Positions 1-64,000 of a stretch of DNA of 64,000 nt are shown here, piece by piece. Every line of letters begins with the position of its first letter. The stretch's first letter is position 1. Under the pieces are notes generated by a model. That model searched no databases and had not been told where the DNA came from. It saw nothing but the letters and a program-made list of their open reading frames with translations. Source of the DNA: Thysanoteuthis rhombus (taxonomy: Eukaryota > Mollusca > Cephalopoda > Oegopsida > Thysanoteuthidae); NCBI GenBank assembly GCA_963457665.1, contig OY735224.1:51556429-51620428 (forward strand), in the 5' to 3' direction. The translations under genes and the position numbers were made by a program.

Positions 1-724
1 TTGGGGAGACAGAGAGTTAGACAGTCTCCGACTCTTGCTTTACAACTTGGCCAAAAATCAAAAGTTCCTATCGGCAAATCAATCTCGAGAGTAGACATCG
101 CTTTCAGATGAGAGGACCACATCATCGGTGTAGCCAACTGAAAAAGGTTTTGGGGGCTAGTTTGATTGCCAAAAAAGACTAAATAAAAGAAAAAATACAA
201 TAACCAACGAACAGCCAAAAAACACCTAATAGTGGCTAAAAAAAGTTTTTAAAAAAATCTAAAAAATGGCCAAATTGCTCAAGTCTGCCAATGCTAATCT
301 AGTGGTATTTTGCACTTCCAAAACAAGAAATGAGCTAAATTTGGTGCAAAAAGCACTAAATTGGCAACAATGCACCACATGAGGGTTATTCGCATCTGAA
401 AGCTCATTAAGAACTAATACCAAAGGGCAGTCGGTTGGCATGTGGGGCAGTGGTCCCTGAGGTTGGGAGTTTTCAGGATCAGTAATGCACCTTTATTATT
501 GTTCACTGAACCATAAAGCTTATCAAATGCTCTGATTATGAGTGAGCCTTGTTGGTAATTAGGAGAGCATTCCGACTGGACACGAGCCAGTACTCTCCTC
601 GTACCCAAGAGACATCTGATCGATAGAACCATGGAGGGGTTAGGAAATTACACCTCGTGGGCCAAATCTGGCCTCATGACCCCAACCTCAATTTATCCGG
701 CCCTTCGACCTTATCACTGAGTAT
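1..724. other. AT-rich non-coding stretch with GGCCAAA-rich repeat (family J)
   Basis: No gene seen. At about 150-390 the sequence is rich in short words such as GCCAAA, TTGGCAA and GGCCAAATTG. The same vocabulary recurs at 3340-3425, 29540-29610, 30455-30565 and 51530-51670, so this is probably a very decayed dispersed repeat. Two short antisense open frames (60 and 72 codons) show no recognisable motif and I do not treat them as genes. Confidence 0.5.
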
Positions 725-734
725 GTGACATTCC

Positions 735-2000
735 TTACGAAATCGAATGGCTTTGCCCGATCAATCAGCCGAGTGGGCTACAGATTCTCCTCTCTTTCTT
801 TACCTGGGTCTATCTCTGTACGTCTCTGGATGCTCCTGGTCACATTTTGGGCGTTACAACCTTCAAAATTTGTGTCACCATCTACCCACCTCTCCTCACA
901 AGTGTTTTTTTTTGGGGGGGGGGGTCTCTATGGTCATTTTGGACTAACAATGCCCGAATCTTAGGCTGGTATTTTTTTTGATAGATAATTTTAGATGATA
1001 GATCTATTTCTTTCAAATAATTTTAGATGATAGATCTATTTCTTTCAAATAATTTTAGATGATAGATCTATTTCTTTCAAATGATTTTAGATGATAGATC
1101 TATTTCTTTCAAATGATTTTAGATGATAGATCTATTTCTTTCAAATAATTTTAGATGATAGATCTATTTCTTTCAAATAATTTTAGATGATAGATCTATT
1201 TCTTTCAAATAATTTTAGATGATAGATCTATTTCTTTCGAATAATTTTAGATTAGAGATCTATTTGTTTTAGATAATTTTAGATAATAGATCTATTTGTT
1301 TTAGATAATAGATCTATTTCTTTCAGATAATTTTAGATAATAGATGTACTTTCAGATAATTTTAGATAATAGATGTACTTTCAGATAATTTTAGATAATA
1401 GATGTACTTTCAGATAATTTTAGATAATAGATGTACTTTCAGATAATTTTAGATAATAGATGTACTTTCAGATAATTTTAGATAATAGATGTACTTTAAG
1501 ATAATTTTAGATAATAGATGTACTTTCAGATAATTTTAGATAATAGATGTACTTTCAGATAATTCTAGATAATAGATCTACTTCTTTCAGATGATTATAG
1601 ATAATAAATCAACTCCTTTTAGATCATTTTAGATGATAGATCTATTTCTTCCAAATAATTTAAGATAATAGATCTTTTTCTTTCAGATAATTTTAGTAGA
1701 TCTACTTCTTTCAGATAATTTCAGATAGATCTACTTTTTTTTAGATAATTTTAGATAATAGATCTACTTCTTTCAGATAATTTTAGATAATAGATCTACT
1801 TCTTTCAGATGATTATAGATAATAAATCAACTCCTTTTAGGTAATTTTAGATGATAGATCTACTTCTTTTGGATAACTCTAGATAATAGATCTATTTCTA
1901 CAAGATAATTTTGTAGATAAATTAAGATGAAAGATCTATTTTTAAAAAATGATTATTACTGGTACCTGTGCTGGGTATATAGATTTTTTCAATTCTTATC
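735..2000 (+). mobile_element. Family D element with internal minisatellite (copy D1)
   Basis: The left part (735-965) holds the family D signature: CCCGATCAATCAGC, GTGGGCTACAGATTC, CTCCTGGTCACATTTTGG, and GGTCTCTATGGTCATTTTGG just before the array. The array follows, and then a tail containing CTGGTACCTGTGCTGGGTAT, which corresponds to TCTGGTACA..GGCTACGGTG at the end of other copies. No coding capacity. Non-autonomous by inspection; the family's transposase source is unknown. Confidence 0.75.
966..1945 (+). repeat. 29-32-bp minisatellite inside family D element D1
   Basis: Tandem units are roughly 32 bp in the first third (ATAATTTTAGATGATAGATC then TATTTCTTTCAA). They change to 29-bp units (ATAATTTTAGATAATAGATG then TACTTTCAG) at about 1325-1560, then to degenerate mixed units. 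The two sub-blocks are internally homogeneous, so local amplification occurred twice. Non-coding. Confidence 0.95.
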
Positions 2001-2848
2001 ATCTATCTTTGGTTTGCAATACAAAAACATTCAATGGGATAAAAGAGCCATAGTCTCATTTTTACAGAGACATTGAATGAATCAATGGTCTATGGCTAAA
2101 AATGTTTCAACACAATGCATTTCTGATCTTACCATTGACAGAGAATTAATAGATATTCATGTACGGATATATACCTATAATGAAAATCATTGGAGTAATT
2201 TTGAAAAAAAGAAAAGAAAAATAGAACCCATTTTTGTCCACCAGAAAAGAACTTCTTAGTTCTTATTGATTGATAGTACAAGTGGGTTTAAATTGGTATA
2301 TAGTCCTAAAAGGAAAAATAGTAAGAAGTACAGAAACAATATATTCCCAGGGACTTCTATGATCGTTGTTTGATTTTTTTTTGAAAGAAAAAAAAAAAAA
2401 AAAAAAATCACCGCTACCTACAACAGACCGGTTTAATCACTGTTGCTGGGTTTAGGCGGCTGTTGTGTTCTGACATTCATATTTGTCTGTCTATCTATCT
2501 AAATGTGATAAAGAAACAGTAGGCTTACTTGAATTGTAACGACATGGATGCCCGAGAGTTAGAGACATTTCTGGCCCCTAACACCCAAGACTGATTCTAG
2601 AACATTGAAATAAGGCAGTGCCAACTGGAAATCCCTGTACCCAGCACATTTATCAAAATACTCCTGCAACAAAGTCAGCATGACTCAATCAATTCCATAT
2701 TTCGGAGTTGTACAGCGAGAGTCCCCCAAATGTTTTAGATCACTGACCCCTTCATGTTCTTATCAACCCCGAGGCATGTTACAATAAATACCAAAACTGC
2801 TAATAATATTTATAATCAAGTCGACTTCAGTTTTAGACAAAGTTCCAT
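2001..2848. other. No recognisable gene; AT-rich unique sequence
   Basis: Contains a poly-T/poly-A switch at about 2370-2406. A phrase at 2700-2780 (GAGTCCCCCAAATG, GATCACTGACCCCTTCATG) resembles the ends of hAT-type MITEs, but no partner end was identified. A 60-codon open frame at 2077-2259 is lysine/isoleucine-rich and without motif, so I do not call it. Confidence 0.5.
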
Positions 2849-3262
2849 ACAAACAACCATAGCCACCAAAATTGTCAATAGGTTCTATCTCTTTTTATAT
2901 GTGTATGTGTGTGTTTGAGTGTTCCTGTGGCCCTGGCCATACTGTTTTGTCTACAGACTTGGAAATTAGCATAAATACTTCACAAACTCTATCTAAAAAT
3001 TTTTTTTTCAATTTTTTCATTTTTTAAACTTTTGGGGGTCTTATTGTGATGGGTTTATCAATAACATCTAGATTTTGGTGAATCTAGATGTTTCTTGATT
3101 CTGCAGAATCTAAAAGTTTTTTTCACTATTTTTCCAATGGAAAACGCCAGTGATGTCATAACTAAAAATTTATTCTGAACATATCCATTCTTCGATAGGA
3201 ATTTTTTTTTTTTTACATGACTTCAAATTTTGACTCTATGGTCATTTAATTATTGACTGTGA
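2849..3262 (+). mobile_element. Family I TIR MITE (copy I1)
   Basis: Starts AAACAACCATAGCCACCAAA and ends near TCATTTAATTATTGACTGT. The inner part has GTGTTCCTGTGGCCCTGGCC, the ACTTGGAAATTAGC..ACT phrase, a short hairpin around ATCTAGATTTTGGTGAATCTAGAT, and CAGTGATGTCAT. Other copies lie at 39814-40232, 57750-58171 and 60043-60290. A length near 415 bp, no ORF and inverted ends fit a non-autonomous DNA transposon. Confidence 0.75.
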
Positions 3263-3339
3263 AACCAATTTTCATTTCAATTTGTTTCATTATTTTTTGC
3301 AATTGTAAAAGAGAAAAAATAAATTTGAGCAAACCGGAA

Positions 3340-3425
3340 TGTCTACGGCCAAATTTTTCCCCAAAAGGCCAAAATTTGCCAAATCTGGCCTTCTTGGAGA
3401 AAATTTTGCCATAAAATGGCAACTT
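3340..3425. repeat. GGCCAAA-rich repeat (family J)
   Basis: A run of GGCCAAA/TTTGCCA words (AAAAGGCCAAAATTTGCC, AAATCTGGCC, AAAATGGCAAC) matches the vocabulary at 29540-29610 and 30455-30565. It falls inside a 113-codon antisense open frame (3290-3631) that shows no domain and is probably fortuitous. Confidence 0.5.
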
Positions 3426-3654
3426 GTTTTCAAAGATGATGCATAAATTAATTGGGGCCTAGATTTAGTTAGCGAGAACATTTCTAGGATGAACATTGAA
3501 AATATCATCTCGAGAAGATGTATTGATTTTATTGTAGTACTAAGGTATATCACCTCGAAATTCACTGAAAGATTAATTTGTGAATGACAGGAGATGACAT
3601 TTTTATTTCTTACCCATTTATTTTGACGCAAGTGGTAAATATTTCATATAAGGA

Positions 3655-3790
3655 AAATGGGGCAGCCGCAATTGTTTATTCTATTTACGTTGTCTAATTT
3701 GAATGATATATTAACCGTATAACGACAGGAAATCATTTCAGATAAGTTTCTGTATAATAGAACGCAATTTATAATTCATTCTGTCGGACT
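3655..3790. repeat. Dispersed repeat K (pair with 61810-61950)
   Basis: Shares TTGTCTAATTTGAA.. ..ATATTAACCGTATAACGAC.GGA.ATCATTTCA with the sequence at 61820-61900, in the same orientation, with comparable spacing for about 130 bp. No coding potential. Family unknown. Confidence 0.7.
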
Positions 3791-3948
3791 AAATGATGTC
3801 CATTTCTTAAATACATAGAGTTGCATTGAAAGAGACGAAAAAAACAGATTAAATGAGATGAGAATTAGGGTTCAAGGTAGTTATTTGGTCTTTAGCTCAT
3901 CAGTGGGCTGTTTAACACAATGGTAAGTGCATTGCTAGGTCAAAGTGG

Positions 3949-3951
<3 letters not shown>

Positions 3952-3984
<33 letters not shown>

Positions 3985-4170
3985 GATAGTAATTAAATAA
4001 CTGAGTCATTCACAGACAGCTGTTTTGTTGTATTACAACTCTTCAGTGTGGTTGTAGACTATCCAACATCCAGTACAAGGTAGGATCGAAACCTTCGCTT
4101 CAGTCCCAGAGGCTGGCATTTTACCTATGCCCTTCGCAGAGCTGGACGGTCAGTAAGCCTGAACTTGAGC
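3952..4170 (-). mobile_element. tRNA-like SINE E with (TA)n tail (copy E1)
   Basis: Read on the minus strand, a body with a B-box-like GGTTTCGATCCTACC (at about 4082-4096) leads to CTACAACCACACTGAAGAG and then AACAGCTGTCTGTGAATGAC, before a (TA)n tract at 3952-3982. Copy E2 at 4475-4720 is nearly identical; E3 (31868-32145) and E4 (36369-36642) are diverged relatives. The box and the simple-repeat 3' tail are typical of a polymerase III SINE. I did not confirm a good A box. Confidence 0.7.
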
Positions 4171-4343
4171 AATATATATTAACTTAGTGGACAAAATGGA
4201 AAATAGTGGTAATTGAATCAAGTTTATCATACTAATATCTTTTGCTTTAGTCAAAGTAGTAATTTTAAATCAAATAATATTGAAAAGTTTGGCTTTTTTT
4301 TCCTGAGTAAATTATGTCACATAACATCATGGTATTTTGATCT

Positions 4344-4465
4344 ATGAAGAAACCGCAAAACAAAAATATTGATCCACATATTCAAGGAATTAGAAGGGTT
4401 ACAAAAAAAGATTATGGGGGATTTCCAGGGTTATGTTTTTGTGCTATGAAAGGATCAGTTATTGT
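4344..4465 (+). repeat. Dispersed repeat F, resembling sequence downstream of the Penelope-like GIY-YIG remnant
   Basis: About 120 bp (CAAAACAAAAATATTGATCC, GGTTACAAAAAAAGATTATG, TTTTTGTGCTATGAAAGGAT) aligns with 52445-52570, which lies directly 3' of the Penelope-like endonuclease. This is probably a 5'-truncated fragment of the same element. The 64-codon open frame here runs into the (TA)n tract and is not a gene. Confidence 0.55.
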
Positions 4466-4473
4466 GTGCGTGG

Positions 4474-4490
4474 GTATATATATATACATA

Positions 4491-4524
<34 letters not shown>

Positions 4525-4720
4525 ATGATAGTAATTAAATAACTGAGTCATTCACAGACAGCTGTTTTGTTGTATTACAACTCTTCAGTGTGGTTGTAGA
4601 CTATCCAACATCCAGTACGAGGTAGGATCGAAACCTTCGCTTCAGTCCCAGAGGCTGGCATTTTACCTATGCCCTTCGCAGAGCTGGACGGTCAGTAAGA
4701 CTGAGTTTAAGCAATATATT
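4474..4720 (-). mobile_element. tRNA-like SINE E (copy E2)
   Basis: Almost base-for-base repeat of E1 at 3952-4170, including the CAGACAGCTGTTTTGTTGT block, the B-box region and the flanking (TA)n (4474-4522, interrupted). The close match over ~190 bp at ~540 bp distance suggests recent insertion of both, or duplication of the segment. Confidence 0.75.
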
Positions 4721-4808
4721 TACCTACACACAATTCCCCATCCACCAGAGTGCTCTATTCCGAAGTTCGAAGAGCATTGCAAGTTATCTCGCTTAAAGAG
4801 TGCTCAAC

Positions 4809-4853
4809 CCTGAATGAGGGAGCGCTAATATATATATATATATATATATATAC
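4809..4853. repeat. (TA)n microsatellite at fold-back edge
   Basis: About 20 TA dinucleotides abut the left edge of the fold-back repeat that starts at 4863. Confidence 0.9.
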
Positions 4854-4862
4854 ATATGAATA

Positions 4863-5363
4863 AATAGTAGAATGCGGATTTGTCACACAAACTAGCTCAT
4901 GTATCATGAGGCCCGAAGAAGGCAGAAACATGAGCTAGTGTGTGTAGCAAATCCACATTCTACTATTTATTTCCAGCTCTACTCTAAAACAACTTAACTT
5001 CAAGAGTAAAAAGTAGTATGTATTGAGCACTCTATGAAATAAATCCATTACATTTCAGAAGTGGCTTTATATTATTGATATATTATTATATTATGTTTTA
5101 CTGCTAGCCTGATTTGTACCACATATACTGTGTGTATATATATATATAGAGAGAGAGAGAACAAATCAGGTTTGCAATATAGCATAATCTAAAACCATAT
5201 ATTATAATGTAAAGCACTGTCTGATATGTGATGGATTTATTGCGTAGAGTGCTCGATACATTCAACTTTAAACTCCAAGAGTTAAGATGGTTTAGAGTAG
5301 AGTTGGAAGTATTGTAGAAAGTATATTTGCTACACAAACACGTTTATGTTTCTGCCTTCCCAG
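4863..5363. mobile_element. Fold-back repeat Q with nested hairpin
   Basis: Two nested inverted repeats. The inner one is at 4863-4972: AAATAGTAGAATGCGGATTT is matched in reverse complement by AAATCCACATTCTACTATTT, with arms of about 40 bp around a spacer containing CCCGAAGAAGGC. The outer one pairs about 4913-5121 with about 5163-5363; arms share GAAGGCAGAAACAT, CTCTACTCTAAA, GAGCACTCTA and CCTGATTTGT. The spacer holds a TA/GA microsatellite. No protein is encoded; the 77-codon antisense frame at 5104-5337 is arm sequence. Confidence 0.85.
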
Positions 5364-5629
5364 AAGATTAGAACTATAAAAATGAACATGGGATTGCAAA
5401 AAATTGGCCTTATCAAAAAGGGTTTGCGAAAAAAAATCATGCTAAACTGGACCCTTACTTTTTGCCATTCGTAAGGAACAAAAAGTAAACTTGGTTACAG
5501 TAGTATTCTTAATAAATTCTTTTTTTTGGTATGTACTTCTATATTGCAAAGTTCTAAAGACAATTCAGATTTTTGGCCATTTTTTTGGCCAGAAAAATCT
5601 TCACCTATCCGGCAACCCTGAGTTTGGCT
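5364..5629. other. Unassigned AT-rich sequence
   Basis: No gene or known repeat recognised apart from a short GGCCATTTTTTTGGCC palindrome near 5574. The open frame 5491-5781 continues into repeat L and has no domain. Confidence 0.5.
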
Positions 5630-5830
5630 TTTCATTGATTGGCAAGGTTACAAGAGAGTTAAAGATGAAAAATATCATCACGCCAAAGGTAGTATCATTC
5701 CAGCGGAAAATTGACATTTCAGATCATAGGCAGACCTTTACAAAATCAGAGTATCACATACAAAATAACACTAGAAAGTAGCTTTATTTAGTAAGTGATT
5801 TGTATATGATGTGGTTCATTATAGTGTAGT
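5630..5830 (+). repeat. Dispersed repeat L (copy 1)
   Basis: Matches 40440-40600 over GAAAATTGACATTTCAGATC, AATCAGAGTATCACATA and GAAAGTAGCTTTATTTA in the same order. This copy is longer by an internal ~50 bp. Non-coding; class unknown. Confidence 0.7.
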
Positions 5831-6074
5831 TAACAGTACAAGGAGGTTGGATGCCTTTTCCCTTCAGAATCTTTGGTAAGGGGATAACCATGTCCTAATG
5901 TAAGGGGAAGTAAACACATAAAAAAACACTTCTGATCAGGTACCAAATAATTCTGAATTCATCGTACATTTTCATATTGTAGTTTATATCGAAACACTAT
6001 AAAAAAAAATTATCAGCAGGCTTATTTATAGAGCTTACATTGAATTAGAAATCAAAACATAATATTCGTCCTTA

Positions 6075-7785
6075 CATATATGAATTACCATAGTCAGCGT
6101 GAGTACCAAAACTAATTATCTAAAAAAAATGATCTTATATCTGGAAATTATCTACAAAATTGTTAGAGAAATAGATCTTTTATCCAAAAGTATCTTTTAA
6201 AACATAGATCTTTTATCTAAAAGTATCTTTTAAAACATAGATCTTTTATCTGAAAGTATCTTTTAAAACATAGATCTTTTATCCAAAAGTATCTTTTAAA
6301 ACATAGATCTTTTATCCAAAAGTATCTTTTAAAACATAGATCTTTCATCCAAAAGTATCTTTTAAAACAGAGATCTTTCATCCAAAAGTATCTTTTAAAA
6401 CAGAGATCTTTCATCCAAAAGTATCTTTTAAAACAGAGATCTTTTATCCAAAAGTATCTTATAAAACATAGATCTTTCATTCAAAAGTATCTTTTAAAAC
6501 ATAGATCTTTCATCCAAAAGTATCTTTTAAAACATAGATCTTTTATCCAAAAGTATCTTTTAAAACATAGATCTTTTATCCAAAAGTATCTTTTAAAACA
6601 TAGATCTTTTATCCAAAAGTATCTTTTAAAACATAGATTTTTCATCCAAAAGTATCTTTGAAAACAGATCTTTTACCTAAAAGTATCTCTTAAAACATAG
6701 ATCTTTCATCCAAAAGTATCTTTTAAAACATAGATCTTTCATCCAAAGTATCTTTGAAAACAGATCTTTTACCTAAAAGTATCTCTTAAAACATAGATCT
6801 TTCATCCAAAAGTATCTTTTAAAACATAGATCTTTTATCCAAAAGTATCTTTTAAAACATAGATCTTTCATCCAAAAGTATCTTTTAAAACATAGATCTT
6901 TCATCCAAAAGTATCTTTTAAAACATAGATCTTTCATCCAAAAGTATCTTTTAAAACATAGATCTTTCATCCAAAAGTATCTTTTAAAACATAGATCTTT
7001 CATCCAAAAGTATCTTTTAAAACAGAGATCTTTTATCCAAAAGTATCTTTTAAAACATAGATCTTTTATCTGAAAGTATCTTTTAAAACAGAGATCTTTT
7101 ATCCAAAAGTATCTTTTAAAACATAGATCTTTTATCCAAAAGTATCTTTTAAAACATAGATCTTTCATCCAAAAGTATCTTTTAAAACATAGATCTTTCA
7201 TCCAAAAGTATCTTTGAAAACAGATCTTTTACCTAAAAGTATCTCTTAAAACATAGATCTTTCATCCAAAAGTATCTTTTAAAACATAGATCTTTCATCC
7301 AAAGTATCTTTGAAAACAGATCTTTTACCTAAAAGTATCTCTTAAAACATAGATCTTTTATCCAAAAGTATCTTTTAAAACATAGATCTTTCATCCAAAA
7401 GTATCTTTTAAAACATAGATCTTTCATCCAAAAGTATCTTTCAAAACATAGATCTTTTATCCAAAAGTATCTTTTAAAACATAGATCTTTTATCTAAAAG
7501 TATCTAAAAAATATCAGTACAAGATTTGGGTGGTTTGTTGGTTCGAAATGACCATGGAGACCCAAAAGAGCACTTTTTAGAAAAAAAAAACAACAAAAAA
7601 CATAAAACACTCTTAGATGATGCCTGGGTGTGAACTCATGCAAATTTTCAAGGTTGTAGCCCCGAAAATGAAACCAGGGGTGCCCAGAGAGACACAGACA
7701 AGAAGTGAGAAAAGAATCTGTAGTTCGCTTGGCTGGTTGGTTAGTTAAGCAGCCCATTTGTGGGGCGACGGCAATTTGAAAGATG
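6075..7785 (-). mobile_element. Family D element with internal minisatellite (copy D2)
   Basis: The left end is TATGAATTACCATAGTCAGC followed by GTACCAAAACTAATTATC, matching the ends at 35230 and 41360. The array spans 6170-7510. The right unique part (7511-7785) reads as reverse complement of D1's left part, with ATGACCATGGAGACCCAAAAG, GTTGTAGCCCCGAAAATG, GAATCTGTAG and the end CCCATTTGTGGGGCGACGG. An apparently complete element of about 1.7 kb, mostly minisatellite. Confidence 0.8.
6170..7510 (-). repeat. 33-bp minisatellite inside family D element D2
   Basis: About 40 units with consensus TAGATCTTTTATCCAAAAGT then ATCTTTTAAAACA (33 bp). Because 33 is divisible by 3 and the unit lacks a stop in one antisense frame, it yields repetitive open frames (6217-6480 and 6773-7201) with an 11-residue period (KDLCFKRYFW-). 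These are artefacts of period length. A variant block with TTGAAAACAGATC and ACCTAAAAGTATCTCTT recurs at about 6655-6790 and 7210-7345, showing a higher-order copy step. Confidence 0.95.
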
Positions 7786-8091
7786 TACTTTTGGGAAAAG
7801 TTTGACATAAAAAAGTAACCAGACATCGTGAAAAAATTTGGCATTTTTTTTTTTTTTTTCACTCTGACTAAATTGGAAGCATTTGAAGAGTCTTTTAGAA
7901 ATAACCATTTTTAGCAAATGGTAATCAATTCTCAGCAATCAAAACTGTCCTATAAAAAACGCTTTCAGAATTCTTTTTTTAACAAAAGAAAGTCAGGTAT
8001 TTACGTAGGCTTATATCGATTGAACACGAGAAACTCAGCCAAGAACACACTCACCTAGTATAATAGAAGAAGAAATGATTTTACAGTAGTT
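7786..8091. other. Unassigned sequence
   Basis: Poly-T run at 7844-7859 and AT-rich DNA without a recognisable repeat or gene. Antisense open frames here are continuations from D2. Confidence 0.45.
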
Positions 8092-8132
8092 ACACACACA
8101 CACACACACACGGGGGGGGGGGGGAGGGGGGG
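8092..8132. repeat. (CA)n followed by poly-G microsatellite
   Basis: About ten CA dinucleotides followed directly by a G run interrupted once by A. Purely simple sequence. Confidence 0.95.
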
Positions 8133-9290
8133 GGCACTTGAAAAATTACTCCCAGGAACCCCCCCAAAAAGCTTCACGAATAGTAATGCACTTACTGTAA
8201 TTTTACTAATAACATAGCATAACAAATCTCACTAAATGTTGGAAGAGGACCCCCCCCCCTCAAAGAGCCAAGCCCCACAAGCGGGCCCTCATATTTCTAG
8301 CTAGGCTTTTGAAAGATCTGTTGACTAAACAAGCACACAGAGCCCAGGCTTTTGAAAGGGTTGCCCACAGCTCCCCCCACCTAGTAATACCTTTGTGGAT
8401 CCTCAGGGATTCGTGGCCCTCAGGTGGCAAACCACAGCACTAAATGTTGCAGAGGATGGATGTTCAAAGAACCAAGATCCCTGGGCCCCTCAAATCTTCA
8501 GCCACGCCCCTGATTATAGTTATTCTAATTGTAAGCCTATGTAACTCCTCTCTTAAACATCATCAAGAATTTCTCTAATGGATTCGAGAACCATCATGAG
8601 AAATTAGTCCGCTGTAGATTTGATATTCCTTGCATTATAAGAGAAATTATTGAGTGATCATTTCATATAAGTATATAATTGGTTGTGGCTTATTATATAC
8701 TAAAAGTGGATCTGAGAATAAGGCGGTCGAGCTTGCAAATAGTAACTAATTGGATAAAAAGTTACGTAAAGCGGTTATATCAGGAATCCAATCTGTATAT
8801 TACTAGAGAACAACATTACATGTTTCTTTAACCACTAATTTTATAACATTAGGGCACGAAAATGTGCTTCTTTATATCGTAACTAGAATAGACCCATAAA
8901 AAAAATTGCGGGAGTTATTTATATCTGGATCGGTACTAAGAAACATAAAGCTATTTTATTAGGGTAATCTATTTTTAATAACCGAAATACTTAAACTTCA
9001 AGTTTTTCTCAATGACTCAAGCTGTTTTAAAAGGAGATCAAATATGGAGTCTTCAGACTCAAGAATGATATGCAAGAAAAATCACCATTGATATTGTGTG
9101 GTAGAAAAAAGTCGCAGGAAGAAATTCATTTTATTAGAAATATAACTTGCTTCATCACAAAAAAGTTGAATATTATTTCATCGACAAAAAAGAAAAAGTA
9201 TAACCAAATTTGATGAAATCTGGTATTTTAAAAAATCATTGACGTACCCAATCTTCCTTTGCTTATAGTTTCAAACATCTATATCAGGCA
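8133..9290. other. Non-coding; possible hAT-like MITE debris then AT-rich sequence
   Basis: At 8240-8520 there are CCCCCCCCCCTCAAAGAGCC, GCTTTTGAAAG (twice), GTGGCCCTCAGGTGGCAAACC and GCACTAAATGTTG. This is the kind of wording seen at ends of hAT-derived MITEs, but no clear inverted ends were found. From 8520 to 9290 I see nothing except AT-rich sequence. Confidence 0.35.
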
Positions 9291-9297
9291 TATCATT

Positions 9298-9545
9298 ATG
9301 TCTCCCGAGGATAGTGTTAACATGTCTGCCTTGCATGTAGAAAGTCCTGGGTTTGATTCCTCATATGAGTAAAGAATATGGAAAACTCTTCATTAGGACA
9401 AATTCCCGAATGCACTCAGCAGCTGATTGAGTACACTCTAAGCTGTGTGATTTAGGGTAGAGGTATCCCTTTGGTGGGCTTGTATCCTACCAAAGGAGTG
9501 GCTATAAAAACTTGTAGGTATCAAGTCCTGGTCTCTACCAGACTT
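9298..9545 (+). mobile_element. tRNA-derived SINE S2 (copy 1)
   Basis: A-box-like TAGTGTTAACATGTCTGCC and B-box-like GGGTTTGATTCCTC stand at tRNA spacing near the 5' end. They are followed by a body with CACTCAGCAGCTGATTGAG, CTAAGCTGTGTGATT and GCTTGTATCCTACCAAAG. Related copies: 14870-15060 (+), 20560-20826 (-) and 36175-36365 (-). Polymerase III SINE structure is well supported; the parental tRNA is not identified. The 82-codon open frame just downstream (9571-9819) has no match I recognise. Confidence 0.8.
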
Positions 9546-9911
9546 GTGACTTGCAAGGATCACTAAGCTGATGCAGGCAACAGAAACCGGGCCTTCCTCA
9601 CCGACAAACATACTCTATTGGGGGTTGTCTTTCAAGAGACATGACACTTTACTTTATGTCATAACAGCTTATCTCATTTCATTACAACCTGATAATTTTT
9701 CATTAGCTGTGTTAATCTATTTCACATGGACCAATCTATTTCAAGTTTTAAACATACTAGCTTCTATATATGGCTTTTATATGAACAGATACATCGAAAG
9801 GAAAATTTTATCATTTTGAAAGGTTTTTTCAATTCCAAATGAAACGCCTCAATCAGCCTTAGATCTTCAAGTTATACGATCAATAAGTTTAGAAAAATTA
9901 AAAAATAAAAT

Positions 9912-10350
9912 AACATGGTCTGGTTATTCACTCGATAGAAACTGTCATATAACCAACACCTTTTGGCAGCATGCTGCATCGGGGTTGATCAATAAGGAAA
10001 ATTGGGAATGGGGGGAAGGGCCATCAATGAAAAAGATACTCCTCTCACCTTTTGGTAGACAGTGACTACTAAAAAAGTTTCAGTTTTCTAAAACCAAGTG
10101 GACACAAACTGAGGGATCGATTTAGAATTAGCTTACATTGAAAACTGAACCCCCCACTAAAAAAAATGGGGGGGTGGATTTTAAAAGAACAAAATGAAAA
10201 GTTCCTTCTAGACATTATAAGAAGTAATTGTTTAAAATTTTAGCCCTCTAGCTCCATTGATGAAGCCTCTGCTTGTCATACACAAAAATCTACATAGCCA
10301 GCCAGACCAACTTGATAACTGACACCTGTGTTGACTGCAATCTGTAGTAA
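9912..10350 (+). mobile_element. Family A dispersed repeat (copy A1)
   Basis: Contains the family A order: GGTCTGGTTA, CTCGATAGAAACTGTCA, TTTTGGCAGCATGC, GGGGTTGATCAAT, a purine-rich stretch, TTAGAATTAGCTTACATTG, GCCCTCTAGCTCCATTG, CATAGCCAGCCAGACCAACTT, and a decayed tail. It is the most abundant family in the window. No open frame is conserved between copies, so it is non-autonomous. Confidence 0.8.
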
Positions 10351-10564
10351 TAGATTCAAGTTGTCGCCCTCGTAGCTCACGATAATATTATCGTATCATA
10401 AAATTCCAAGTCTCACAATTTTTCAAACAGTTGTCGGTTTTGAAAAGTCAAAAACCAAGAAACGAAAATGGAAACACCGAAAATTGAAATCAAATTATCG
10501 GTGAGTAAAAATAGACAAATTGTATTACTTCAATTTATCAAATCAGATTAGATTTTGAATCAGA

Positions 10565-10980
10565 TAGATCTGGTTAGTCACTCGATAGAAACTTTTGGCA
10601 GCATGACATGTGGGGGTAGATCAATTGGGAAAAAATAAATTGGAAAAGGGGTGATCAATGAATAAGTTACTTCTCTCATCTTCTGCTAGATGGTGATCAA
10701 CAAAAATTTTTTTTAAAAATCTGAATTTTTGAAAAACAAGCATGAATGCTGGTGGGCACAAACTAAGGGACCAATTTAGAATAAACTTAGATTGTACATT
10801 GAACCCCTTCACCCAGCCTCATTATAAATATATTTTGGTGGGAGCATTTTGAAAAGACAAAACTTTTTTTTCTTAACATAATCTAGATCCATTAGTGCAG
10901 CCCATGTTCCTTGAATAGCCGGCCAACAGCACTTAAAAACTGAAGAAACCTATGTTGACAGTCTTGGTTGAATGTTTCTA
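10565..10980 (+). mobile_element. Family A dispersed repeat (copy A2)
   Basis: Head ATCTGGTTAGTCACTCGATA, body GGCAGCATGACATG, GGGGTGATCAATGAATAAGT, GGGACCAATTTAG, tail GAAGAAACCTATGTTGACAG and the terminal TGTTTCTA. Same orientation as A1, ~200 bp away. The 63-codon antisense frame at 10621-10812 is internal repeat sequence. Confidence 0.85.
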
Positions 10981-11394
10981 AAAGACAGGTAAACTATTTT
11001 ACTTCAATTTATTAAACGAGCAGATTTCAAATCAGATAATTCTGGTAGTCACAAAAAACAATAAATAATACGAGTCATAAGTCAAAAGATATACAAAAAG
11101 TTTATTGTAAATGAAACTTGTCAAAATCAACTAGTTTTCGTGCTCAGAAAAAACACCATTGTGTGTGGTTGTGTCAAACTATTTCCCTCGTCTTTTCCAT
11201 TCATTTTCTGCAATGTTTGAGGCCTGAGGCTACGTGTGTGGAATATTATGAGAAATAATCAACACGGATGAGGAAAATAGTCAAACTGAATCACGTACCG
11301 CAATTGAAACATCTCATCAAATAAAATTTAAGCGAGAAGCATTTTCAGATTCATAATGAAGGGTCTTTTTTCTCTCCAATGATAAGAAAGAATC
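10981..11394. other. Unassigned AT-rich sequence
   Basis: No gene, RNA or repeat recognised. Confidence 0.45.
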
Positions 11395-12245
11395 ATTCAC
11401 AGATCAGTGAGCAGTAAGGTATCTAGGTGCATAAGCAGACAGACAGTCAGACAGAGAGTCATTTGGTGAATTATGATAAGATCATTTATTGCATTATATG
11501 AATATCATCAGTCTTTTAACGTCCGTCATTGGACATAGACCTTCCCTGGGATTTGCCATATTTCTCTATCATGGACATTGCAGAGCCAGTATTTTCTGAA
11601 TTTGTTGAGTTTGTCTCTCCATCTTGTATTCTGTCGGCTTTGGTTTCGCATGTGATCTACGGGGGATCTATGTTGTGAGTCGTGATGTCCATCAGTTGTC
11701 TGCCATTCTTGCAACATGGCCTGCCCATTGCCATTTGAGTTTTTTTTATAGTTCCTATGATGTCTCAGACTCCAGTTTTCTTCCTTATATACTGTGCTGT
11801 CTTGTGATCTCTACATGTGAGGTTGAGCATGATTCTCTCATGCGCACGTTGCATGGTTCTCAGTTTGCGGGTTTGTCTCTTGGTTAGGTTCCATGTTTCA
11901 GCTCCATAAGTGACTATCGTTGTCTACTTTTCTTTCTAGGATTACTAGGATCGTCTGGTTTTTGAAAGTTGAGCTTGCTCTGCTGAAGGCTTGCCATCCT
12001 AGGGTTATTCTTCACTTGATTTCCTCTTCTTTTGACGATCTCATGGAGAATTTTATTTTCACATTTTTTGAAAAGTAATTAGAGCATTATTCAAAAGTCT
12101 ATTATTAAGGTTTTTAGAGTTGGATATTTTTTTTGGAACGAATAGGTTTAATTATCTAATCAACAAATTTTTATCTAACGAGGCATTTTGTGGAATGGTT
12201 TGTCCTCATTAAGAGATATACGATTATTTTCAATAAGAACAGTGA
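11395..12245 (-). mobile_element. Family G Tigger/pogo-like MITE interrupted by an RTE fragment
   Basis: 11395-11500 (CTAGGTGCATAAGCAGACAG, TTTGGTGAATTATGATAAG) and 12065-12200 (TATTATTAAGG, GGTTTAATTATCTAATCAAC, TTTTATCTAACGAGGCATTT) are the two halves of one antisense family G copy, judged against 50630-51060. The RTE 3' fragment at 11505-12060 sits between them, so the LINE inserted after the MITE. Confidence 0.7.
11505..12060 (-). mobile_element. RTE-clade LINE 3' end, reverse transcriptase C-terminal remnant (R1)
   Basis: On the minus strand the translation, with frameshifts, gives pieces of the C-terminal segment of RTE-type LINE polyproteins: KWQWAGH-like, WTS..TT.IPRDHMR and NTRWRDKLNKFRKYW, followed by the DREIW..GKVYVQ end motif. 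This segment follows the RT palm in RTE/BovB-type elements. Many stops and shifts, 5' truncated, inactive. A 63-codon frame (11526-11717) is part of it. It forms an inverted pair with R2 at 12330-12672. Confidence 0.85.
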
Positions 12246-12329
12246 GGATAGGTACATAACAGATGTAAACAAGACTGTCTTTGTGTTTCCTCTCAGGGAA
12301 GGTCACACCCGGAAAGAGTTAGCCACCAA

Positions 12330-12672
12330 GTATACAGGAGAGAAAAAAATTAGACAGCACAGTATATAAAGAAGAAAACGGGAGTTCAAGACATCATAAA
12401 ATCTATTAAAACACTCAAATGGCAATGGGCAGGCCATGTTGCAAGGATGACAGACAACCGATGGACATCACGACTTACAACATAGATCCCCAGAGATCAC
12501 ATGCGGAACTGAGGCTGACAAAATACAAGATGGAGAGATGAACTAGACAAATTCAGGAAATACTGGCTCTGCGATGCCCATGATAGAGAAGTGTGGTGGA
12601 GCCTGGGGAAGGTCCATGTCCAACGACAGACATTAAAAGACTGATGATGATGATCATGATGATGATGATGAT
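12330..12672 (+). mobile_element. RTE-clade LINE 3' end with (GAT)n tail (R2)
   Basis: The sense-strand translation in mixed frames reads like TAQYIKKKTGVQDIIKSI, LKWQWAGHVARMTDN, and RWRDELDKFRKYWLC. It is followed by the 3' sequence TCCATGTCCAACGAC and a (GAT)n/(GATGAT)n tail at about 12640-12680. A simple-repeat tail is usual for RTE elements. Truncated at 5'; an in-frame stop interrupts the TT-IPRDH region. Confidence 0.85.
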
Positions 12673-12827
12673 GATGATGAAATTCATATAAGATGTAAAT
12701 AATGCAGTAGAAGATCTGATCATAATTCACCAAATGACCTATCGATAGAGAGCAGTTCGAAACTTGGTGAATCTTTATCAAGGAAATGACTGTGCCTTAA
12801 TAAAGTGATGCCTTTTGACTTGGCTGC
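12673..12827 (+). repeat. Short family G-like flank completing an inverted repeat
   Basis: ATTCATATAAGATGTAAATAATG and GATCATAATTCACCAAATGAC are the reverse complement counterpart of TTTGGTGAATTATGATAAGATC..AATATCAT at 11463-11510. The palindrome made by R1 and R2 therefore includes their flanks. Confidence 0.65.
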
Positions 12828-13022
12828 ATCATCAAATCACTGCGACCCCCACAGAAGGTCTGCCCGACCGGATAACCAAGTGGGATACAGATTTCCCTCA
12901 CTAGGCTCATCTGTGTTTATCTATCCACATATTTGTGTGTTCCTGGTCACAATTTTAGGGCTACAACCTTGAAAATTTGCATGAGTACACCATTAAGCAC
13001 CATCTTAAAACATTTTTTTCCA
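12828..13022 (+). mobile_element. Family D fragment (D5)
   Basis: CAAATCACTGCGACCCCCAC, CCGACCGGATAACCAAGTGG, GTTCCTGGTCACAATTTTAGG and TTGCATGAGTACACCATTAAG match the left part of family D. It ends before the GGTCTCTATGG box, with no minisatellite. Confidence 0.7.
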
Positions 13023-13319
13023 TTTTTGTCTATGTCTTCAAAAACACTAGAGAGGACCTTGTTCATAACCCAAATCTCTAACAACTTAGCTATATCACTT
13101 GGACTCGGAACCCTTTCGTTAGGAATTGTTCTCACGTCAAGCCTTGACAATAATTTTTGAATGTCTCCAGAGGAGTAGTTGTTTGGACCTCACCCTTATA
13201 TTAATACCCCCATGTCTACAAAAAAAAGTAGAGAGAACATGGTTCATAAACCAAAGCTGTAACAAGCCGTGTTTTCAAGTCTATAATCCTGGCTTCAGCT
13301 ATCGAATCACTGTTACCCT
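13023..13319. repeat. Diverged ~184-bp direct duplication
   Basis: The block TAGAGAGGACCTTGTTCATAAC at about 13050 recurs as TAGAGAGAACATGGTTCATAAAC at about 13230, with similar flanks. Short open frames here (for example 12933-13160) run across repeat boundaries and are not supported as genes. Confidence 0.5.
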
Positions 13320-13895
13320 ATAAACGGCCCAAACAATGGGCTAGAGATTCTTCTCTTTTTGAGTGACTGTGTCTATGTGGAAGTATTTATGTTTCCCCTG
13401 ATGCTCTTGTTTACATTTTGGGGGCACCATCTACAAACTTCTCCCGACCCCCAAGTACTTCTTGGGTCTCTATGGTTATTTTGGACCAACAATGTCCAAA
13501 TCTCGTGCAGGTATTTTTTTTTAGATGATTTTAGACAAACGATCTATTTACGGGCTAAGGTGATTCGTTTATGCAAGGTAGGGATATTCAATTTATTTCT
13601 ATTAGACGAAGTTTCATGAACCATTATTTTCATTTTTCTATCTTCTGACTCCTTTTAAAGTTCATCTTGTTTCACTGGTTGCTTTTTAGAGCAACTTTTG
13701 CTCAGACCTGATTTCCCTTAGGCAGTGAGCAAACCCTGCTTCCCGGCTGAGCCTTGAATCCTCAGCTCGATTGTTAGAGCAGGTATCAACGGTATTCGTT
13801 AGATAATTTTTTTGATGAAAGATCAATTTCTTTAGATAACTTTAAAAAAAAAAATGAATGATCCATTCTGGTACACGTGTGGCTATCACAGTGTT
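13320..13895 (+). mobile_element. Family D element without an array (D4), in two pieces
   Basis: 13320-13592 carries GGCCCAAACAATGGGCTAGAG, GGTCTCTATGGTTATTTTGG and CAATGTCCAAATC, then a single minisatellite-like unit (TTAGATGATTTTAGACAAACGATCTATTT) and the terminal GGGCTAAGGTGATTCGTTTATG. A second end-like piece at 13795-13895 has one more unit and TTCTGGTACACGTGTGGCTAT. It shows the 'empty' state of the locus that is expanded in D1-D3. Confidence 0.65.
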
Positions 13896-14169
13896 TCGTT
13901 CGTTCGAGGTACGGATATCGCCTGATAGTTCTGTGTTGGACTGCTCTGATGCAAAGAGTTTTTACGCTGACACGAGTTCTTTAATACTATTTCTAGACTC
14001 TGTTGTCTGCCTCAGCACACCATACCAAAGATGGTTTGGATCAGGTTTCGGGGCAAGTTTGCCTGAAAATGCAAACGCATGCTGACATGTTAAAATGTTG
14101 AGTATTAGTTTACATTGTTGGTTTAGTTTTACGCGGAGCTTTTACAAGAAGAGCACATATATATATTAA

Positions 14170-14515
14170 AAAAGCACTCGTCAGAAACCGTCACTTTTGG
14201 CAGCATGCCGTGTTGGGGGTGATCAATGAAAAAAATTGATTGACTCGTATTTTGTAAGGCAGTGATCATTGAAAGAAGTCTGAATTGAAAAAACAAAAAC
14301 AAAAACAAAACAAAAAAACAAGCATGAATGCTGCTGGGCATAAAATAGTGATCAATCAAGCATGAAGTTACATTGCAAATTGAATTGTCCCCCTCCACCA
14401 AAAAACCTAAAGAAACCATATTTCTAGACATAAGGGGTAAAAGATGAAATTTTCAGGCCTCTAGCTCCTTTGGTGTGTGTTACATATATAGCCAGCCAAC
14501 CATGATTGTATATAT
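14170..14515 (+). mobile_element. Family A dispersed repeat (copy A3, 5' part)
   Basis: Has CAGAAACCGTCACTTTTGGC, GGGGGTGATCAATGA, GTAAGGCAGTGATCATTGAA, CCCTCCACCAAAAAACC, CTAGACATAAGG and GGCCTCTAGCTCC. An antisense 100-codon frame across it reads simple sequence only. Confidence 0.75.
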
Positions 14516-14529
14516 AAATATATGAAAGT

Positions 14530-14660
14530 GGAAAAAAAAAAAAAAAAAATCCTGGATCCACCCCAAGATTTAATCAATTCATCCTTACTCTATGGCCCAC
14601 TCTTCCACAAAATTTCATAGCAATTCATTGAGAACTTTCAAGAGAAATCATATGAACAGT
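14530..14660 (+). repeat. Family O tail-like repeat
   Basis: CCTGGATCCACCCCAAGATT, CACAAAATTTCATAGCAATTC and CATTGAGAACTTTCAAGAG follow the wording of a repeat tail common in animal transposons (xxCACAAAATTTCATxxAAATTCATTGAGAACTTTxxG). It interrupts the family A copy. Other copies: 30805-30905, 37540-37830, 51305-51400, 51725-51800. Confidence 0.6.
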
Positions 14661-14684
14661 CGATTATTTTTTTTTTTAAAAAGA

Positions 14685-14842
14685 AAAAGGTTTTTCTCGA
14701 CATAATGAGTAAATGTTAAAAATTTCAGCCCTCTAGCTCCATTGGTGCCATCAAAAGAAAGACAAAGCATACATAACCAGCTGGACTGACTTGAAAACTG
14801 AAGAAACCTATCGCGACAGTTTTGGTTTACAGTTTCTAATTA
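14685..14842 (+). mobile_element. Family A 3' part
   Basis: CTCGACATAATGAGTAAATG, CAGCCCTCTAGCTCCATTGG, GACTTGAAAACTGAAGAAAC and terminal GACAGTTTTGGTTTACAGTTTCTA. It repeats the GCCCTCTAGCTCC box already present in A3, so this is either a second copy or a duplication around the family O insertion. Confidence 0.75.
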
Positions 14843-14869
14843 ACAATGAAACACCATCTTAGTTAAACA

Positions 14870-15060
14870 TAGTCTGCTCAGACGGTGTAACTATTAGCAT
14901 GTCTTTCTCACACGCAGAAGGATTGTGGAAAAAAACTCTTCAATAAGACGAATCTACCTATGCACTCAGCAGCAAACTGAGAACACCCTAACCTGTGCGA
15001 TTGGGCTGGAATAAATAGGGACTGGAGTCATGCCCTCCCCTATTGTGGCGAAACGAGAGA
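14870..15060 (+). mobile_element. tRNA-derived SINE S2 (copy 2, decayed)
   Basis: TATTAGCATGTCTTTCTCAC (A-box region), TGCACTCAGCAGC, and CCTAACCTGTGCGATTGGGC follow the S2 order. The B-box region is deleted. Confidence 0.65.
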
Positions 15061-15724
15061 GAGGAGCCTTCGGGTTGCCTCCGACTGCCTTGTGCAGTCC
15101 AGTGTCTGACTTTCTTTGACTTTAAACTCAGCCATGTCGAGTAATTTAATTACAGATACATGGATACATATTCAAATGCAGGTTAATCCTGCTTTGGGCG
15201 ATTAATTTGTTCCAGTTTTTTCTCGTGTCATGATGGATGTGTGTTAAGCAATTAATAGAATCGATGGGAATGATTTCAACGAATGCCGTCCTTCCAGCGC
15301 GTCAATGAGGACGTCAAAATGTGTTTTAAAAATTACTCTAAACTGCATATAATGCCTAACATGTTGATGTTTATAAAATAAAAAATCATAGTTTCCATTT
15401 ATTCAGTGATAATATCATTACTTGACTTTTTCTTGATTTTTCAAAAAATATTCGTCCGAAGCTGACTGTACTTATTTTCACGACTTTTGCTAATTTTCTT
15501 TCCAAATATTTGTCCAAAGCTGACTGTGGTGATTTTCATAACTTTTTCTAAATTTGAAAAAAAAAAAAATTGTCCCTTTTCCTTTTTTTCCCCTTCATAA
15601 TACGATTTCCGATAGCTCACAATCGCGTTTTTCAAAAATCCTGCATGTGTGTGTACACATGTGGTTTTACATAACTATTCCTCCATGTGTTTAGAAGCGT
15701 TTTGTCTGCCTCCATAGGACTACA
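15061..15724. other. Unassigned; contains a ~66-bp direct duplication
   Basis: At 15450-15545 a unit with AATATTCGTCCGAAGCTGACTGT is repeated as AATATTTGTCCAAAGCTGACTGT. Otherwise AT-rich without a gene. The 64-codon antisense frame at 15441-15635 is made of the duplication and a poly-T run. Confidence 0.5.
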
Positions 15725-16000
15725 AGCCAGAAGGCATTTTTTGTAGACATAATAAGAAATTTTTTAGCCCTCTCACTCCATTGGTGTGGTCTGGATGTGT
15801 AGTGCATACATACATAGCCAGCCAGGCTAACTTGAAAACTGTGGAAACCTATGTAGACAGTTTTGGTCTCTGATCACTGAAACACCATAAAAGGCCCACC
15901 AGACCAATCAGCCAAGAGAACTACAGATTCTTCTCACTTTGCTCTTTGGTATATATGGGTGTGTGTCTTCTGGTCACATTTTAGGGGTTACAAATCTTGT
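15725..16000 (+). mobile_element. Family A tail joined directly to family D head
   Basis: Family A 3' sequence (CATACATAGCCAGCCAGGC, GAAACCTATGTAGACAG, TTTTGGTCTCTGAT) runs without a break into family D (CACTGAAACACCATAAAAGG, CCAGACCAATCAGCCAAG, CTGGTCACATTTTAGGGG). The same junction exists in opposite orientation at about 17470-17525. Confidence 0.75.
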
Positions 16001-16459
16001 TCTCCCCTTTTTAACCTCATTTTGATTTTTTTGTTTGTGGCCCACGTGTATATCATGTCTTATAAATAGAAAGTTGGCCGTTCAGGCCGATAAATCTCAG
16101 ATATTTACTCCGCCAGTAGAAAGTGATATAACAAGAATGGAATTCTAAAGATGTGTCCACCGAAAGGGGAAATGTAGACTGGAGCGGACCACGGAAATGG
16201 AAGCCTGCAGGTGATGGGGACCGCTAGAAGAGTAACTATGAATTATACGATTTATATTTGAGAATAATGATTTTACTCAATAATTCAATGCTTCTGAATG
16301 ATGATGGCGGAATTTGGTTGAGAAGAATTGGTTGGAAAAAAAAAAAGGATAAGTGATTATTCTTTGATGACATCAGTTCATGAGGGACAGACAAATCCCC
16401 TTACAGGGATGTGTGTGTGAACACATCTAAAAAACAATGACAATACATACATAACATGC
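16001..16459. other. Unassigned sequence with a decayed duplicate near 18100-18260
   Basis: GTCCACCGAAAGGGGAAATG, GAGTAACTATGAATTATACG and ATGCTTCTGAATGATGATGG resemble, in order, pieces at 18145-18260. No gene seen. Confidence 0.45.
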
Positions 16460-17490
16460 ATATATGAATTAGCACAGCCCAACCTTGAGCCAGAACTAAC
16501 CATCTGAAATTATCTGAAAAATACAACTTTCTATCTAAAAATTATCTAAAAAAATACTTTCTATCAAAAATTATCTGTAAGATTGATTTTTTATAAAAAT
16601 ATCTGAAAGATGGATCTTTTGTCTGAAATTATCCATAAAAGTAGATCTTTTATCTAAAATTATCTATAAAAATAGACCTTTTATCTAAAATTATCTATAA
16701 AAATAGACCTTTTATCTAAAATTATCTATAAAAATAGACCTTTTATCTAAAATTATCTATAAAAATAGACCTTTTATCTAAAATTATCTATAAAAATAGA
16801 CCTTTTATCTAAAATTATCTATAAAAATAGACCTTTTATCTAAAATTATCTATAAAAATAGACCTTTTATCTAAAATTATCTATAAAAATAGACCTTTTA
16901 TCTAAAATTATCTATAAAAATAGACCTTTTATCTAAAATTATCTATAAAATAGATCTCTTATCTAAAATTATCCATAAAATAGATCTCTTATCTAAAATT
17001 ATCTATAAAATAGATCTCTTATCTAAAATTATCCATAAAATAGATCTCTTATCTAAAATTATCTATAAAATAGACCTCTTATCTGAAGTTATCTATAAAA
17101 ATAGATCTCTTATCTAAAGTTATCCATAAAAATAGATCTCTTATCTAAAATTATCTATTAAAAATAGATTTCTTATCTAAAATTATCTATAAAATAGATC
17201 TCTTATCTGAAATTATCTATAAAATAGATCTCTTATCTCAAATTATCAATGAAATAGATCTTTTATCTCAAATTATCTATAAAAATAGATCTCTTATCTA
17301 AAATCATCTATAAAAATAGATCTCTTATCTAAAATTATCTATAAAAATAGATCTTTTTATCTAAAATTTCCAATGGTTGTACCCCCCCCCCCCCCAATTG
17401 ACCAGGAGACACTTGCACATACAGAAGAGCTGATAGAGAAGAATCTGTAGCCCACTTGGCTGGTTGGTCGGCTGGGTCTTTTGTGGAGTT
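16460..17490 (-). mobile_element. Family D element with internal minisatellite (copy D3)
   Basis: Left end TATATGAATTAGCACAGCCC then GAGCCAGAACTAACCATCTG, array 16505-17368, then a C-run, CAATTGACCAGGAGACACTTG, AGAGAAGAATCTGTAGCCC and the right end CTTTTGTGGAGTTTCAGTG. Same architecture as D2 but with a different array unit. The right unique part is shortened: the GGTCTCTATGG box is gone. Confidence 0.8.
16505..17368 (-). repeat. 30-31-bp minisatellite inside family D element D3
   Basis: The unit is TAGACCTTTTATCTAAAATT then ATCTATAAAAA (31 bp), almost invariant at about 16640-16930. It then shifts to TAGATCTCTT..ATCTATAAAA units of 30 bp. Homogeneous blocks again indicate recent local expansion. 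Confidence 0.95.
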
Positions 17491-17675
17491 TCAGTGAGTA
17501 TCAGAGACCAAAACTGTCAATATAAGTTTCCACAGTTTCAAAGTTTGCCTAGCTGGCTATGTACGTATGTATGTATGTATGTATGTATGACATGTACAGA
17601 CCACTCTAATGGAGTCAGGGGGCTAAAAACTTCAACATTTATTCCTTATTATGTCTACAAAAAACGCCTCCTGGC
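17491..17675 (-). mobile_element. Family A 3' part, antisense, with (GTAT)n
   Basis: AGAGACCAAAACTGTCAATA, AGCTGGCTATGTAC, a (GTAT)n tract at 17564-17588, AATGGAGTCAGGGGGCTAAA and TTATTATGTCTAC are the reverse complement of family A's 3' half. The short frames 17464-17730 and 17676-17888 are made of this repeat. Confidence 0.75.
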
Positions 17676-18239
17676 TTGTATGCCAATGCAGGCAGACAAA
17701 CACACTTCAAAACGTATGGAGGAAACCTGAATAGCCAAGTAAAGCCACACGTGTACACACACCCACACACATCATATACACGTAACAAATGTTTTTATGT
17801 ACGTATATGTATGAAGATACACCCAGCTGCAACCGAGAGAGAGAAAGAGAGTACGCAGAGGATTGTGATTTCTACCGTCATTAATTAGATCACCATTGTA
17901 TAATCTCCAGTCTCCACCTAGTCAATTAAAAAAGCTTGACGGACATTTATTCACAGTCTATAATCCTTTCGCTAATTCCTTTTGCCATCACAGTTGATAA
18001 CCGGAAAGCAGAGAACGCATGACTCTTCCGACACCATACAATAACCAACAAGAACAGACTTCTAATGATGTGCCCCAGTATCAATGGTAGGGTGGGTCAC
18101 CCCTGAAAGGCAAACTGTGGGGACCCCTGGTAGGTAAACAGCAGACAAAGGAGGACCACCGAAAGAAAAATCGTGGATAAAGGGAAACCATGAATTATGT
18201 CTAAAAAACAATTTACATCTATAATCCCATGCTTATGAA
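17676..18239. other. Unassigned sequence
   Basis: GC is slightly higher at 18050-18130 (GGGTGGGTCACCCCTG, GGGGACCCCTGGTAGG). No gene or known repeat is assigned, apart from the weak similarity to 16150-16300. Confidence 0.45.
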
Positions 18240-18660
18240 TACTGGTGATGTAATTAAGTATCTGTCATGAGAATTGATTAAGAAAATCCCACTAGACCTA
18301 AAAAGAAGGGTTTGCAACCAATGTGTCTTATTGATAGTCAACTATGGAGCTGAAACATGGAACCTAACCGAGAGACTGACCCTCAAACTGAGAACCAGGC
18401 AACGTGTACAAGAGAGAATCATGCTCAACCTCACATGGAGAGATCACAAGACAGCATAATATATCAGAAAAAAGACAGCCGTCCAAGAAATCATTGAAAC
18501 TGTTAAAAAACTCAAATGGCAATGGGCTGGACATGTTGCAAGAATAGCAGACAACTGCTGGACACTATACATAACGTGGATCCCAGAGATCAGGCACGAG
18601 GTTGCGACTGACAGCAAGATGGCATGATGAGCTAGATAAATTTGGGAAGTACTGACTTCC
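18240..18660 (+). mobile_element. RTE-clade LINE 3' fragment (R3)
   Basis: The 61-codon open frame at 18274-18459 contains LDLKRRVCNQCVL, YGAETWNLTERLTLKLRT and MLNLTWRDHKTA. This is the conserved C-terminal part of RTE-type LINE proteins, where YGAETW and WAGHVAR are hallmarks. A stop follows, and further pieces (LKWQWAGHVARIADN, WHDELDKFGKY) continue to about 18655. 5' truncated and inactive. Confidence 0.9.
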
Positions 18661-18680
18661 TGAAAACAAAGAAAATCAAG

Positions 18681-18684
<4 letters not shown>

Positions 18685-18734
<50 letters not shown>
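18685..18734. repeat. (TA)n microsatellite
   Basis: About 25 TA dinucleotides between the R3 LINE fragment and a BC fragment. Confidence 0.95.
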
Positions 18735-18735
<1 letters not shown>

Positions 18736-18739
18736 TCAT

Positions 18740-18890
18740 AGAATATTTCCAAAGTGCAATAATTTACAAACATGAGAATCAATTGACACAAAGAAAGACT
18801 ACTTGCTCCTCTTCTTCCTCCCGCTACTACTACTACTACTACAATGAATGGTGGGCGCACTGTTGAACTTATGGTTCTTGTTTAAAAATC
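18740..18890 (+). mobile_element. Family BC 3' fragment
   Basis: ATAGAATATTTCCAAAGTGC, CATGAGAATCAATTGACAC, GACTACTTGCTCCTCTTCTTC, a (CTA)n stretch and TTGAACTTATGGTTCTTGTT match the 3' half of the repeat at 22490-22875. Confidence 0.75.
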
Positions 18891-19138
18891 GTGTTCAGCC
18901 TCATCACTCTCTCTAACATATAAAACAACTCAAATGACTTGTCAGATATAAATGAATTGTCATGAACAGAATCAAGAGTAGAATTCCATATCATATGGAA
19001 TAGTTATCTCTGAAGTGGGGATCACAGCCCCCTTTAGGGTGCTATAAAACTCAATAGGGGGGCACTGGGGGACAAGAGGCCAAAAATGCAAACCTCCTAT
19101 GCAGTGAATCACATGCCAGAAAAGCTGGTTTTATTTAT
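18891..19138. other. Unassigned sequence
   Basis: Includes GGGGATCACAGCCCCCTTTAG and GGCACTGGGGGAC, which may be MITE debris. Nothing firm. Confidence 0.35.
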
Positions 19139-19530
19139 CCAGTGGTACGTCTTTTAACGAGGACAATCCATTTCACGAAACATATCATTAAATGAAAATT
19201 AAGTTAAGTGAATAATTAAACCAATGGGATTTCGTTAACGTACTAATTACTTTCTAAACAATGTATTAATACTAAATACTAATAAACACGTAAATAATGT
19301 TGTAAATAAATGAATAATCTATTGATAATTCACTAAATGTCCACCCGTCTGTCTGAAACTAAGCACCTAGATGCTAGATAAGAATCTAGATAGTTCGGAA
19401 TGAAATCTAGATGATTCTAGATAATCTCATCATCAAATCTCAAAGTTTGTTTTTCTCTCTCTCTGACTGAATATTTTGCTAGGAGATTTTTCGGTATTTA
19501 GGACCTCTGGCTGAGTGAAATTTCGTTTTA
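19139..19530 (+). mobile_element. Family G Tigger/pogo-like MITE
   Basis: Starts CAGTGGTACGTCTTTTAACG, which closely resembles the CAGTGGTACCTCGGTTAACG-type terminus of many Tigger/pogo elements (established pattern, from memory). The body includes AATTAAACCAATGGGATTTC, AACACGTAAATAATG, AATTCACTAAATGTCCACC and AGATGCTAGATAAGAATCTAG. Other copies: 44160-44575 (+), 50625-51060 (-), 11395-12245 (-, interrupted). No transposase ORF. Confidence 0.7.
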
Positions 19531-19624
19531 AGAGTGATCAAGCACATCATTTACATTAATTATTTTTTTATCGATAAATCAAGTATTTTTAAATACTTTC
19601 ATACAGTTATAGATACTTGTTTTT

Positions 19625-20002
19625 AATTTTTAAAATATAAACTTTAATCAAAAAATTTTTTTTCTATTGAAATTCAATTTTCAATATATTGTTTTTGATC
19701 AACTCCATAGATAAGGCGGGGCACAGATGAAATATACCCCAAAGTCCGAAAAGTTTACAGAGTTCGAAGATTCAAACATATTCCTTATATCTCGAAAAAA
19801 CACTTTTAAAAAACATTCCTCCATCAAATAAAATAAAAGTGGGGAGAAAATTATATATAATTTTCTTAATTTTTAAAATAAAAGCTTAAATTGAAAAATG
19901 TTTTTTTTCTATTGAAATTCAATTTTCAATCGATCATTTTTTACCAACTTCTTATGTCTCGAAAAAACATTTAAAAAAAAAAATTCCACCACCAAATAAG
20001 TT
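19625..20002. repeat. ~240-bp imperfect direct duplication
   Basis: The block TTCTATTGAAATTCAATTTTCAAT and the downstream TCTCGAAAAAACA..TTTAAAAAA..ATTCC.CCA.CAAATAA occur at about 19663-19830 and again at about 19907-19998. Non-coding. Confidence 0.7.
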
Positions 20003-20262
20003 ATTAGGAGGAGGTTCAATTTGCAATATAAGTTTATCCTAAATTGGCCCCATGGTTTGTGTCTGGTACTGTTCACACATGGTGTGTGAAAATTCATACT
20101 TTTTTTCCCCGGGGGTCAACCCCACCAGCAAAAGGTGAGAGGAGTGATTTATTCACCGATTGTAGCTTTTTTTCTAATTTTCCAACTGATCACCCGCAAT
20201 TTGCATGTCGTCAAAAGACATCACATGACAGTTTCTATTGAGAGACTAACCAGACCAGTTTA
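20003..20262 (-). mobile_element. Family A 5' part, antisense
   Basis: GAGGAGGTTCAATTTGCAAT, CTAAATTGGCCCCATGGTTTG, GTGAGAGGAGTGATTTATTC, AACTGATCACCC, and TGACAGTTTCTATTGAGAGAC then TAACCAGACC. The short frame 20044-20241 is internal to it. Confidence 0.8.
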
Positions 20263-20559
20263 TATATCGAACATTCATGTCGCTTTGCAAGTACTTCGGA
20301 ATTAATTTCTGCGCTGAATTGCTTGCAAGGATTTTCTTTGGTAAATAAGTCTGTGTGAACATAATTTGAATGTGATCACTTCAGACAATTTAATTGAATG
20401 TCGAACAGTTAATAATATGGTTGAAGTGAGAATGTATAAAGTGCACAAAGCAAAACCTCGAATAGCACAGGTTTTGTCGTAATAAAAGGCTAAATTGTCT
20501 GTCTTTTACGAGATAACTCGCATAGGATATAAACGTCTGGGGACGAAGTCCCCGTTTTC
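20263..20559. other. Unassigned AT-rich sequence
   Basis: No gene or recognised repeat. Confidence 0.4.
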
Positions 20560-20826
20560 TCTGCGTACATCAGCTCAGTGATCCTTGCAAGCCCCAAATC
20601 TGGTTGAGAGCAGGACTTCATTCTAACAATTTTTATGACCATTCCCTAGGCAGGATGCAAGTCCATCAAAGGGATACTTCTACTTTAATCATACAGCTTA
20701 GAGTGTATTCAATTAGCTGCTGAGTGCACATGGATATTTGTCCTAATGAAGTTTTCCACATTCTTTGCTCAAACCGGGAATTGAACACAGGACCTTCTGA
20801 TGTGCTAACCGTTACACTATGAGTGG
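20560..20826 (-). mobile_element. tRNA-derived SINE S2 (copy 3)
   Basis: Reads in reverse complement with A box TAGTGTAACGGTTAGCACATC and B box GGTTCAATTCCCGG near 20785-20825. These are followed by the S2 body (TGCACTCAGCAGC, CTAAGCTGTATGATT, ACTTGCATCCTGCC). It is the best-preserved promoter boxes of the four S2 copies. Confidence 0.85.
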
Positions 20827-22034
20827 ATGTTTTGACGTAGTGCTATCAAGGTATTACTGTACAAATTAATGTAACAAAGTAGAAGTTGAAAAAAATAAAC
20901 ATTGAAATATAATAAAACCTTTGAACAGTACAGTTAGGAACAAAATAACTTCACTAACTGTTATTAAAAGTGTTTTATGGTTGAAATATTTCTTCAAGAG
21001 AGCAAAAAGACCCCCAAACCAGAGCTATATTGACCATGTCATTTGAGGCATGAGCATCAGGCCCCTGAGATTCTAATAGAGCCCCTAGTAGGCCATGGAC
21101 TATTGAAATAAATTAAAAATTTTTCTTACATTAACCTTTTGGCTTCAGTGATCAACTCGACTTAATTTGAACCTTCTTGTTCTCATCTGTATGGGTGTCC
21201 CAAAATGACCTGTGCCACAGACCTCAATTAAACCTAATTCAGATCTGCCTTGACCTCCGAGGACTTCATAATTATGCTTTGGACGTTTCTTGTACGTAAT
21301 CAATCAATACATACGAATTTGATTGAAACATATCTACCTTCGATAAGTCAATTATAATAATCACGAGTTACCTCCCTTGAGTCTCTTCTCGCTAAACCTG
21401 AAATAATTTTCAAAATGAGGCTGAAGAAAAATCCATTACAGGATTATGTACACTATGATTAGAAGTACGGTGTCAGTGTGTGCGTATTTCGTACGCTGGC
21501 ATTCGCAGAGAAAGAGAGAGAAAAATAGGCAAAGAATATGGTTCCTGTTACTTCAAATGTCCTAAATTTGAGGTAATGATAATATTTGATCTTACAAGTG
21601 GAAAACATGGTATTTAAACAGAGCATACAAAGGCTCAAAAAAGTATAACCATAAAACACATTGATCAGACCTTAACACAATAATTAAGTTAAAAGCTATT
21701 AATTTATTATCTGGATATTGTACACAGTGCAACTGACACGCCAAAAAGTCCTCATAGTTTCTTTTTGCGGCACGCCTAGAGATTTTTGATGGACCATGTT
21801 CGGCAAAATTTTTCTAACAGTTTGTGTGTCAGATTTAGGGCTCTTAACTTCATTTTTGAGTTGATATTTCATCAATATGCTGTATAGATACACTTTTTGG
21901 AGCCTTTGTATGCTGTGTTCAACTACCATATTTTATATCTATTGAGACCAAGGATTACAATTACCTCCAATTCGTTATGCTTGAAGTAACATGAACCATA
22001 TTACTTACCTCTCTTCATTTTCCTTCTCTCTCTC
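20827..22034. other. Unassigned 1.2-kb stretch, no gene
   Basis: AT-rich DNA without recognised repeats. Two antisense open frames of 66 and 76 codons (21459-21659 and 21699-21929) lack family motifs, splice context or codon signature that would support a gene. Confidence 0.4.
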
Positions 22035-22412
22035 TCTAAACATTAATAGAGCTAGAGGGCTGAAAATTTAAACATTTATTCTTTATTAAGAAAAAAAAAG
22101 GTTTTTTCTTGCTCTTTGAAAATCCTCCCAGCCAATAGGTTTTTAGAGGGTAGAGTTTACTTTACAATGTGAGCATTTGTTAAAATCAGTCCTTTAGTTT
22201 TCATCCAACAGAATTCGCTCGTTTTGTTTTTTTTTTGAAAATTCAGACTTTTCAGTGATCACAGCCCAACAAAAAGCGAGAAGTAACATATTCACTGATC
22301 ACCCATCTTTCCAACTATTTTAATAGATCACCCTCAACATGGCTCCAAAAGATGTCGGTTACATGACAGTTTCTATTGAGTGACTAACCAGACCTGTTGC
22401 CATACCGTTTAT
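22035..22412 (-). mobile_element. Family A dispersed repeat, antisense
   Basis: AATAGAGCTAGAGGGCTGAAA, ATTCTTTATTAAG, GATCACAGCCCAACAAAAAG, TTCACTGATCACCC, ATGACAGTTTCTATTGAGTG and ACTAACCAGACCTGTT. The 5' end is complete and the 3' tail missing. Confidence 0.85.
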
Positions 22413-22484
22413 TTAGATAACTCAATCCGATTTATGTCTATTAATTTTTATCTGAGAAATAAATCAAAACCAAACTTTTTAGAG

Positions 22485-22875
22485 ATGTCTGTACGCCTCA
22501 ATAAGACACTTTTTGGTTGGTCCCAACTACGTAAATCAGAAAAAAAAAAGAAAGATTGAGAGGTCTCAAAAAGGTTTGACGTCATCAAAAGAACAAACAC
22601 TCTAACCATTTTTTTTTTTTTTTTTACCAGTTGCTATGATGTCATAATACGATGTACAGAGTCATCATTTTTGTATTTAAAAAAAAAAAAGATGAAAACG
22701 GCAATTTACGATTTCTATTGAAAATATCACTTACAGAATATCTCCAAATCACAATATTTTGCAAGTATGAGGATCTATCGACTCAAAGAAGACTACTTGC
22801 TCTTCTTTCTCCTCCTGCTACTACCGCAGATGGTGGACGCATTATTGAACTTATGGTTCTTGTTTTTTTACTAAG
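22485..22875 (+). mobile_element. Family BC repeat (most complete copy)
   Basis: Head GATGTCTGTACGCCTCAATA then AGACACTTTTTGGTTGGTC. A middle with several ATGATGTCAT-like words follows. The 3' part is TACAGAATATCTCCAAATCAC, GCAAGTATGAGGATC, GACTCAAAGAAGACTACTTG, CTCTTCTTTCTCCTCC and TTGAACTTATGGTTCTTGTT. Other copies: 26340-26770 (5' part), 31060-31622, 39335-39725 (-), 45085-45275 and 18740-18890. The 75-codon frame 22652-22879 is internal. Confidence 0.8.
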
Positions 22876-23470
22876 TTAATCTCTTAGGATCAATAAATAC
22901 AATGAAGAGATATATATGCAATTATGTGTCTAATTCAGAAAGTGATTCTTAGATGCGTATGCATCTCTAGTAGTGATGATGACCCTGACTGACTGACTGA
23001 CAGGATGACGTACCAAAAAACTCCCACCACTTCTCACTTCCTCCCCCTCCTTCCATATACATCTAAGAGTGAAAGGGAGAGAACTTGTGCATCTATGGTC
23101 TGAATTTCAGGATCATTTTTTTTTTTCCTCCTACAATCTACTTGTACAATGAACCGTGATTTTCTAGCTCCTCTGTCCATAACCATGGACTCTTCCACTG
23201 AACCAAGTATTTTTTAAGATTTCATCTTCTAAAATATTCAAAATTCATCATACTGAGTTCTGATACAGGTAGTTTTATCTTATCAGAAGCCCGCTTCACA
23301 CCACTTTGGCCTGGGAACACTCAAAATTTTCCCCATAAAAAATCAATGGCAATTGCTTCTTCACTTTACGCCATTTCAGGTTACAAAAGGCTTTTATTGG
23401 AACACTCTACATTCGGATAGTGCGGGAAGTGATGCTGTATATCGGTGAACTTTTTTCGTAGTTAGAAATT
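22876..23470. other. Unassigned sequence
   Basis: Contains a (CTGA)n-like GACTGACTGACTGAC run near 22986. No gene. Confidence 0.4.
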
Positions 23471-23895
23471 AACAAGTCTGGTTAGTCACTCAATAGGAAC
23501 CGTCACGCAAGCAATGTCTTTAGGCAGCATTCCATGTTAGGGGTGATCAATTAGAAAAATTGGGAAAAGGTGGTGATCAATGAATAAGTAAGTTCTTACG
23601 CCTTTTGTTGGGCAGTGATCACTGAAAAGGACTGAATTGAAAAAAAAAAGAAAATAACCAAAACAAGCGGGCACCAGCTAGGGAATCAACATGGCAAACT
23701 CACGTTGCAAACAGAAACCCCTCGAAAAATATCGGGGGGGATGGAAAAAAAGAAGAAAAAAAAATAGAACATTTTTTTTCTAGATACAATAAGGAGTGAA
23801 CGTTTAAATTTTCAGCACTCTAGCTCTAGAGGCCTATACAGACCAACGTGAAAACTGAAAGAAACCTATGTAGACAGTTATGGTTGACGGTTTCC
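23471..23895 (+). mobile_element. Family A dispersed repeat (copy A4)
   Basis: AACAAGTCTGGTTAGTCACT, TTTAGGCAGCATTCCATG, GGGTGATCAATTAGAAAAATTG, GTTGGGCAGTGATCACTGAA and terminal GACAGTTATGGTTGACGGTTTC. Nearly full length; the GCCAGCCAGACC block is partly lost. Confidence 0.85.
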
Positions 23896-24326
23896 AGTAA
23901 TGACATTGAATCTTATAAATATGTGCAACAGTGTCAATCTCGGGGGGGGGGGGGAATTAGATTTTATTGATAGAGAGATAATGAGCAAAAAAAATCTTCG
24001 GTAGGTATTACGATTAAATTGGATAACGAGATGAAAATTACATTAATTGCACTCAAGCACAAGATTTTCCAGCGGACTTCGAGGGATGTAACAAGTATGG
24101 CACTTATCCCCGGCACCTATTGAAACCGCCACTCCACTCAGTCAAGTAGAGTCAAGTCCACTCTCCCTCTCGAGTATGGAAGTTCCTCAGCTTCCTTCAC
24201 CTGTTGTCAAGTTGAAAAAAAATTGATCGAGAAATGTGATTAGAGATTCTATATTTCATGTTTCATAAATATTCGACTGAATCGTTATCAGGCTCCGTCT
24301 GAGCAGGAATGAACACTCCAATGGAT
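23896..24326. other. Unassigned; poly-G run at 23942-23953
   Basis: A 12-base G run and otherwise unique AT-rich sequence. At 24130-24185, TCAAGTAGAGTCAAGTCC and similar words give weak local repetition. Confidence 0.45.
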
Positions 24327-24618
24327 TTATTTCTATTATTATTCGGACTATCCTCATCTTGGTTGTTTTTCATACAACGTTTCGGCTGTTGTACTCTACG
24401 GCCTTCATCAGGTATCATCTGGTAGGTGTGGGAGAAGTAACGAACCGAATCTTTTATTTAACTGACAGGAGGAAAATAGACTGCACTCCCCTCTTAGCAG
24501 TAGTAGTATTTTCCAATTATTATTGTCTCACACTGGGATTGAACCTAGAACCATTAGATTACTTGCAGTAATTCTGTCTGATTCTCTAACACCTACGCTA
24601 TGTGTCCAAGTGGAGTAT
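24327..24618 (-). mobile_element. tRNA-derived SINE S1, full length
   Basis: In reverse complement: an A-box-like CATAGCGTAGGTGTTAGAG at the 5' end, then B box GGTTCTAGGTTCAATCCCA. The body contains GATGAAGGCCGTAGAGTAC and CGAAACGTTGTATGAAAAAC, and the tail is AATAATAATAGAAATAA. Head, body and simple tail give a complete ~290-bp SINE. A second antisense copy is at 28030-28310. The 70-codon sense frame (24359-24571) is antisense to the SINE and not a gene. Confidence 0.88.
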
Positions 24619-25062
24619 CTTATTTGTAAGTGTTTTTATCAGTAAAGTTGACCTGTATGCGCAGGAACAGGAAAGGTAAAACAATGAGAATAAATTCATC
24701 TTCGTTCATTACATTTCATACGATTCTATTATTTCAGGCATGAGTCATTCTTCTTTGCATAAATATCTTGGGTTAAGTAAGCTTTCCTGTTTAGTTACTT
24801 GGAAAAGAACAAACTCGCCGGCTCAGCGTCACTGAACTATGTTTTTTTAGTTAGGCAAGCCAACCTTGGAAAGAGAAAGAAGAATTTTCTCCAGAGGTAT
24901 TACGGCTATGATGACTTGACAAAGAGGTGGTGTTCATCAAACAATAAGTGAGAAAAACAACCTGGCCGTGCGTGCAAATTGCCACTATTGAACACACCAC
25001 TTGGAGGGGGGCGTACATGCAGCCGAACCAAACAGGAAGTAAAGATGGTCACGTTTAGGGGG
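24619..25062. other. Unassigned sequence upstream of hAT remnant
   Basis: May include more decayed hAT coding DNA at 24840-25060, but I cannot read a family motif there. Confidence 0.35.
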
Positions 25063-25263
25063 AACCATCGAAGCTCTCAAAGTGTTCTTCACAATGCTGG
25101 GAAAGGCTATCTAGACGAGGCTAACCATCATAGTTTCCATTGCTGGCTGTGAGCAATCATTCAACGTCTGAACTGATACTTTCGTATTCAAGAGCCTTTG
25201 CGGGTCAAAGCAAACTCTGCGATCTTGCTCTACTGAGTGTAGAAAGAAAAGAAAATGGAAGTA
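25063..25263 (+). mobile_element. hAT transposase C-terminal (dimerisation) remnant
   Basis: The translation gives LTIIVSIAGCEQSFNV (25121-25168) and, after a stop and frame shift, LILSYSRAF then KLCDLALLSVE (from 25173). This matches the conserved hAT dimerisation block, pattern L.I.VS.A.CERSFS.LKLIKSYLR followed by RL.DLALLSIE. Only the last ~60 residues are visible. It has a stop and a shift, so it is inactive. A 73-codon antisense frame nearby (25272-25493) is unrelated. Confidence 0.8.
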
Positions 25264-25614
25264 TCAGTGTCTTACATAAATGAATCATCGCAGGGGGAGG
25301 GGGCACGTATTTTGATAGGAAACCAGAAAAATATTACTTGGAATAAATCACAACTAAAGTGATGCTTCCCTGACATCTGACGTACATGAGGGCTAAAAAG
25401 TATGATCTCCCCGCCAGCAGTAAGCGGGTTAAATACATACATTGATTCCCCTCGAACAAAATGCACCCATTTTAAAGAACCCCTACTCAACAAACTCTTG
25501 CCTAAGCATAACTATCAATGGAGTATATACATATGTTTACTTGTATTTTTCGAAGTAGATATGCTCAGAAAGATAAAAATCCAGATTTCACGGAATCTAA
25601 CCGTATAATGACCT
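25264..25614. other. Unassigned sequence
   Basis: No gene supported. Paired sense and antisense open frames (25272-25493 and 25402-25608) overlap and have no motif. Confidence 0.4.
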
Positions 25615-25855
25615 TACATTCAAATTCTGCTGTTTATCTACTTGTTTGTTTGTTTGCGCTCAAATGGGATGATCTGATTGGTTGAATCACTTTCCTATTA
25701 TGACATAACAACGAAAATTATGTCAGAGAAACTCTTGGAACTTCATGTCTGATCAACACATTAAAATAGCATAAAATGAGATTTTGAAAAATGCTTAAAA
25801 TTAGGATACTTGAATTATTAAATATACAAAATACCAAATAAAATGGCTTTAGGCT
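25615..25855 (+). repeat. Dispersed repeat M (copy 1)
   Basis: Shares TTGTTTGTTTG, CACTTTCCTATTATGACATAACAACGAA, TGTCAGAGAAACTCTT and ATACTTGAATTATTA with 59260-59460, in the same order. Class unknown. Confidence 0.75.
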
Positions 25856-26339
25856 CATCCATACATAAATAGCCCTGTCATTTGGGACAAACATATTCTA
25901 GTTATAGAAATAAACCCCCAAAGCCAGCATAGTGGTACAAAAAACCCATCATTGCAATTCATCTGACAAAACCATTTCAAAATTCTCCAAGTCACTGAAT
26001 GGCAAAATTTGGGGTTGTACATTCTGAAAAGGGGGGGAAAAAAAAAAGATACCAATTCTAAATCCAGACGAAAGTCCCTTTTACGATTCAGTCAGTTACA
26101 CTGGTTTATTTGACAATTCATAATCAAAGTTTAGCAAAAATGGGTCAATACTCCTTTAAAAAGGTGAGCTGCTTATTAGTCAAATAAAATATTAGAAGCA
26201 CTAGTATTACAACAGTAGTTGGTAGATTCCTGTACTACATAGGACATTTTTATTTTGAGGGGGGGGGGATTTCAGAAAATGGACAAACCATTGAATTAAT
26301 ACTAATATGAATCACAGTGTGTTTCATCTTAAGATGTCC
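25856..26339. other. Unassigned sequence
   Basis: G-run (GGGGGGGGG) near 26260 and AT-rich unique DNA. No gene. Confidence 0.4.
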
Positions 26340-26770
26340 GCACGTCTTAGTAAGTCTATTTAATCACTGTCCCACAGCAGCAATATGTGACACAAGGTCG
26401 GGCTTAACGTGGGAAGAAATAGTACCTTACCGCCAAAAATTGGCTCCAGCCGACGCAGTTACCTGCGAAAGCTGGGCCGAGTAATGATGGGAGAACCTAA
26501 GGACGAATCCAAAGGCCTCCCGTTGCGCTTAGCAAACGCAGCCTCGGTATAACCTCATTGGCCAACGTTTGCACCGGCGCACTCGGTCTTAGTAAGACAC
26601 TTTTTGGTTGGTCAGTTAATTCCGGTTACATTAAACAACAGAAAAAGAAAAGGTGTTCTGTGTTTTATCTACTAGCTGCAATTACTTCATAATTAGTGTG
26701 ATGTCATAAAAATGTGTGATGACATTAAAAGAAAATCTTTAGATGAATCAATGACGTACTGAGTGTTCAT
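26331..26770 (+). mobile_element. Family BC 5' part, split by a later insertion
   Basis: The BC head reads GATGTCCGCACGTCTTAGTAAG up to 26354 and resumes at 26587 as TCTTAGTAAGACACTTTTTGG then TTGGTCAGTTAATTCCGG. Removing 26355-26596 restores the continuous head seen at 22485 and 31060. Confidence 0.85.
26355..26586. mobile_element. 232-bp GC-richer insertion with 10-bp target duplication
   Basis: Bounded by identical TCTTAGTAAG at 26345-26354 and 26587-26596. The insert is much more GC-rich than its surroundings (GCTCCAGCCGACGCAG, TACCTGCGAAAGCTGGGCCG, CCTCCCGTTGCGC, GCACCGGCGCACTCGG). Size and duplication length fit a SINE. Orientation is probably minus, with a CCGAGTGCGCCGGTGC start, but I could not prove an A or B box. 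No other copy is in this window. Confidence 0.75.
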
Positions 26771-28029
26771 TTTTTTTTTACAGTGTTGCCAAATATTGTT
26801 GTTTATCAATAGCTAAAACTGCCAGCAAAAATGGCTAAAATCGGCGTAACTTATCAGAAACTGAGTTGGATCGGAAGTTAGTTCGTAGATACTTCACTGA
26901 GAAGTATAGACAGTTATCCTGCCAGTAATTAACTAAAAGTTGCCCAGTCAAGGAGAATCGGATCTATTGATTTAACATTTCATTTTAATACTCAGTAATG
27001 AAATTGGCACAAGTAGTTTAATGAAGATGAGATAACAGCATGATCAAAAAAAAAATGAAATTTGTTTTTTCTTTGTATCAAATCTAGTTTTCGTGATGAG
27101 ATGAAAACTGTATTTTAGCATATGACCCTTAAAGGGCACCATAGGAGCCTAAAAGCTCAATATTTCTAGTTTGTCCTTGCATGTAGTATCTTATGCATAC
27201 TAAATTTTAATTTTCTATATTGAAAAATTCTGACTGATACAAATCTTTTTTCCATTTCACCTCAGCCTATATTGTCTTATAAGAACAGTAAAACAAAAAA
27301 CAGACCGTGCTTAGAGCAAGAGAAATGTGTTTAAGTGTAATCAAGTCGAAATTTGTAATACGTGTCTAAAAAGTTGTACAGCAACCTTGAGAAAAAAAAA
27401 GATTCAAATCTATTGACCAGTCTAATCTTTTCAAATCAAAAGCATGATCGTTTCTCAACTCAAATGTTTGGAGAGCTCCAATTCATCCTCACCACCATTT
27501 AATAAAGTGAAAACGAATTTGCAAGCAAGTAGGAACATCTGGTTCTATCATTTCCGTACCACAAAGTGTTATTCAGGCCAAGGGCAGAATCTACCCCCGA
27601 AGAGCAACAATGAAGACGAATCTTCATCCCAGAAAATAAACAGAGTTTACAGAAAAATCCATTTCCTGAAAAAAAAAAAAATGTCTTCTTTCTACAATAT
27701 ATAGACCATGCCCGTTCTTTAATGAAAGTTGATCGATTTTAAATCTGTTTTTTATCCTTCATAATATTTTTTCTTCTTCAATTGGACTTGAATGATTTTG
27801 GTGGAAATCTTTTTTCAATAGTTTCATATTATAGACAACAAAAATCAGGAAGCGTAGAATAAACAGCCAGCAAAATCGAAATCTGATTTATATAATTTTT
27901 GAATGTGATAGCAACTAAGACTCTCCAAAAAAAAGAGTAAAAATATCATCATCAAAGGTATATAATTTTTGATGATAAACTATGTAACTAATTTCATATA
28001 TCTCTGAATTTTTGAAATGAGGTATTATC
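26771..28029. other. Unassigned ~1.25 kb, no supported gene
   Basis: AT-rich. 26800-26835 has family J vocabulary (GCCAAATATTG, GCCAGCAAAAATGGC). The 86-codon frame 27444-27704 (serine/asparagine/lysine-rich, ending in poly-lysine from an A run) has no recognisable domain. Confidence 0.4.
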
Positions 28030-28428
28030 ATTATTTCTATTACTATTTGGACTATCCTCATCTTGGTTGTTTTTCATACAACGTTTCGGCCATTGCACTC
28101 TATGGCCTTCATCAGGTATCATCTGGGGAAGTAACGAACCAAACCCTTTATTTTAACTGATGGGGGGTATATTGACCGCACTCCCCTCTTAGCATTAGTA
28201 GTATTATTATTGTCTCACACTGGGATTGAACCTAGAACCATTAGATTACTTGCAGTAATTTGTCTGATTCTGTAACCACTACGCTATGAGTTCATGTGGA
28301 TAATTTTTAGGAGCCTTAAACCTCAGGTGAGTTTTTGGTATATGATGTTACTGTTGTAGAGTACATCGGCCGAAACGTTGTATGAAAAACAACCAAGATG
28401 AGGATAGTCTGAATAATAATAGAAATAA
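28030..28428. mobile_element. SINE S1 pair in inverted orientation
   Basis: A full antisense S1 copy occupies 28030-28310: tail TTATTTCTATTACTATTTGG, core ACAACGTTTCGGCC, B box TGGGATTGAACCTAGAACC at 28221, A box TAACCACTACGCTA at 28273. A 5'-truncated sense copy lies at about 28340-28428 (CGGCCGAAACGTTG, AACCAAGATGAGGATAG, AATAATAATAGAAATAA). Their 3' ends form ~73-bp inverted arms. Confidence 0.88.
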
Positions 28429-28430
28429 CT

Positions 28431-28799
28431 AATTTCATGTTCATCAAATGCTAGATGATCGAATATACATGATTATACGTTGCATATTCAAATCAATAAA
28501 TTTCTGATTTCCGTTATTTTGAAAAACAATCCAATATTCAGACAAAGTATATAAAAACATCTCCTACCTTTTGAAAAGAAGAAGCATTTACAATCAGCCA
28601 TTTGCAATCGAATCCAAAAGTTTGAAACACTTACCTGTAAAAAAAGAATAATAATAAATTGAGTTCGAATCAAAAACAGAAACCAATGAACAACAGGATA
28701 ATTACACAAGACGAGATGTAAGAAAAAAAGCTGCGGCAAATTTTAAAACGTGAATGAAACAAACGATTATGAATATATGAATATGTAATCAAAATTTTT
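28431..28799. other. Unassigned sequence
   Basis: No recognised repeat. The 83-codon antisense frame at 28488-28739 is hydrophobic (FLHLVLCNYPVVHWFLFLI), but it has no family match and lies in AT-rich DNA. Not called. Confidence 0.4.
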
Positions 28800-29080
28800 T
28801 AAAAATGTACAAAATAATTCTTGCAAAAAAACGTTTGCCGTGTTGAAATTACAACAGAAGTTTTCTTTTTGTTTCAGAATTTTCATTTTCCCCTCTTCAT
28901 TGCTTGAAAAGATGTCATTTTCTTTTTTTACAATCATTGTTCAATACAGTTGTTGAAATCATTTATAAACCTTTAAATTCATTAAAAAAAATTGAATTTC
29001 AATAACAAGAAAAGTAACTGGTGATTGAAATTATCTCCCTCTAGACATTAGGTGAATTTTTAAGTTCTCTTTCTGTTCAA
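28800..29080 (+). repeat. Dispersed repeat N (copy 1)
   Basis: Matches 31180-31395 over GTACAAAATAATTCT, AAAAGATGT, CAATACAGTTGTTG, AACCTTTAAATTCATTAAAAA, TTGAATTTCAATAACAAGAA and GACATTAGGTG. Non-coding. Confidence 0.8.
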
Positions 29081-30454
29081 TTCACAGAAGAGTTCTGTTA
29101 TTTTATTGTTAAGAGGTTACAAGAGTGTTGCCAATTTAGAGCTATTTGAGCTAAACCCAGCACGTTTCCTGTTTTTGGCAGCGTGAAAAAGCACATGCCG
29201 TGTGTGTAGTATAAAAACAATAACCTCTTATATCAGAGCAATAAGAAGACATTTTTTCAAATTAAAAAAAATCACTTACAACTTTTTAAGTAAGGGAGAT
29301 AATAGTTTGTAAATTGTTGCTAAAATACATCACGTTTGAAAGATAAAAATAGCTGTAGTAGGAAGAACTTGAACTACGGGGAGCAAATGAGTCACGACCA
29401 AAGTTTATTTGAAGATTTTTTTAAAAACATAAGGAGAGGGACAAACAAGAGAATGTCTCAATTTGAAAGAACCAATGAGTAATGTCGATTATGAAACCTC
29501 AAAAACACATTACTCATTATCCAGAGATAGTTGGAGACACTTCTGGCCAAAAACATGCAAAAAGTGGCCAAAATTGGCAAAAATGGCCAAATTGTTTATA
29601 AGAGCAATTTTTTTAGTGTTTTTTCCATTAGATGAGGTGTTGTAGATAATTATGAGGTTTGAATTGAATTATCACTCTATGTATTATTATTTTTCTATTG
29701 CTTCTCTTCTTACAGTTTTTGAATTATCGATGTCATTCTAACGCTGAATAGTGTGGCTCGATGCTGTATATAGTGCTTACATGGAATTTTGAAAAAAAAA
29801 AAAAAAAAAAATCAGGGGGTGGGGTTTAGAGAGGGGGTTTCTATTTACAATGTAAATACAATGCTAAACCAAGTCCTTATCCAGATATCTCTAAAAAAAA
29901 AAAAAAAATTATGAATGAATACCAGTGAAATATCATGGGAGCGTAGGCAATGAGTTAAGGAAGAAGTGTTTACATTTTAGGGCGGATCCTGGAATTTTTC
30001 ACGCTCACCTCCCCCACATCGTAGCTGTTTGAAACGCAACTCAATATCTCCTGATTGAATCTCCGAAAATTCTTCTTTAGGCAATAGAGTTGCAGTTGTA
30101 GGACGGAGAATAGATTACTAGAATACGTTGTGCTCTCACCAAAGAATGCTTTTCTAAGTCACGTCCTCCCATGATCTTTGAATCAGCAGAGTAATCGAAC
30201 TCGCAGTTCCTTCAGGAAATGAACTTGTCTGGTTAATTTTGTTAATGCTATTTCTTTCTGTACAAATTTTACCCTCATCTCAATTTTTCAGGGTCTTTTT
30301 TATCGCAAATTCACAAAGACGGCCCGAGTTGAACGGCCTGAAGTAGATAGTAGTAAAAAATCAGAAAAAAAATAATTATCAGATTCTATAACGTTACAAT
30401 ACTGAAATACACACCAACAATGAGGATTTACTAAAAATACTATTGTAACGAAGC
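29081..30454. other. Unassigned ~1.4 kb with family J patch
   Basis: 29540-29610 is rich in TGGCCAAAA words. Poly-A runs occur at 29792-29811 and 29893-29909. No gene; the 60-codon frame 29463-29645 reads through the GGCCAAA patch. Confidence 0.45.
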
Positions 30455-30565
30455 CAAAATTGCCTAAAATTTAATAAGGGCTAAATGCAAAACTTTATAG
30501 CCAAATGCTTTTTTCAAAAGCCAGATTTATCCAATTTGGCCACAAAATGGCTAAAATGGCAACCC
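30455..30565. repeat. GGCCAAA-rich repeat (family J)
   Basis: AGCCAAATGC, AAAAGCCAGATTTATCC, AATTTGGCCACAAAATGG and CTAAAATGGCAACCCC. Confidence 0.5.
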
Positions 30566-30637
30566 CGCTCATTATTGCGATGAATGCACAGTCAGTGGTT
30601 AGGATAACAAGATGAAAAAAACTCACAAGAAACATCA

Positions 30638-31059
30638 TCATCATCATCATACCATTTCTCACCCTTCAAGGAGGGACCCCTCCTGGATCCTATCCCACAG
30701 ATGTCTGATGACATTGTGGTTTTGACTAAGAAGAGAAACATTCCATTTCAAGTAGAAAATACTCAGAGACCACACAATTCTGACAACGCCATTGTTAGCG
30801 GAAGTAATTGTGCACGGATCCACCTTGGAATTCAATTGCTATATCCGTAGTCTTTTGCCCACCCTTTCACAAAATTTTAATTGAGAACTTTTGGAGATAT
30901 CGTGTGGGCGTTCCTGAGTCTGGGAATGAATGTATAGAGGGAAAAAAAAAAAAAAAAGTACGTAATAATTTGCACAGGACTGAGGGTCACGGCTTGATAG
31001 AACTACGGAGTGAAAATGATATCTTTTCTTGAAGTTACTACCAATTAGTAGTTTTCTTA
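30638..31059. other. (CAT)n tract, unassigned DNA and a family O repeat
   Basis: (CAT)n at 30638-30660 could be the antisense tail of an RTE element, but no RTE coding sequence follows. 30805-30905 (GGATCCACCTTGGAATTC, CACAAAATTTTAATTGAG, AACTTTTGGAGATATCGTGTGG) is a family O copy. No gene. Confidence 0.45.
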
Positions 31060-31622
31060 GATGTGTTAACACATCTCAATAAGACACTTTTCGGTGAGTC
31101 AGTTGGTTTGTCGGTCCCAGTTACTGTTTAACAACAGAGGAAGGAAGGATTTGTGATATCATTAATGAAAAAGTACAAAATAATTCTCACACAAAGCATT
31201 TGCTGTATTTTCACTCTCTCATCATTGTTTTAAAAAGATGTAATTTTTTTTTAAAAATCAATGTTTAATACTGTTGTTGGAATTATTTATTAACCTTTAA
31301 ATTCATTAAAAAGAATTGAATTTTAATAACAAGAAGTAATTTCTGATTGGAATTTCCCTTTGGACATTAGGTGTATTTGAAAATTTTTTTCCCGTTATTT
31401 CATTATCAATACAATAGACTACAAGGAGTATTTTTAAGAAAGGCCCACATTTTTGTATTAGGAAAAAAAAGGCCATTTACAATTTTGGGTGAAAACAATA
31501 TATAATTGCAGAATATTTCCACAATGCAATATTTTTTGCAAGTATGAGAATCAATTGACTAAAATAAAGACTACATCTTCTTTCTTCTCCTACTACACCG
31601 TTGAACTTATGGTTCTTGTTAT
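31060..31622 (+). mobile_element. Family BC element interrupted by repeat N
   Basis: BC head CATCTCAATAAGACACTTTTCGG at 31072, then repeat N (31180-31395: GTACAAAATAATTCTC, AACCTTTAAATTCATTAAAAA, GACATTAGGTG). The BC 3' half follows at 31440-31622 (GCAGAATATTTCCACAATGC, GTATGAGAATCAATTGAC, TTGAACTTATGGTTCTTGTT). Repeat N therefore inserted into BC. Confidence 0.8.
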
Positions 31623-31769
31623 CTAAGGTGATACTCAATAAGCCTTAGCCTTGATGTTATTTCTGTCATGATTGGAAGCACTCGTGAATTTTCATTCGGC
31701 CTCCTGTACATGCCTGTAGGTGTTATTCTGGGATAGAAACCGCAACTTGAGATGAAAATACTATACTCT

Positions 31770-31885
31770 ATTCCTGAGAAGATTTCAGTCAGGATTTTTT
31801 TCCGAAAAAAGTGAAAATATGATAAGAAGAAATTGTTTAGATTTCCAACTCTATAGCTCCAATGGTGCTGCCTGTATACGTTATA
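31770..31885 (+). repeat. Family A fragment next to SINE E3
   Basis: TCCAACTCTATAGCTCCAATGG then TGCTGCCTGTATACG corresponds to the AGCCCTCTAGCTCCATTGGTGCAGCCTGTATGC part of family A. The upstream phrase ATTTCAGTCAGGATTTTTTTCC (31784) is repeated at 32149, just past the SINE. Confidence 0.6.
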
Positions 31886-32106
31886 GATATACTGGTGGAT
31901 GAGGGATTTCTGTGTAAACAAATATATTGCTTAAATTCAGCCTTACTGACTGTCCAATTCCACAGTCCAGAGGTTGGATATTGGTCTGCGGGTTCTGAAG
32001 GAAAGGTTTCAATTCTGCCTCACGGTACTGGATGGGATAATGGAAAGTCTATAACCACACTGAAGAGATGTAATACATTGAAACAGCTGTCTGCGGATGA
32101 CACAAT

Positions 32107-32145
<39 letters not shown>
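31868..32145 (+). mobile_element. tRNA-like SINE E with (TA)n tail (copy E3)
   Basis: TATACTGGTGGATGAGGGAT, TTCAGCCTTACTGACTGTCC, GGAAAGGTTTCAATTCTGCC (B-box position), AACCACACTGAAGAGATG, AACAGCTGTCTGCGGATGAC, then (TA)n from 32110. Close relative of E4 at 36369. The 121-codon frame 31862-32227 and the 66-codon antisense frame are repeat-derived. Confidence 0.75.
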
Positions 32146-32149
<4 letters not shown>

Positions 32150-32188
32150 TTCAGTCAGGATTTTTTTCCAAATAAAGTGAAGAGAACG

Positions 32189-32592
32189 AAAACAGGTCTG
32201 GTTAGTCACTCTGGATCCATTACATGACCAGCATCTATTGGCAACATGTTCTGTTGGGAGTGATCAATTAAGATATTGGAAAAAGGGACGATCAGTGAAT
32301 AAGTTACTTCCCTCGACTTTCGTTTGATCAATAGGAAGTCAGAATTTTCGAAAAAAAAAAAGAAAAAGTGTGAATGCTGCTCGGACACAAACGAAAGGAC
32401 CAATTTAGCATAAGCTTATATTGTAATTGTAATCCTCACCCACCTCAAAATGGGGGGGAAAGAAATTTTTTTCCTTTTAAGACATAGGGAACAAATGTTC
32501 ATATTTTCAGCTTGGTATGTGTGACATTGACAGGCTGGCAGGTAGAATCACAGAAAAAAACCTACGCTGACAGTTTTGGTTGATGGTTTCTA
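32189..32592 (+). mobile_element. Family A dispersed repeat (copy A5)
   Basis: AACAGGTCTGGTTAGTCACT, GGCAACATGTTCTGTTGGG, GTGATCAATTAAG, GGACCAATTTAGCATAAGC and terminal GACAGTTTTGGTTGATGGTTTCTA. Full 5' and 3' ends; slightly shortened middle. Confidence 0.88.
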
Positions 32593-32774
32593 ATATATTT
32601 CTTATTTATCACCCATAACATATCGATTTCATCATGGTTCCGGTGTATAGGATATTCATGTGTTCTATCTATCTGGACTTCATCATTCACAGTACAAACA
32701 CGAAATTTTGCACACACACACACACATTTTCATCTAAATAAGAGAGGAAATTATTTTTTTCCGAAATTCCTCTC
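32593..32774. other. Unassigned with (CA)n at 32709-32726
   Basis: Short CA tract and AT-rich spacer. Confidence 0.5.
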
Positions 32775-33033
32775 CAAAATAGGCTTTCGGAAAGAGGGGG
32801 GTTCAATATACAATGAAAGTTTCATGCTAAATTGGTCTCTAGTTTGTGCCCACTTGTTTTTTTTTTTTCGAAAATCCAGACATTCTTTCAATGATCACAG
32901 CCCAATCAAAAGCAAGAAACATGACTTATTCATTGATAACCCCCTTTCCCCAATCTTTTAATTGATCACCCCCGACACAGGATATATGAGTGTGGGTGAT
33001 TCATAATTTCTCTTGAAATGCTAGTCAAGTCTT
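32775..33033 (-). mobile_element. Family A 5' part, antisense
   Basis: GGGGGGTTCAATATACAATG, CTAAATTGGTCTCTAGTTTG, GATCACAGCCCAATCAAAAG, TTAATTGATCACCCCCGACA and a decayed head AATGCTAGTCAAGTC. It faces A5, making a loose inverted pair. Confidence 0.8.
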
Positions 33034-33804
33034 TAGGAGGAAGGGAATTTCTCATTTTAAATGATCAATCAGAAAAAAAAAACCCCTGTGTCACCCGATG
33101 AGATAACCTAATGGTGGGTTGACTCATACATGAAGATTTTGTTTTGGCATCCAATGTGAAAAGAGAAAGAATTTTGTTCAACTTGATGATTAATTAATAG
33201 ATTGCCTTTTTGCAGTCAACTTCTTGCTCAAGGTGACTGGGGTCTCTTCTCAAGGATTTAACCCAATTGGCACCCTCATCCTTAAGGTAGGGTGGGTGGG
33301 ATCCCAAATAAATTGTGACGATGAAGGAGACACTAAGTGTTTGATGTATGATATTTATTCTTTATTCCTCTACTAATTTCACTATTTTTACTAATTTTAG
33401 TGGTTGACTAAAAGTAATTCTTGTATTTTGATGTATTTTTCAATGTTGTTCATTATAGTATTATGTACTGAGATGCAGAATAAAGAATTAAATGTAGATA
33501 AATGAAGATTTCTTTGAAAATATTCAGCTTTATTTCATTTTTCAATATCTAACATTTTTAATTCTTTTTATTCTTGTTCCCAAAATATGAAATTCTTTCC
33601 TTTTTGCTGTTTGAATACTGAAAACAATATTTTTCCAGACTTACTATAAATACACCACTACAGACTGCAATTTCCACGGTATCAAGCAAATAAGTCGAAC
33701 TATCATAGCTAATTCTTCACGATACATAAAAAATCAGTTGATATTATTATTTCTATTTCATATCTATAAATATAATATCCGTACCAGGCATAAATGAATC
33801 ACCC
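33034..33804. other. Unassigned ~770 bp, no gene
   Basis: GC-richer patch at 33230-33310 (CTTAAGGTAGGGTGGGTGGG), then AT-rich DNA. No motif recognised. Confidence 0.4.
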
Positions 33805-34225
33805 TGGCCCTAGTATACAACCAATGCATTCTCCCGATTGTTACTTATGGAGCCGAAACATGGAATCTAACCAAGAGTGCACATGAGAGAATCATGCTCA
33901 ACCTCACATGGAGAGATCACAAGACAGCACAATATACCAGAAATAAAACAGGGGTCAGAGACATCATAAAATCTATGAGAAAACTCAAATGGCAATGGGG
34001 TGGTCCTGTTGCAAGAATGAAAGACGACCGATGGACATCGAGACTCACAACATGGATCCCGAGAGATCACATGCGAAACTGAGGCCGACAAAATACAAGA
34101 TGGAGAGATGAACTAGACAAGTTAAGAAAATACTGGCTCCGTGACACCCATGATAGAAAATCATGGCGGATCTGGGAGAAGGTCTATGTCCAACGACGGA
34201 TGTTGAAAGACTGATGAAGATGATG
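33805..34225 (+). mobile_element. RTE-clade LINE 3' end (R4)
   Basis: CCAATGCATTCTCCCGATTG encodes the QCILPIV piece, then YGAETWNLT. The open frame 33894-34082 gives MLNLTWRDHKTAQYTRNKTG, KLKWQWGGPVARMKDDRWTS and TTWIPRDHMRN, and further RWRDELDKLRKYWL to the end. Compared with R3 there is an in-frame ~36-bp deletion between WNLTKS and AHERIM. The 3' end is GACTGATGAAGATGATGAA. Otherwise the least damaged RTE piece here. Confidence 0.92.
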
Positions 34226-34475
34226 AACCTAAAATAACCATAGAGACCCACCTACTTTTTTGAAAAAAAAAAAAAGAAAAAAAAAAAAACCCCTAACAAA
34301 TTGTCTTTAGATGGTGCCTAATGGTGTACTTCTGCAAACTTTAAAAGGTTGTAGCCCCGAAAATGTAACTAGGAGCACCTGGAGACAAACACAGACGACC
34401 AGAGAGAGAAGAATCTGTAGCCAACTTGGCTGATGGGCCTGACTATTTGTGGGGCTATGGTAATTCAACTTCATA
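34226..34475 (-). mobile_element. Family D right part (D7), antisense
   Basis: Directly abuts the LINE tail. CCATAGAGACCCACCTAC, an A-rich run, GATGGTGCCTAATGGTGTAC, GTTGTAGCCCCGAAAATG, GAAGAATCTGTAGCCAAC and the end TGTGGGGCTATGGTAATTC. No minisatellite. Confidence 0.8.
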
Positions 34476-34746
34476 CGAATAGAGCAGAGCGAGTTATTTT
34501 ATTTCGATCGACAAGTAACAAGTTTTACGTATGAAGTACACATAAATATATACGTATTGCCCCAAAGAGAAAAAACAAACAATAGTTACATTTCAAGCTT
34601 CAATTTGAAAAGCCTTTCAGAAGAAGTCATTAAATTTCTGAAGTATCTGACGAATACTTTTCTCTCTCCTGAGTAAATATAGAATCTATTGATTTCTGTC
34701 TTTCTAATTAGGAGCAAGAGTTTTCGTGGAATAACTCTGAAGACAA
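34476..34746. other. Unassigned AT-rich sequence
   Basis: No gene or recognised repeat. Confidence 0.4.
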
Positions 34747-35172
34747 AACAGGTCTGGTGAGTGACTCAATAGAAACCATCACATGACCAATGCCTTTTGT
34801 TGGGGTTGATCAATTAAAAAAATTGGGGAAAAAAAAAAAAAAAAAAGTGATCAATGAGTAAGTTACTTCCGTGGCCTTTTGTAGGGCAGTGATCATAAAA
34901 ACATTTGAATTAAAAAAAACAAAAACAAAAACCAAAAAAACAACAAAAAACAAGTGTGAACACTACTGAACACGAACTGAGAAACCAATTCAGCATGAAT
35001 TTACATAGTAAATCGCCCCCCACCCCCCGACACAAAACTCATATTGAGGAGAATTTTCAATGCCACCCCCCCACTCCCAATTTTCAATCGAAAGTCTTGT
35101 TTTCTAGTTTCGAGTCAAAATAAGGAGTAAATCTTTGAACGTTCAGGTCGATATCTCCATTGCTAGCTAGCT
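34747..35172 (+). mobile_element. Family A dispersed repeat (copy A6)
   Basis: AACAGGTCTGGTGAGTGACT, AGAAACCATCACATGACC, GATCAATTAAAAAAATTGGG, poly-A, GTGATCAATGAGTAAGTTAC, AGGGCAGTGATCA, and AAATAAGGAGTAAATC. The 3' tail is lost after CTCCATTGC. Confidence 0.82.
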
Positions 35173-35214
35173 ATTTCACACTTCAACAGAATAATACTTC
35201 CATTTTAAATTTGA

Positions 35215-35622
35215 ATCAAATATCTGTACCTGAAATACATAAATCACCATAGCCTGCATGTGTACCAAAACTAATCATCAAAAAAAAAAAAAAAAAAATC
35301 TCATACCAAAAATTACCAAAAAATTCCAGCATAAAATTTTGGGGTTATCGGTCAAAGATGACTAAAGAGACCATTACCCAAACACACTTCCTTGGAAAAA
35401 CAAACAAACAAACAAACAAAAGATACGTCTAGAGGGTGCATAGTGGTGTCCTCATGTAAATTTCTAAGGTTGTAGCCCCAAAAATGAGACCAGGGGAGCC
35501 TAGAGAAGGATACACACACACACAAGGACAATGACTATCAAAGAGATATGAATCTGTAGCCAACTTGACTGGTTGGTCAGGCTGGCCATTTGAGGAGCTA
35601 CAGTGATTTGATTGGATGGATT
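35215..35622 (-). mobile_element. Family D element, complete but without array (D8)
   Basis: Both ends present: GTACCTGAAATACATAAATC then ACCATAGCCTGCATGTGTAC on the left, and TTTGAGGAGCTACAGTGATT on the right. Between them are a poly-A run and CTCATACCAAAAATTACC (single degenerate unit), TGACTAAAGAGACC, a (CAAA)n run at 35400-35420, GGGTGCATAGTGGTGTCC, GTTGTAGCCCCAAAAATGAG and GAATCTGTAGCC. Confidence 0.82.
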
Positions 35623-35802
35623 GGTCTATAGGAAAAAATTGTCATCCTTGATAGCAAAACATGTCTGCCTAGCGGCTCATCAACATAACGCAATTTTTAT
35701 ACATAGCAAATGATGATATTTGATTGTAAGGGAAGATTTAATCATATTTTTCACGGAGTCAACTGCACCACAATTTTATCAGAACGAACGTATCAAAAAA
35801 TA

Positions 35803-36065
35803 GAACAGGTCTGGCTAGTCAAACAATAGAAATTGTCATGCAACCACCATCTTTTGGCAACGTGCCATGTTGGGGATGATCAATGAGAAAAATTGGAAAA
35901 GGGGGTGATCTACTTCTCACACCTCTCATCCTGAATTTTCAAGGGACAAGCCGGCACGAACTAAACGATCAATTCAGCATAAGTTTACATTAGAAACTGA
36001 ACTCCCCTCTAAAAGGTACTCGGGGCGAATTTTGGAAAAAAATCGAAGAAAAAAAACAAAACGTT
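35803..36065 (+). mobile_element. Family A dispersed repeat (copy A7, truncated 3')
   Basis: AACAGGTCTGGCTAGTCAAA, ATGTTGGGGATGATCAATG, GGGGGTGATCTACTTCTC, AACGATCAATTCAGCATAAG. Ends in A-rich DNA. Confidence 0.8.
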
Positions 36066-36174
36066 ATTATAAACGCTTCGTCTACAGAATTGAAGAATGC
36101 ATAACCTATTTGGGTTTTTCGGTCCGCCATTTTCTTTCATGTTGGCCACACATATCGGAAGATAGGTAAAGATA

Positions 36175-36365
36175 AACTCACTTTGCGTCCTGGGAAGGAC
36201 ACGACCATAAGATGGTCGCTATACATCCTCCACCCTAATCACACAGCTCAGGGTGTACTCAATTGGTAGCTGGGTGCGCAGGTAAATTTATCCTCTGAAG
36301 AGTTTTCCATATCCTTCACTTGCACCAGGAATCGAGTTAGTGACCTTCTGTGTGTAAAGACAGAC
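36175..36365 (-). mobile_element. tRNA-derived SINE S2 (copy 4)
   Basis: CACACAGCTCAGGGTGTACTC, CAATTGGTAGCTGGGTGCGC, AGAGTTTTCCATATCCTTC and, in reverse complement, a B-box-like ACTCGATTCCTGG near 36330. It abuts SINE E4. Confidence 0.75.
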
Positions 36366-36368
36366 ATG

Positions 36369-36598
36369 CCTGTATACGATATATATATACTGGTGGATGA
36401 GGGATTTCTGTGTAAATAAATATATTGCTTAAATTCAGCCTTACTGACTGTCCAATTCCACAGTCCAGAGGTAGGATATTGGTCTGCGGGTCTGAAGGAA
36501 AGGTTTCAATTCTGCCTCGCGGTACTGGTTGGGATAATGGAAAGTCAATAGCCACACTGAAGAGATGTAATACATCGAAACAGCTGTCTGTGGATGAC

Positions 36599-36642
<44 letters not shown>
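36369..36642 (+). mobile_element. tRNA-like SINE E with (TA)n tail (copy E4)
   Basis: TATACTGGTGGATGAGGGAT, CAGCCTTACTGACTGTCC, GGAAAGGTTTCAATTCTGCC, AACAGCTGTCTGTGGATGAC and (TA)n at 36604-36642. Very similar to E3 across the whole element, pointing to recent activity. The sense and antisense open frames (36425-36679 and 36337-36654) come from the SINE and the TA tract. Confidence 0.8.
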
Positions 36643-36644
<2 letters not shown>

Positions 36645-36716
36645 AACCAGCCACTGAAACTGAAAGTAACCATTGTTGACAGTTAAGGTGACAGTCTTGA
36701 TTGACTGTTTGTAATT
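36643..36716 (+). repeat. Family A 3' tail
   Basis: CCAACCAGCCACTGAAACTG, AACCATTGTTGACAGTTAAGG and GATTGACTGTTTGTAA. Flanks the (TA)n of E4. Confidence 0.65.
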
Positions 36717-37539
36717 TTTTTTTTTTAACGATTTTCTTTCTTCATCGAAAGCGAAAACAAATTATGAAATGATGGAAAATAATTTCCCGGGGCAAATTCT
36801 TACTTTATCATCTTCTACGATTTCTGATTTCATATTTTAGAGAAACTCATTGTACAGGAACTGCTTAAATCTAGAGAAGAGATGAATATATTATTGCTAA
36901 TATTTACTTCTGCCAACAAAGTTAAGGATGTATAGTGATTTGGCGTAGGCACGAACACTGACCTGACCAAACAACAAAAATCGTAAGCTAGAGGTATTCT
37001 CCCCTTTTCACTCATCTGACCGACCATTTCCCTTTTTGGCATAAAGCCTAAAAAATTTCCACGTGCAGTCGAGAAGCTGCCTTCTTGAAAAGGGTTTTTA
37101 GTTTTCTTGGAGATTCATCTTTAATCACTTGTTCTTGGGGACTGTTTGATTTACTAAAATCCATTATGAAATGGACACATTTTAAAGATTTTATCATTTT
37201 TTGTGGGAGAGCTCGGTTGGTGTGATAGAGAGAAATATAGATATTAAGAGAGAGTATAGAGTTGAATTTTTTAAAATAAAAATTACATCATCTTTCTGTG
37301 CTATTATTTTTGTTATAATTGTTTCTTGGAAACTGACGACTCCAGTCAGTTGGCGCCTTTCATCTCAGCAAGTCATGCATTGCTCACTGTATCACTGTCC
37401 AAAGACAGGATGGGGTAGGTGGATTAGTAAAGTCTTAGGTGACAGAGAGATAAAAACTTACAGAGAGGGGGTAGTATAAGAAAAATGAAGCTACTTGGCC
37501 ACAGTGAATCATTTTTAGGGCAGGGGTGACAAGATATAT
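36717..37539. other. Unassigned ~820 bp, no gene
   Basis: The antisense frame 36830-37042 and sense frame 37201-37479 (92 codons) lack recognisable domains. Confidence 0.4.
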
Positions 37540-37830
37540 ATTACCCTCCATCTATCTATCAGTCTATACTTCCTTGCTATCTATCTGTCTGTCTGTCTGT
37601 CCACACGATATCTCCAAAAATTCTCGAAGAATTTCCATGAAATTTTGTGGGAGGTTAGGTTACGGGTAAAACAAAAACTGCTTATATTTTTATATATATA
37701 TAATATTCTTATATTTATATTTTAGAGCGGATCTAAGAATAGAATGTCAACACAATATCTCCAAAAGTTCTCAATGAATTTTGATGAAGTTTCACGGAAG
37801 AGTGGAAAAGAGCCTAAAGGGGAAGTGATT
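37540..37830. repeat. Family O repeats with (GTCT)n
   Basis: (CTAT)n/(CTGT)n at 37550-37602, then CACACGATATCTCCAAAAATTC, TTCCATGAAATTTTGTGGGAGG. A second copy at 37725-37815: AGAGCGGATCTAAGAATAG, CAATATCTCCAAAAGTTCTC, GATGAAGTTTCACGGAAGAG. This wording is widespread at transposon tails in animals. Confidence 0.65.
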
Positions 37831-38259
37831 AAACTTTGGTATGAATCAGGGAATTTTTTTCGATTGAAAGATATTTATCCATTCTTAAAAACATTTTTAA
37901 TGAATATCTGACAGTTCAGTACTTTCTGTTGTTGTGAGAGTGAGAGAAACAATAGCCAAAGCAGATTTTCATGATCCAAAACAAGTTCTCTCTGGCTATA
38001 AATGGAGGTGGAAGTCAACTTGCCAAGGGTACCAGGAACTCCAGAGCCAGCCCTGCATGCGTGTGAATTTTGTTCATGTCTTGCGGCCCTCAAACACCTG
38101 AATTTTATCGCATGTGGCTCTCGAATTAAGTAGGTTCAGCCACTCCTGAACAATTAGATAATTGGGTGTAATAAACACAATTAAGAACTAAAATGGATTT
38201 GAAGGAGGTTTCCATTATACCTTACACGAATATACCAGATAAAATGGATTTAAAGAATG
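37831..38259. other. Unassigned; possible hAT-MITE end
   Basis: GCGGCCCTCAAACACCTGAA, GTGGCTCTCGAATTAAG and TTCAGCCACTCCTGAACAA resemble hAT MITE ends, but no pair was found. The 72-codon antisense frame (37875-38093) has no motif. Confidence 0.35.
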
Positions 38260-38990
38260 TTTTTAAATTTGAAAAAAAAGAAAAAAAAAATCCCGATGAA
38301 TGCTAAGGTTAGAAACAGGAAATGCTCCTAGCAATACGTATCTGACGCAAAGAAATCGACGTAGAATTTCTTCACTCAAGTTATTACTAAAACATGATCG
38401 ATACAAAGTAATTTTTATATTTGGTGGAACAAAAAAAAAAACCTTCCTAAAAAGAAGGAAAGAAAAAAAAAATCTTCCTAAAAAGAATGAAAGAAGAATG
38501 AAAAATAATTTTTCTAAAAAGAATGAAAGAAAAAAAACCTTCCTAACAAGAATGAAAGAAAGAAAAAAATCTTCTTAAAAAGAATGAAAGAAAAAAAAAA
38601 AATCTTCTGAAAATGAATGAAAGAAAAAAAAATCTTCCTAAAAAGAATGAAAGAAAAAAAAAAACCTTAAAAAGAATGAAAGAAAAAAAAAACCTTAAAA
38701 AGAATGAAAGAAAAAAAACCTTCCTAAAAAGAATGAAAGAAAAAAAACTTTAAAAAAATTGAAAAAAAAAACCTTTCATAAAGAGAATGAAAGAAGAAAG
38801 AAAAAAACAAACTTCCTAAAAAGAAAAAAAAACAAACAAAAAAAAACCTTCCTAAAAAGGAAAAAAAACAAACAAAAAAAAAACTTCCTAAAAAGAAAAA
38901 AAAAAAAACAAAAAAAAAACCTTCCTAAAAAGAATCAAAGAAAAAAAAACCTTCCTCAAGAAAAGGTTTTTAAAAAATCTGAAAGAGCAA
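38260..38990. repeat. A-rich minisatellite, AGAATGAAAG / CCTTCCTAAAA units
   Basis: Irregular tandem units of about 25-40 bp built from AAAAAGAATGAAAGAAAAAAA and CCTTCCTAAAAAG. Unit length drifts because of A-run changes. Lysine-rich open frames (38300-38578 and 38759-39001) are low-complexity artefacts. Confidence 0.9.
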
Positions 38991-39334
38991 AGCAAAAATA
39001 ACTAAAAACCAAGTAAAAACTATTGTAGGAAAAAGTAATTCTAAAAAAAGTCTTTTAGAGGAAACTGCTTTTGCTTTATGACAGCCAAAGCAACAAAATG
39101 TCTTCAGCTGAAAAACCTTTCCTACAAATGGAATTATTCCAATGAAGTCAGTTGCCATAATCGATATCTCTACAAAGTAGGGACATTGCATTTATTTATA
39201 CCATTTCTTCAGAGAAATAATAGAAGAAACCAAAGTGTGATAATAATTAAGAAATTCTCATTTTTTATCAAATTTGATTAGTTTTTACCTACGTTTTAAT
39301 TCTTAGTTTTTATATAACAATCATTTTGAGATAT
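38991..39334. other. Unassigned AT-rich sequence
   Basis: No gene or repeat recognised. Overlapping sense and antisense short frames without motif. Confidence 0.4.
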
Positions 39335-39725
39335 TGCTTCTATGGCAATAGATAACAGAACAAAAGATAACCATAAGTTCAATGATAGGTCCACAGTCCA
39401 TGGTAGTGAAAGGAGAAGGAATAAGGAGAATAGTGAGTGGTTGTTCTTTGAGTCAATCGATTTTCATACTTGTAAAATATTGCAATATTTCCATATTCTA
39501 CAAGGATTATTTTCAATAAAAATTGTAAATGGCCATTTTTGGCTTCATCAAAAAATACAAATATCCAAACCTTGGACATTCTATAATGACATCAGCGGCC
39601 GGTAAGAAATAAAATTATCGGGATAGATGATATTTTAATGACATCACACCACTTCCCGCTTCTATTGTCCTATATAACTGAAACCAACCAACAAGTGTCT
39701 TATGGTCATGTGTGGACGTATCTAA
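39335..39725 (-). mobile_element. Family BC repeat, antisense, near complete
   Basis: AACCATAAGTTCAATGATAGG, TTGTTCTTTGAGTCAATCG, CATACTTGTAAAATATTGC, AATGGCCATTTTTGGCTTC, a middle with AATGACATCA words, then AACCAACCAACAAGTGTCTTA and GGACGTATCT. It shows that the B and C halves belong to one element. Confidence 0.8.
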
Positions 39726-39813
39726 AAAAAAGATTATGATGAAGGTAGAAAATGGTCAAATTTAATAACAATAACTTCACCCAATAACCATAATAATAAC
39801 TCACCACTACAGT

Positions 39814-40232
39814 CAATAATTGAACAACTATAGCATCAAAATTTGGATTCATGGAAGAAAAAAAAATTCCATTGAAGAATAAATATGGTCAGAATAAATT
39901 CTGTTTATGACATCAGTGGTGTTTCCCCATTGGAAAACATCTCAAAATAGAGTGAACCCCCCCATACACAAAAAATACGTAAATTCTGAAGAATCTGGAT
40001 GTTATTAATAAATCCATCAAAATAAGGCCCCCAAAAAGCCATAAAGCCTCCCCCCCCCAATCAAACAAAACAATTTCAGGAGGTATCTAATGGAGTACTA
40101 ATGCCAATTTCCAAGTTTGTGGACAAAATGGTATCGCCAGGACCATTGGAACACACAAACAACAACTCATGCACATAAAAAAAAAAAAGGATAGAACTCA
40201 ATGCCACCTTTGGTGGCTATGGTTATTCAATA
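39814..40232 (-). mobile_element. Family I TIR MITE (copy I2)
   Basis: Left end ATTGAACAACTATAGCATCAAA; right end reads GGTGGCTATGGTTATTCAAT. Their match after reverse complementing gives ~20-bp terminal inverted repeats. The body includes AATAAATTCTG..GACATCAGTGGTG, AATCTGGATGTTATTAATAA, GGCCCCCAAAAAGCC and GGAGTACTAATGCC. About 419 bp, no ORF. Confidence 0.82.
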
Positions 40233-40439
40233 AAGATTTCTTTTCCTCTCTTCAAGATACAGATGAAAGGAGCTGGCTTCAGGAACCCTCTAAAGATTTT
40301 CACTATTTATGGTGTAGTTACCAGTATCATAAAAGCAAATAGAGTTTCATAGCACAACATTATCCGAAGGGGTCAAAATTAAAACTAATTGAAATATCTA
40401 ACACTCATGAAATAATTATTGTTCAATCAAATTTCATTT
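40233..40439. other. Unassigned spacer
   Basis: AT-rich; nothing recognised. Confidence 0.4.
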
Positions 40440-40620
40440 TGACCCCTGTGGCTGCTCTTATTTTTCATTGATTAGAAAGATTACAAGTGAGTGGAAAATT
40501 GACATTTCAGATCTTAAGCAGACTGTTACGAAATCAGAGTATCACATATAGAGTGGAAAGTAGCTTTATTTAATAACAGATTTGTATATATGAAGTCTAA
40601 CCCAATTTTTGATTTTAAAC
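40440..40620 (+). repeat. Dispersed repeat L (copy 2)
   Basis: TTTTTCATTGATTAGAAAGA, GGAAAATTGACATTTCAGATC, AAATCAGAGTATCACATA, GGAAAGTAGCTTTATTTAA; partner of 5630-5830. Confidence 0.7.
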
Positions 40621-40894
40621 AGAATTTCAAACAAAATTTTAAACATAATGAAAACTAATTGAAATATCCAATATTCATGAAATAATGATAATTTGCTGAT
40701 TTCTCTATAGTCATTCAAGAATCAGAAACTGTTTTGAGATTATATAAGTAAATACAAAATGTCCAGAGCAATAACAACATGGCGTCTATCTTTGATTCCA
40801 CGATGTGATGACTTTGAGAATTAAGCAAACTATAAACAAAGCCTTTAGGCACCATCGTTACCCAACTGCAACCTTCCCAACTCAGTCAGTAGGT

Positions 40895-41260
40895 TCATCA
40901 TCTAACGTCCGTCGTTAGACATAGAACTTCCAAAGGATCCACATTTCTCTATCATGGGCATCGCGGAGCCAATATTGGCCTGAATTTGTCTAGTTTATTT
41001 CTCCATCTTGTATTTTGTCGGCCTCGGTTTCGCATGTGATCTCTGGGGATCCATGTTGTGAGTCGTGATGTCAGTCGGTTGTCTTTCATTCTTGCAACAT
41101 GGCCTGCCCATTGCCATTTAAGTCTTTTAATGGATTCTATGATGTATCGGACTCCCATTTTCTTCCTGATATACTATGATGTCTTGTGATCTCTCAATGT
41201 AAGGTTGACCATGATTCCCTCATGCGCACGTTACATGCTTCTCAAACTGAGTCAGTAGGT
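40895..41260 (-). mobile_element. RTE-clade LINE 3' fragment (R5)
   Basis: The minus-strand open frame 40952-41158 reads MGVRYIIESIKRLKWQWAGH, VARMKDNRLTSRLTTWIPRD and NRGRQNTRWRNKLDKFR. A second frame carries MLNLTLRDHKT upstream. The 3' end with GACGGACGTTAGATGATG lies at about 40898. 5' truncated; inactive. Confidence 0.92.
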
Positions 41261-41344
41261 TATGTAAACGTAAATATGGCTAGAAAACTGCAGCACATAT
41301 GACCAATAGGTGGCACATATATACATTGGCATCATTTTGAAATA

Positions 41345-41645
41345 AAATATCCGTACCACCCATACGTGAATCACCATAGCCTGCATGTGTACCAGAATTG
41401 ATTATCGAAAAAGAAAAAAAAAAAAAAAATTGAAAAAAATTTTCAAGAAAAAAAAAAAAAAAAAGGGTTCAAAATGACCATGGAGACTACAAAAAGCAAT
41501 TTTTTTGAAAAAACAAAAAACGAGTTTTTAGAGGGTGCCTAGTGGTGTACTCATGCAGATTTTCAAGGTTGCATCCTCAAAAATGTAACCAGGATCATCC
41601 GAAGATGCCCACAGACACACGGACATTGAAAGAGAAAAGAATCCT
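41345..41645 (-). mobile_element. Family D element without array (D9)
   Basis: Left end CGTGAATCACCATAGCCTGC then ATGTGTACCAGAATTGATTATC, A-rich runs, ATGACCATGGAGACTAC, AGAGGGTGCCTAGTGGTG, AGGTTGCATCCTCAAAAATG, ending near AAAGAGAAAAGAATCC. The right terminus is missing. Confidence 0.78.
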
Positions 41646-41802
41646 TACAATAAATCTTTCCTCCAACAACTCTTGTTTGCATTGTAGTAAACTGTGTTGG
41701 AAGCCATATTTTCCTACCCCCAACCCACCCAGCTAATACCACCCATCCATTAAATTGTGACAGATCTCCCCTTACCATCCTCGGCAATCAAGCCCCTAAG
41801 AG

Positions 41803-41872
41803 TTGCCAGCCAGCCAGAATCCTTTAAAAACTGAAGAAACCTACTTTGAAAATTTTGGTTGTCGGTTCCTAA
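41803..41872 (+). repeat. Family A 3' tail
   Basis: GCCAGCCAGCCAGAATCC, AAAACTGAAGAAACCTAC, AAATTTTGGTTGTCGGTTCCTA. Confidence 0.75.
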
Positions 41873-42140
41873 TATGAAATGACAGTAATTACGAAGACAA
41901 CACCTTTGGCTTCCAAGAAATCATTCAAATTTGGCAGATCCTCATTGGGGACTATTTTAAAAACTTCCTAGTGAAACGAGTCGATCCCTAGTGGAGCAAT
42001 TATGTTTGGCGAACAAGAAATGATGGAAACAGAGTAAAAGCTCCGTGGTACGACAAGAGCACATTCTGATAAGGGATTAATAAGTACAGAATGGTTCGAT
42101 TCAGAGAAAAAGGTTGTTTAATTTGGGCAGACGGATTGTG
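41873..42140. other. Unassigned spacer
   Basis: No gene or repeat recognised. Confidence 0.4.
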
Positions 42141-42522
42141 AACAGGTCTGGTTAGTTGCTAAATAGAAACTGTCACGTGACCAACGTCTTTTGGCAGCAT
42201 GCTGTGTTTGGAGTAATGAATCAAAAATATGGAGTTAGGGACGAACAATGAATAAGTTACTTTTCTCACCTTTGGTTGGATCACTGTAAGTGGGACTTAG
42301 AGAACGATACAAAAAAATTCAAACCAACGGAACAATCTAGCATAAACTTGCATTGTAAATTGACCACCCCCACTAAAAACTTATGGAGGGGTAAAAAAAG
42401 AGGAGTCATTGTTTAAATTTCCATCCCTATAACTTCATTGGTGCAGCATACATACATGGTCAGCTACACCAACTTGAAAACTGAAGAAACCTATTTTGAA
42501 AGTGTGGGTTCATGGTTTCTAA
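42141..42522 (+). mobile_element. Family A dispersed repeat (copy A8)
   Basis: AACAGGTCTGGTTAGTTGCT, AGAAACTGTCACGTGACC, TTTTGGCAGCATGCTGTG, AATCTAGCATAAACTTGC, GAAAACTGAAGAAACC and TGGGTTCATGGTTTCTAA. Both ends are present. Confidence 0.88.
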
Positions 42523-42559
42523 TGAGTGAAAAAGAGGGAAAATGGAAAGAGAGATAGAG

Positions 42560-42808
42560 TGGGAAAAATAATAGGAAGGAAGGAGAGAGAAAGAAAGGAA
42601 GGAAAGAAGGAGAGAGAAAGGAAGGAAGGAAAGAAGGAGAGAGAAAGGAAGGAAGGAAAGAAGGAGAGAGAAAGGAAGGAAGGAAAGAAGGAGAGAGAAA
42701 GGAAGGAAGGAAAGAAGGAGAGAGAAAGGAAGGAAGGAAGGAAGGAGAGAGAAAGGAAGGAAGGAAGGGAGGAGAGAGAAAGGAAGGAAGGAAGGAAAGA
42801 AGGAAGGA
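42560..42808 (+). repeat. 28-bp GGAA-rich minisatellite
   Basis: Units of GGAAGGAAGGAAAGAAGGAG then AGAGAAA (27-28 bp) repeated about nine times, ending in plain GGAA. The 123-codon RERKEGKKE open frame (42526-42897) is a product of the repeat, not a gene. Confidence 0.95.
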
Positions 42809-42811
42809 GAA

Positions 42812-43111
42812 TTGGTCTGGCTGGCTATGTATTTATCATGTGTACATTCCTACTCCACATAAATGAATCACTACAGCCCACTCGTGTACCAGAATGAATA
42901 ATCTAAATTATAATCAGAAAAAAAAAAAACAAAAAAACTTTCATCTAAAATATTCTAAGAAAACACCAAAAAAATAATACTTGTGCTGTTTTTTTTTATA
43001 ATTTTTTTTTTACTCCTAGATAATCAGTTCTGGTACATGCACAGGCTACGGTGATTCATTTATGTAGGGTAGGAAAGTGCACATGATAAATACATACATA
43101 GCCAGCCAGAC
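42812..43111. mobile_element. Fold-back of family D ends nested in family A (D10)
   Basis: Inverted arms at about 42812-42906 and 43018-43111: TTGGTCTGGCTGGCTATGTA, TCATGTGTACATTCC, CATAAATGAATCACTACAGC and GTACCAGAATGAATAATC on the left, with their reverse complements on the right. The ~110-bp centre is A- and T-rich with one degenerate array-like unit. The outer ~25 bp of each arm is family A tail (CATAGCCAGCCAGACCAA). Confidence 0.88.
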
Positions 43112-43157
43112 CAACTGAAAAAACTTACTTTGGCTGTTTTGCTTGATGATTTCTGAT
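43090..43157 (+). repeat. Family A 3' tail
   Basis: CATACATAGCCAGCCAGACC, AACTTACTTTGGCTG and TGATGATTTCTGATA. The inner part overlaps the fold-back arm. Confidence 0.7.
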
Positions 43158-43289
43158 ATGTCAGGAATTTACTTTGTATATATTCTCTTGATGGAAGCCG
43201 TCTGGTAGTATCTAGTGGCCGACTTGATTTAAAGCACTAGTGAACATATTATAGTACCTACTAAAAATAGTAATGATTTAGTCAGTCTG

Positions 43290-43745
43290 GATTACTTTTA
43301 AGACGAAGTGTATACAACCAATGCATCCTCCTGATAGTCACCTGCGGAGATGGGACTTGGAACTTAACCAGAAAATTGACCCTCAAACTGAGAACCATGC
43401 AACGTGCACAAGAGAGAATCATGCTCAACCCCACATAGCGAGATCATAAGACAGCACAGTATATTAAGAGAAAAAAACATAAGTCAGGGATATCATAGAA
43501 TCAATTAGAAAACTCAGATGGCAATGGGCTGGTCACATTACAAGAATGGCAGGCAACCATTGGATATCATGATTCACAACAAGATCATATGCGAAGCTGT
43601 TGCCGGCAAAATATAAAATGGCATGACAAACTAGACAAGTTCAGAAAGTATTAGCTCTGCGAGGCCCATGATAAAGAGGCCTGGTGAATCCTGGGGAAGG
43701 TCAATGTCCAATGACTGACTCTAAAGGGATGATGATGATGATGAT
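43290..43745 (+). mobile_element. RTE-clade LINE 3' fragment with (GAT)n tail (R6)
   Basis: The translation in mixed frames shows VYNQCILLIVTCGDGTWNLT (decayed YGAETW), RTMQRAQERIMLNPT, LRWQWAGHITRMAG and WHDKLDKFRKY. It ends with AATGTCCAATGACTGACTC and (GAT)n to 43745. Several in-frame stops. Confidence 0.88.
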
Positions 43746-44159
43746 AACTTGTAGCCTTTTGTCCATTTGTGAAGGATGATTGAATGATTGAGACCAGAGC
43801 CAAAATGAAATAAAGGAGAAAAGAAGCCAAATTGGAGAATAAATGCCTATCATCTGCCTGTAAATTACTGGATCATGAAAAGAGAAATGAGTAGCAATCT
43901 ATACAAAGGGCTCCCTCACAAGGCACATAATATCCTAATTTCTTGAAATGAGAAAAAAAAAGGAGAAAACGTTATTCCCTTATAATGCATTCTTCAATAA
44001 AATACAATATTCTTTCGATCCGAAAGGAGGCTCGAAAGACGTGTTGTGGGAAAAGTGAGGCAAATATCTAAGGTTGCACTCTGGAGAATCGACTGAGGAG
44101 GATAACTAATTTCTTTCAAATTTGGTATATAATGCCTTTCGTGACGGAGCCCGTCATAT
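43746..44159. other. Unassigned sequence
   Basis: No gene or recognised repeat. Confidence 0.4.
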
Positions 44160-44575
44160 GTACTGTGGTGCCTCTCTTAACCAGGACAATCTGATTCCCA
44201 AAACGTCTCGCTAGATGAAAATTTGTTGTGCGGATAATTAAAAAGGATAGCAGTAATTTGTTCCAAATAAAAATATTGGGTCCCTAAAGCCTCAATAATA
44301 ACCTTGTAAATAATGTACCAACTACTTTCAAGGCAATGTATGAATACAAATAAACATGTAAATAATCTAATTCACTAAATGTCCATCTGAAGATAACTTC
44401 CTAGATGCTAGATATAAATTTAGATAATTATAAATGAAATCTAGATTATTCTGGATAATTTAATAAAATTTCGTACTTCTTCCTTCATCTTGCTAACTGA
44501 AAATATTTCACTACAGGATTTTCAGTCAAGCAATTGGGACCGGTCACAAAGTGAGATTTCGTTATAGATAATACT
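44160..44575 (+). mobile_element. Family G Tigger/pogo-like MITE (copy 2)
   Basis: Start TACTGTGGTGCCTCTCTTAA, then ACGTCTCGCTAGATGAAAAT, AACATGTAAATAATCTAATTC, ACTAAATGTCCATC, AGATGCTAGATATAAATTTAG and AAGTGAGATTTCGTTATAGA. Same order as 19139-19530. Confidence 0.72.
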
Positions 44576-44639
44576 CCGCTGTCAGATGCACGACTTTATC
44601 ATACAACTAGCTCCGTCTGTCTGTCTGTCCGTCACTGTT

Positions 44640-45000
44640 CATTCCCCACCCTTTAAACATAGGCACAGCTCATGCAAATTTGATATGCATACTTAGTGGA
44701 CATAGGAGAAGGTCTCAGACGATTTAGGTTTTCAAGAAAGAAATGTTTTCAAGGGTTTTAGACCGGGTTTCTAACTACAAGTAATTACAATGCTAGACTG
44801 AACCCTTCTTCTCTGTTCATGGGTGTAGCTCAACCAGATTTGGTGGGCATAGTTAGTGGACCAAGGGGAAGAACTTGGACTATTTGATTTTATAAAAAAT
44901 GATTTTTTTTCAAGGGTTTTATTTACAGTGTAACTATAATGCTGAACTAAATCCTTTCTCTCTGTTCTGTATACATACACTTACAAGTTGGAAACCATCT
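44640..45000 (+). repeat. ~165-bp imperfect tandem duplication
   Basis: Two units share CTGTTCAT, AGCTCA.GCAAATTTG.T.TGCATA then CTTAGTGGAC, AGGTTTT..AAGAAA, TTTTCAAGGGTTTTA and GTAA.TACAATGCT..ACT. Starts at about 44650 and 44815. The antisense 69-codon frame (44771-44980) is within it. Confidence 0.65.
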
Positions 45001-45084
45001 GAGAGAGAAAGGTTTTAAGTACTGCATTATGAAAGGGAAAATGAGATATCCTTAATGTATAAAATAATCACATCTATTAAAAGA

Positions 45085-45275
45085 CCATCTATTCCAATCA
45101 ATTTTTTTTTTACCAGCTACTAATGATGACATGATAGAATGTCTACATTTTTTGAAAAATGACAAAAAATACCACTTACATTTTTAAAAAAAATGTTATT
45201 CACAGAATATTTCTATGCTGCAAAATTTTACCAATATGAGAATCAATTAACTCAAAGAAATACTACTTGCTCTTC
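45085..45275 (+). mobile_element. Family BC 3' part, decayed
   Basis: ACCAGCTACTAATGATGACATG, CACAGAATATTTCTATGCTGC, CCAATATGAGAATCAATTAAC, TCAAAGAAATACTACTTGCTC. Confidence 0.7.
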
Positions 45276-45494
45276 TTGAAGCATTAGAAATATAATCCTA
45301 GTATTCCAAGGCTTTTGAAGAGTATCATATAATCTATAATGGTTATTTTCAGGAAAAAAAAGATAGTTTTGTATTGGGCTGAAAATATATTTCATTGAAT
45401 TTCGATCAATTAAAGGACAGTTTATTGATGAAAAAAAGTCACGTAAAACAGACACAACTACCTCTCACTCGACCAACTTTCAATACTCTCTTCC
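45276..45494. other. Unassigned spacer
   Basis: No recognised element. Confidence 0.4.
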
Positions 45495-45960
45495 TGATCG
45501 GCTTTACGAATCACCGTGGTTCCATAAATGGGCCGACATCATTCAGCTAAGTGGGCTACGGATTCTTCTCTCTTTGCTGGTGTGGTTGTCTCCAGGTACT
45601 CCTAATTACATTTTGGGGGTGGGGGGTTACAACCTTGAAAATTTGCACGAGTACACCACTAAGTACCATCTAAACAAGTTTTCTTTGTTGTTTCAAAAAA
45701 AAAAAAAAAAAAAGAAAAAAAAAGGGGAGGTTCTGCTGTCTCTATGGTCGTTCCAGAGCACCATTAACCATAGAGACAGCAAAAAAAAAGTGTTTTTTTT
45801 AGATGGTGCCTACTGTTGTACGAATGCAGATTTTCAAAGTTGTTGTCCTCAAAATGTGGCCAGGAGCATTCGGAGACTCACATACACATAGATGACAGAA
45901 GTGAGAAGAATCTCTAGTCCATTTGGCTCGGCAATTCGTAGATCTAGCGATTTGATAAAA
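45495..45960. mobile_element. Head-to-head family D palindrome (D11)
   Basis: A sense left part (45505-45750: GGGCTACGGATTCTTCTCTC, GTACTCCTAATTACATTTTGG, TTGCACGAGTACACCACTAAG, CTGTCTCTATGGTCGTTCC) meets an antisense copy of the same part (45765-45955: ACCATAGAGACAGC, AGATGGTGCCTACTG, CTCAAAATGTGGCCAGGAGC, GAGAAGAATCTCTAGTCC). Both halves carry the marker CTGTCTCTATGG. The 105-codon frame 45574-45891 crosses the palindrome and is not a gene. Confidence 0.88.
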
Positions 45961-47138
45961 AAAATATTAGTCAAAAATGAATAATAATAGTTAATACTTA
46001 TTGGGATATTTTACTATAAGTAAGTTACTCTTATTATAATTTAAAAAAAATCTCTGTGTGTGAGTGCGAGTGTATACACAACTCACTCGACAATTGGCCA
46101 TTGTACGAAGACGATATTCACCAGATATGTTGGGGCATGCACTCGACATTGCATTGTCAAGTTTGAAGCAATTTGGAATTCCAGTTCACCATGAATATAT
46201 GGGAGGTGCTCGAATTACAATAAACATTCATCTTAAAATGGATTCATTTTTTCCCGTCACCAGCGTGGTTTTATAGATCTGAAATCTTTGAGAGAAAGAG
46301 AGGGAATACATTTTTGTTTCAGCTGAATTTTCTCTGCAGAGCAAGATGGATTTAGAAAAATGGTTTAGATGACATAACAGCGTTTTATAAGAAAAACTCC
46401 GTTTTGATTGTTATTACTATTAGCAGAGATATTTCTGATTTGATTGTTGCCAGCTAATGACATCATTCCACACATGTACCTTTCAAACGACCATGCCCTA
46501 GTAGGTTGAATGTCATGAAAATGTTGGCTCTTTGGCTACGAGACACAGTCGAACAAAGGAGAGAAATAAAAAAAAAAAATAGCATTTGCATATCAGATAA
46601 CCAGGTACGAGACATCTGTATGTCAGTGACGACTATCGTCAGGTGGAAACAAAAGCGAAGTAAAAAAAATGAATAGATAAACTAACGGAACTTCTTGAGG
46701 TGAAAATAACGAGAAAAAAACATATTGCCATTCGAAACGTCTGACATCATGACAGATTCTTTTATTAAAAAGCTTTGGGAAGTTATTCCTTGGATTTTCT
46801 CGGAAGCATGGAAATCCGGAATCTCGAAACCAAACCGCACTGACATTCCATAACATGCTTTTCTGCGATTGGTTGATCGCCAATGATTGTAGTTGGCAGG
46901 TGTCAATAATTTGACGAGAGAGCGTTTTTCATTGTGGATTTGTTTATTCTCTAACTGTCAAGGTTCCGAAGATACTGCGTTACTTTTGTGTAAGTCTAAG
47001 TTTTTACCAAGAAGTTCGGCTAAGGTCGGCTTTCCAAAGTCAGTTAAAAGCATACGTGAAAAACGCTGTGGACGGTGAATTCTAATAATAAATTTCATTG
47101 TTGGCTAGCTAAAACCAACTCTATTGAGCAATTTCCAG

Positions 47139-47141
<3 letters not shown>
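45961..47141. other. Unassigned ~1.2 kb; one doubtful 70-codon frame
   Basis: The frame at 46064-46276 contains RRRYSPDMLGHALDIALSSL followed by KQFGIP. This loosely recalls the pipsqueak-type helix-turn-helix (YS..ML..AL...KYGIP) of Tigger/Jerky-like proteins, but it is shorter by several residues and has no downstream support. Antisense frames at 46623-46906 (86 and 74 codons) overlap in two frames and have no motif. I leave all uncalled. Confidence 0.3.

Positions 47142-47190
<49 letters not shown>
47142..47190. repeat. (TA)n microsatellite
   Basis: About 24 TA dinucleotides without interruption. Confidence 0.95.
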
Positions 47191-47191
<1 letters not shown>

Positions 47192-47914
47192 TAAAAATAT
47201 ACAGAATTAAATCATAAAGCCATCCCAGTCCACTTCCCGTAGAACTACACTTTTGCACACCTGGACACAATTTTGCCTCAGAAGCTAGCTTCACAATCAA
47301 TAAAAATATTGAAAATAAAAATAAAATATTCTTACTGACATAACTAAAATTCAAGAGAGACATGAAGATATGTGGATCAACAAACTCAAAACTCTCTCCC
47401 CTAATGGACTTATCACAAAACTCAACAAGCCCAACCACACAGATCTTTAAATCATAATTCTCCCACAAACAACAACCTCAAATCCACATCTACCCCCTCT
47501 GAAATACATCTAATATTGGAAACTTCAAAGTCACTCAGACCCATAACAACTAACACCTTGGTAAGGCATCCCACTTGTACAAATCAGAGCCAACATATTT
47601 TTGATGACCTGTAAGGTTAATACATATAAAGTTCCTTCACCTCCATCAAAACTATCCCTAACTTACCAAAGCACTTCCCTCCTACCCTGACTCCTCATGT
47701 CCTCTCCAAGACCTACTACTGCTGCTAATACCGCAGACTTCATCACAGACTGAACTAAGTCCTACATAACAGGATGATCCCAGCTGATGGGATACCATTT
47801 TTTGCTCACAGAGCTTCAGATGGTGGACTTATGTTCCACAGAAAACTTATAACCTCTAAAAGTATGAGCACACACACACATACACACACAGTACACACTA
47901 CTGAAGATGGGATT
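47191..47914. other. Unassigned ~720 bp
   Basis: C-rich on this strand (CACTTCCCTCCTACCCTGAC). (CA)n-like tract at 47872-47898. I could not read a transposon motif on the minus strand despite its position 3' of the RTE fragment. The 115-codon antisense frame 47121-47468 begins in unique DNA and ends in the (TA)n. Confidence 0.4.
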
Positions 47915-48400
47915 TACCTCCCTAAACATGTTGTGAGCCGCAATGTCCATTGGTTGTCTTTCATTCTGGCAACATAGCCTGCCCATTGCCATTTAAGTTT
48001 TCTAACAGTTTCTATGATGTCTCAGACTCCTGTTTTCTTCCTGACATACTGTGCTGTCTTGTGATCTCTCCATGTAAGGTTTAGCATGAATCTCTCATAC
48101 ACGCGTTGCATGCTTCTCAACTTGCAAGTCTGTCTCTTGGTTAGGTTCCATGTTTCAGTTCCATAAGTGACTATCGGGAGAATGCATTGGTTGTATACTC
48201 TTCTTTTCAGGATTATTGGGATCATCTGGTTTTTGAAGGTTGAGCTTGCTCTGCCGAAGGCTTGCCATCCCAAAGTGATTCTTCACTTGATTTCTTCCTC
48301 TTTTGAGGGTCTCATGGAGATTTGCTGTCCTAGGTAGATGTAGTGGTCTACCTTGGTGAGTTTTGCATCTTCTATCTTGACAGTTATGTTCTTATTCTCA
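47915..48400 (-). mobile_element. RTE-clade LINE 3' fragment, longest (R7)
   Basis: The minus-strand frame 48022-48273 reads MGWQAFGRASSTFKNQMIPI, ILKRRVYNQCILPIVTYGTE, TWNLTKRQTCKLRSMQRVYE and MLNLTWRDHKTAQYVRKKTG. Upstream, in other frames, are pieces of KIEDAKLTKVDHYIYLGQQI, the connection region after the RT palm. It is broken by shifts and 3' truncated near KLKWQWAGYVAR. The family matches RTE/BovB-type elements, where this block follows the FADD motif. Confidence 0.93.
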
Positions 48401-48429
48401 ATATGATAGTTGCACATGATTTTTATTTT

Positions 48430-48920
48430 ACTGAAGTTCCCTCTCACAAAAACCATCAAAAAAATTTTCTCTTACTTAAAAACATTCCCTTAGGTCCATT
48501 GAGTATGCATACAAAATTTGGTTTGACCTGCACCAATATTCAAGGGGATGGCACAGTGATAAAACAGAGCCAATTTTTTTGTCATATTGATTGTTGTAAA
48601 TAGAGCCCCTGTCTAAAATTCCCAAAAGCATTTCACTCAAAAACATTCCCCCAAGTCCATCTAGTATGCATGCCAAATTTGTTCGAGCCACCAGTGTTTA
48701 AGGAAGGGAGGACAGCAACAAACAGAGCCGGTTGGTTTATGTAATAGAAGATAAACATGAATAAAAGCATTAGAAGATTTTCGTCAAAACTTTTTACTTT
48801 AAAATATTCCCCTAAGTCCATCTAGTATGCATGCCAACTTTGGTTGTGCCATGCTGATGTTTAAGGGGCGGGGCACAGAGACAATCAGAGCCAGTTGTTT
48901 TACATAACGGAAAGATTGCC
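48430..48920 (+). repeat. 161-bp tandem repeat P, three units
   Basis: The phrase CATTCCC.TA.GTCCAT.TAGTATGCAT recurs at 48483, 48644 and 48805: two exact intervals of 161 bp. Units also share ACA.AGAGCC.GTT and GTTTAAGG.G.GG. Short antisense frames (48476-48691 and 48633-48821) are repeat sequence. No similarity to other families in the window. Confidence 0.9.
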
Positions 48921-48946
48921 AGCTTACAGAATGAATAGACAGATAT

Positions 48947-49178
48947 AAAACAGGCATGGTTAGTCACTCAATGGAAACTGTCATGCAACTAATGTCTCCA
49001 ACTGCATGTGGTATTGGGGGTGATCAATTAAAAAATTGGAAATGATGGGGTGATCAATGAATAAGTCACTCCTCTGGTATTTTGTTGGTCAGTGATGATT
49101 GAAAAAAAATGTCTGAATTAAAAAAAAACAAAAAAACAAGTGGATGCAAACTAGGGGACCAATTCAGCATATACTTGA
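48947..49178 (+). mobile_element. Family A dispersed repeat (copy A9), cut by mariner remnant
   Basis: AACAGGCATGGTTAGTCACT, ATGGAAACTGTCATGC, GGGGGTGATCAATTAAAAAA, GGGTGATCAATGAATAAGTC, GACCAATTCAGCATATACTTG; then mariner sequence begins. Confidence 0.82.
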
Positions 49179-49660
49179 TCTGGAAGCATAGAATTCTGGG
49201 GTCCTGGATTCAATGAATTCTTCGAAGGTGTTCCGAGCTGCTGCCAGGTTATTGAAGACCTTCCTTTGCAGGAGGTGATCGAAATACTTGAAAAAGTGGT
49301 TGACGGTCAGAGAGTGATCTGGTAATTAAGCCGGGTGAGGAAGCCTAGATAGTTCAATTTCTGCAAGGCCATTCTTGCTTCTTTACTTTTCCAATTTGGT
49401 GCAAATGGTCAACGTTTAGTTCCTCTGCAATGTCTTGAGTTGTTCTCCTTGGATCCGTCTCAATAATGGCCTTTGATCGGATGTCATCAATCACAGTGGA
49501 ACATTAACATCTTCAAGGCTCTCATCTGCGTTTTGAAAATTCTGGAACCAATGTTAACGTTGACGATCCCTTGGCCAAATACTTGGTTGATATTGTGAAT
49601 GGTTTCCAACCCTTACGTCCAATTTTGAACACATACAACAATATTGCTCAGATTTGCTTT
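49179..49660 (-). mobile_element. Internally deleted mariner (cecropia/Hsmar1-like)
   Basis: Minus strand. N-terminus at 49655-49600: AILLYVFKIGRK. It is followed by ETIHNINQVFGQGIVN, the NADESLEDVN block, then KAIIETDPRRTTQDIAEELN and DHLHQIGKVKK of the paired helix-turn-helix domain. The catalytic centre is missing: the next readable part is the C-terminus HFFKYFDHLLQ, KVFNNLAAARNTFEEFIESR and PEFYAS. At least three frameshifts are present. About 480 bp remain of a usual ~1.2-1.3 kb. No terminal repeats located. Confidence 0.9.
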
Positions 49661-50129
49661 TTTCCCCCCCGTCTTTGATTCGACAGCCTCAAATAAACCA
49701 GAATTAAAAGTGAAGAGAAAACGTCCGGCTTGAATAAATAGAGCAGAATTAACACTTTGAAATGGTATATTCCGTGGACATAGTCGAATAATAATTTCTT
49801 CCAAAATAAGCATCAAAGTTTGAAATAATAAAAATAAAGAAAAATCTGCAAATATTTTGCACCGACTGAATAGCATGAAATATGTTATCCTAACGGTATT
49901 ACTTTGGCCGCATTTTTAATTGATGCAACAGTTTTTCCTTTGACCTAAAGAGAATCCTACACAATAATCCCCAGGGTCAATTTTTGGGAGGTGATATGTG
50001 GCATGAGATCATGAATCAGGCTTTAAAAATAAAGATCTTTTCTCTGGAGGCTTATTACACATTCTTGCTTCATGACAACTTATAAACAGAAAGCACAAAA
50101 TTAATCTATTACAAAAAGGAGGCCATACG
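49661..50129. other. Unassigned sequence
   Basis: The 87-codon antisense frame at 49613-49876 overlaps the mariner start at its end and otherwise has no motif. Confidence 0.4.
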
Positions 50130-50270
50130 CTTCTAATTTGGGACGTGGGCCGAGGGCCGTACGTAATGCAATACTTGAACTAGACTATCGGTATTCAAAC
50201 CGTGTCCTGTGGAATCCCAGGTTTGAGCATGACCTTTCTAGGGGTCCCGCGATACAAAGCAACATTCTCG
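50130..50270 (-). repeat. Possible MITE end, GC-richer patch
   Basis: AACCGTGTCCTGTGGAATCC then CAGGTTTGAGCATGACC, TTTCTAGGGGTCCCGCGATAC resembles the 'CCGTGTTCCGCGGAACCCTAGG' wording of hAT-type MITEs known in several animals. Only one end was seen. The short frame 50138-50386 is unsupported. Confidence 0.35.
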
Positions 50271-50624
50271 TAATATACTTAATAATTCTCAATTACATAA
50301 CTGATTCTTTCACAGCTTTTTACATGCCTTTATTTCATCTCTTTAACACGAATGTTATTTTTTTATATAAGGAAAAAGAAAAATAACCATTTTGCCTTTT
50401 CAATTATAAACATCTTGGTTGTTACTTATGAGACAAGTACACTGTTCGGTCAGTAGTCGATTATATGTCTATATTTCCTCAATAAGCTTTGTTCTTACTT
50501 TTTCATTTGAGTGTGTATTTTCTATCTGGGTTTATACACATTTGGGTAATTCCATAAATAAGGCCAGAATACAATAGTCACATGTAAATATATACATTGG
50601 CACTTTATGTAGTGAAGGACTCTT
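50271..50624. other. Unassigned AT-rich sequence
   Basis: Nothing recognised. Confidence 0.4.
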
Positions 50625-51060
50625 ACAATGAAATTTCACATAATGAGAGGCCCTAATTACTAAAAGAAAAAATCTCTAAGCAAAATATATCCAATTAACG
50701 AGAAAAAAAAAAAAAAAAATGAAATTTCATAAAATTAACCAGATTCATCTAAATTTCATCTATAATTATCTAAATTTATATCTAGTATCTAGACGATTAT
50801 TTTCAGGCAGACAGACATTTGGTGAATTATAATAAGATTATTTATTAGTTTATTACATAATTAACGTGTTTATCTATATTCATACATTTTTTAAGAAAGT
50901 AATTATCACATTACAAATTATTTATGAGGTTATTATTAAGGCTTTAGAGATCCAACATTTCTATTTGGGTCGAATTACTGAAATCCCATAGGTTTAATTA
51001 TTCACTGGACAAATTTTCATTTAATGAGATGTTCTGTGGGAATTATTGAAAAGGGTTCCC
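50625..51060 (-). mobile_element. Family G Tigger/pogo-like MITE (copy 3)
   Basis: CTCTTACAATGAAATTTCAC, ATTATCTAAATTTATATCTAG, AGACAGACATTTGGTG, AATTATAATAAGATTATTTATT, TTATTATTAAGGC, CCCATAGGTTTAATTATTCAC and TTTTCATTTAATGAGATG. It is the reverse complement of 44160-44575 in order. Confidence 0.72.
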
Positions 51061-51529
51061 GAGTATTTTAAAGTTTGAAGACCACTGGAGTAGCCGAATA
51101 CTGCCAAGTTAAATAAAATAGTATTTACATAAAACCAGAAAGCACACAGAGAGCGGATACCTTTTCAACACTACAAAATGACTAAAACCTGAATGAAAAT
51201 TAGTATAGCTACGAAGAAGGGGAGGTAATCATGTTTAGGTTTTCCATAATTTGAACTATTGTTTACCACTTCCTATTATATGACGAAGTATCTCTCGATC
51301 GAAAATGAGTAACTGGATCCACCCCGAAATTTAATCGATTCTTCCTTAGCCCACGGAATGCCATTAGAATTCATTGAGAACTTTTGGAAACATCGTGTAG
51401 AGAAACATGAGCAAATATATGAAGAAAAAGAAATTCCTAGGTCAGCCTAAAAATTCATTCAATTCTCAAGTATGGTTGTTCGTAGAAAAAAAAAATTGTC
51501 CAGACTGAAACTTGGCTTTGCCAACTCAA
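51061..51529. other. Unassigned with family O patch
   Basis: 51305-51400 carries the family O phrase (CTGGATCCACCCCGAAATTT, GAATTCATTGAGAACTTTTGG, AACATCGTGTAGAG). No gene. Confidence 0.45.
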
Positions 51530-51670
51530 AAATAACTGTGTTAGTTTGACTGCCAAAAAGCTAAAAAACACCAAATTTAAAAAGAAAAATAGCCAAAAAA
51601 AAACCAACAAAAACGCTCAGAATGGTGAAAAAAAACACAAAAAAAACGGCCAAAATATTTCAACACTTTC
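51530..51670. repeat. GGCCAAA/GCCAAAAA-rich repeat (family J)
   Basis: GACTGCCAAAAAGC, AATAGCCAAAAAAAAACC and ACGGCCAAAATATTTC correspond to words at 150-250. Confidence 0.5.
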
Positions 51671-52219
51671 AGTTTTCATATATCTGCAGATAAAGACGGA
51701 GATTTAACACCCATGACTCAGCCTATGACCAATCCTTTCAGAAAAATGGATTAAAATTCTTTGAGAACTTTTAGAGATATTGTGTCGATAAACAGAGAGA
51801 CAAACGCAAATGAAGACAGATATCTTCCAAATTCGTTGGATCGAAAAAAAACAAACCCACTAGCAACCAAATTTCCCTCTAATTTTTTGTTATCAGTGAA
51901 CACGAAAATTTTCTGTTGCACAATTTCTTTTCCTATGACCGAAGTATGCGGGCACTTCTGAATTTGAAACAGTAGATATACATTTTTTTTCAATACAAAC
52001 TTAGTAAGTTATCTAATCTCTAGGGTACACATCAATTTCTTTTGTGTGTAGGCTGCAAAACACGAGAGTAAAAGCACAGCTTAGAAGGAATTATGCTGAC
52101 AATATCATTCCAGAGAAAATCTCTAAAAATAAAGTTTTAGATTCTTGAAACCAATGAAGTCCCACCAGTAGGAAAAGTGCTGATAACATGGTTCAAGATC
52201 TGGTACATAAATGAACTTT
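51671..52219. other. Unassigned, with family O fragment at 51725-51800
   Basis: GACCAATCCTTTCAGAAAAATGG, AATTCTTTGAGAACTTTTAG, AGATATTGTGTCGATAAACAG. Overlapping sense/antisense frames at 51751-51993 have no motif. Confidence 0.4.
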
Positions 52220-52590
52220 ATCATTTTGCATATAAAAAAAACAACAATCAACAAGAAAACAAACAATAAACCTACACCGGAAGGCAGGGTATAGAAATAC
52301 CTTGTAAAAACTGCAAAAATAAATATATAAGTGAAAAATCAAGAACTTTCCACAAAAGAATTTATGAACCTGAAAGGGCCTTAAGAATGAATGATGAATA
52401 AAAATAAGGAATTATACTGTGTGAGCACAAATGCTAAGTATTTCAAATCATGAAGACACTGCAGAACAAAAAATTGATCCACATATTTAAAGAATAGGAA
52501 GGGTTACAAACAAAGATTATCGAGGATTTTCGGGGTTATCTTTTTGTGCTATCGAATGATCAGTTATTGTGGGTAATTTTAAAGAGAGAA
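52220..52590 (+). mobile_element. Penelope-like element remnant, GIY-YIG endonuclease
   Basis: From 52275 to 52397 one frame reads GIEIPCKNCKNKYISEKSR, then TFHKRIYEPERALRMNDE and a stop. Penelope-like retroelements end in a GIY-YIG nuclease, where GIY-IPC..C...YIGET.R.F..R..EH.RA is the usual pattern. Here GIY is GIE, YIG is YIS and the EH pair is EP, so it is inactive. CEHK.. pieces follow after a shift, and 52445-52570 matches repeat F at 4344. The polymerase part is not visible upstream. Confidence 0.85.
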
Positions 52591-53394
52591 TTAGAAGGGG
52601 TTTAGCCAATTCCAAACTGATTAAGATCAGGTTGGCTGATTATTGTTTTGCGTCGTTTCAGAATTTATTTGGGTGGGTGGAGAGATTTGACGGAAAAATC
52701 CGGCAGTGATTTCTTACCGAACAAAAGAAATGCAGCTAAGTGAAAAGTAACGATAGCAATAATAGTTTGAGAATTCATGTCATGGTTAACGGACGGTTCT
52801 TATAAGAGTTATTGGTGTACACGTGATCCGCTCTTTCCCTTTTTGATAGAACAGACATTGTAAGATATGTCCTTCTTTCTTGAATGGACTTTGCAAATGG
52901 CTTTCATCTCACGAGACCATTTAACTACTTCATCTCTTATTCGTGTTATTTAAAGAATCAAGCTGCTTATCGGATTCCGCTAAACTCTGCATCACGAAAA
53001 TACGGTGCCAGACGAACTGCATGGCATAAGGAGCGTGGAGTTGTAGCCATCGGACAAAGATCTACAAGAAAATTACAAAGTGCTGCTAAAAAAATCAGAT
53101 ATAGTTCTTGTATTATCTAGCTGTATAATTAATGAAAGGAAATCTGATTGCTTAAGCAAGTAAAATAAGGTCAGAGTTTTGATATTCCTGTGTATTTTCT
53201 CAATGTAGGGCTCCAGGCCGAACACTAGCTTAACTCGGTCCAGCTAAAGTAGTTGTTCTTTTCGACAAACAGAATATTGTGATCACACAAGACAGTGTTT
53301 CATCTGCTTCTTCCTCCTCCTTACAGGGTTTGTTTCAATTCAACAATGACCTCAGAAGAACACAACAATTTCATTAAACAAGAACTTTCAGAAG
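52591..53394. other. Unassigned ~800 bp
   Basis: The frame 52884-53120 (78 codons) is basic at its C-terminal half (SRKYGARRTAWHKERG), with no recognised family. It has neither splice nor promoter evidence, so it is not called. Confidence 0.35.
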
Positions 53395-53838
53395 AACAGG
53401 TCTGGTGAGTCACTCAAAAAAAACTGTCACATAACCAACACCTTTTGGCAGCAAGCAGTGTTGGGGGTAATCAATTGAAAAATTCAAAAAAGGGGTGATT
53501 AATGAATAAGTTAGCGATCATGGCCTAACGAAAGGCAAGAGAAGTAAAAACATCTGAATTTTCATAAACAAGTGGACACAAACTAAGGGATCAATTTAGC
53601 ATAGAACCTAAATTGCAAATTGAACCCCCACTAAAATGTATTCAGGTGGGTGTATTTTCAAAAGAAAAGAAAAAAAAAACAACAACGTTTCGTTTAGACA
53701 GAGTAAGGAGTGAATGTTGGAAATTTCAGCCCTCTAACTCAATTGGTGCAGCCTGTATGCATGATACATAACCAGCCAGACCAACTTGAAAACTGAAAGA
53801 AATCTATGTTGACAGTTTTGGTTTCTGGTTTCTAAGAG
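53395..53838 (+). mobile_element. Family A dispersed repeat (copy A10, full length)
   Basis: AACAGGTCTGGTGAGTCACT, TTTTGGCAGCAAGCAGTG, GGGGTAATCAATTG, GGGATCAATTTAGCATAG, CAGCCCTCTAACTCAATTGG, ACCAGCCAGACCAACTTG and terminal GACAGTTTTGGTTTCTGGTTTCTAA. Good reference copy of ~440 bp. Confidence 0.9.
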
Positions 53839-54359
53839 ATAAACTTATCCTCTCTAGTGGCCAAACACGAAACTTGGTTCAATTCCAGGATTTACACTTG
53901 CTCAAGGCTAAACAAGCAAGTTCTAACAAGTAATTAGATTTTAATTAACAGCAGAGACTTCATTGATTATAGATGATCAATTTGACCTGCCAACTAATTA
54001 GCCTGAAAGTTTTAATCCATTTCCGAAAACCTTAAGAGAGAGGCTTTCGACAAAAATTAGTTGTAAGGATATTTTTCTACAATTCATAGATTGTTGAGGA
54101 ACTCTTCGATAAATAAGATAAAAATATTACTCTTTTGTGAATTGAATTGAAGATTGTAAAAAAAGGTTTACTAGGTGGTGGGTTTGATTCGCAGGAATTT
54201 CATATATCTTGACGTCAATACGATCAAAAAGATATTTACATTGATGGCAAGACTACATTCAGAGTATAGGGCATCAGTTTGGAACCTTTCACGAAGAAGA
54301 AATGATGATAATTAAAAACAAACAGCTATGAACATCAAAAATGATGCCTGGATTTGAGA
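53839..54359. other. Unassigned AT-rich sequence
   Basis: No gene or recognised repeat. Confidence 0.4.
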
Positions 54360-54660
54360 AATTGTCCTATCAGCTGTGGTTACAGGTTTCGAGACTCGTA
54401 GATACTGATTGTGTCTTCATCCTCAGCATGTTTGTTATACAAGACATTTGTTTGACTGGAGTTTCTTGCTTTCTTCATTCAATTTGTCTAGCATTATTCA
54501 GAGATCATGAAAGTTCTCAGCAACAAGGACTATGTTGTCAGCAAATCAGAGGTTACTAGAGTATTCAGTGTTTTCTCTGATTCTCTTGTATTCCCAGTCT
54601 AGGTTTTGGAAGATCATCTCGAGGCAGGAACTACCGAGCGACAGACTGGAAAGAGGCTTA
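54360..54660 (-). mobile_element. RTE-clade LINE reverse transcriptase palm remnant
   Basis: The minus strand reads CLEMIFQNLDWEYKRIRENT, EYSSNL, a stop, FADNIVLVAENFHDL, a stop, then IMLDKLNEESKKLQSNK. The pattern ACLE.IFR.LDWE..G..I.GE.LSNLRFADDIVL..E...L..ML..LN..S is the palm region of RTE-type RT. The catalytic FADD is FADN and the arginine before it is a stop. It lies upstream, in protein order, of the block seen in R7. Sense open frames here (54341-54559 and 54532-54915, 72 and 127 codons) are antisense to it and are not genes. Confidence 0.9.
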
Positions 54661-55599
54661 ACTTGCCAACATCGAATCCGATTTGCTAATCCGACCAGTC
54701 AGTCATCTAAGCAAATGATCCAACCTATCTTTGTCCAGATGTCCATCGCTGGATTAACTATGAAGAAAAATAGCATATGCTACAGGCCGTCGCAACATCA
54801 AGGGCTTCGTGCTCAAGGCTGCCAGATATGTCCAATTTCAGACATCGTGTCCTTTTTTTATAGGCTTGGACGTCTGACTGAAATTTCAAAAAATCAGTCA
54901 ACCAAAATTGTCTGATTTAAGGCCCCACATAAATTCAGATTGATATTTCTGTAACCAAAAGGTCTGTACACGACCATTCTTTTTTACGTCAGTATCTAGG
55001 CAAATAAATCCCTATGAAAAATGAAAATATCAAACCATTTTTTGCCATCTTTTTATTTCTGTCAGATTCTGATCGATTTTTGGAACCACTACGTCCGATT
55101 TTGAGAGAACTAATCTGGCAGCTCCGCCAGCGCTTCATGCTTGCAAACTATTGACTGATTCAGGGATTCTGCACTTGCTGTATTCTTTTAGAGCGTTATA
55201 CTGCTCTCGATTTTCACAAATGATTGATTGTTTAAGATTAGCAATTCGAGCCAATTATCACCTCTAATTGGGGCCATCATCTTAATGCAGTAATTAACGA
55301 GAGTGTGTTGTCTTTGTCATACATCCGTGACACATAAATACAAAGGTATTTGAAACTGAAGTCATAACCGCCGCATAAAAAAAATTAAAACGAATACAAA
55401 GCAATACCACAGCTGAAACGTCAGCCATATTTGTCTGGCTGTATGGCAAGAGGCAAAATCAAATTACTAAACAAGAAAATGATTATAAATTGCGTTATAC
55501 AATATTGAAACTATATTAGAAATGATCTCCCGTTATTCCACAGTGAATGAATCATTTGGCCTAGACAGCATATAAAAGAATAGAAAAATTGAAGAAAAT
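54661..55599. other. Unassigned ~940 bp
   Basis: May include further 5' RTE sequence on the minus strand directly beyond 54660, but I cannot read motifs. The rest is unique AT-rich DNA. Confidence 0.4.
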
Positions 55600-56858
55600 G
55601 GGGCTACTGATCGTTTGGTTGCGATTTCAAACCATAGTTGAAAAATGTTGATTTTATATATCTGTGAGGTTTAGCATGATAGAACTGACAAACAGTGAAG
55701 AGTTTACTCCTCTATACAAGGTTAGAACTGTTATAATTCTTGGTTTTGTTCTTATTTTTATGGTGAAAAAAAAAGTCAACTCCAACACCTGACTTGAACA
55801 GGAATTTGACCATGAATCAGAAGATTTGGCTCAAGGCAGCTTACACCAAATTATTACTCTTTATTGCAGATCCGAAATAACGCGAAATCGCTTATAACGT
55901 GGATTAGACATGGACCCCCAAATTGTCCAAACATTGAATTTAGCTTTCAAAATTAGAGCTAAATACGAAAGTAGAAAGACCCCTGGAAAAAGCAATGCAC
56001 TGAGCCCATCAATGTCAAGTCTGTCAGTTTTAATGTCACTTTACCCAAATGTATATGATTAAAGTTATCTTTTTTTTTGCATTCATTTGAAAAAATGAGC
56101 CATGGCTGTTGCTAAAATAATTGAATCAATTTCTTTCCTTCTAAGTTCTTCATATACACTCAGATTCTGTGACCTGTTAAATTCATTAAGTTTCAACTCA
56201 TATACAATGACTACCCCAGTTGCATTTACTTACAGCTATCAGCAGCGTTAAAAATGGTTTCATTTTAAAAGGAAACGAAAAATGGGTCAGTTTTATTCGA
56301 GACGGGGGGGTGAGGGGGAATCAGCTACGACGTACTCGTCATCAAGTTTTCGAACATATTTCCTCAGTCAAGTTGTTGTTCAAAGTACAGAGTTCACCCG
56401 TGTTGATAAAAAAAACTTATCTTTTATCCGAATGAAACCTAAATCTTTCTAATTGAATGACATTAAAAGATAAAGAGAGACACAGAACCCTGCAACTAGA
56501 AGACTATCATAAAAAAACAGTCTTTAATTATAATTACATGGTAAAAATTTACCGCATTTCACGCACAACGGAAAAGCATGTCAAATGGTTGAATGCGCTG
56601 GTTTAATTTCTCTGTAGAATCACTTATAATGCGGTTTTAGCATGGACTCCGAATTTCAAAAAGTTAAATTTGACACTCAAAATAATAACTGAATCCCAAA
56701 ATTAAAAGATAAAATAAAGATAGCTACATTAGCCAGAAAATGACTAAAAATTAGCAACAGATAGGAGAAATGGCACTAAAAATTTCAAGAACATCATATG
56801 AGACTTTTTTTCTTCTCACTTCCAACTCTCATTTGTCAGCTCTTTGTTGACACTCACA

Positions 56859-56859
<1 letters not shown>

Positions 56860-56900
<41 letters not shown>
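56860..56900. repeat. (TA)n microsatellite
   Basis: TA tract with one ACA interruption. Confidence 0.9.
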
Positions 56901-56903
<3 letters not shown>

Positions 56904-57749
56904 CACATTTTAACAAAATGTAATCTTCTGGTGAGTGAGGTGTCATGAATTTTTAATTATCATTTCTCTCTTGTTGGATTAGCCACGTCCCAAGGTTTTA
57001 TCTTCCTTTTTGCCTGAATTATGAGGGTCGGTCTTGAAGGAGTTGGGGCTAGCGTAAGTTACATATTTACAACAATCGATATTTATTGAATATTTTATAC
57101 GACTTTACATCTATTTTCACTCGCCTTTCGGGTAATGACAACCCGCATTCTTCGCACAATTAAAAAAGAAACTTGGATCAAGGTTTGTGAAAAAAAAAAG
57201 GGAAAATTTGTTACAACGCAGAGTCACTTATAACGCGGCAGAAAAACACGGACTCTGACTTCTGCGTTAGTGGGTCTACAGTGTACTTCCACTACCCAGT
57301 TGTATTTATTTACAGCTATTAACCGAAAATACAAAAAAAAACTAGGGGTTAAAAAACAAAAGTGGGTTAGTTTTATCAGATCCTGGGAATGAAAGAAATG
57401 AATCAGCTATGCCCTTATCACAAGGTTTCCAAATGTATTTCCTCAGTCAAGTTGTTATTTAAAGTACAAAGTATCTCCACGTTGATAAAAACTTTATCTT
57501 TTATTCGAGTGAAACCTAAATATTATGAAAGAAATGACACAAAAAAACAAAGAAACTGATAGAGACACGGAGTCATAAACAATCTTTAATCCCAATAACA
57601 TTGTAAAGATTCACCACCTTTCGCACGCAGTGGAGAAGCCCAGTGAATGGTTTAAATGTATTATGATTATTGCGAATACTTTGATGAAGAAATGCAATTG
57701 AAATGAAAGAGACTGATTCATTATGTAAACTTGCCATCACAGTCAATAA

Positions 57750-58171
57750 TCGAACAACCGTAGCGTAAGTTGTTTAAAAGAAATTCTATTGGAGATTAAA
57801 TTTGGTTAGAATAAATTCTATTTTTGACATCACTGGCGTATTCCTTGGGAAAACATCTAAATTAGATTAAAGAAATATCTAGATTCTCCAAAACATTGAT
57901 TTTATTTCCACTGGAAAACATCCAAGATAGAGCACAAAAAACATCTAGAAATATCTAGATTTTGGAGAATCTAGATGTCATCTTGATGAAACCCATAAAG
58001 ATAAAGTCCCCAAAAGGTCAAAAACTTTTTGGAAGGGGTCTAGCAGAGTACTGATACCAATTTTCAAGTCTGTAAACCTGATAAGGGCTGCAAGTGCTAA
58101 AACACACAAACATACATTTAAAAAGGAATAGAACTCTTTGTCACCTTTGGTGTCTACGGTTGTTCAATAAA
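57750..58171 (-). mobile_element. Family I TIR MITE (copy I3)
   Basis: Left AATAATCGAACAACCGTAGC, right GGTGTCTACGGTTGTTCAAT; body with TTGACATCACTGGCG, TCTAGATTTTGGAGAATCTAG, AAAGTCCCCAAAAGG and GAGTACTGATACCAATTTTC. About 420 bp. Confidence 0.82.
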
Positions 58172-58870
58172 TATATTTTTAGCATAATTGTATTGTTTTT
58201 ATTAGGATGAAATTACCTTAGAAATACCAGGTTAAGACTAGTTTTTTCTAAATATTTCCAAACATTTAAAATATTTGCACTAAAAATTTCTGTAGATACG
58301 TAGGGCATGCCGATAAGGCCAAGTCAGTAAGAGATTTGCATTCTGATCATTTGGTCATGATTTTAAAAGTTAGGTAAAAGTCAATTTGATAGATCAGTTT
58401 GGTTTAACTTGATGAAACAAACAATAGAGAGTTTACTCCCTTGAATTGGGTGAGGATTGTTCTTGTTCTTGTTCTTGTTCTTGTTTTTCTGGTGTAAAAA
58501 AAAGAAGACTCCTGCTTCTGATTTAGACAGGAATCTGACAATGAATCAAAAGATTGGCTCAAAGCAATTGCTCAACTAGTTATGATAATTCTGAAAGTCG
58601 ACCGGAAGAGTTTACGCCAAATTATTTTCTATATTGTACACTGTAGACCCGATATAACGTAACTGAGCATGGACCCCAATTTTCAAAACATTAATTTGGC
58701 CCTCAAAATAATAGCTGGATACAAAAATAGGGAGACCCCCTATGAAAAAGTTATGCACTGGGCCCATGAATATTAAGTCTAACAGTTTTAACAAGTCACA
58801 TTATCTAAATGTATTTCATTAAGTTCGTTTTGTTTTTTTGCATTAATTCAAAAAATTAACCAGTGGCTTT

Positions 58871-59259
58871 TACCAAATTAGTCAAATCAATTTTTTACCC
58901 CTTTATTCTTTAAAAACATTCAGATTACGAGAACTATCAAACTCATTTGTACTGTCACTGATTCATATAAGTTTTGTCATGTTTCAATCTAACCAAGGAT
59001 TTTTGTCTACCTTGGCTCTCTGAAAGGAAAGGGGAGGATTTTGTCCGGTGCCCTTGTTATTCGTGTCCTTTCCAAGCTAGATGGGGTCTATGCCCCTAAA
59101 TCCTCGAGTTAAATAATTATTTATTAATCTCTACAACAACACTCTACCAAAGACATTTTATTTTTCTGTCCGAACATTCTATCATCGGCTGAATACAAAA
59201 CAATAACTTCAGCTTAGAAGAGGCATAATTTAAACACATAACAGGCATATATGCAAATT
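58871..59259. other. Unassigned sequence
   Basis: No gene recognised. GGAAAGGGGAGGATTTTGTCC to GTCCTTTCCAAGC around 59026-59077 is an isolated C/G-richer patch. Confidence 0.4.
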
Positions 59260-59460
59260 TCCTTTCTGTTTGTTTGTTAATTGATCTTATTGGTTAATTT
59301 ACCTTCCTATTATGAAATAACAATGAAGATTACGTCAGAGAAACTCTTCAGACGTTATGTCCGATCACTCACTAAATCAGCCCGAGCTAAGTTGAGACTT
59401 GGAGAAAAAAACCTGACAAAATTAAGATACTTCAATTATTAGAAAATAATAATGCAATTT
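59260..59460 (+). repeat. Dispersed repeat M (copy 2)
   Basis: TCTGTTTGTTTGTTAATTG, CCTTCCTATTATGAAATAAC, ACGTCAGAGAAACTCTTC, GATACTTCAATTATTAG; partner of 25615-25855. Confidence 0.75.
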
Positions 59461-59986
59461 ATAATTCATTCTGTCCATTATATGATCAATTCTGTTACAC
59501 ACATAGGCTATATGATGATTCCTTTATGCAAGGTATCGATATATTTCAAATATTATATATGTATATGTACTCACTCGAAGTCAATTTATCAAAAAAATAA
59601 CAGTACACTAAGAATCTATATACATATATACATTTTTATTGAAAATCTACGATAACCGATTAAATCTAGTAACTTAATCAGCTTTATTAAAAAAAGTTGC
59701 TAGATCTAGCCAAAAAATTGCTAATTTAGCAATCTTCTGCCAGCAGGGGCCATGGGGGGGGGTCTGCACATCCCTCAGGTGTGCCCCTGCATACACATAT
59801 ATTGATAGACTGTCTAAAAGAAATGCGTTTGTATAACTTCCCTGATCTAACTCTAATATCTGGATTTATATAAGAGCCTCTGATCACCTTAGAGCATTAG
59901 TCAAATCTTTGCGATCTGTGTATGTTGCAGAATTATATTGATTTGAAGTTAGCCGAGCTCAGCTTGAAATTCTTACAGACTGGTAA
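59461..59986. other. Unassigned sequence
   Basis: G-run at 59754-59762 in GGCCATGGGGGGGGGTCTGC. No gene; the 67-codon frame at 59452-59655 is isoleucine/tyrosine-rich simple sequence. Confidence 0.4.
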
Positions 59987-61240
59987 ATCAGGGCTTCTCA
60001 AAGTAGGGGGCAGGACCCCTCCAGGGTTGCTGAAATATTTGAAATTGAGCAACCGTAGCCACCAAAGGTGGTGACAGGTTCAGTCCCTTTCCATATACGT
60101 GTGTGTGTGTGTGTTTGTGTTTTCCAGCACTCCTGGCTATACCTGACTTGAAAATTGCCATCAGTACTCCACCAGACCCCTTCCAAAAATATATATATTT
60201 TATTTTGGAAAAAAAAAAAGAAGCTTTTGTGACTTTTTTTTTAGCTTAATTCTGACAGGTTTCTTGATAAGATCTAGATTCTGACAAAACCTGTGTTGAC
60301 GGCTTCAGTTGATGGTTTCTGATAGATAACGAGCCAGCTGGAATCACTTAAAAACAGAAGAAACCCATGTTGACAGATTTCAATAGCATACATTCTATTT
60401 GATAGTTACAATGACGAAGGAACCAAGTAACGAATCTGCATTAGAGAGAAACTTACAATTGTTTGATGGTGCCCTTTGATCTGAACCTTTTCAGATAGAA
60501 ACAGCTCTAACATTCAAGTTCATTGATCATCCAGATAGACCGTCTTAGAAACCCGAAAAAAAGAACCAAAAGTTCAATGAAGCATCCACAATAAAGTTTC
60601 AACACCATTATGACCATACTCCAAGTGGAAGATGACTTTAGGCAAGAAGATTCTGACCAAGGAACACCTCTCCTACTTGACTTGAAACAGCAGAGAAAAT
60701 CGATTCTAGATCACATGACCCTATGTGGAAGATTTTTATAAGAAGCATCTCATCAAGGGACACCTTTCTACCAAGTTACAAGTAAATCTGACTTGAAACA
60801 GCAGAGGAACAATACGGGGATATACCTACCAACAGACTGAGAGAGCCTCTTATAGAGAGAGACGAGGAGGTCTTTTACAAAAAGAATTGTGAGAAAGACG
60901 GTTTTTTTGGCTTCAGACTTGAACAAAGACACCTCAACTTTTATACTGAATTTGAATTCGGTTCAATTGAAGAGTGAAACATTCTTCAGTCCAGAGTTTC
61001 CAAAACTTTCTGGTACTAACACTCCTTTTCTCAGTCAATTTTTCGTGACCCCCTACAGATCCCCATCATGAAAAGTCAGTCAAAATTGTTACACAGAAAA
61101 TAAAAATGTGTATTCCTTGCCCCTCCCTCTCTCTCACCTCCCAATGTCTTCCAATACCCCCCCCCCCAATATTCCCCACCCCGTTAAGTCCTCCAGCACA
61201 TCTGAGGAGGAGGTAGCGCCCACGTGGGGAAACCACTGCT
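59987..61240 (+). mobile_element. Candidate hAT-like non-autonomous element with nested repeats
   Basis: Left CAGGGCTTCTCAAAGTAGGG then GGCAGGACCCCTCCAGGG; right GCGCCCACGTGGGGAAACCACTG. Both follow the 'CAGGGGTTCTCAAAC..GCGACCCC' type of hAT MITE ends. The match between the two ends is only partial and I found no exact 8-bp target duplication. Nested inside: family I copy I4 (60043-60290), family A tails (60290-60390) and a ~105-bp duplication at 60620-60810 (GTGGAAGAT.., GACTTGAAACAGCAGAG twice). Confidence 0.5.
60043..60290 (+). mobile_element. Family I MITE, 3'-truncated (copy I4)
   Basis: AATTGAGCAACCGTAGCCACC, TTCAGTCCCTTTCC, GTGTTTTCCAGCACTCCTGG, CATCAGTACTCCACCAGACC, GGTTTCTTGATAAGATCTAG. 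It ends where a family A tail begins. The antisense 62-codon frame 59998-60186 is within it. Confidence 0.78.
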
Positions 61241-61809
61241 TTAATTCATAACACATCATGCAAGAAATGTACCATTTTCAGGGTCTGTATGAGTCATGAT
61301 GTCAGAATTTTGATGTGATCCAGATATGATTTGTTCATAAATCAGGTTGCCTTTGTAGAAATGAATATAAGAAAAACAGAATTCAGATTGATTCAGTGGC
61401 AGACAAGGGCCCAAGATTTCTATCAGGAAAACTCGTAAACGGGCCCACCTTATCTGACAAATTTGGCAATGGAATAAAAAAAAATGAAATGGTTTTAAGA
61501 AGGCAAATAAAATTCTTCATTTCTTCAATATTTCATTCGTCAATGTAAGATAACACTGACACGGTATGAATTAAAATCTCAATCATAAAACAAACACTTC
61601 AGGTAAATCTCATGCATTCTATCGAACAACTTTCGTGCTGGAGCTGGTGTCAGAGAAACAAAACAGGAAGTTTGAACTTAAAAATCATAAAACGATAATA
61701 AACAGACAGGTAAAAAAAAAAAAGATTGTTGAAACTATACTCTGGCAAGCAAGGAAAATTGCAAAATCTTTAGAAAAAAAAAAAAAAAGATATCGACATA
61801 TCTACCAAT
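61241..61809. other. Unassigned AT-rich sequence
   Basis: No gene or recognised repeat; poly-A run at 61772-61787. Confidence 0.4.
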
Positions 61810-61950
61810 AAATATCCTACCATCAAAGAAAGGCCCGACTTTAAATTGTCTAAATTGAAAGTGATATCAACCGTATAACGACCGGAGATCATTTCAAATA
61901 GGTTTTCGTATGATATACCACAATTTTTAATTCAGAACTAATTAGGTTAA
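61810..61950. repeat. Dispersed repeat K (copy 2)
   Basis: AATTGTCTAAATTGAAAGTG, ATATCAACCGTATAACGACC, GAGATCATTTCAAATAGG; partner of 3655-3790. Confidence 0.7.
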
Positions 61951-61977
61951 AAATTGTCTGAAACAATCTATAAAAAA

Positions 61978-62012
61978 AATAAAATAAAATAAATAAATAA
62001 ATAAATAAATAA
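61978..62012. repeat. (TAAA)n microsatellite
   Basis: AAATAAATAAATAAAT-type tract preceding a poly-A run and a family D fragment. It produces phenylalanine/tyrosine-rich antisense frames that are not genes. Confidence 0.9.
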
Positions 62013-62039
62013 AATTTAAAAAAAAAAAAAAAGGAAAAA

Positions 62040-62197
62040 AAAAAGCAGCATTTGGGCATTGTTGGTCTGAAATGACTATAGGGACCCCAAAAGCACTTAA
62101 ACAGGACCAGGAATGACTGGAGAGAGACGGACACTTAAAGAGAAATGTACTTGTAGCCTGATCATTTGTGGGGCTACGATGATTTAATATAAAAAAT
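62040..62197 (-). mobile_element. Family D right part (D12)
   Basis: GCATTTGGGCATTGTTGGTC, TGAAATGACTATAGGGACCC, CAGGACCAGGAATGACTGG and end CATTTGTGGGGCTACGATGA. Internal GTTGTAGCCCC part deleted. Confidence 0.75.
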
Positions 62198-62439
62198 AAC
62201 AAACCATACTGATTTCTTCCTTTATATAGCCTGCACTCGGACAGCAATTTAGAGATATACACCCCCCCACCAATAAAAACCATCAAGTACACCTGTGTGT
62301 ATTTCTGTCATTATGGCTGAAATTCAAAGTAACAATTTGTTTGGTTCTGTAGCAATGGAGAAGCAGAATGAATGGACGTCTGAGTGGTAATCAAGATGGC
62401 ATTGGTTGAATTAGGGACGGGATAGTTTTTTTTCTTTCA
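62198..62439. other. Unassigned spacer
   Basis: No element recognised. Confidence 0.4.
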
Positions 62440-63340
62440 AATTGAGTGAGACAGGAAGGAGAAAAATGGAGGAAAGTGAGAGAGAGGGAGAAAAATGGAG
62501 GAAAGTGAGAGAGAGGGAGAAAAATGGAGGAAAGGGAGAGAGAGGGAGAAAAATGGAGGAAAGTGAGAGAGAGGGAGAAAAATGGAGGAAAGAGAGAGAG
62601 AGGGAGAAAAATGGAGGAAAGAGAGAGAGAGGGAGAAAAATGGAGGAAAGGGAGAGAGAGAGGGAGAAAAATGAAGCAAAGAGAGAAAGAGAGGGAGAAA
62701 AATGAAGCAAAGAGAGAAAGAGAGGGAGAAAAATGAAGCAAAGAGAGAAAGAGAGGGAGAAAAATGAAGCAAAGAGAGGGAGAAAAATGAAGCAAAGAGA
62801 GAAAGAAAGGGAGAAAAATGAAGCAAAGAGAGAAAGAGAGGGAGAAAAATGAAGCAAAGAGAGAAAGAGAGGGAGAAAAATGAAGCAAAGAGAGAAAGAG
62901 AGGGAGAAAAATGAAGCAAAGAGAGAAAGAGAGGGAGAAAAATGAAGCAAAGAGAGAAAGAGAGGGAGAAAAATGAAGCAAAGAGAGAAAGAGAGGGAGA
63001 AAAATGAAGCAAAGAGAGAAAGAGAGGGAGAAAAATGAAGCAAAGAGAGAAAGAGAGGGAGAAAAATGAAGCAAAGAGAGAAAGAGAGGGAGAAAAATGA
63101 AGCAAGACATGAAAGAGATGGAGAAAGATGAACAAAAGTAAGAGAGAGAGGGAGAAAAGTGAAGCAAAGAGAAAAAGATGAAGAAAAGTGAGAGAAAGAT
63201 GAAGGAAAGTGAGAGAAAGATGAAGGAAAGTGAGAGAAAGATGAAGGAAAGTGAGAGAAAGATGAAGGAAAGTGAGAGAAAGATGAAGGAAAGTGAGAGA
63301 AAGATGAAGGAAAGTGAGGGAGAAGAAGAAGAATGAAAGA
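62440..63340 (+). repeat. GA-rich minisatellite, three unit types
   Basis: Block 1 (62455-62665): ~31-bp units GAGAGAGAGGGAGAAAAATG then GAGGAAAG(T/G). Block 2 (62665-63105): ~31-bp units GAGAGAAAGAGAGGGAGAAA then AATGAAGCAAA. Block 3 (63180-63320): 23-bp units AAAGATGAAGGAAAGTGAGAG. Overlapping open frames on both strands and in two antisense frames (up to 371 codons, SLSF/FIFL-rich) come from the biased composition and are not genes. Confidence 0.95.
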
Positions 63341-63547
63341 AAGTTTTTTGACTCAACCATGGATTGAACCCACAATCTATTGAACCAGAGGTGAGCACTG
63401 GTGATTGGTTGGGCCATGGTGATAGGAATGCAAATAATTCCAGAAACAGGTAGGTAATGGGAAAGGGACAAAATGGGGAACATGAGAAGGAATGATTAGA
63501 TTGCAATAGAGCTGAGAATCAAGAAGAAGCTGAGAAAGAGTAAAAAA
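63341..63547. other. Unassigned spacer; weak tRNA-like phrase
   Basis: CAACCATGGATTGAACCCAC near 63355 looks like an antisense B box (GGTTCAATCC). A following TTGGTTGGGCCATGG has no clear A box. Possibly a SINE relic. Confidence 0.3.
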
Positions 63548-63985
63548 AAGGTCCGCTTAGTCACTCAATAGAAACTGTCACACATCCAACATCATTTGGC
63601 TGCATACTATGTTGGGGGTGATCAATTAAAAAATCGGAATAAAGGAAAAATCGATAAGTTACTTCTCTTGCCTTTTGTTGGATCATCAAAAAGTTTGAAA
63701 ATTGAAAAAAAACAAAAACAAGCATGAATGCAGTCTGGCATGAACTGACAGACCAATTTAGCATAAACTTACATTATAAATTGAAACAAAAAACATAACA
63801 AAAAAATACTTTTAAAAAATACTTTGGGGGAATTTAAAAAAAAAACGTTTTCTCTAGACATGAGGAGTGAGTGCTCAAATTTTCAGCACTCTAGCTGTAT
63901 TGGTGCAGCCTGTATGCACGATAGCCTGAATCACTTAAAAACCGAAGAAACCTATGTTGACAGTTATTGTTGACAGTTTCTATCA
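63548..63985 (+). mobile_element. Family A dispersed repeat (copy A11, full length)
   Basis: AGGTCCGCTTAGTCACTCAA, TAGAAACTGTCACACATCC, ATGTTGGGGGTGATCAATTA, GACCAATTTAGCATAAACTT, CAGCACTCTAGCTGTATTGG, GAAGAAACCTATGTTGACAG and terminal TGTTGACAGTTTCTA. The inner TAGAAACTGTCA and terminal TGACAGTTTCTA are exact inverted repeats of 12 bp. Confidence 0.88.
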
Positions 63986-64000
63986 GCATAAGACATGAGG

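Follow-up and report, generated by a model that had tools for sequence, protein, structure and literature searches.

Minisatellites of about 31-bp units at one internal site of a non-autonomous element family in the cephalopod Thysanoteuthis rhombus: probable separate expansion at different loci

HINE and DINE-1 elements have subterminal inverted repeats of 12-15 bp, occupy T-rich or TT insertion sites and contain microsatellites; in mite HINEs the 5' repeat lies 2-4 nt and the 3' repeat 38-60 nt from the end, and in some HINE copies simple or tandem repeats make up about half of the element (Thomas et al. 2014, PMC4067079, available part). The Cg_HINE/Pearl elements of bivalves consist of two modules with subterminal inverted repeats and a tandem array between them, and occur with a microsatellite in many dispersed copies. 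In the available part of their description (PMC7492417), the arrays are reported as homogeneous, with monomers predominantly of 140-180 bp; 2-3 monomers are present in 56% and 5 or more in 15.6%, the longest array has 29.3, and monomer clusters (the 13 largest were studied) are common to many loci. In mammalian retroelements, minisatellites arise from a short internal stretch of SINE B1, Alu or LTR copies (PMC9659126, available part). Transposon-internal minisatellites are already known; the family described here, D, stands out by how many of them have arisen in parallel from a single seed. A minisatellite reportedly also lies within a MITE, a non-autonomous inverted-repeat element, of Porphyromonas gingivalis; that element is bacterial, and the likeness to D, by description only, is a minisatellite inside a non-autonomous inverted-repeat element.

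D shares with Cg_HINE/Pearl the two modules, the subterminal inverted repeats, the tandem array between them, the microsatellite and the many dispersed copies, and the likeness to HINEs extends to the large share of tandem repeats in some copies. It differs from the elements in PMC7492417, as far as the available part describes them, in its monomer of ~31 bp, in arrays of up to 254 units and in the many loci that have their own unit variant; compared with HINE/DINE-1 (available part of PMC4067079), its arrays are optional and locus-private. In contrast to the mammalian case (PMC9659126, available part), a single cephalopod family with a single seed position is involved here, at hundreds of loci if estimated by rough proportion.

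The window analysed was the whole stretch of 64,000 nucleotides. In D, the array site lies between a left module of ~60 bp and a right module of ~270 bp, and three window elements with arrays at this site, previously described from the letters alone, were confirmed by TRF (~30, 41 and 28 units) and by profile matches. Element 1, on the minus strand, has its right module at 746..972 (profile positions 1-250, E 2.3e-41) and an array of ~30 units, mostly of 29-32 bp, at 983..1945 (minus strand, which is the D orientation; TRF 983-1912, period 32/29, 30.3 copies, score 1074, with degenerate units further out); a diverged left-module remnant (ACTGGTACCTGTGC...), below the profile threshold, was read by eye at about 1946..1978. 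Element 2, on the plus strand, comprises a left module at 6062..6120 that contains the subterminal inverted repeat (E 2.2e-10), an array of ~41 units at 6171..7505 (TRF period 33, 40.8 copies, score 2243; units of 30-33 bp, 33 nearly throughout) and a right module at 7511..7779 (positions 1-271, E 1.8e-57). Element 3, also on the plus strand, has a left module at 16451..16504 (E 2e-4), an array of ~28 units, mostly of 30-31 bp, at 16502..17368 (TRF period 31, 28.3 copies, score 1208) and a right module at 17364..17498 (positions 124-267, E 8.2e-22). The same unique flanks had been ascribed to all three; those of element 3 agree only in part, right-module positions 1-123 being absent. The units of elements 1, 2 and 3 are labelled W1, W6 and W16.

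The position of the array was examined in 23 genomic arrays chosen by unit sequence alone, fetched from 10 of 23 other loci with the W16 pattern and 13 of 37 listed loci with a two-unit pattern; the latter pattern has at least 1184 occurrences in the genome, against 0 for the reversed control, genome counts of repeats being lower bounds. The left module was present in 22, the right module in 20, both in 19 and neither in 0. Flanks were incomplete at L079 and L106 (no right module) and at L080 (no left module), and L082, one of the 19, is irregular, part of a right module standing between its left module and the array. The single fixed internal position that the sequence-only reading proposed is thus borne out, at least one module flanking 23/23 arrays and both flanking 19/23.

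At this site, array-less copies have one to two units, in keeping with that proposal. Both window copies said to have at most one unit were recovered by profile: a single-unit copy at 13301..13588, minus strand (core 13515-13548, 34 bp), and a copy with one degenerate unit at 35220..35612, plus strand (core 35280-35322, 43 bp). In a further profile-matched D copy (33774..34468, plus strand) the core is swapped for ~418 bp of coding-like LINE sequence (YGAETW...), for which a Pfam search gave no family at E<=1. Genome-wide, the site in array-less copies was mostly 30-70 bp, or 1-2 units, in a table of 48 rows that includes some copies counted twice or mispaired. In 30 of the 39 other genomic copies near element 1 (the 9 left out had matches stopping before query position 258), 0, 1, 2, 3, 11 and 12 units were counted in 6, 16, 4, 2, 1 and 1 copies, respectively; grouped, 22 had 0-1 units, 6 had 2-4 and 2 had 11-12. 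L002 was scored as 2 units from the 90 bp read, and TRF gives 3.7 units there. Across loci there is a series of array sizes, from a single unit up to about 254 units (8.1 kb).

The units are largely private to their locus. All 31 genome matches of the W6 unit at <=2 mismatches, all 10 of the W1 unit (41-mer search, <=3 mismatches) and all 9 of the W16 unit (<=1 mismatch) lay inside the array of their own element. In the 2.73-Gb genome the W1 and W6 variants were therefore found only in their own arrays at 2-3 mismatches, and W16 is private only to one mismatch; at 2-3 mismatches its pattern matched 23 further loci, because many loci retain near-ancestral units. For 21 arrays (383 units), the nearest neighbour of a unit was in the same array in 74% of cases against 6% after shuffling, and the mean unit distance was 0.14 within and 0.21 between arrays; in some arrays units were only 3-8% apart. 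From each array of more than 30 units a sample of 30 was taken, and units were restricted to 26-36 bp; of the loci with ~2-4 units, the comparison includes L097 and L106 but not L002, L003, L083, L095, L096, L099-L101 and L104. In 4 of the 21 (L062, L084, L102 and, by a hair, L105), likeness among units of one array did not exceed that between arrays. Despite these exceptions, the locus-specific unit variants that had been predicted are present, and D arrays have the properties of locus-specific transposon-derived minisatellites, lying inside individual copies and having private units.

Right modules were compared in a tree of 61 sequences that excluded matches under 150 profile positions, so that W16 and L077 are absent; L091-L106 were fetched later. 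No two of the 61 were under 16% apart. The 10 copies with arrays of >=10 units required 10 state changes, the maximum; their right modules were at least 24.5% apart, and the mean distance was 0.316 among array-bearing copies and 0.291 among the remainder. Array-bearing copies thus appear unclustered on this star-like tree, which was read without a shuffled-label control; taken alone, this is weak evidence.

The fixed site, the private units and the unclustered array-bearing copies together argue for the earlier claim that one internal segment of ~31 bp was expanded independently in different insertions. We therefore consider it very probable that, after insertion, a single seed was expanded by slippage or unequal exchange, and its array homogenised, independently at different loci. 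D is a short (~400 bp), old, non-autonomous element present in abundance; at one internal site it has a seed, about 1.6 units long, of the 31-bp sequence TTATCTAAAAAAATAGATCTTTTATCTAAAATTATCTAAAA, and within the seed ~12-15 bp (TTATCTAAAAAAATA) are directly repeated at a spacing of about 31 bp. A slip or an unequal sister-strand exchange at this direct repeat may have produced a second full unit in a minority of inserted copies, and more slippage or unequal exchange would have lengthened and homogenised each array at its locus and fixed a local linker variant. The first duplication was presumably later than insertion, and the slippage or unequal-exchange step itself is likewise deduced from the pattern of the arrays.

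Concerted evolution could also turn old inherited arrays private. The arrays might belong to the mobile element itself, array-bearing sources having transposed with their arrays, which were later homogenised per locus, and short copies being contractions. HINE relatives (Cg_HINE, Pearl) do have central arrays (PMC7492417, available part), and near-ancestral TTTAAAAA linkers are common to several loci, but no more than one unit was present in 22/30 copies read, array-bearing copies are scattered over the right-module tree, and two of the three window units were found at no other locus; we regard such mobility as improbable. Expansion during rolling-circle transposition, by template slippage while the 3' side was replicated, would give each insertion its own array length at birth. 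It fits the Helentron-like ends, the lack of a visible target duplication and the central arrays of relatives (PMC4067079, available part), yet leaves homogenised locus-private variants unexplained without later turnover in situ, and right modules never closer than 16% stand against arrays with units 3-8% apart; this seems very improbable. Nothing was found in favour of D fragments having been inserted into an older, dispersed satellite: that reading is already contradicted, and its probability is close to nil, since none of the 23 unit-selected arrays lacked both modules, module order and orientation were the same in 19 (L082 irregular), and copies without arrays carry units at the array site.

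The class of the element was assessed from its ends, ATCAAATCACYRTAGCC...GGTACRGATAT. A 13-bp inverted repeat, AATCACYRTAGCC, is conserved across copies at distances of ~23 nt and ~4 nt from the two ends, and its length falls within the 11-15 bp expected of HINE subterminal repeats near both ends; the ~4 nt correspond, in reverse orientation, to the 5' spacing of mite HINEs, whereas ~23 nt compares with 38-60 nt on their 3' side (PMC4067079, available part). HINEs insert between Ts and make no target-site duplication; in agreement with this, D has T-rich insertion flanks, the flanking base being T in 28/46 and 28/41 copies (HINE orientation), and no visible target duplication. A relative that spans the empty junction was found for 5 of the 43 copies in which both ends are present. 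At L004, L025, L026 and L006 the empty relative is 3-7 bases longer than the joined flanks, and L011 has a gap of one base on either side; a target duplication would make the empty relative shorter, so the extra bases speak against one. The cleanest site, L004, within a 117-bp tandem repeat, permits a duplication of at most 1 bp, at the target GAAAATGGC, without TA; the remaining relatives, 67-75% alike, leave a few bp ambiguous, and a sixth site, L038, allows up to ~3 bp. The defined target duplications anticipated from the letters alone were thus not visible at L004 (at most 1 bp) or at the four more diverged sites, which points to a Helentron-type element and not to a TIR MITE.

Unlike HINE/DINE-1 as described in the available part of PMC4067079, D has only a weak candidate 3' palindrome, and no autonomous partner was seen at 8/78 Rep copies. 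In the palindrome, TATGCGAGGTACGGATA pairs into a short stem with mismatches, and folding of the 61-nt end is not better than that of shuffled sequences (z 0.27). The genome has 78 Helitron Rep matches, 71 with in-frame stops; no D module was found around 6 copies (±1.5 kb) or, in 9.9-kb stretches, around 3, one of which belongs to the 6, and L088 has a single isolated inverted-repeat match with one mismatch. D is probably a HINE-type rolling-circle derivative (non-autonomous Helentron), and the earlier comparison with Helitron-related and pearl elements holds structurally, in the subterminal inverted repeats and the central array. A cut-and-paste MITE with terminal inverted repeats, compatible with the same explanation of the arrays, is rather unlikely: it agrees with inverted repeats at both ends and with no autonomous Helentron with D ends at the Rep copies examined, but the repeats are subterminal and asymmetric, the flanks T-rich, and the L004 target is without TA or a duplication of 2 bp or more. 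The same observations speak against TIR MITEs such as Tc1/mariner, hAT and the like.

Work on the origin and growth of minisatellites usually deals with a single locus. Here one and the same 31-bp seed seems to have started arrays separately some hundreds of times in one genome (rough proportion), with single-unit D copies as controls within the same element context, so that the rate of birth, the initial duplication, homogenisation and neighbourhood effect could be measured by comparison. D may also represent a cephalopod Helentron-like family that carries central repeats; a search of the literature on cephalopods and on minisatellites in transposons found no such family. Reflectins are a mark of coleoid cephalopods, and 13 of the 15 reflectin-motif matches in this genome are on contig C45. 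It is unlikely that expandability is intrinsic to the seed as a module of the element, beyond that of any short direct repeat, and that D is a genome-wide minisatellite factory; if true, the seed would have given hundreds of replicate births, some of satellite scale (8 kb), and D arrays would be raw material available for heterochromatin or regulatory arrays.

Several other candidates were rejected. Expansion driven by hairpins was set aside as a general cause, since a two-unit stretch showed better folding than its shuffles in W6 (z -4.1) but not in W16 (-0.6), W1 (0.6) or the consensus seed (-1.2). Higher-order structure in the W6 array was dismissed, a run matching the length of its repeated 4-unit block occurring in 334/2000 shuffles, and open frames in the array merely repeat the 33-bp (11-codon) unit and were judged an effect of the period. 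SINEs have target duplications of 7-20 bp and a 3' tail as hallmarks, and a SINE was discarded with such duplications absent at the 5 empty sites compared. A motif that we take to be A-box-like lies close to the right end of D.

The genome (2.73 Gb, 514 contigs) was searched for D, a short (~400 bp) non-autonomous element in which a core of ~31-bp units lies between a left and a right module; a first search with the copy at 35202-35622 as query gave 4262 candidate places genome-wide. A reflectin motif matched 15 places, 13 of them on contig C45, and as reflectins are a coleoid marker the genome was treated as that of a coleoid cephalopod. Profiles made from 16 D copies define a left module of ~60 bp and a right module of ~270 bp, the latter containing a variable CA microsatellite, and 15 right-module matches (E<1e-5) were obtained in the 64-kb window. 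The three minisatellite arrays that the sequence-only reading had claimed inside D were borne out by TRF at the places noted, with TRF bounds of 983-1912 (W1), 6171-7505 (W6) and 16502-17368 (W16) in elements 1, 2 and 3, respectively. By profile match, the right module is almost complete in elements 1 and 2 and restricted to positions 124-267 in element 3; the left module was detected in elements 2 and 3 and is decayed in element 1. Two oppositely oriented left modules ~115 bp apart (42844-42903 and 43019-43073) resemble a fold-back of D ends.

The array site was then examined in copies lacking arrays, where the modules are mostly separated by 30-70 bp that comprise part of a unit and then a complete one, TTATCTAAAAAAATAGATCTTTTATCTAAAATTATCTAAAA (the seed). 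The array side was read in 30 of 39 other genomic copies matching the right module of element 1, the remaining 9 being excluded as their match stopped short of query position 258. Six of the 30 had no unit, 16 had 1, 4 had 2, 2 had 3, and one each had 11 and 12 units; array length biases this copy set only slightly, since the query extends just ~20 bases into the array; one copy (L002) was scored as 2 units, yet has 3.7 units by TRF. The left module was present in 24 of the 30. The window itself carries three arrays of 28-41 units inside 17 kb (735-17500), vs more than 10 units in 2 of the 30 other copies, a crowding that may reflect reader selection or a regional effect. In a further window copy (33774-34468) the core is swapped for coding-like sequence of a non-LTR retrotransposon (~418 bp; YGAETWNLTK...; end GATGATGAA), either captured as a fragment or inserted in 5'-truncated form with a deletion.

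Arrays were also selected by unit sequence. A pattern of one full unit plus the start of the next gave 1184 genome matches (reversed control, 0); the first 100 places listed correspond to 37 loci, which by proportion would mean roughly 440 loci genome-wide. The element 3 unit, the nearest of the three to the ancestral unit, was found at 2-3 mismatches at 23 other loci. From these 23, the 10 non-window loci with at least two matches to it were fetched, and all 10 are D loci; 13 of the first 14 two-unit-pattern loci were fetched as well. The left module was found in 9/10 and 13/13 of these sets and the right module in 9/10 and 11/13; both were present at 19 of the 23 arrays, and none lacked both. 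Array size ranged from ~2 units upwards, with 93 units at L076, ~128 units (4.1 kb) at L080 (with L091 and L092; left module not found), 159 units (5.0 kb) at L078 and ~254 units (8.1 kb) at L079 (C38:41106000-41115600). The last is a satellite-scale array inside a single D copy, for which TRF reports higher-order periodicity at 96, 129 and 225 bp; its right module was not found in the ~1.8 kb past the array (with L093), nor was that of L106 within the fetched stretch. L082 is irregular, a partial right module sitting between left module and array. At L094 (C1:2340200-2340950) an ancestral-like start gives way to units of a different type (AAAATTATCATTAAAAATAGATCTACCAGTT; 97%, 11.3 copies), and the array reaches the end of the fetched stretch.

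Units are largely private to their locus. All 31 genome matches to the 33-bp unit of element 2 (<=2 mismatches), all 10 to the element 1 unit (<=3) and all 9 to the element 3 unit (<=1) lie inside their own arrays. Among 383 units of 21 arrays, the nearest neighbor was in the same array for 74%, vs 6% when shuffled (100 shuffles, maximum 8.8%), and mean unit distance was 0.14 within and 0.21 between arrays; four arrays (L062, L084, L102 and, by a narrow margin, L105) showed no excess within-array likeness. In a star-like tree of 61 right modules, the 10 copies with at least 10 units require 10 state changes, the maximum, and their mean right-module distance (0.316) is similar to that among other copies (0.291). 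The closest pair of these 61 modules is at least 16% apart, and units in some arrays are just 3-8% apart; unit homogenization took place after insertion, and we infer that the first duplication of the seed did so too.

The seed carries a direct repeat of ~12-15 bp spaced ~31 bp (read from the alignment), at which slippage or unequal exchange would produce a second unit; longer arrays could then grow and turn over more readily. Adjacent units were identical at a higher rate than randomly paired ones (raw fractions 0.29 vs 0.06 in W1, 0.20 vs 0.14 in W6 and 0.29 vs 0.10 in W16), as expected from such turnover, and by eye the most degenerate units lie at the left edge of W6 and W16. Stable hairpins as a general array feature were rejected by folding results.

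In reverse orientation D starts (T)ATCAAATCACYRTAGCC and ends GGCTAYRGTGATTCATTTATGCRAGGTACRGATAT(T), and its subterminal inverted repeat of 13 bp lies ~4 nt inside one end and ~23 nt inside the other; the flanking base was T in 28/46 and 28/41 copies at the two ends. For empty-site comparison, 5 of 43 two-ended copies had a relative spanning the junction. The cleanest was at L004, where D is inserted in an unrelated tandem repeat of 117-bp units (1901-2215); the remaining units give the empty site TATTGAAAATGGC, with a duplication of <=1 bp. With relatives 67-75% alike and a few-base ambiguity, the empty site was 3-7 bases longer than the joined flanks at L025, L026 and L006, and L011 showed a one-base gap each side; L038 allowed a target duplication of up to ~3 bp. 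Helitron replication gene (Rep) matches numbered 78, of which 71 had in-frame stops. The ends, T flanks, insertion sites and microsatellite match non-autonomous Helentrons (HINEs) as described in the available portions of PMC4067079 and PMC7492417. As these traits match, but the 3' palindrome is weak and no D module was found around the 8 of 78 Rep copies inspected, D is likely a HINE. One Rep locus (L088) has a single isolated inverted-repeat match with one mismatch.

HINEs with central tandem repeats and minisatellites derived from other transposons are already known (PMC7492417 and PMC9659126, respectively, from the available portions). Helitrons have been reported in Octopus vulgaris (PMC13282606, whose available portion does not contain the word minisatellite), and no cephalopod family of such minisatellite-bearing elements was found in the literature searched. 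D is unusual, yet no new kind, in combining 31-bp units with a one-unit seed in most read copies and with many arrays private to their locus. Density of D seems uneven: right-module matches in the window average one every ~4.3 kb, vs no D module in 29.7 kb at the three Rep loci L086-L088. The window also holds purine-rich minisatellites unrelated to D (TRF), at 62458-63331 (31/21-bp units) and 42573-42797 (27-bp units).
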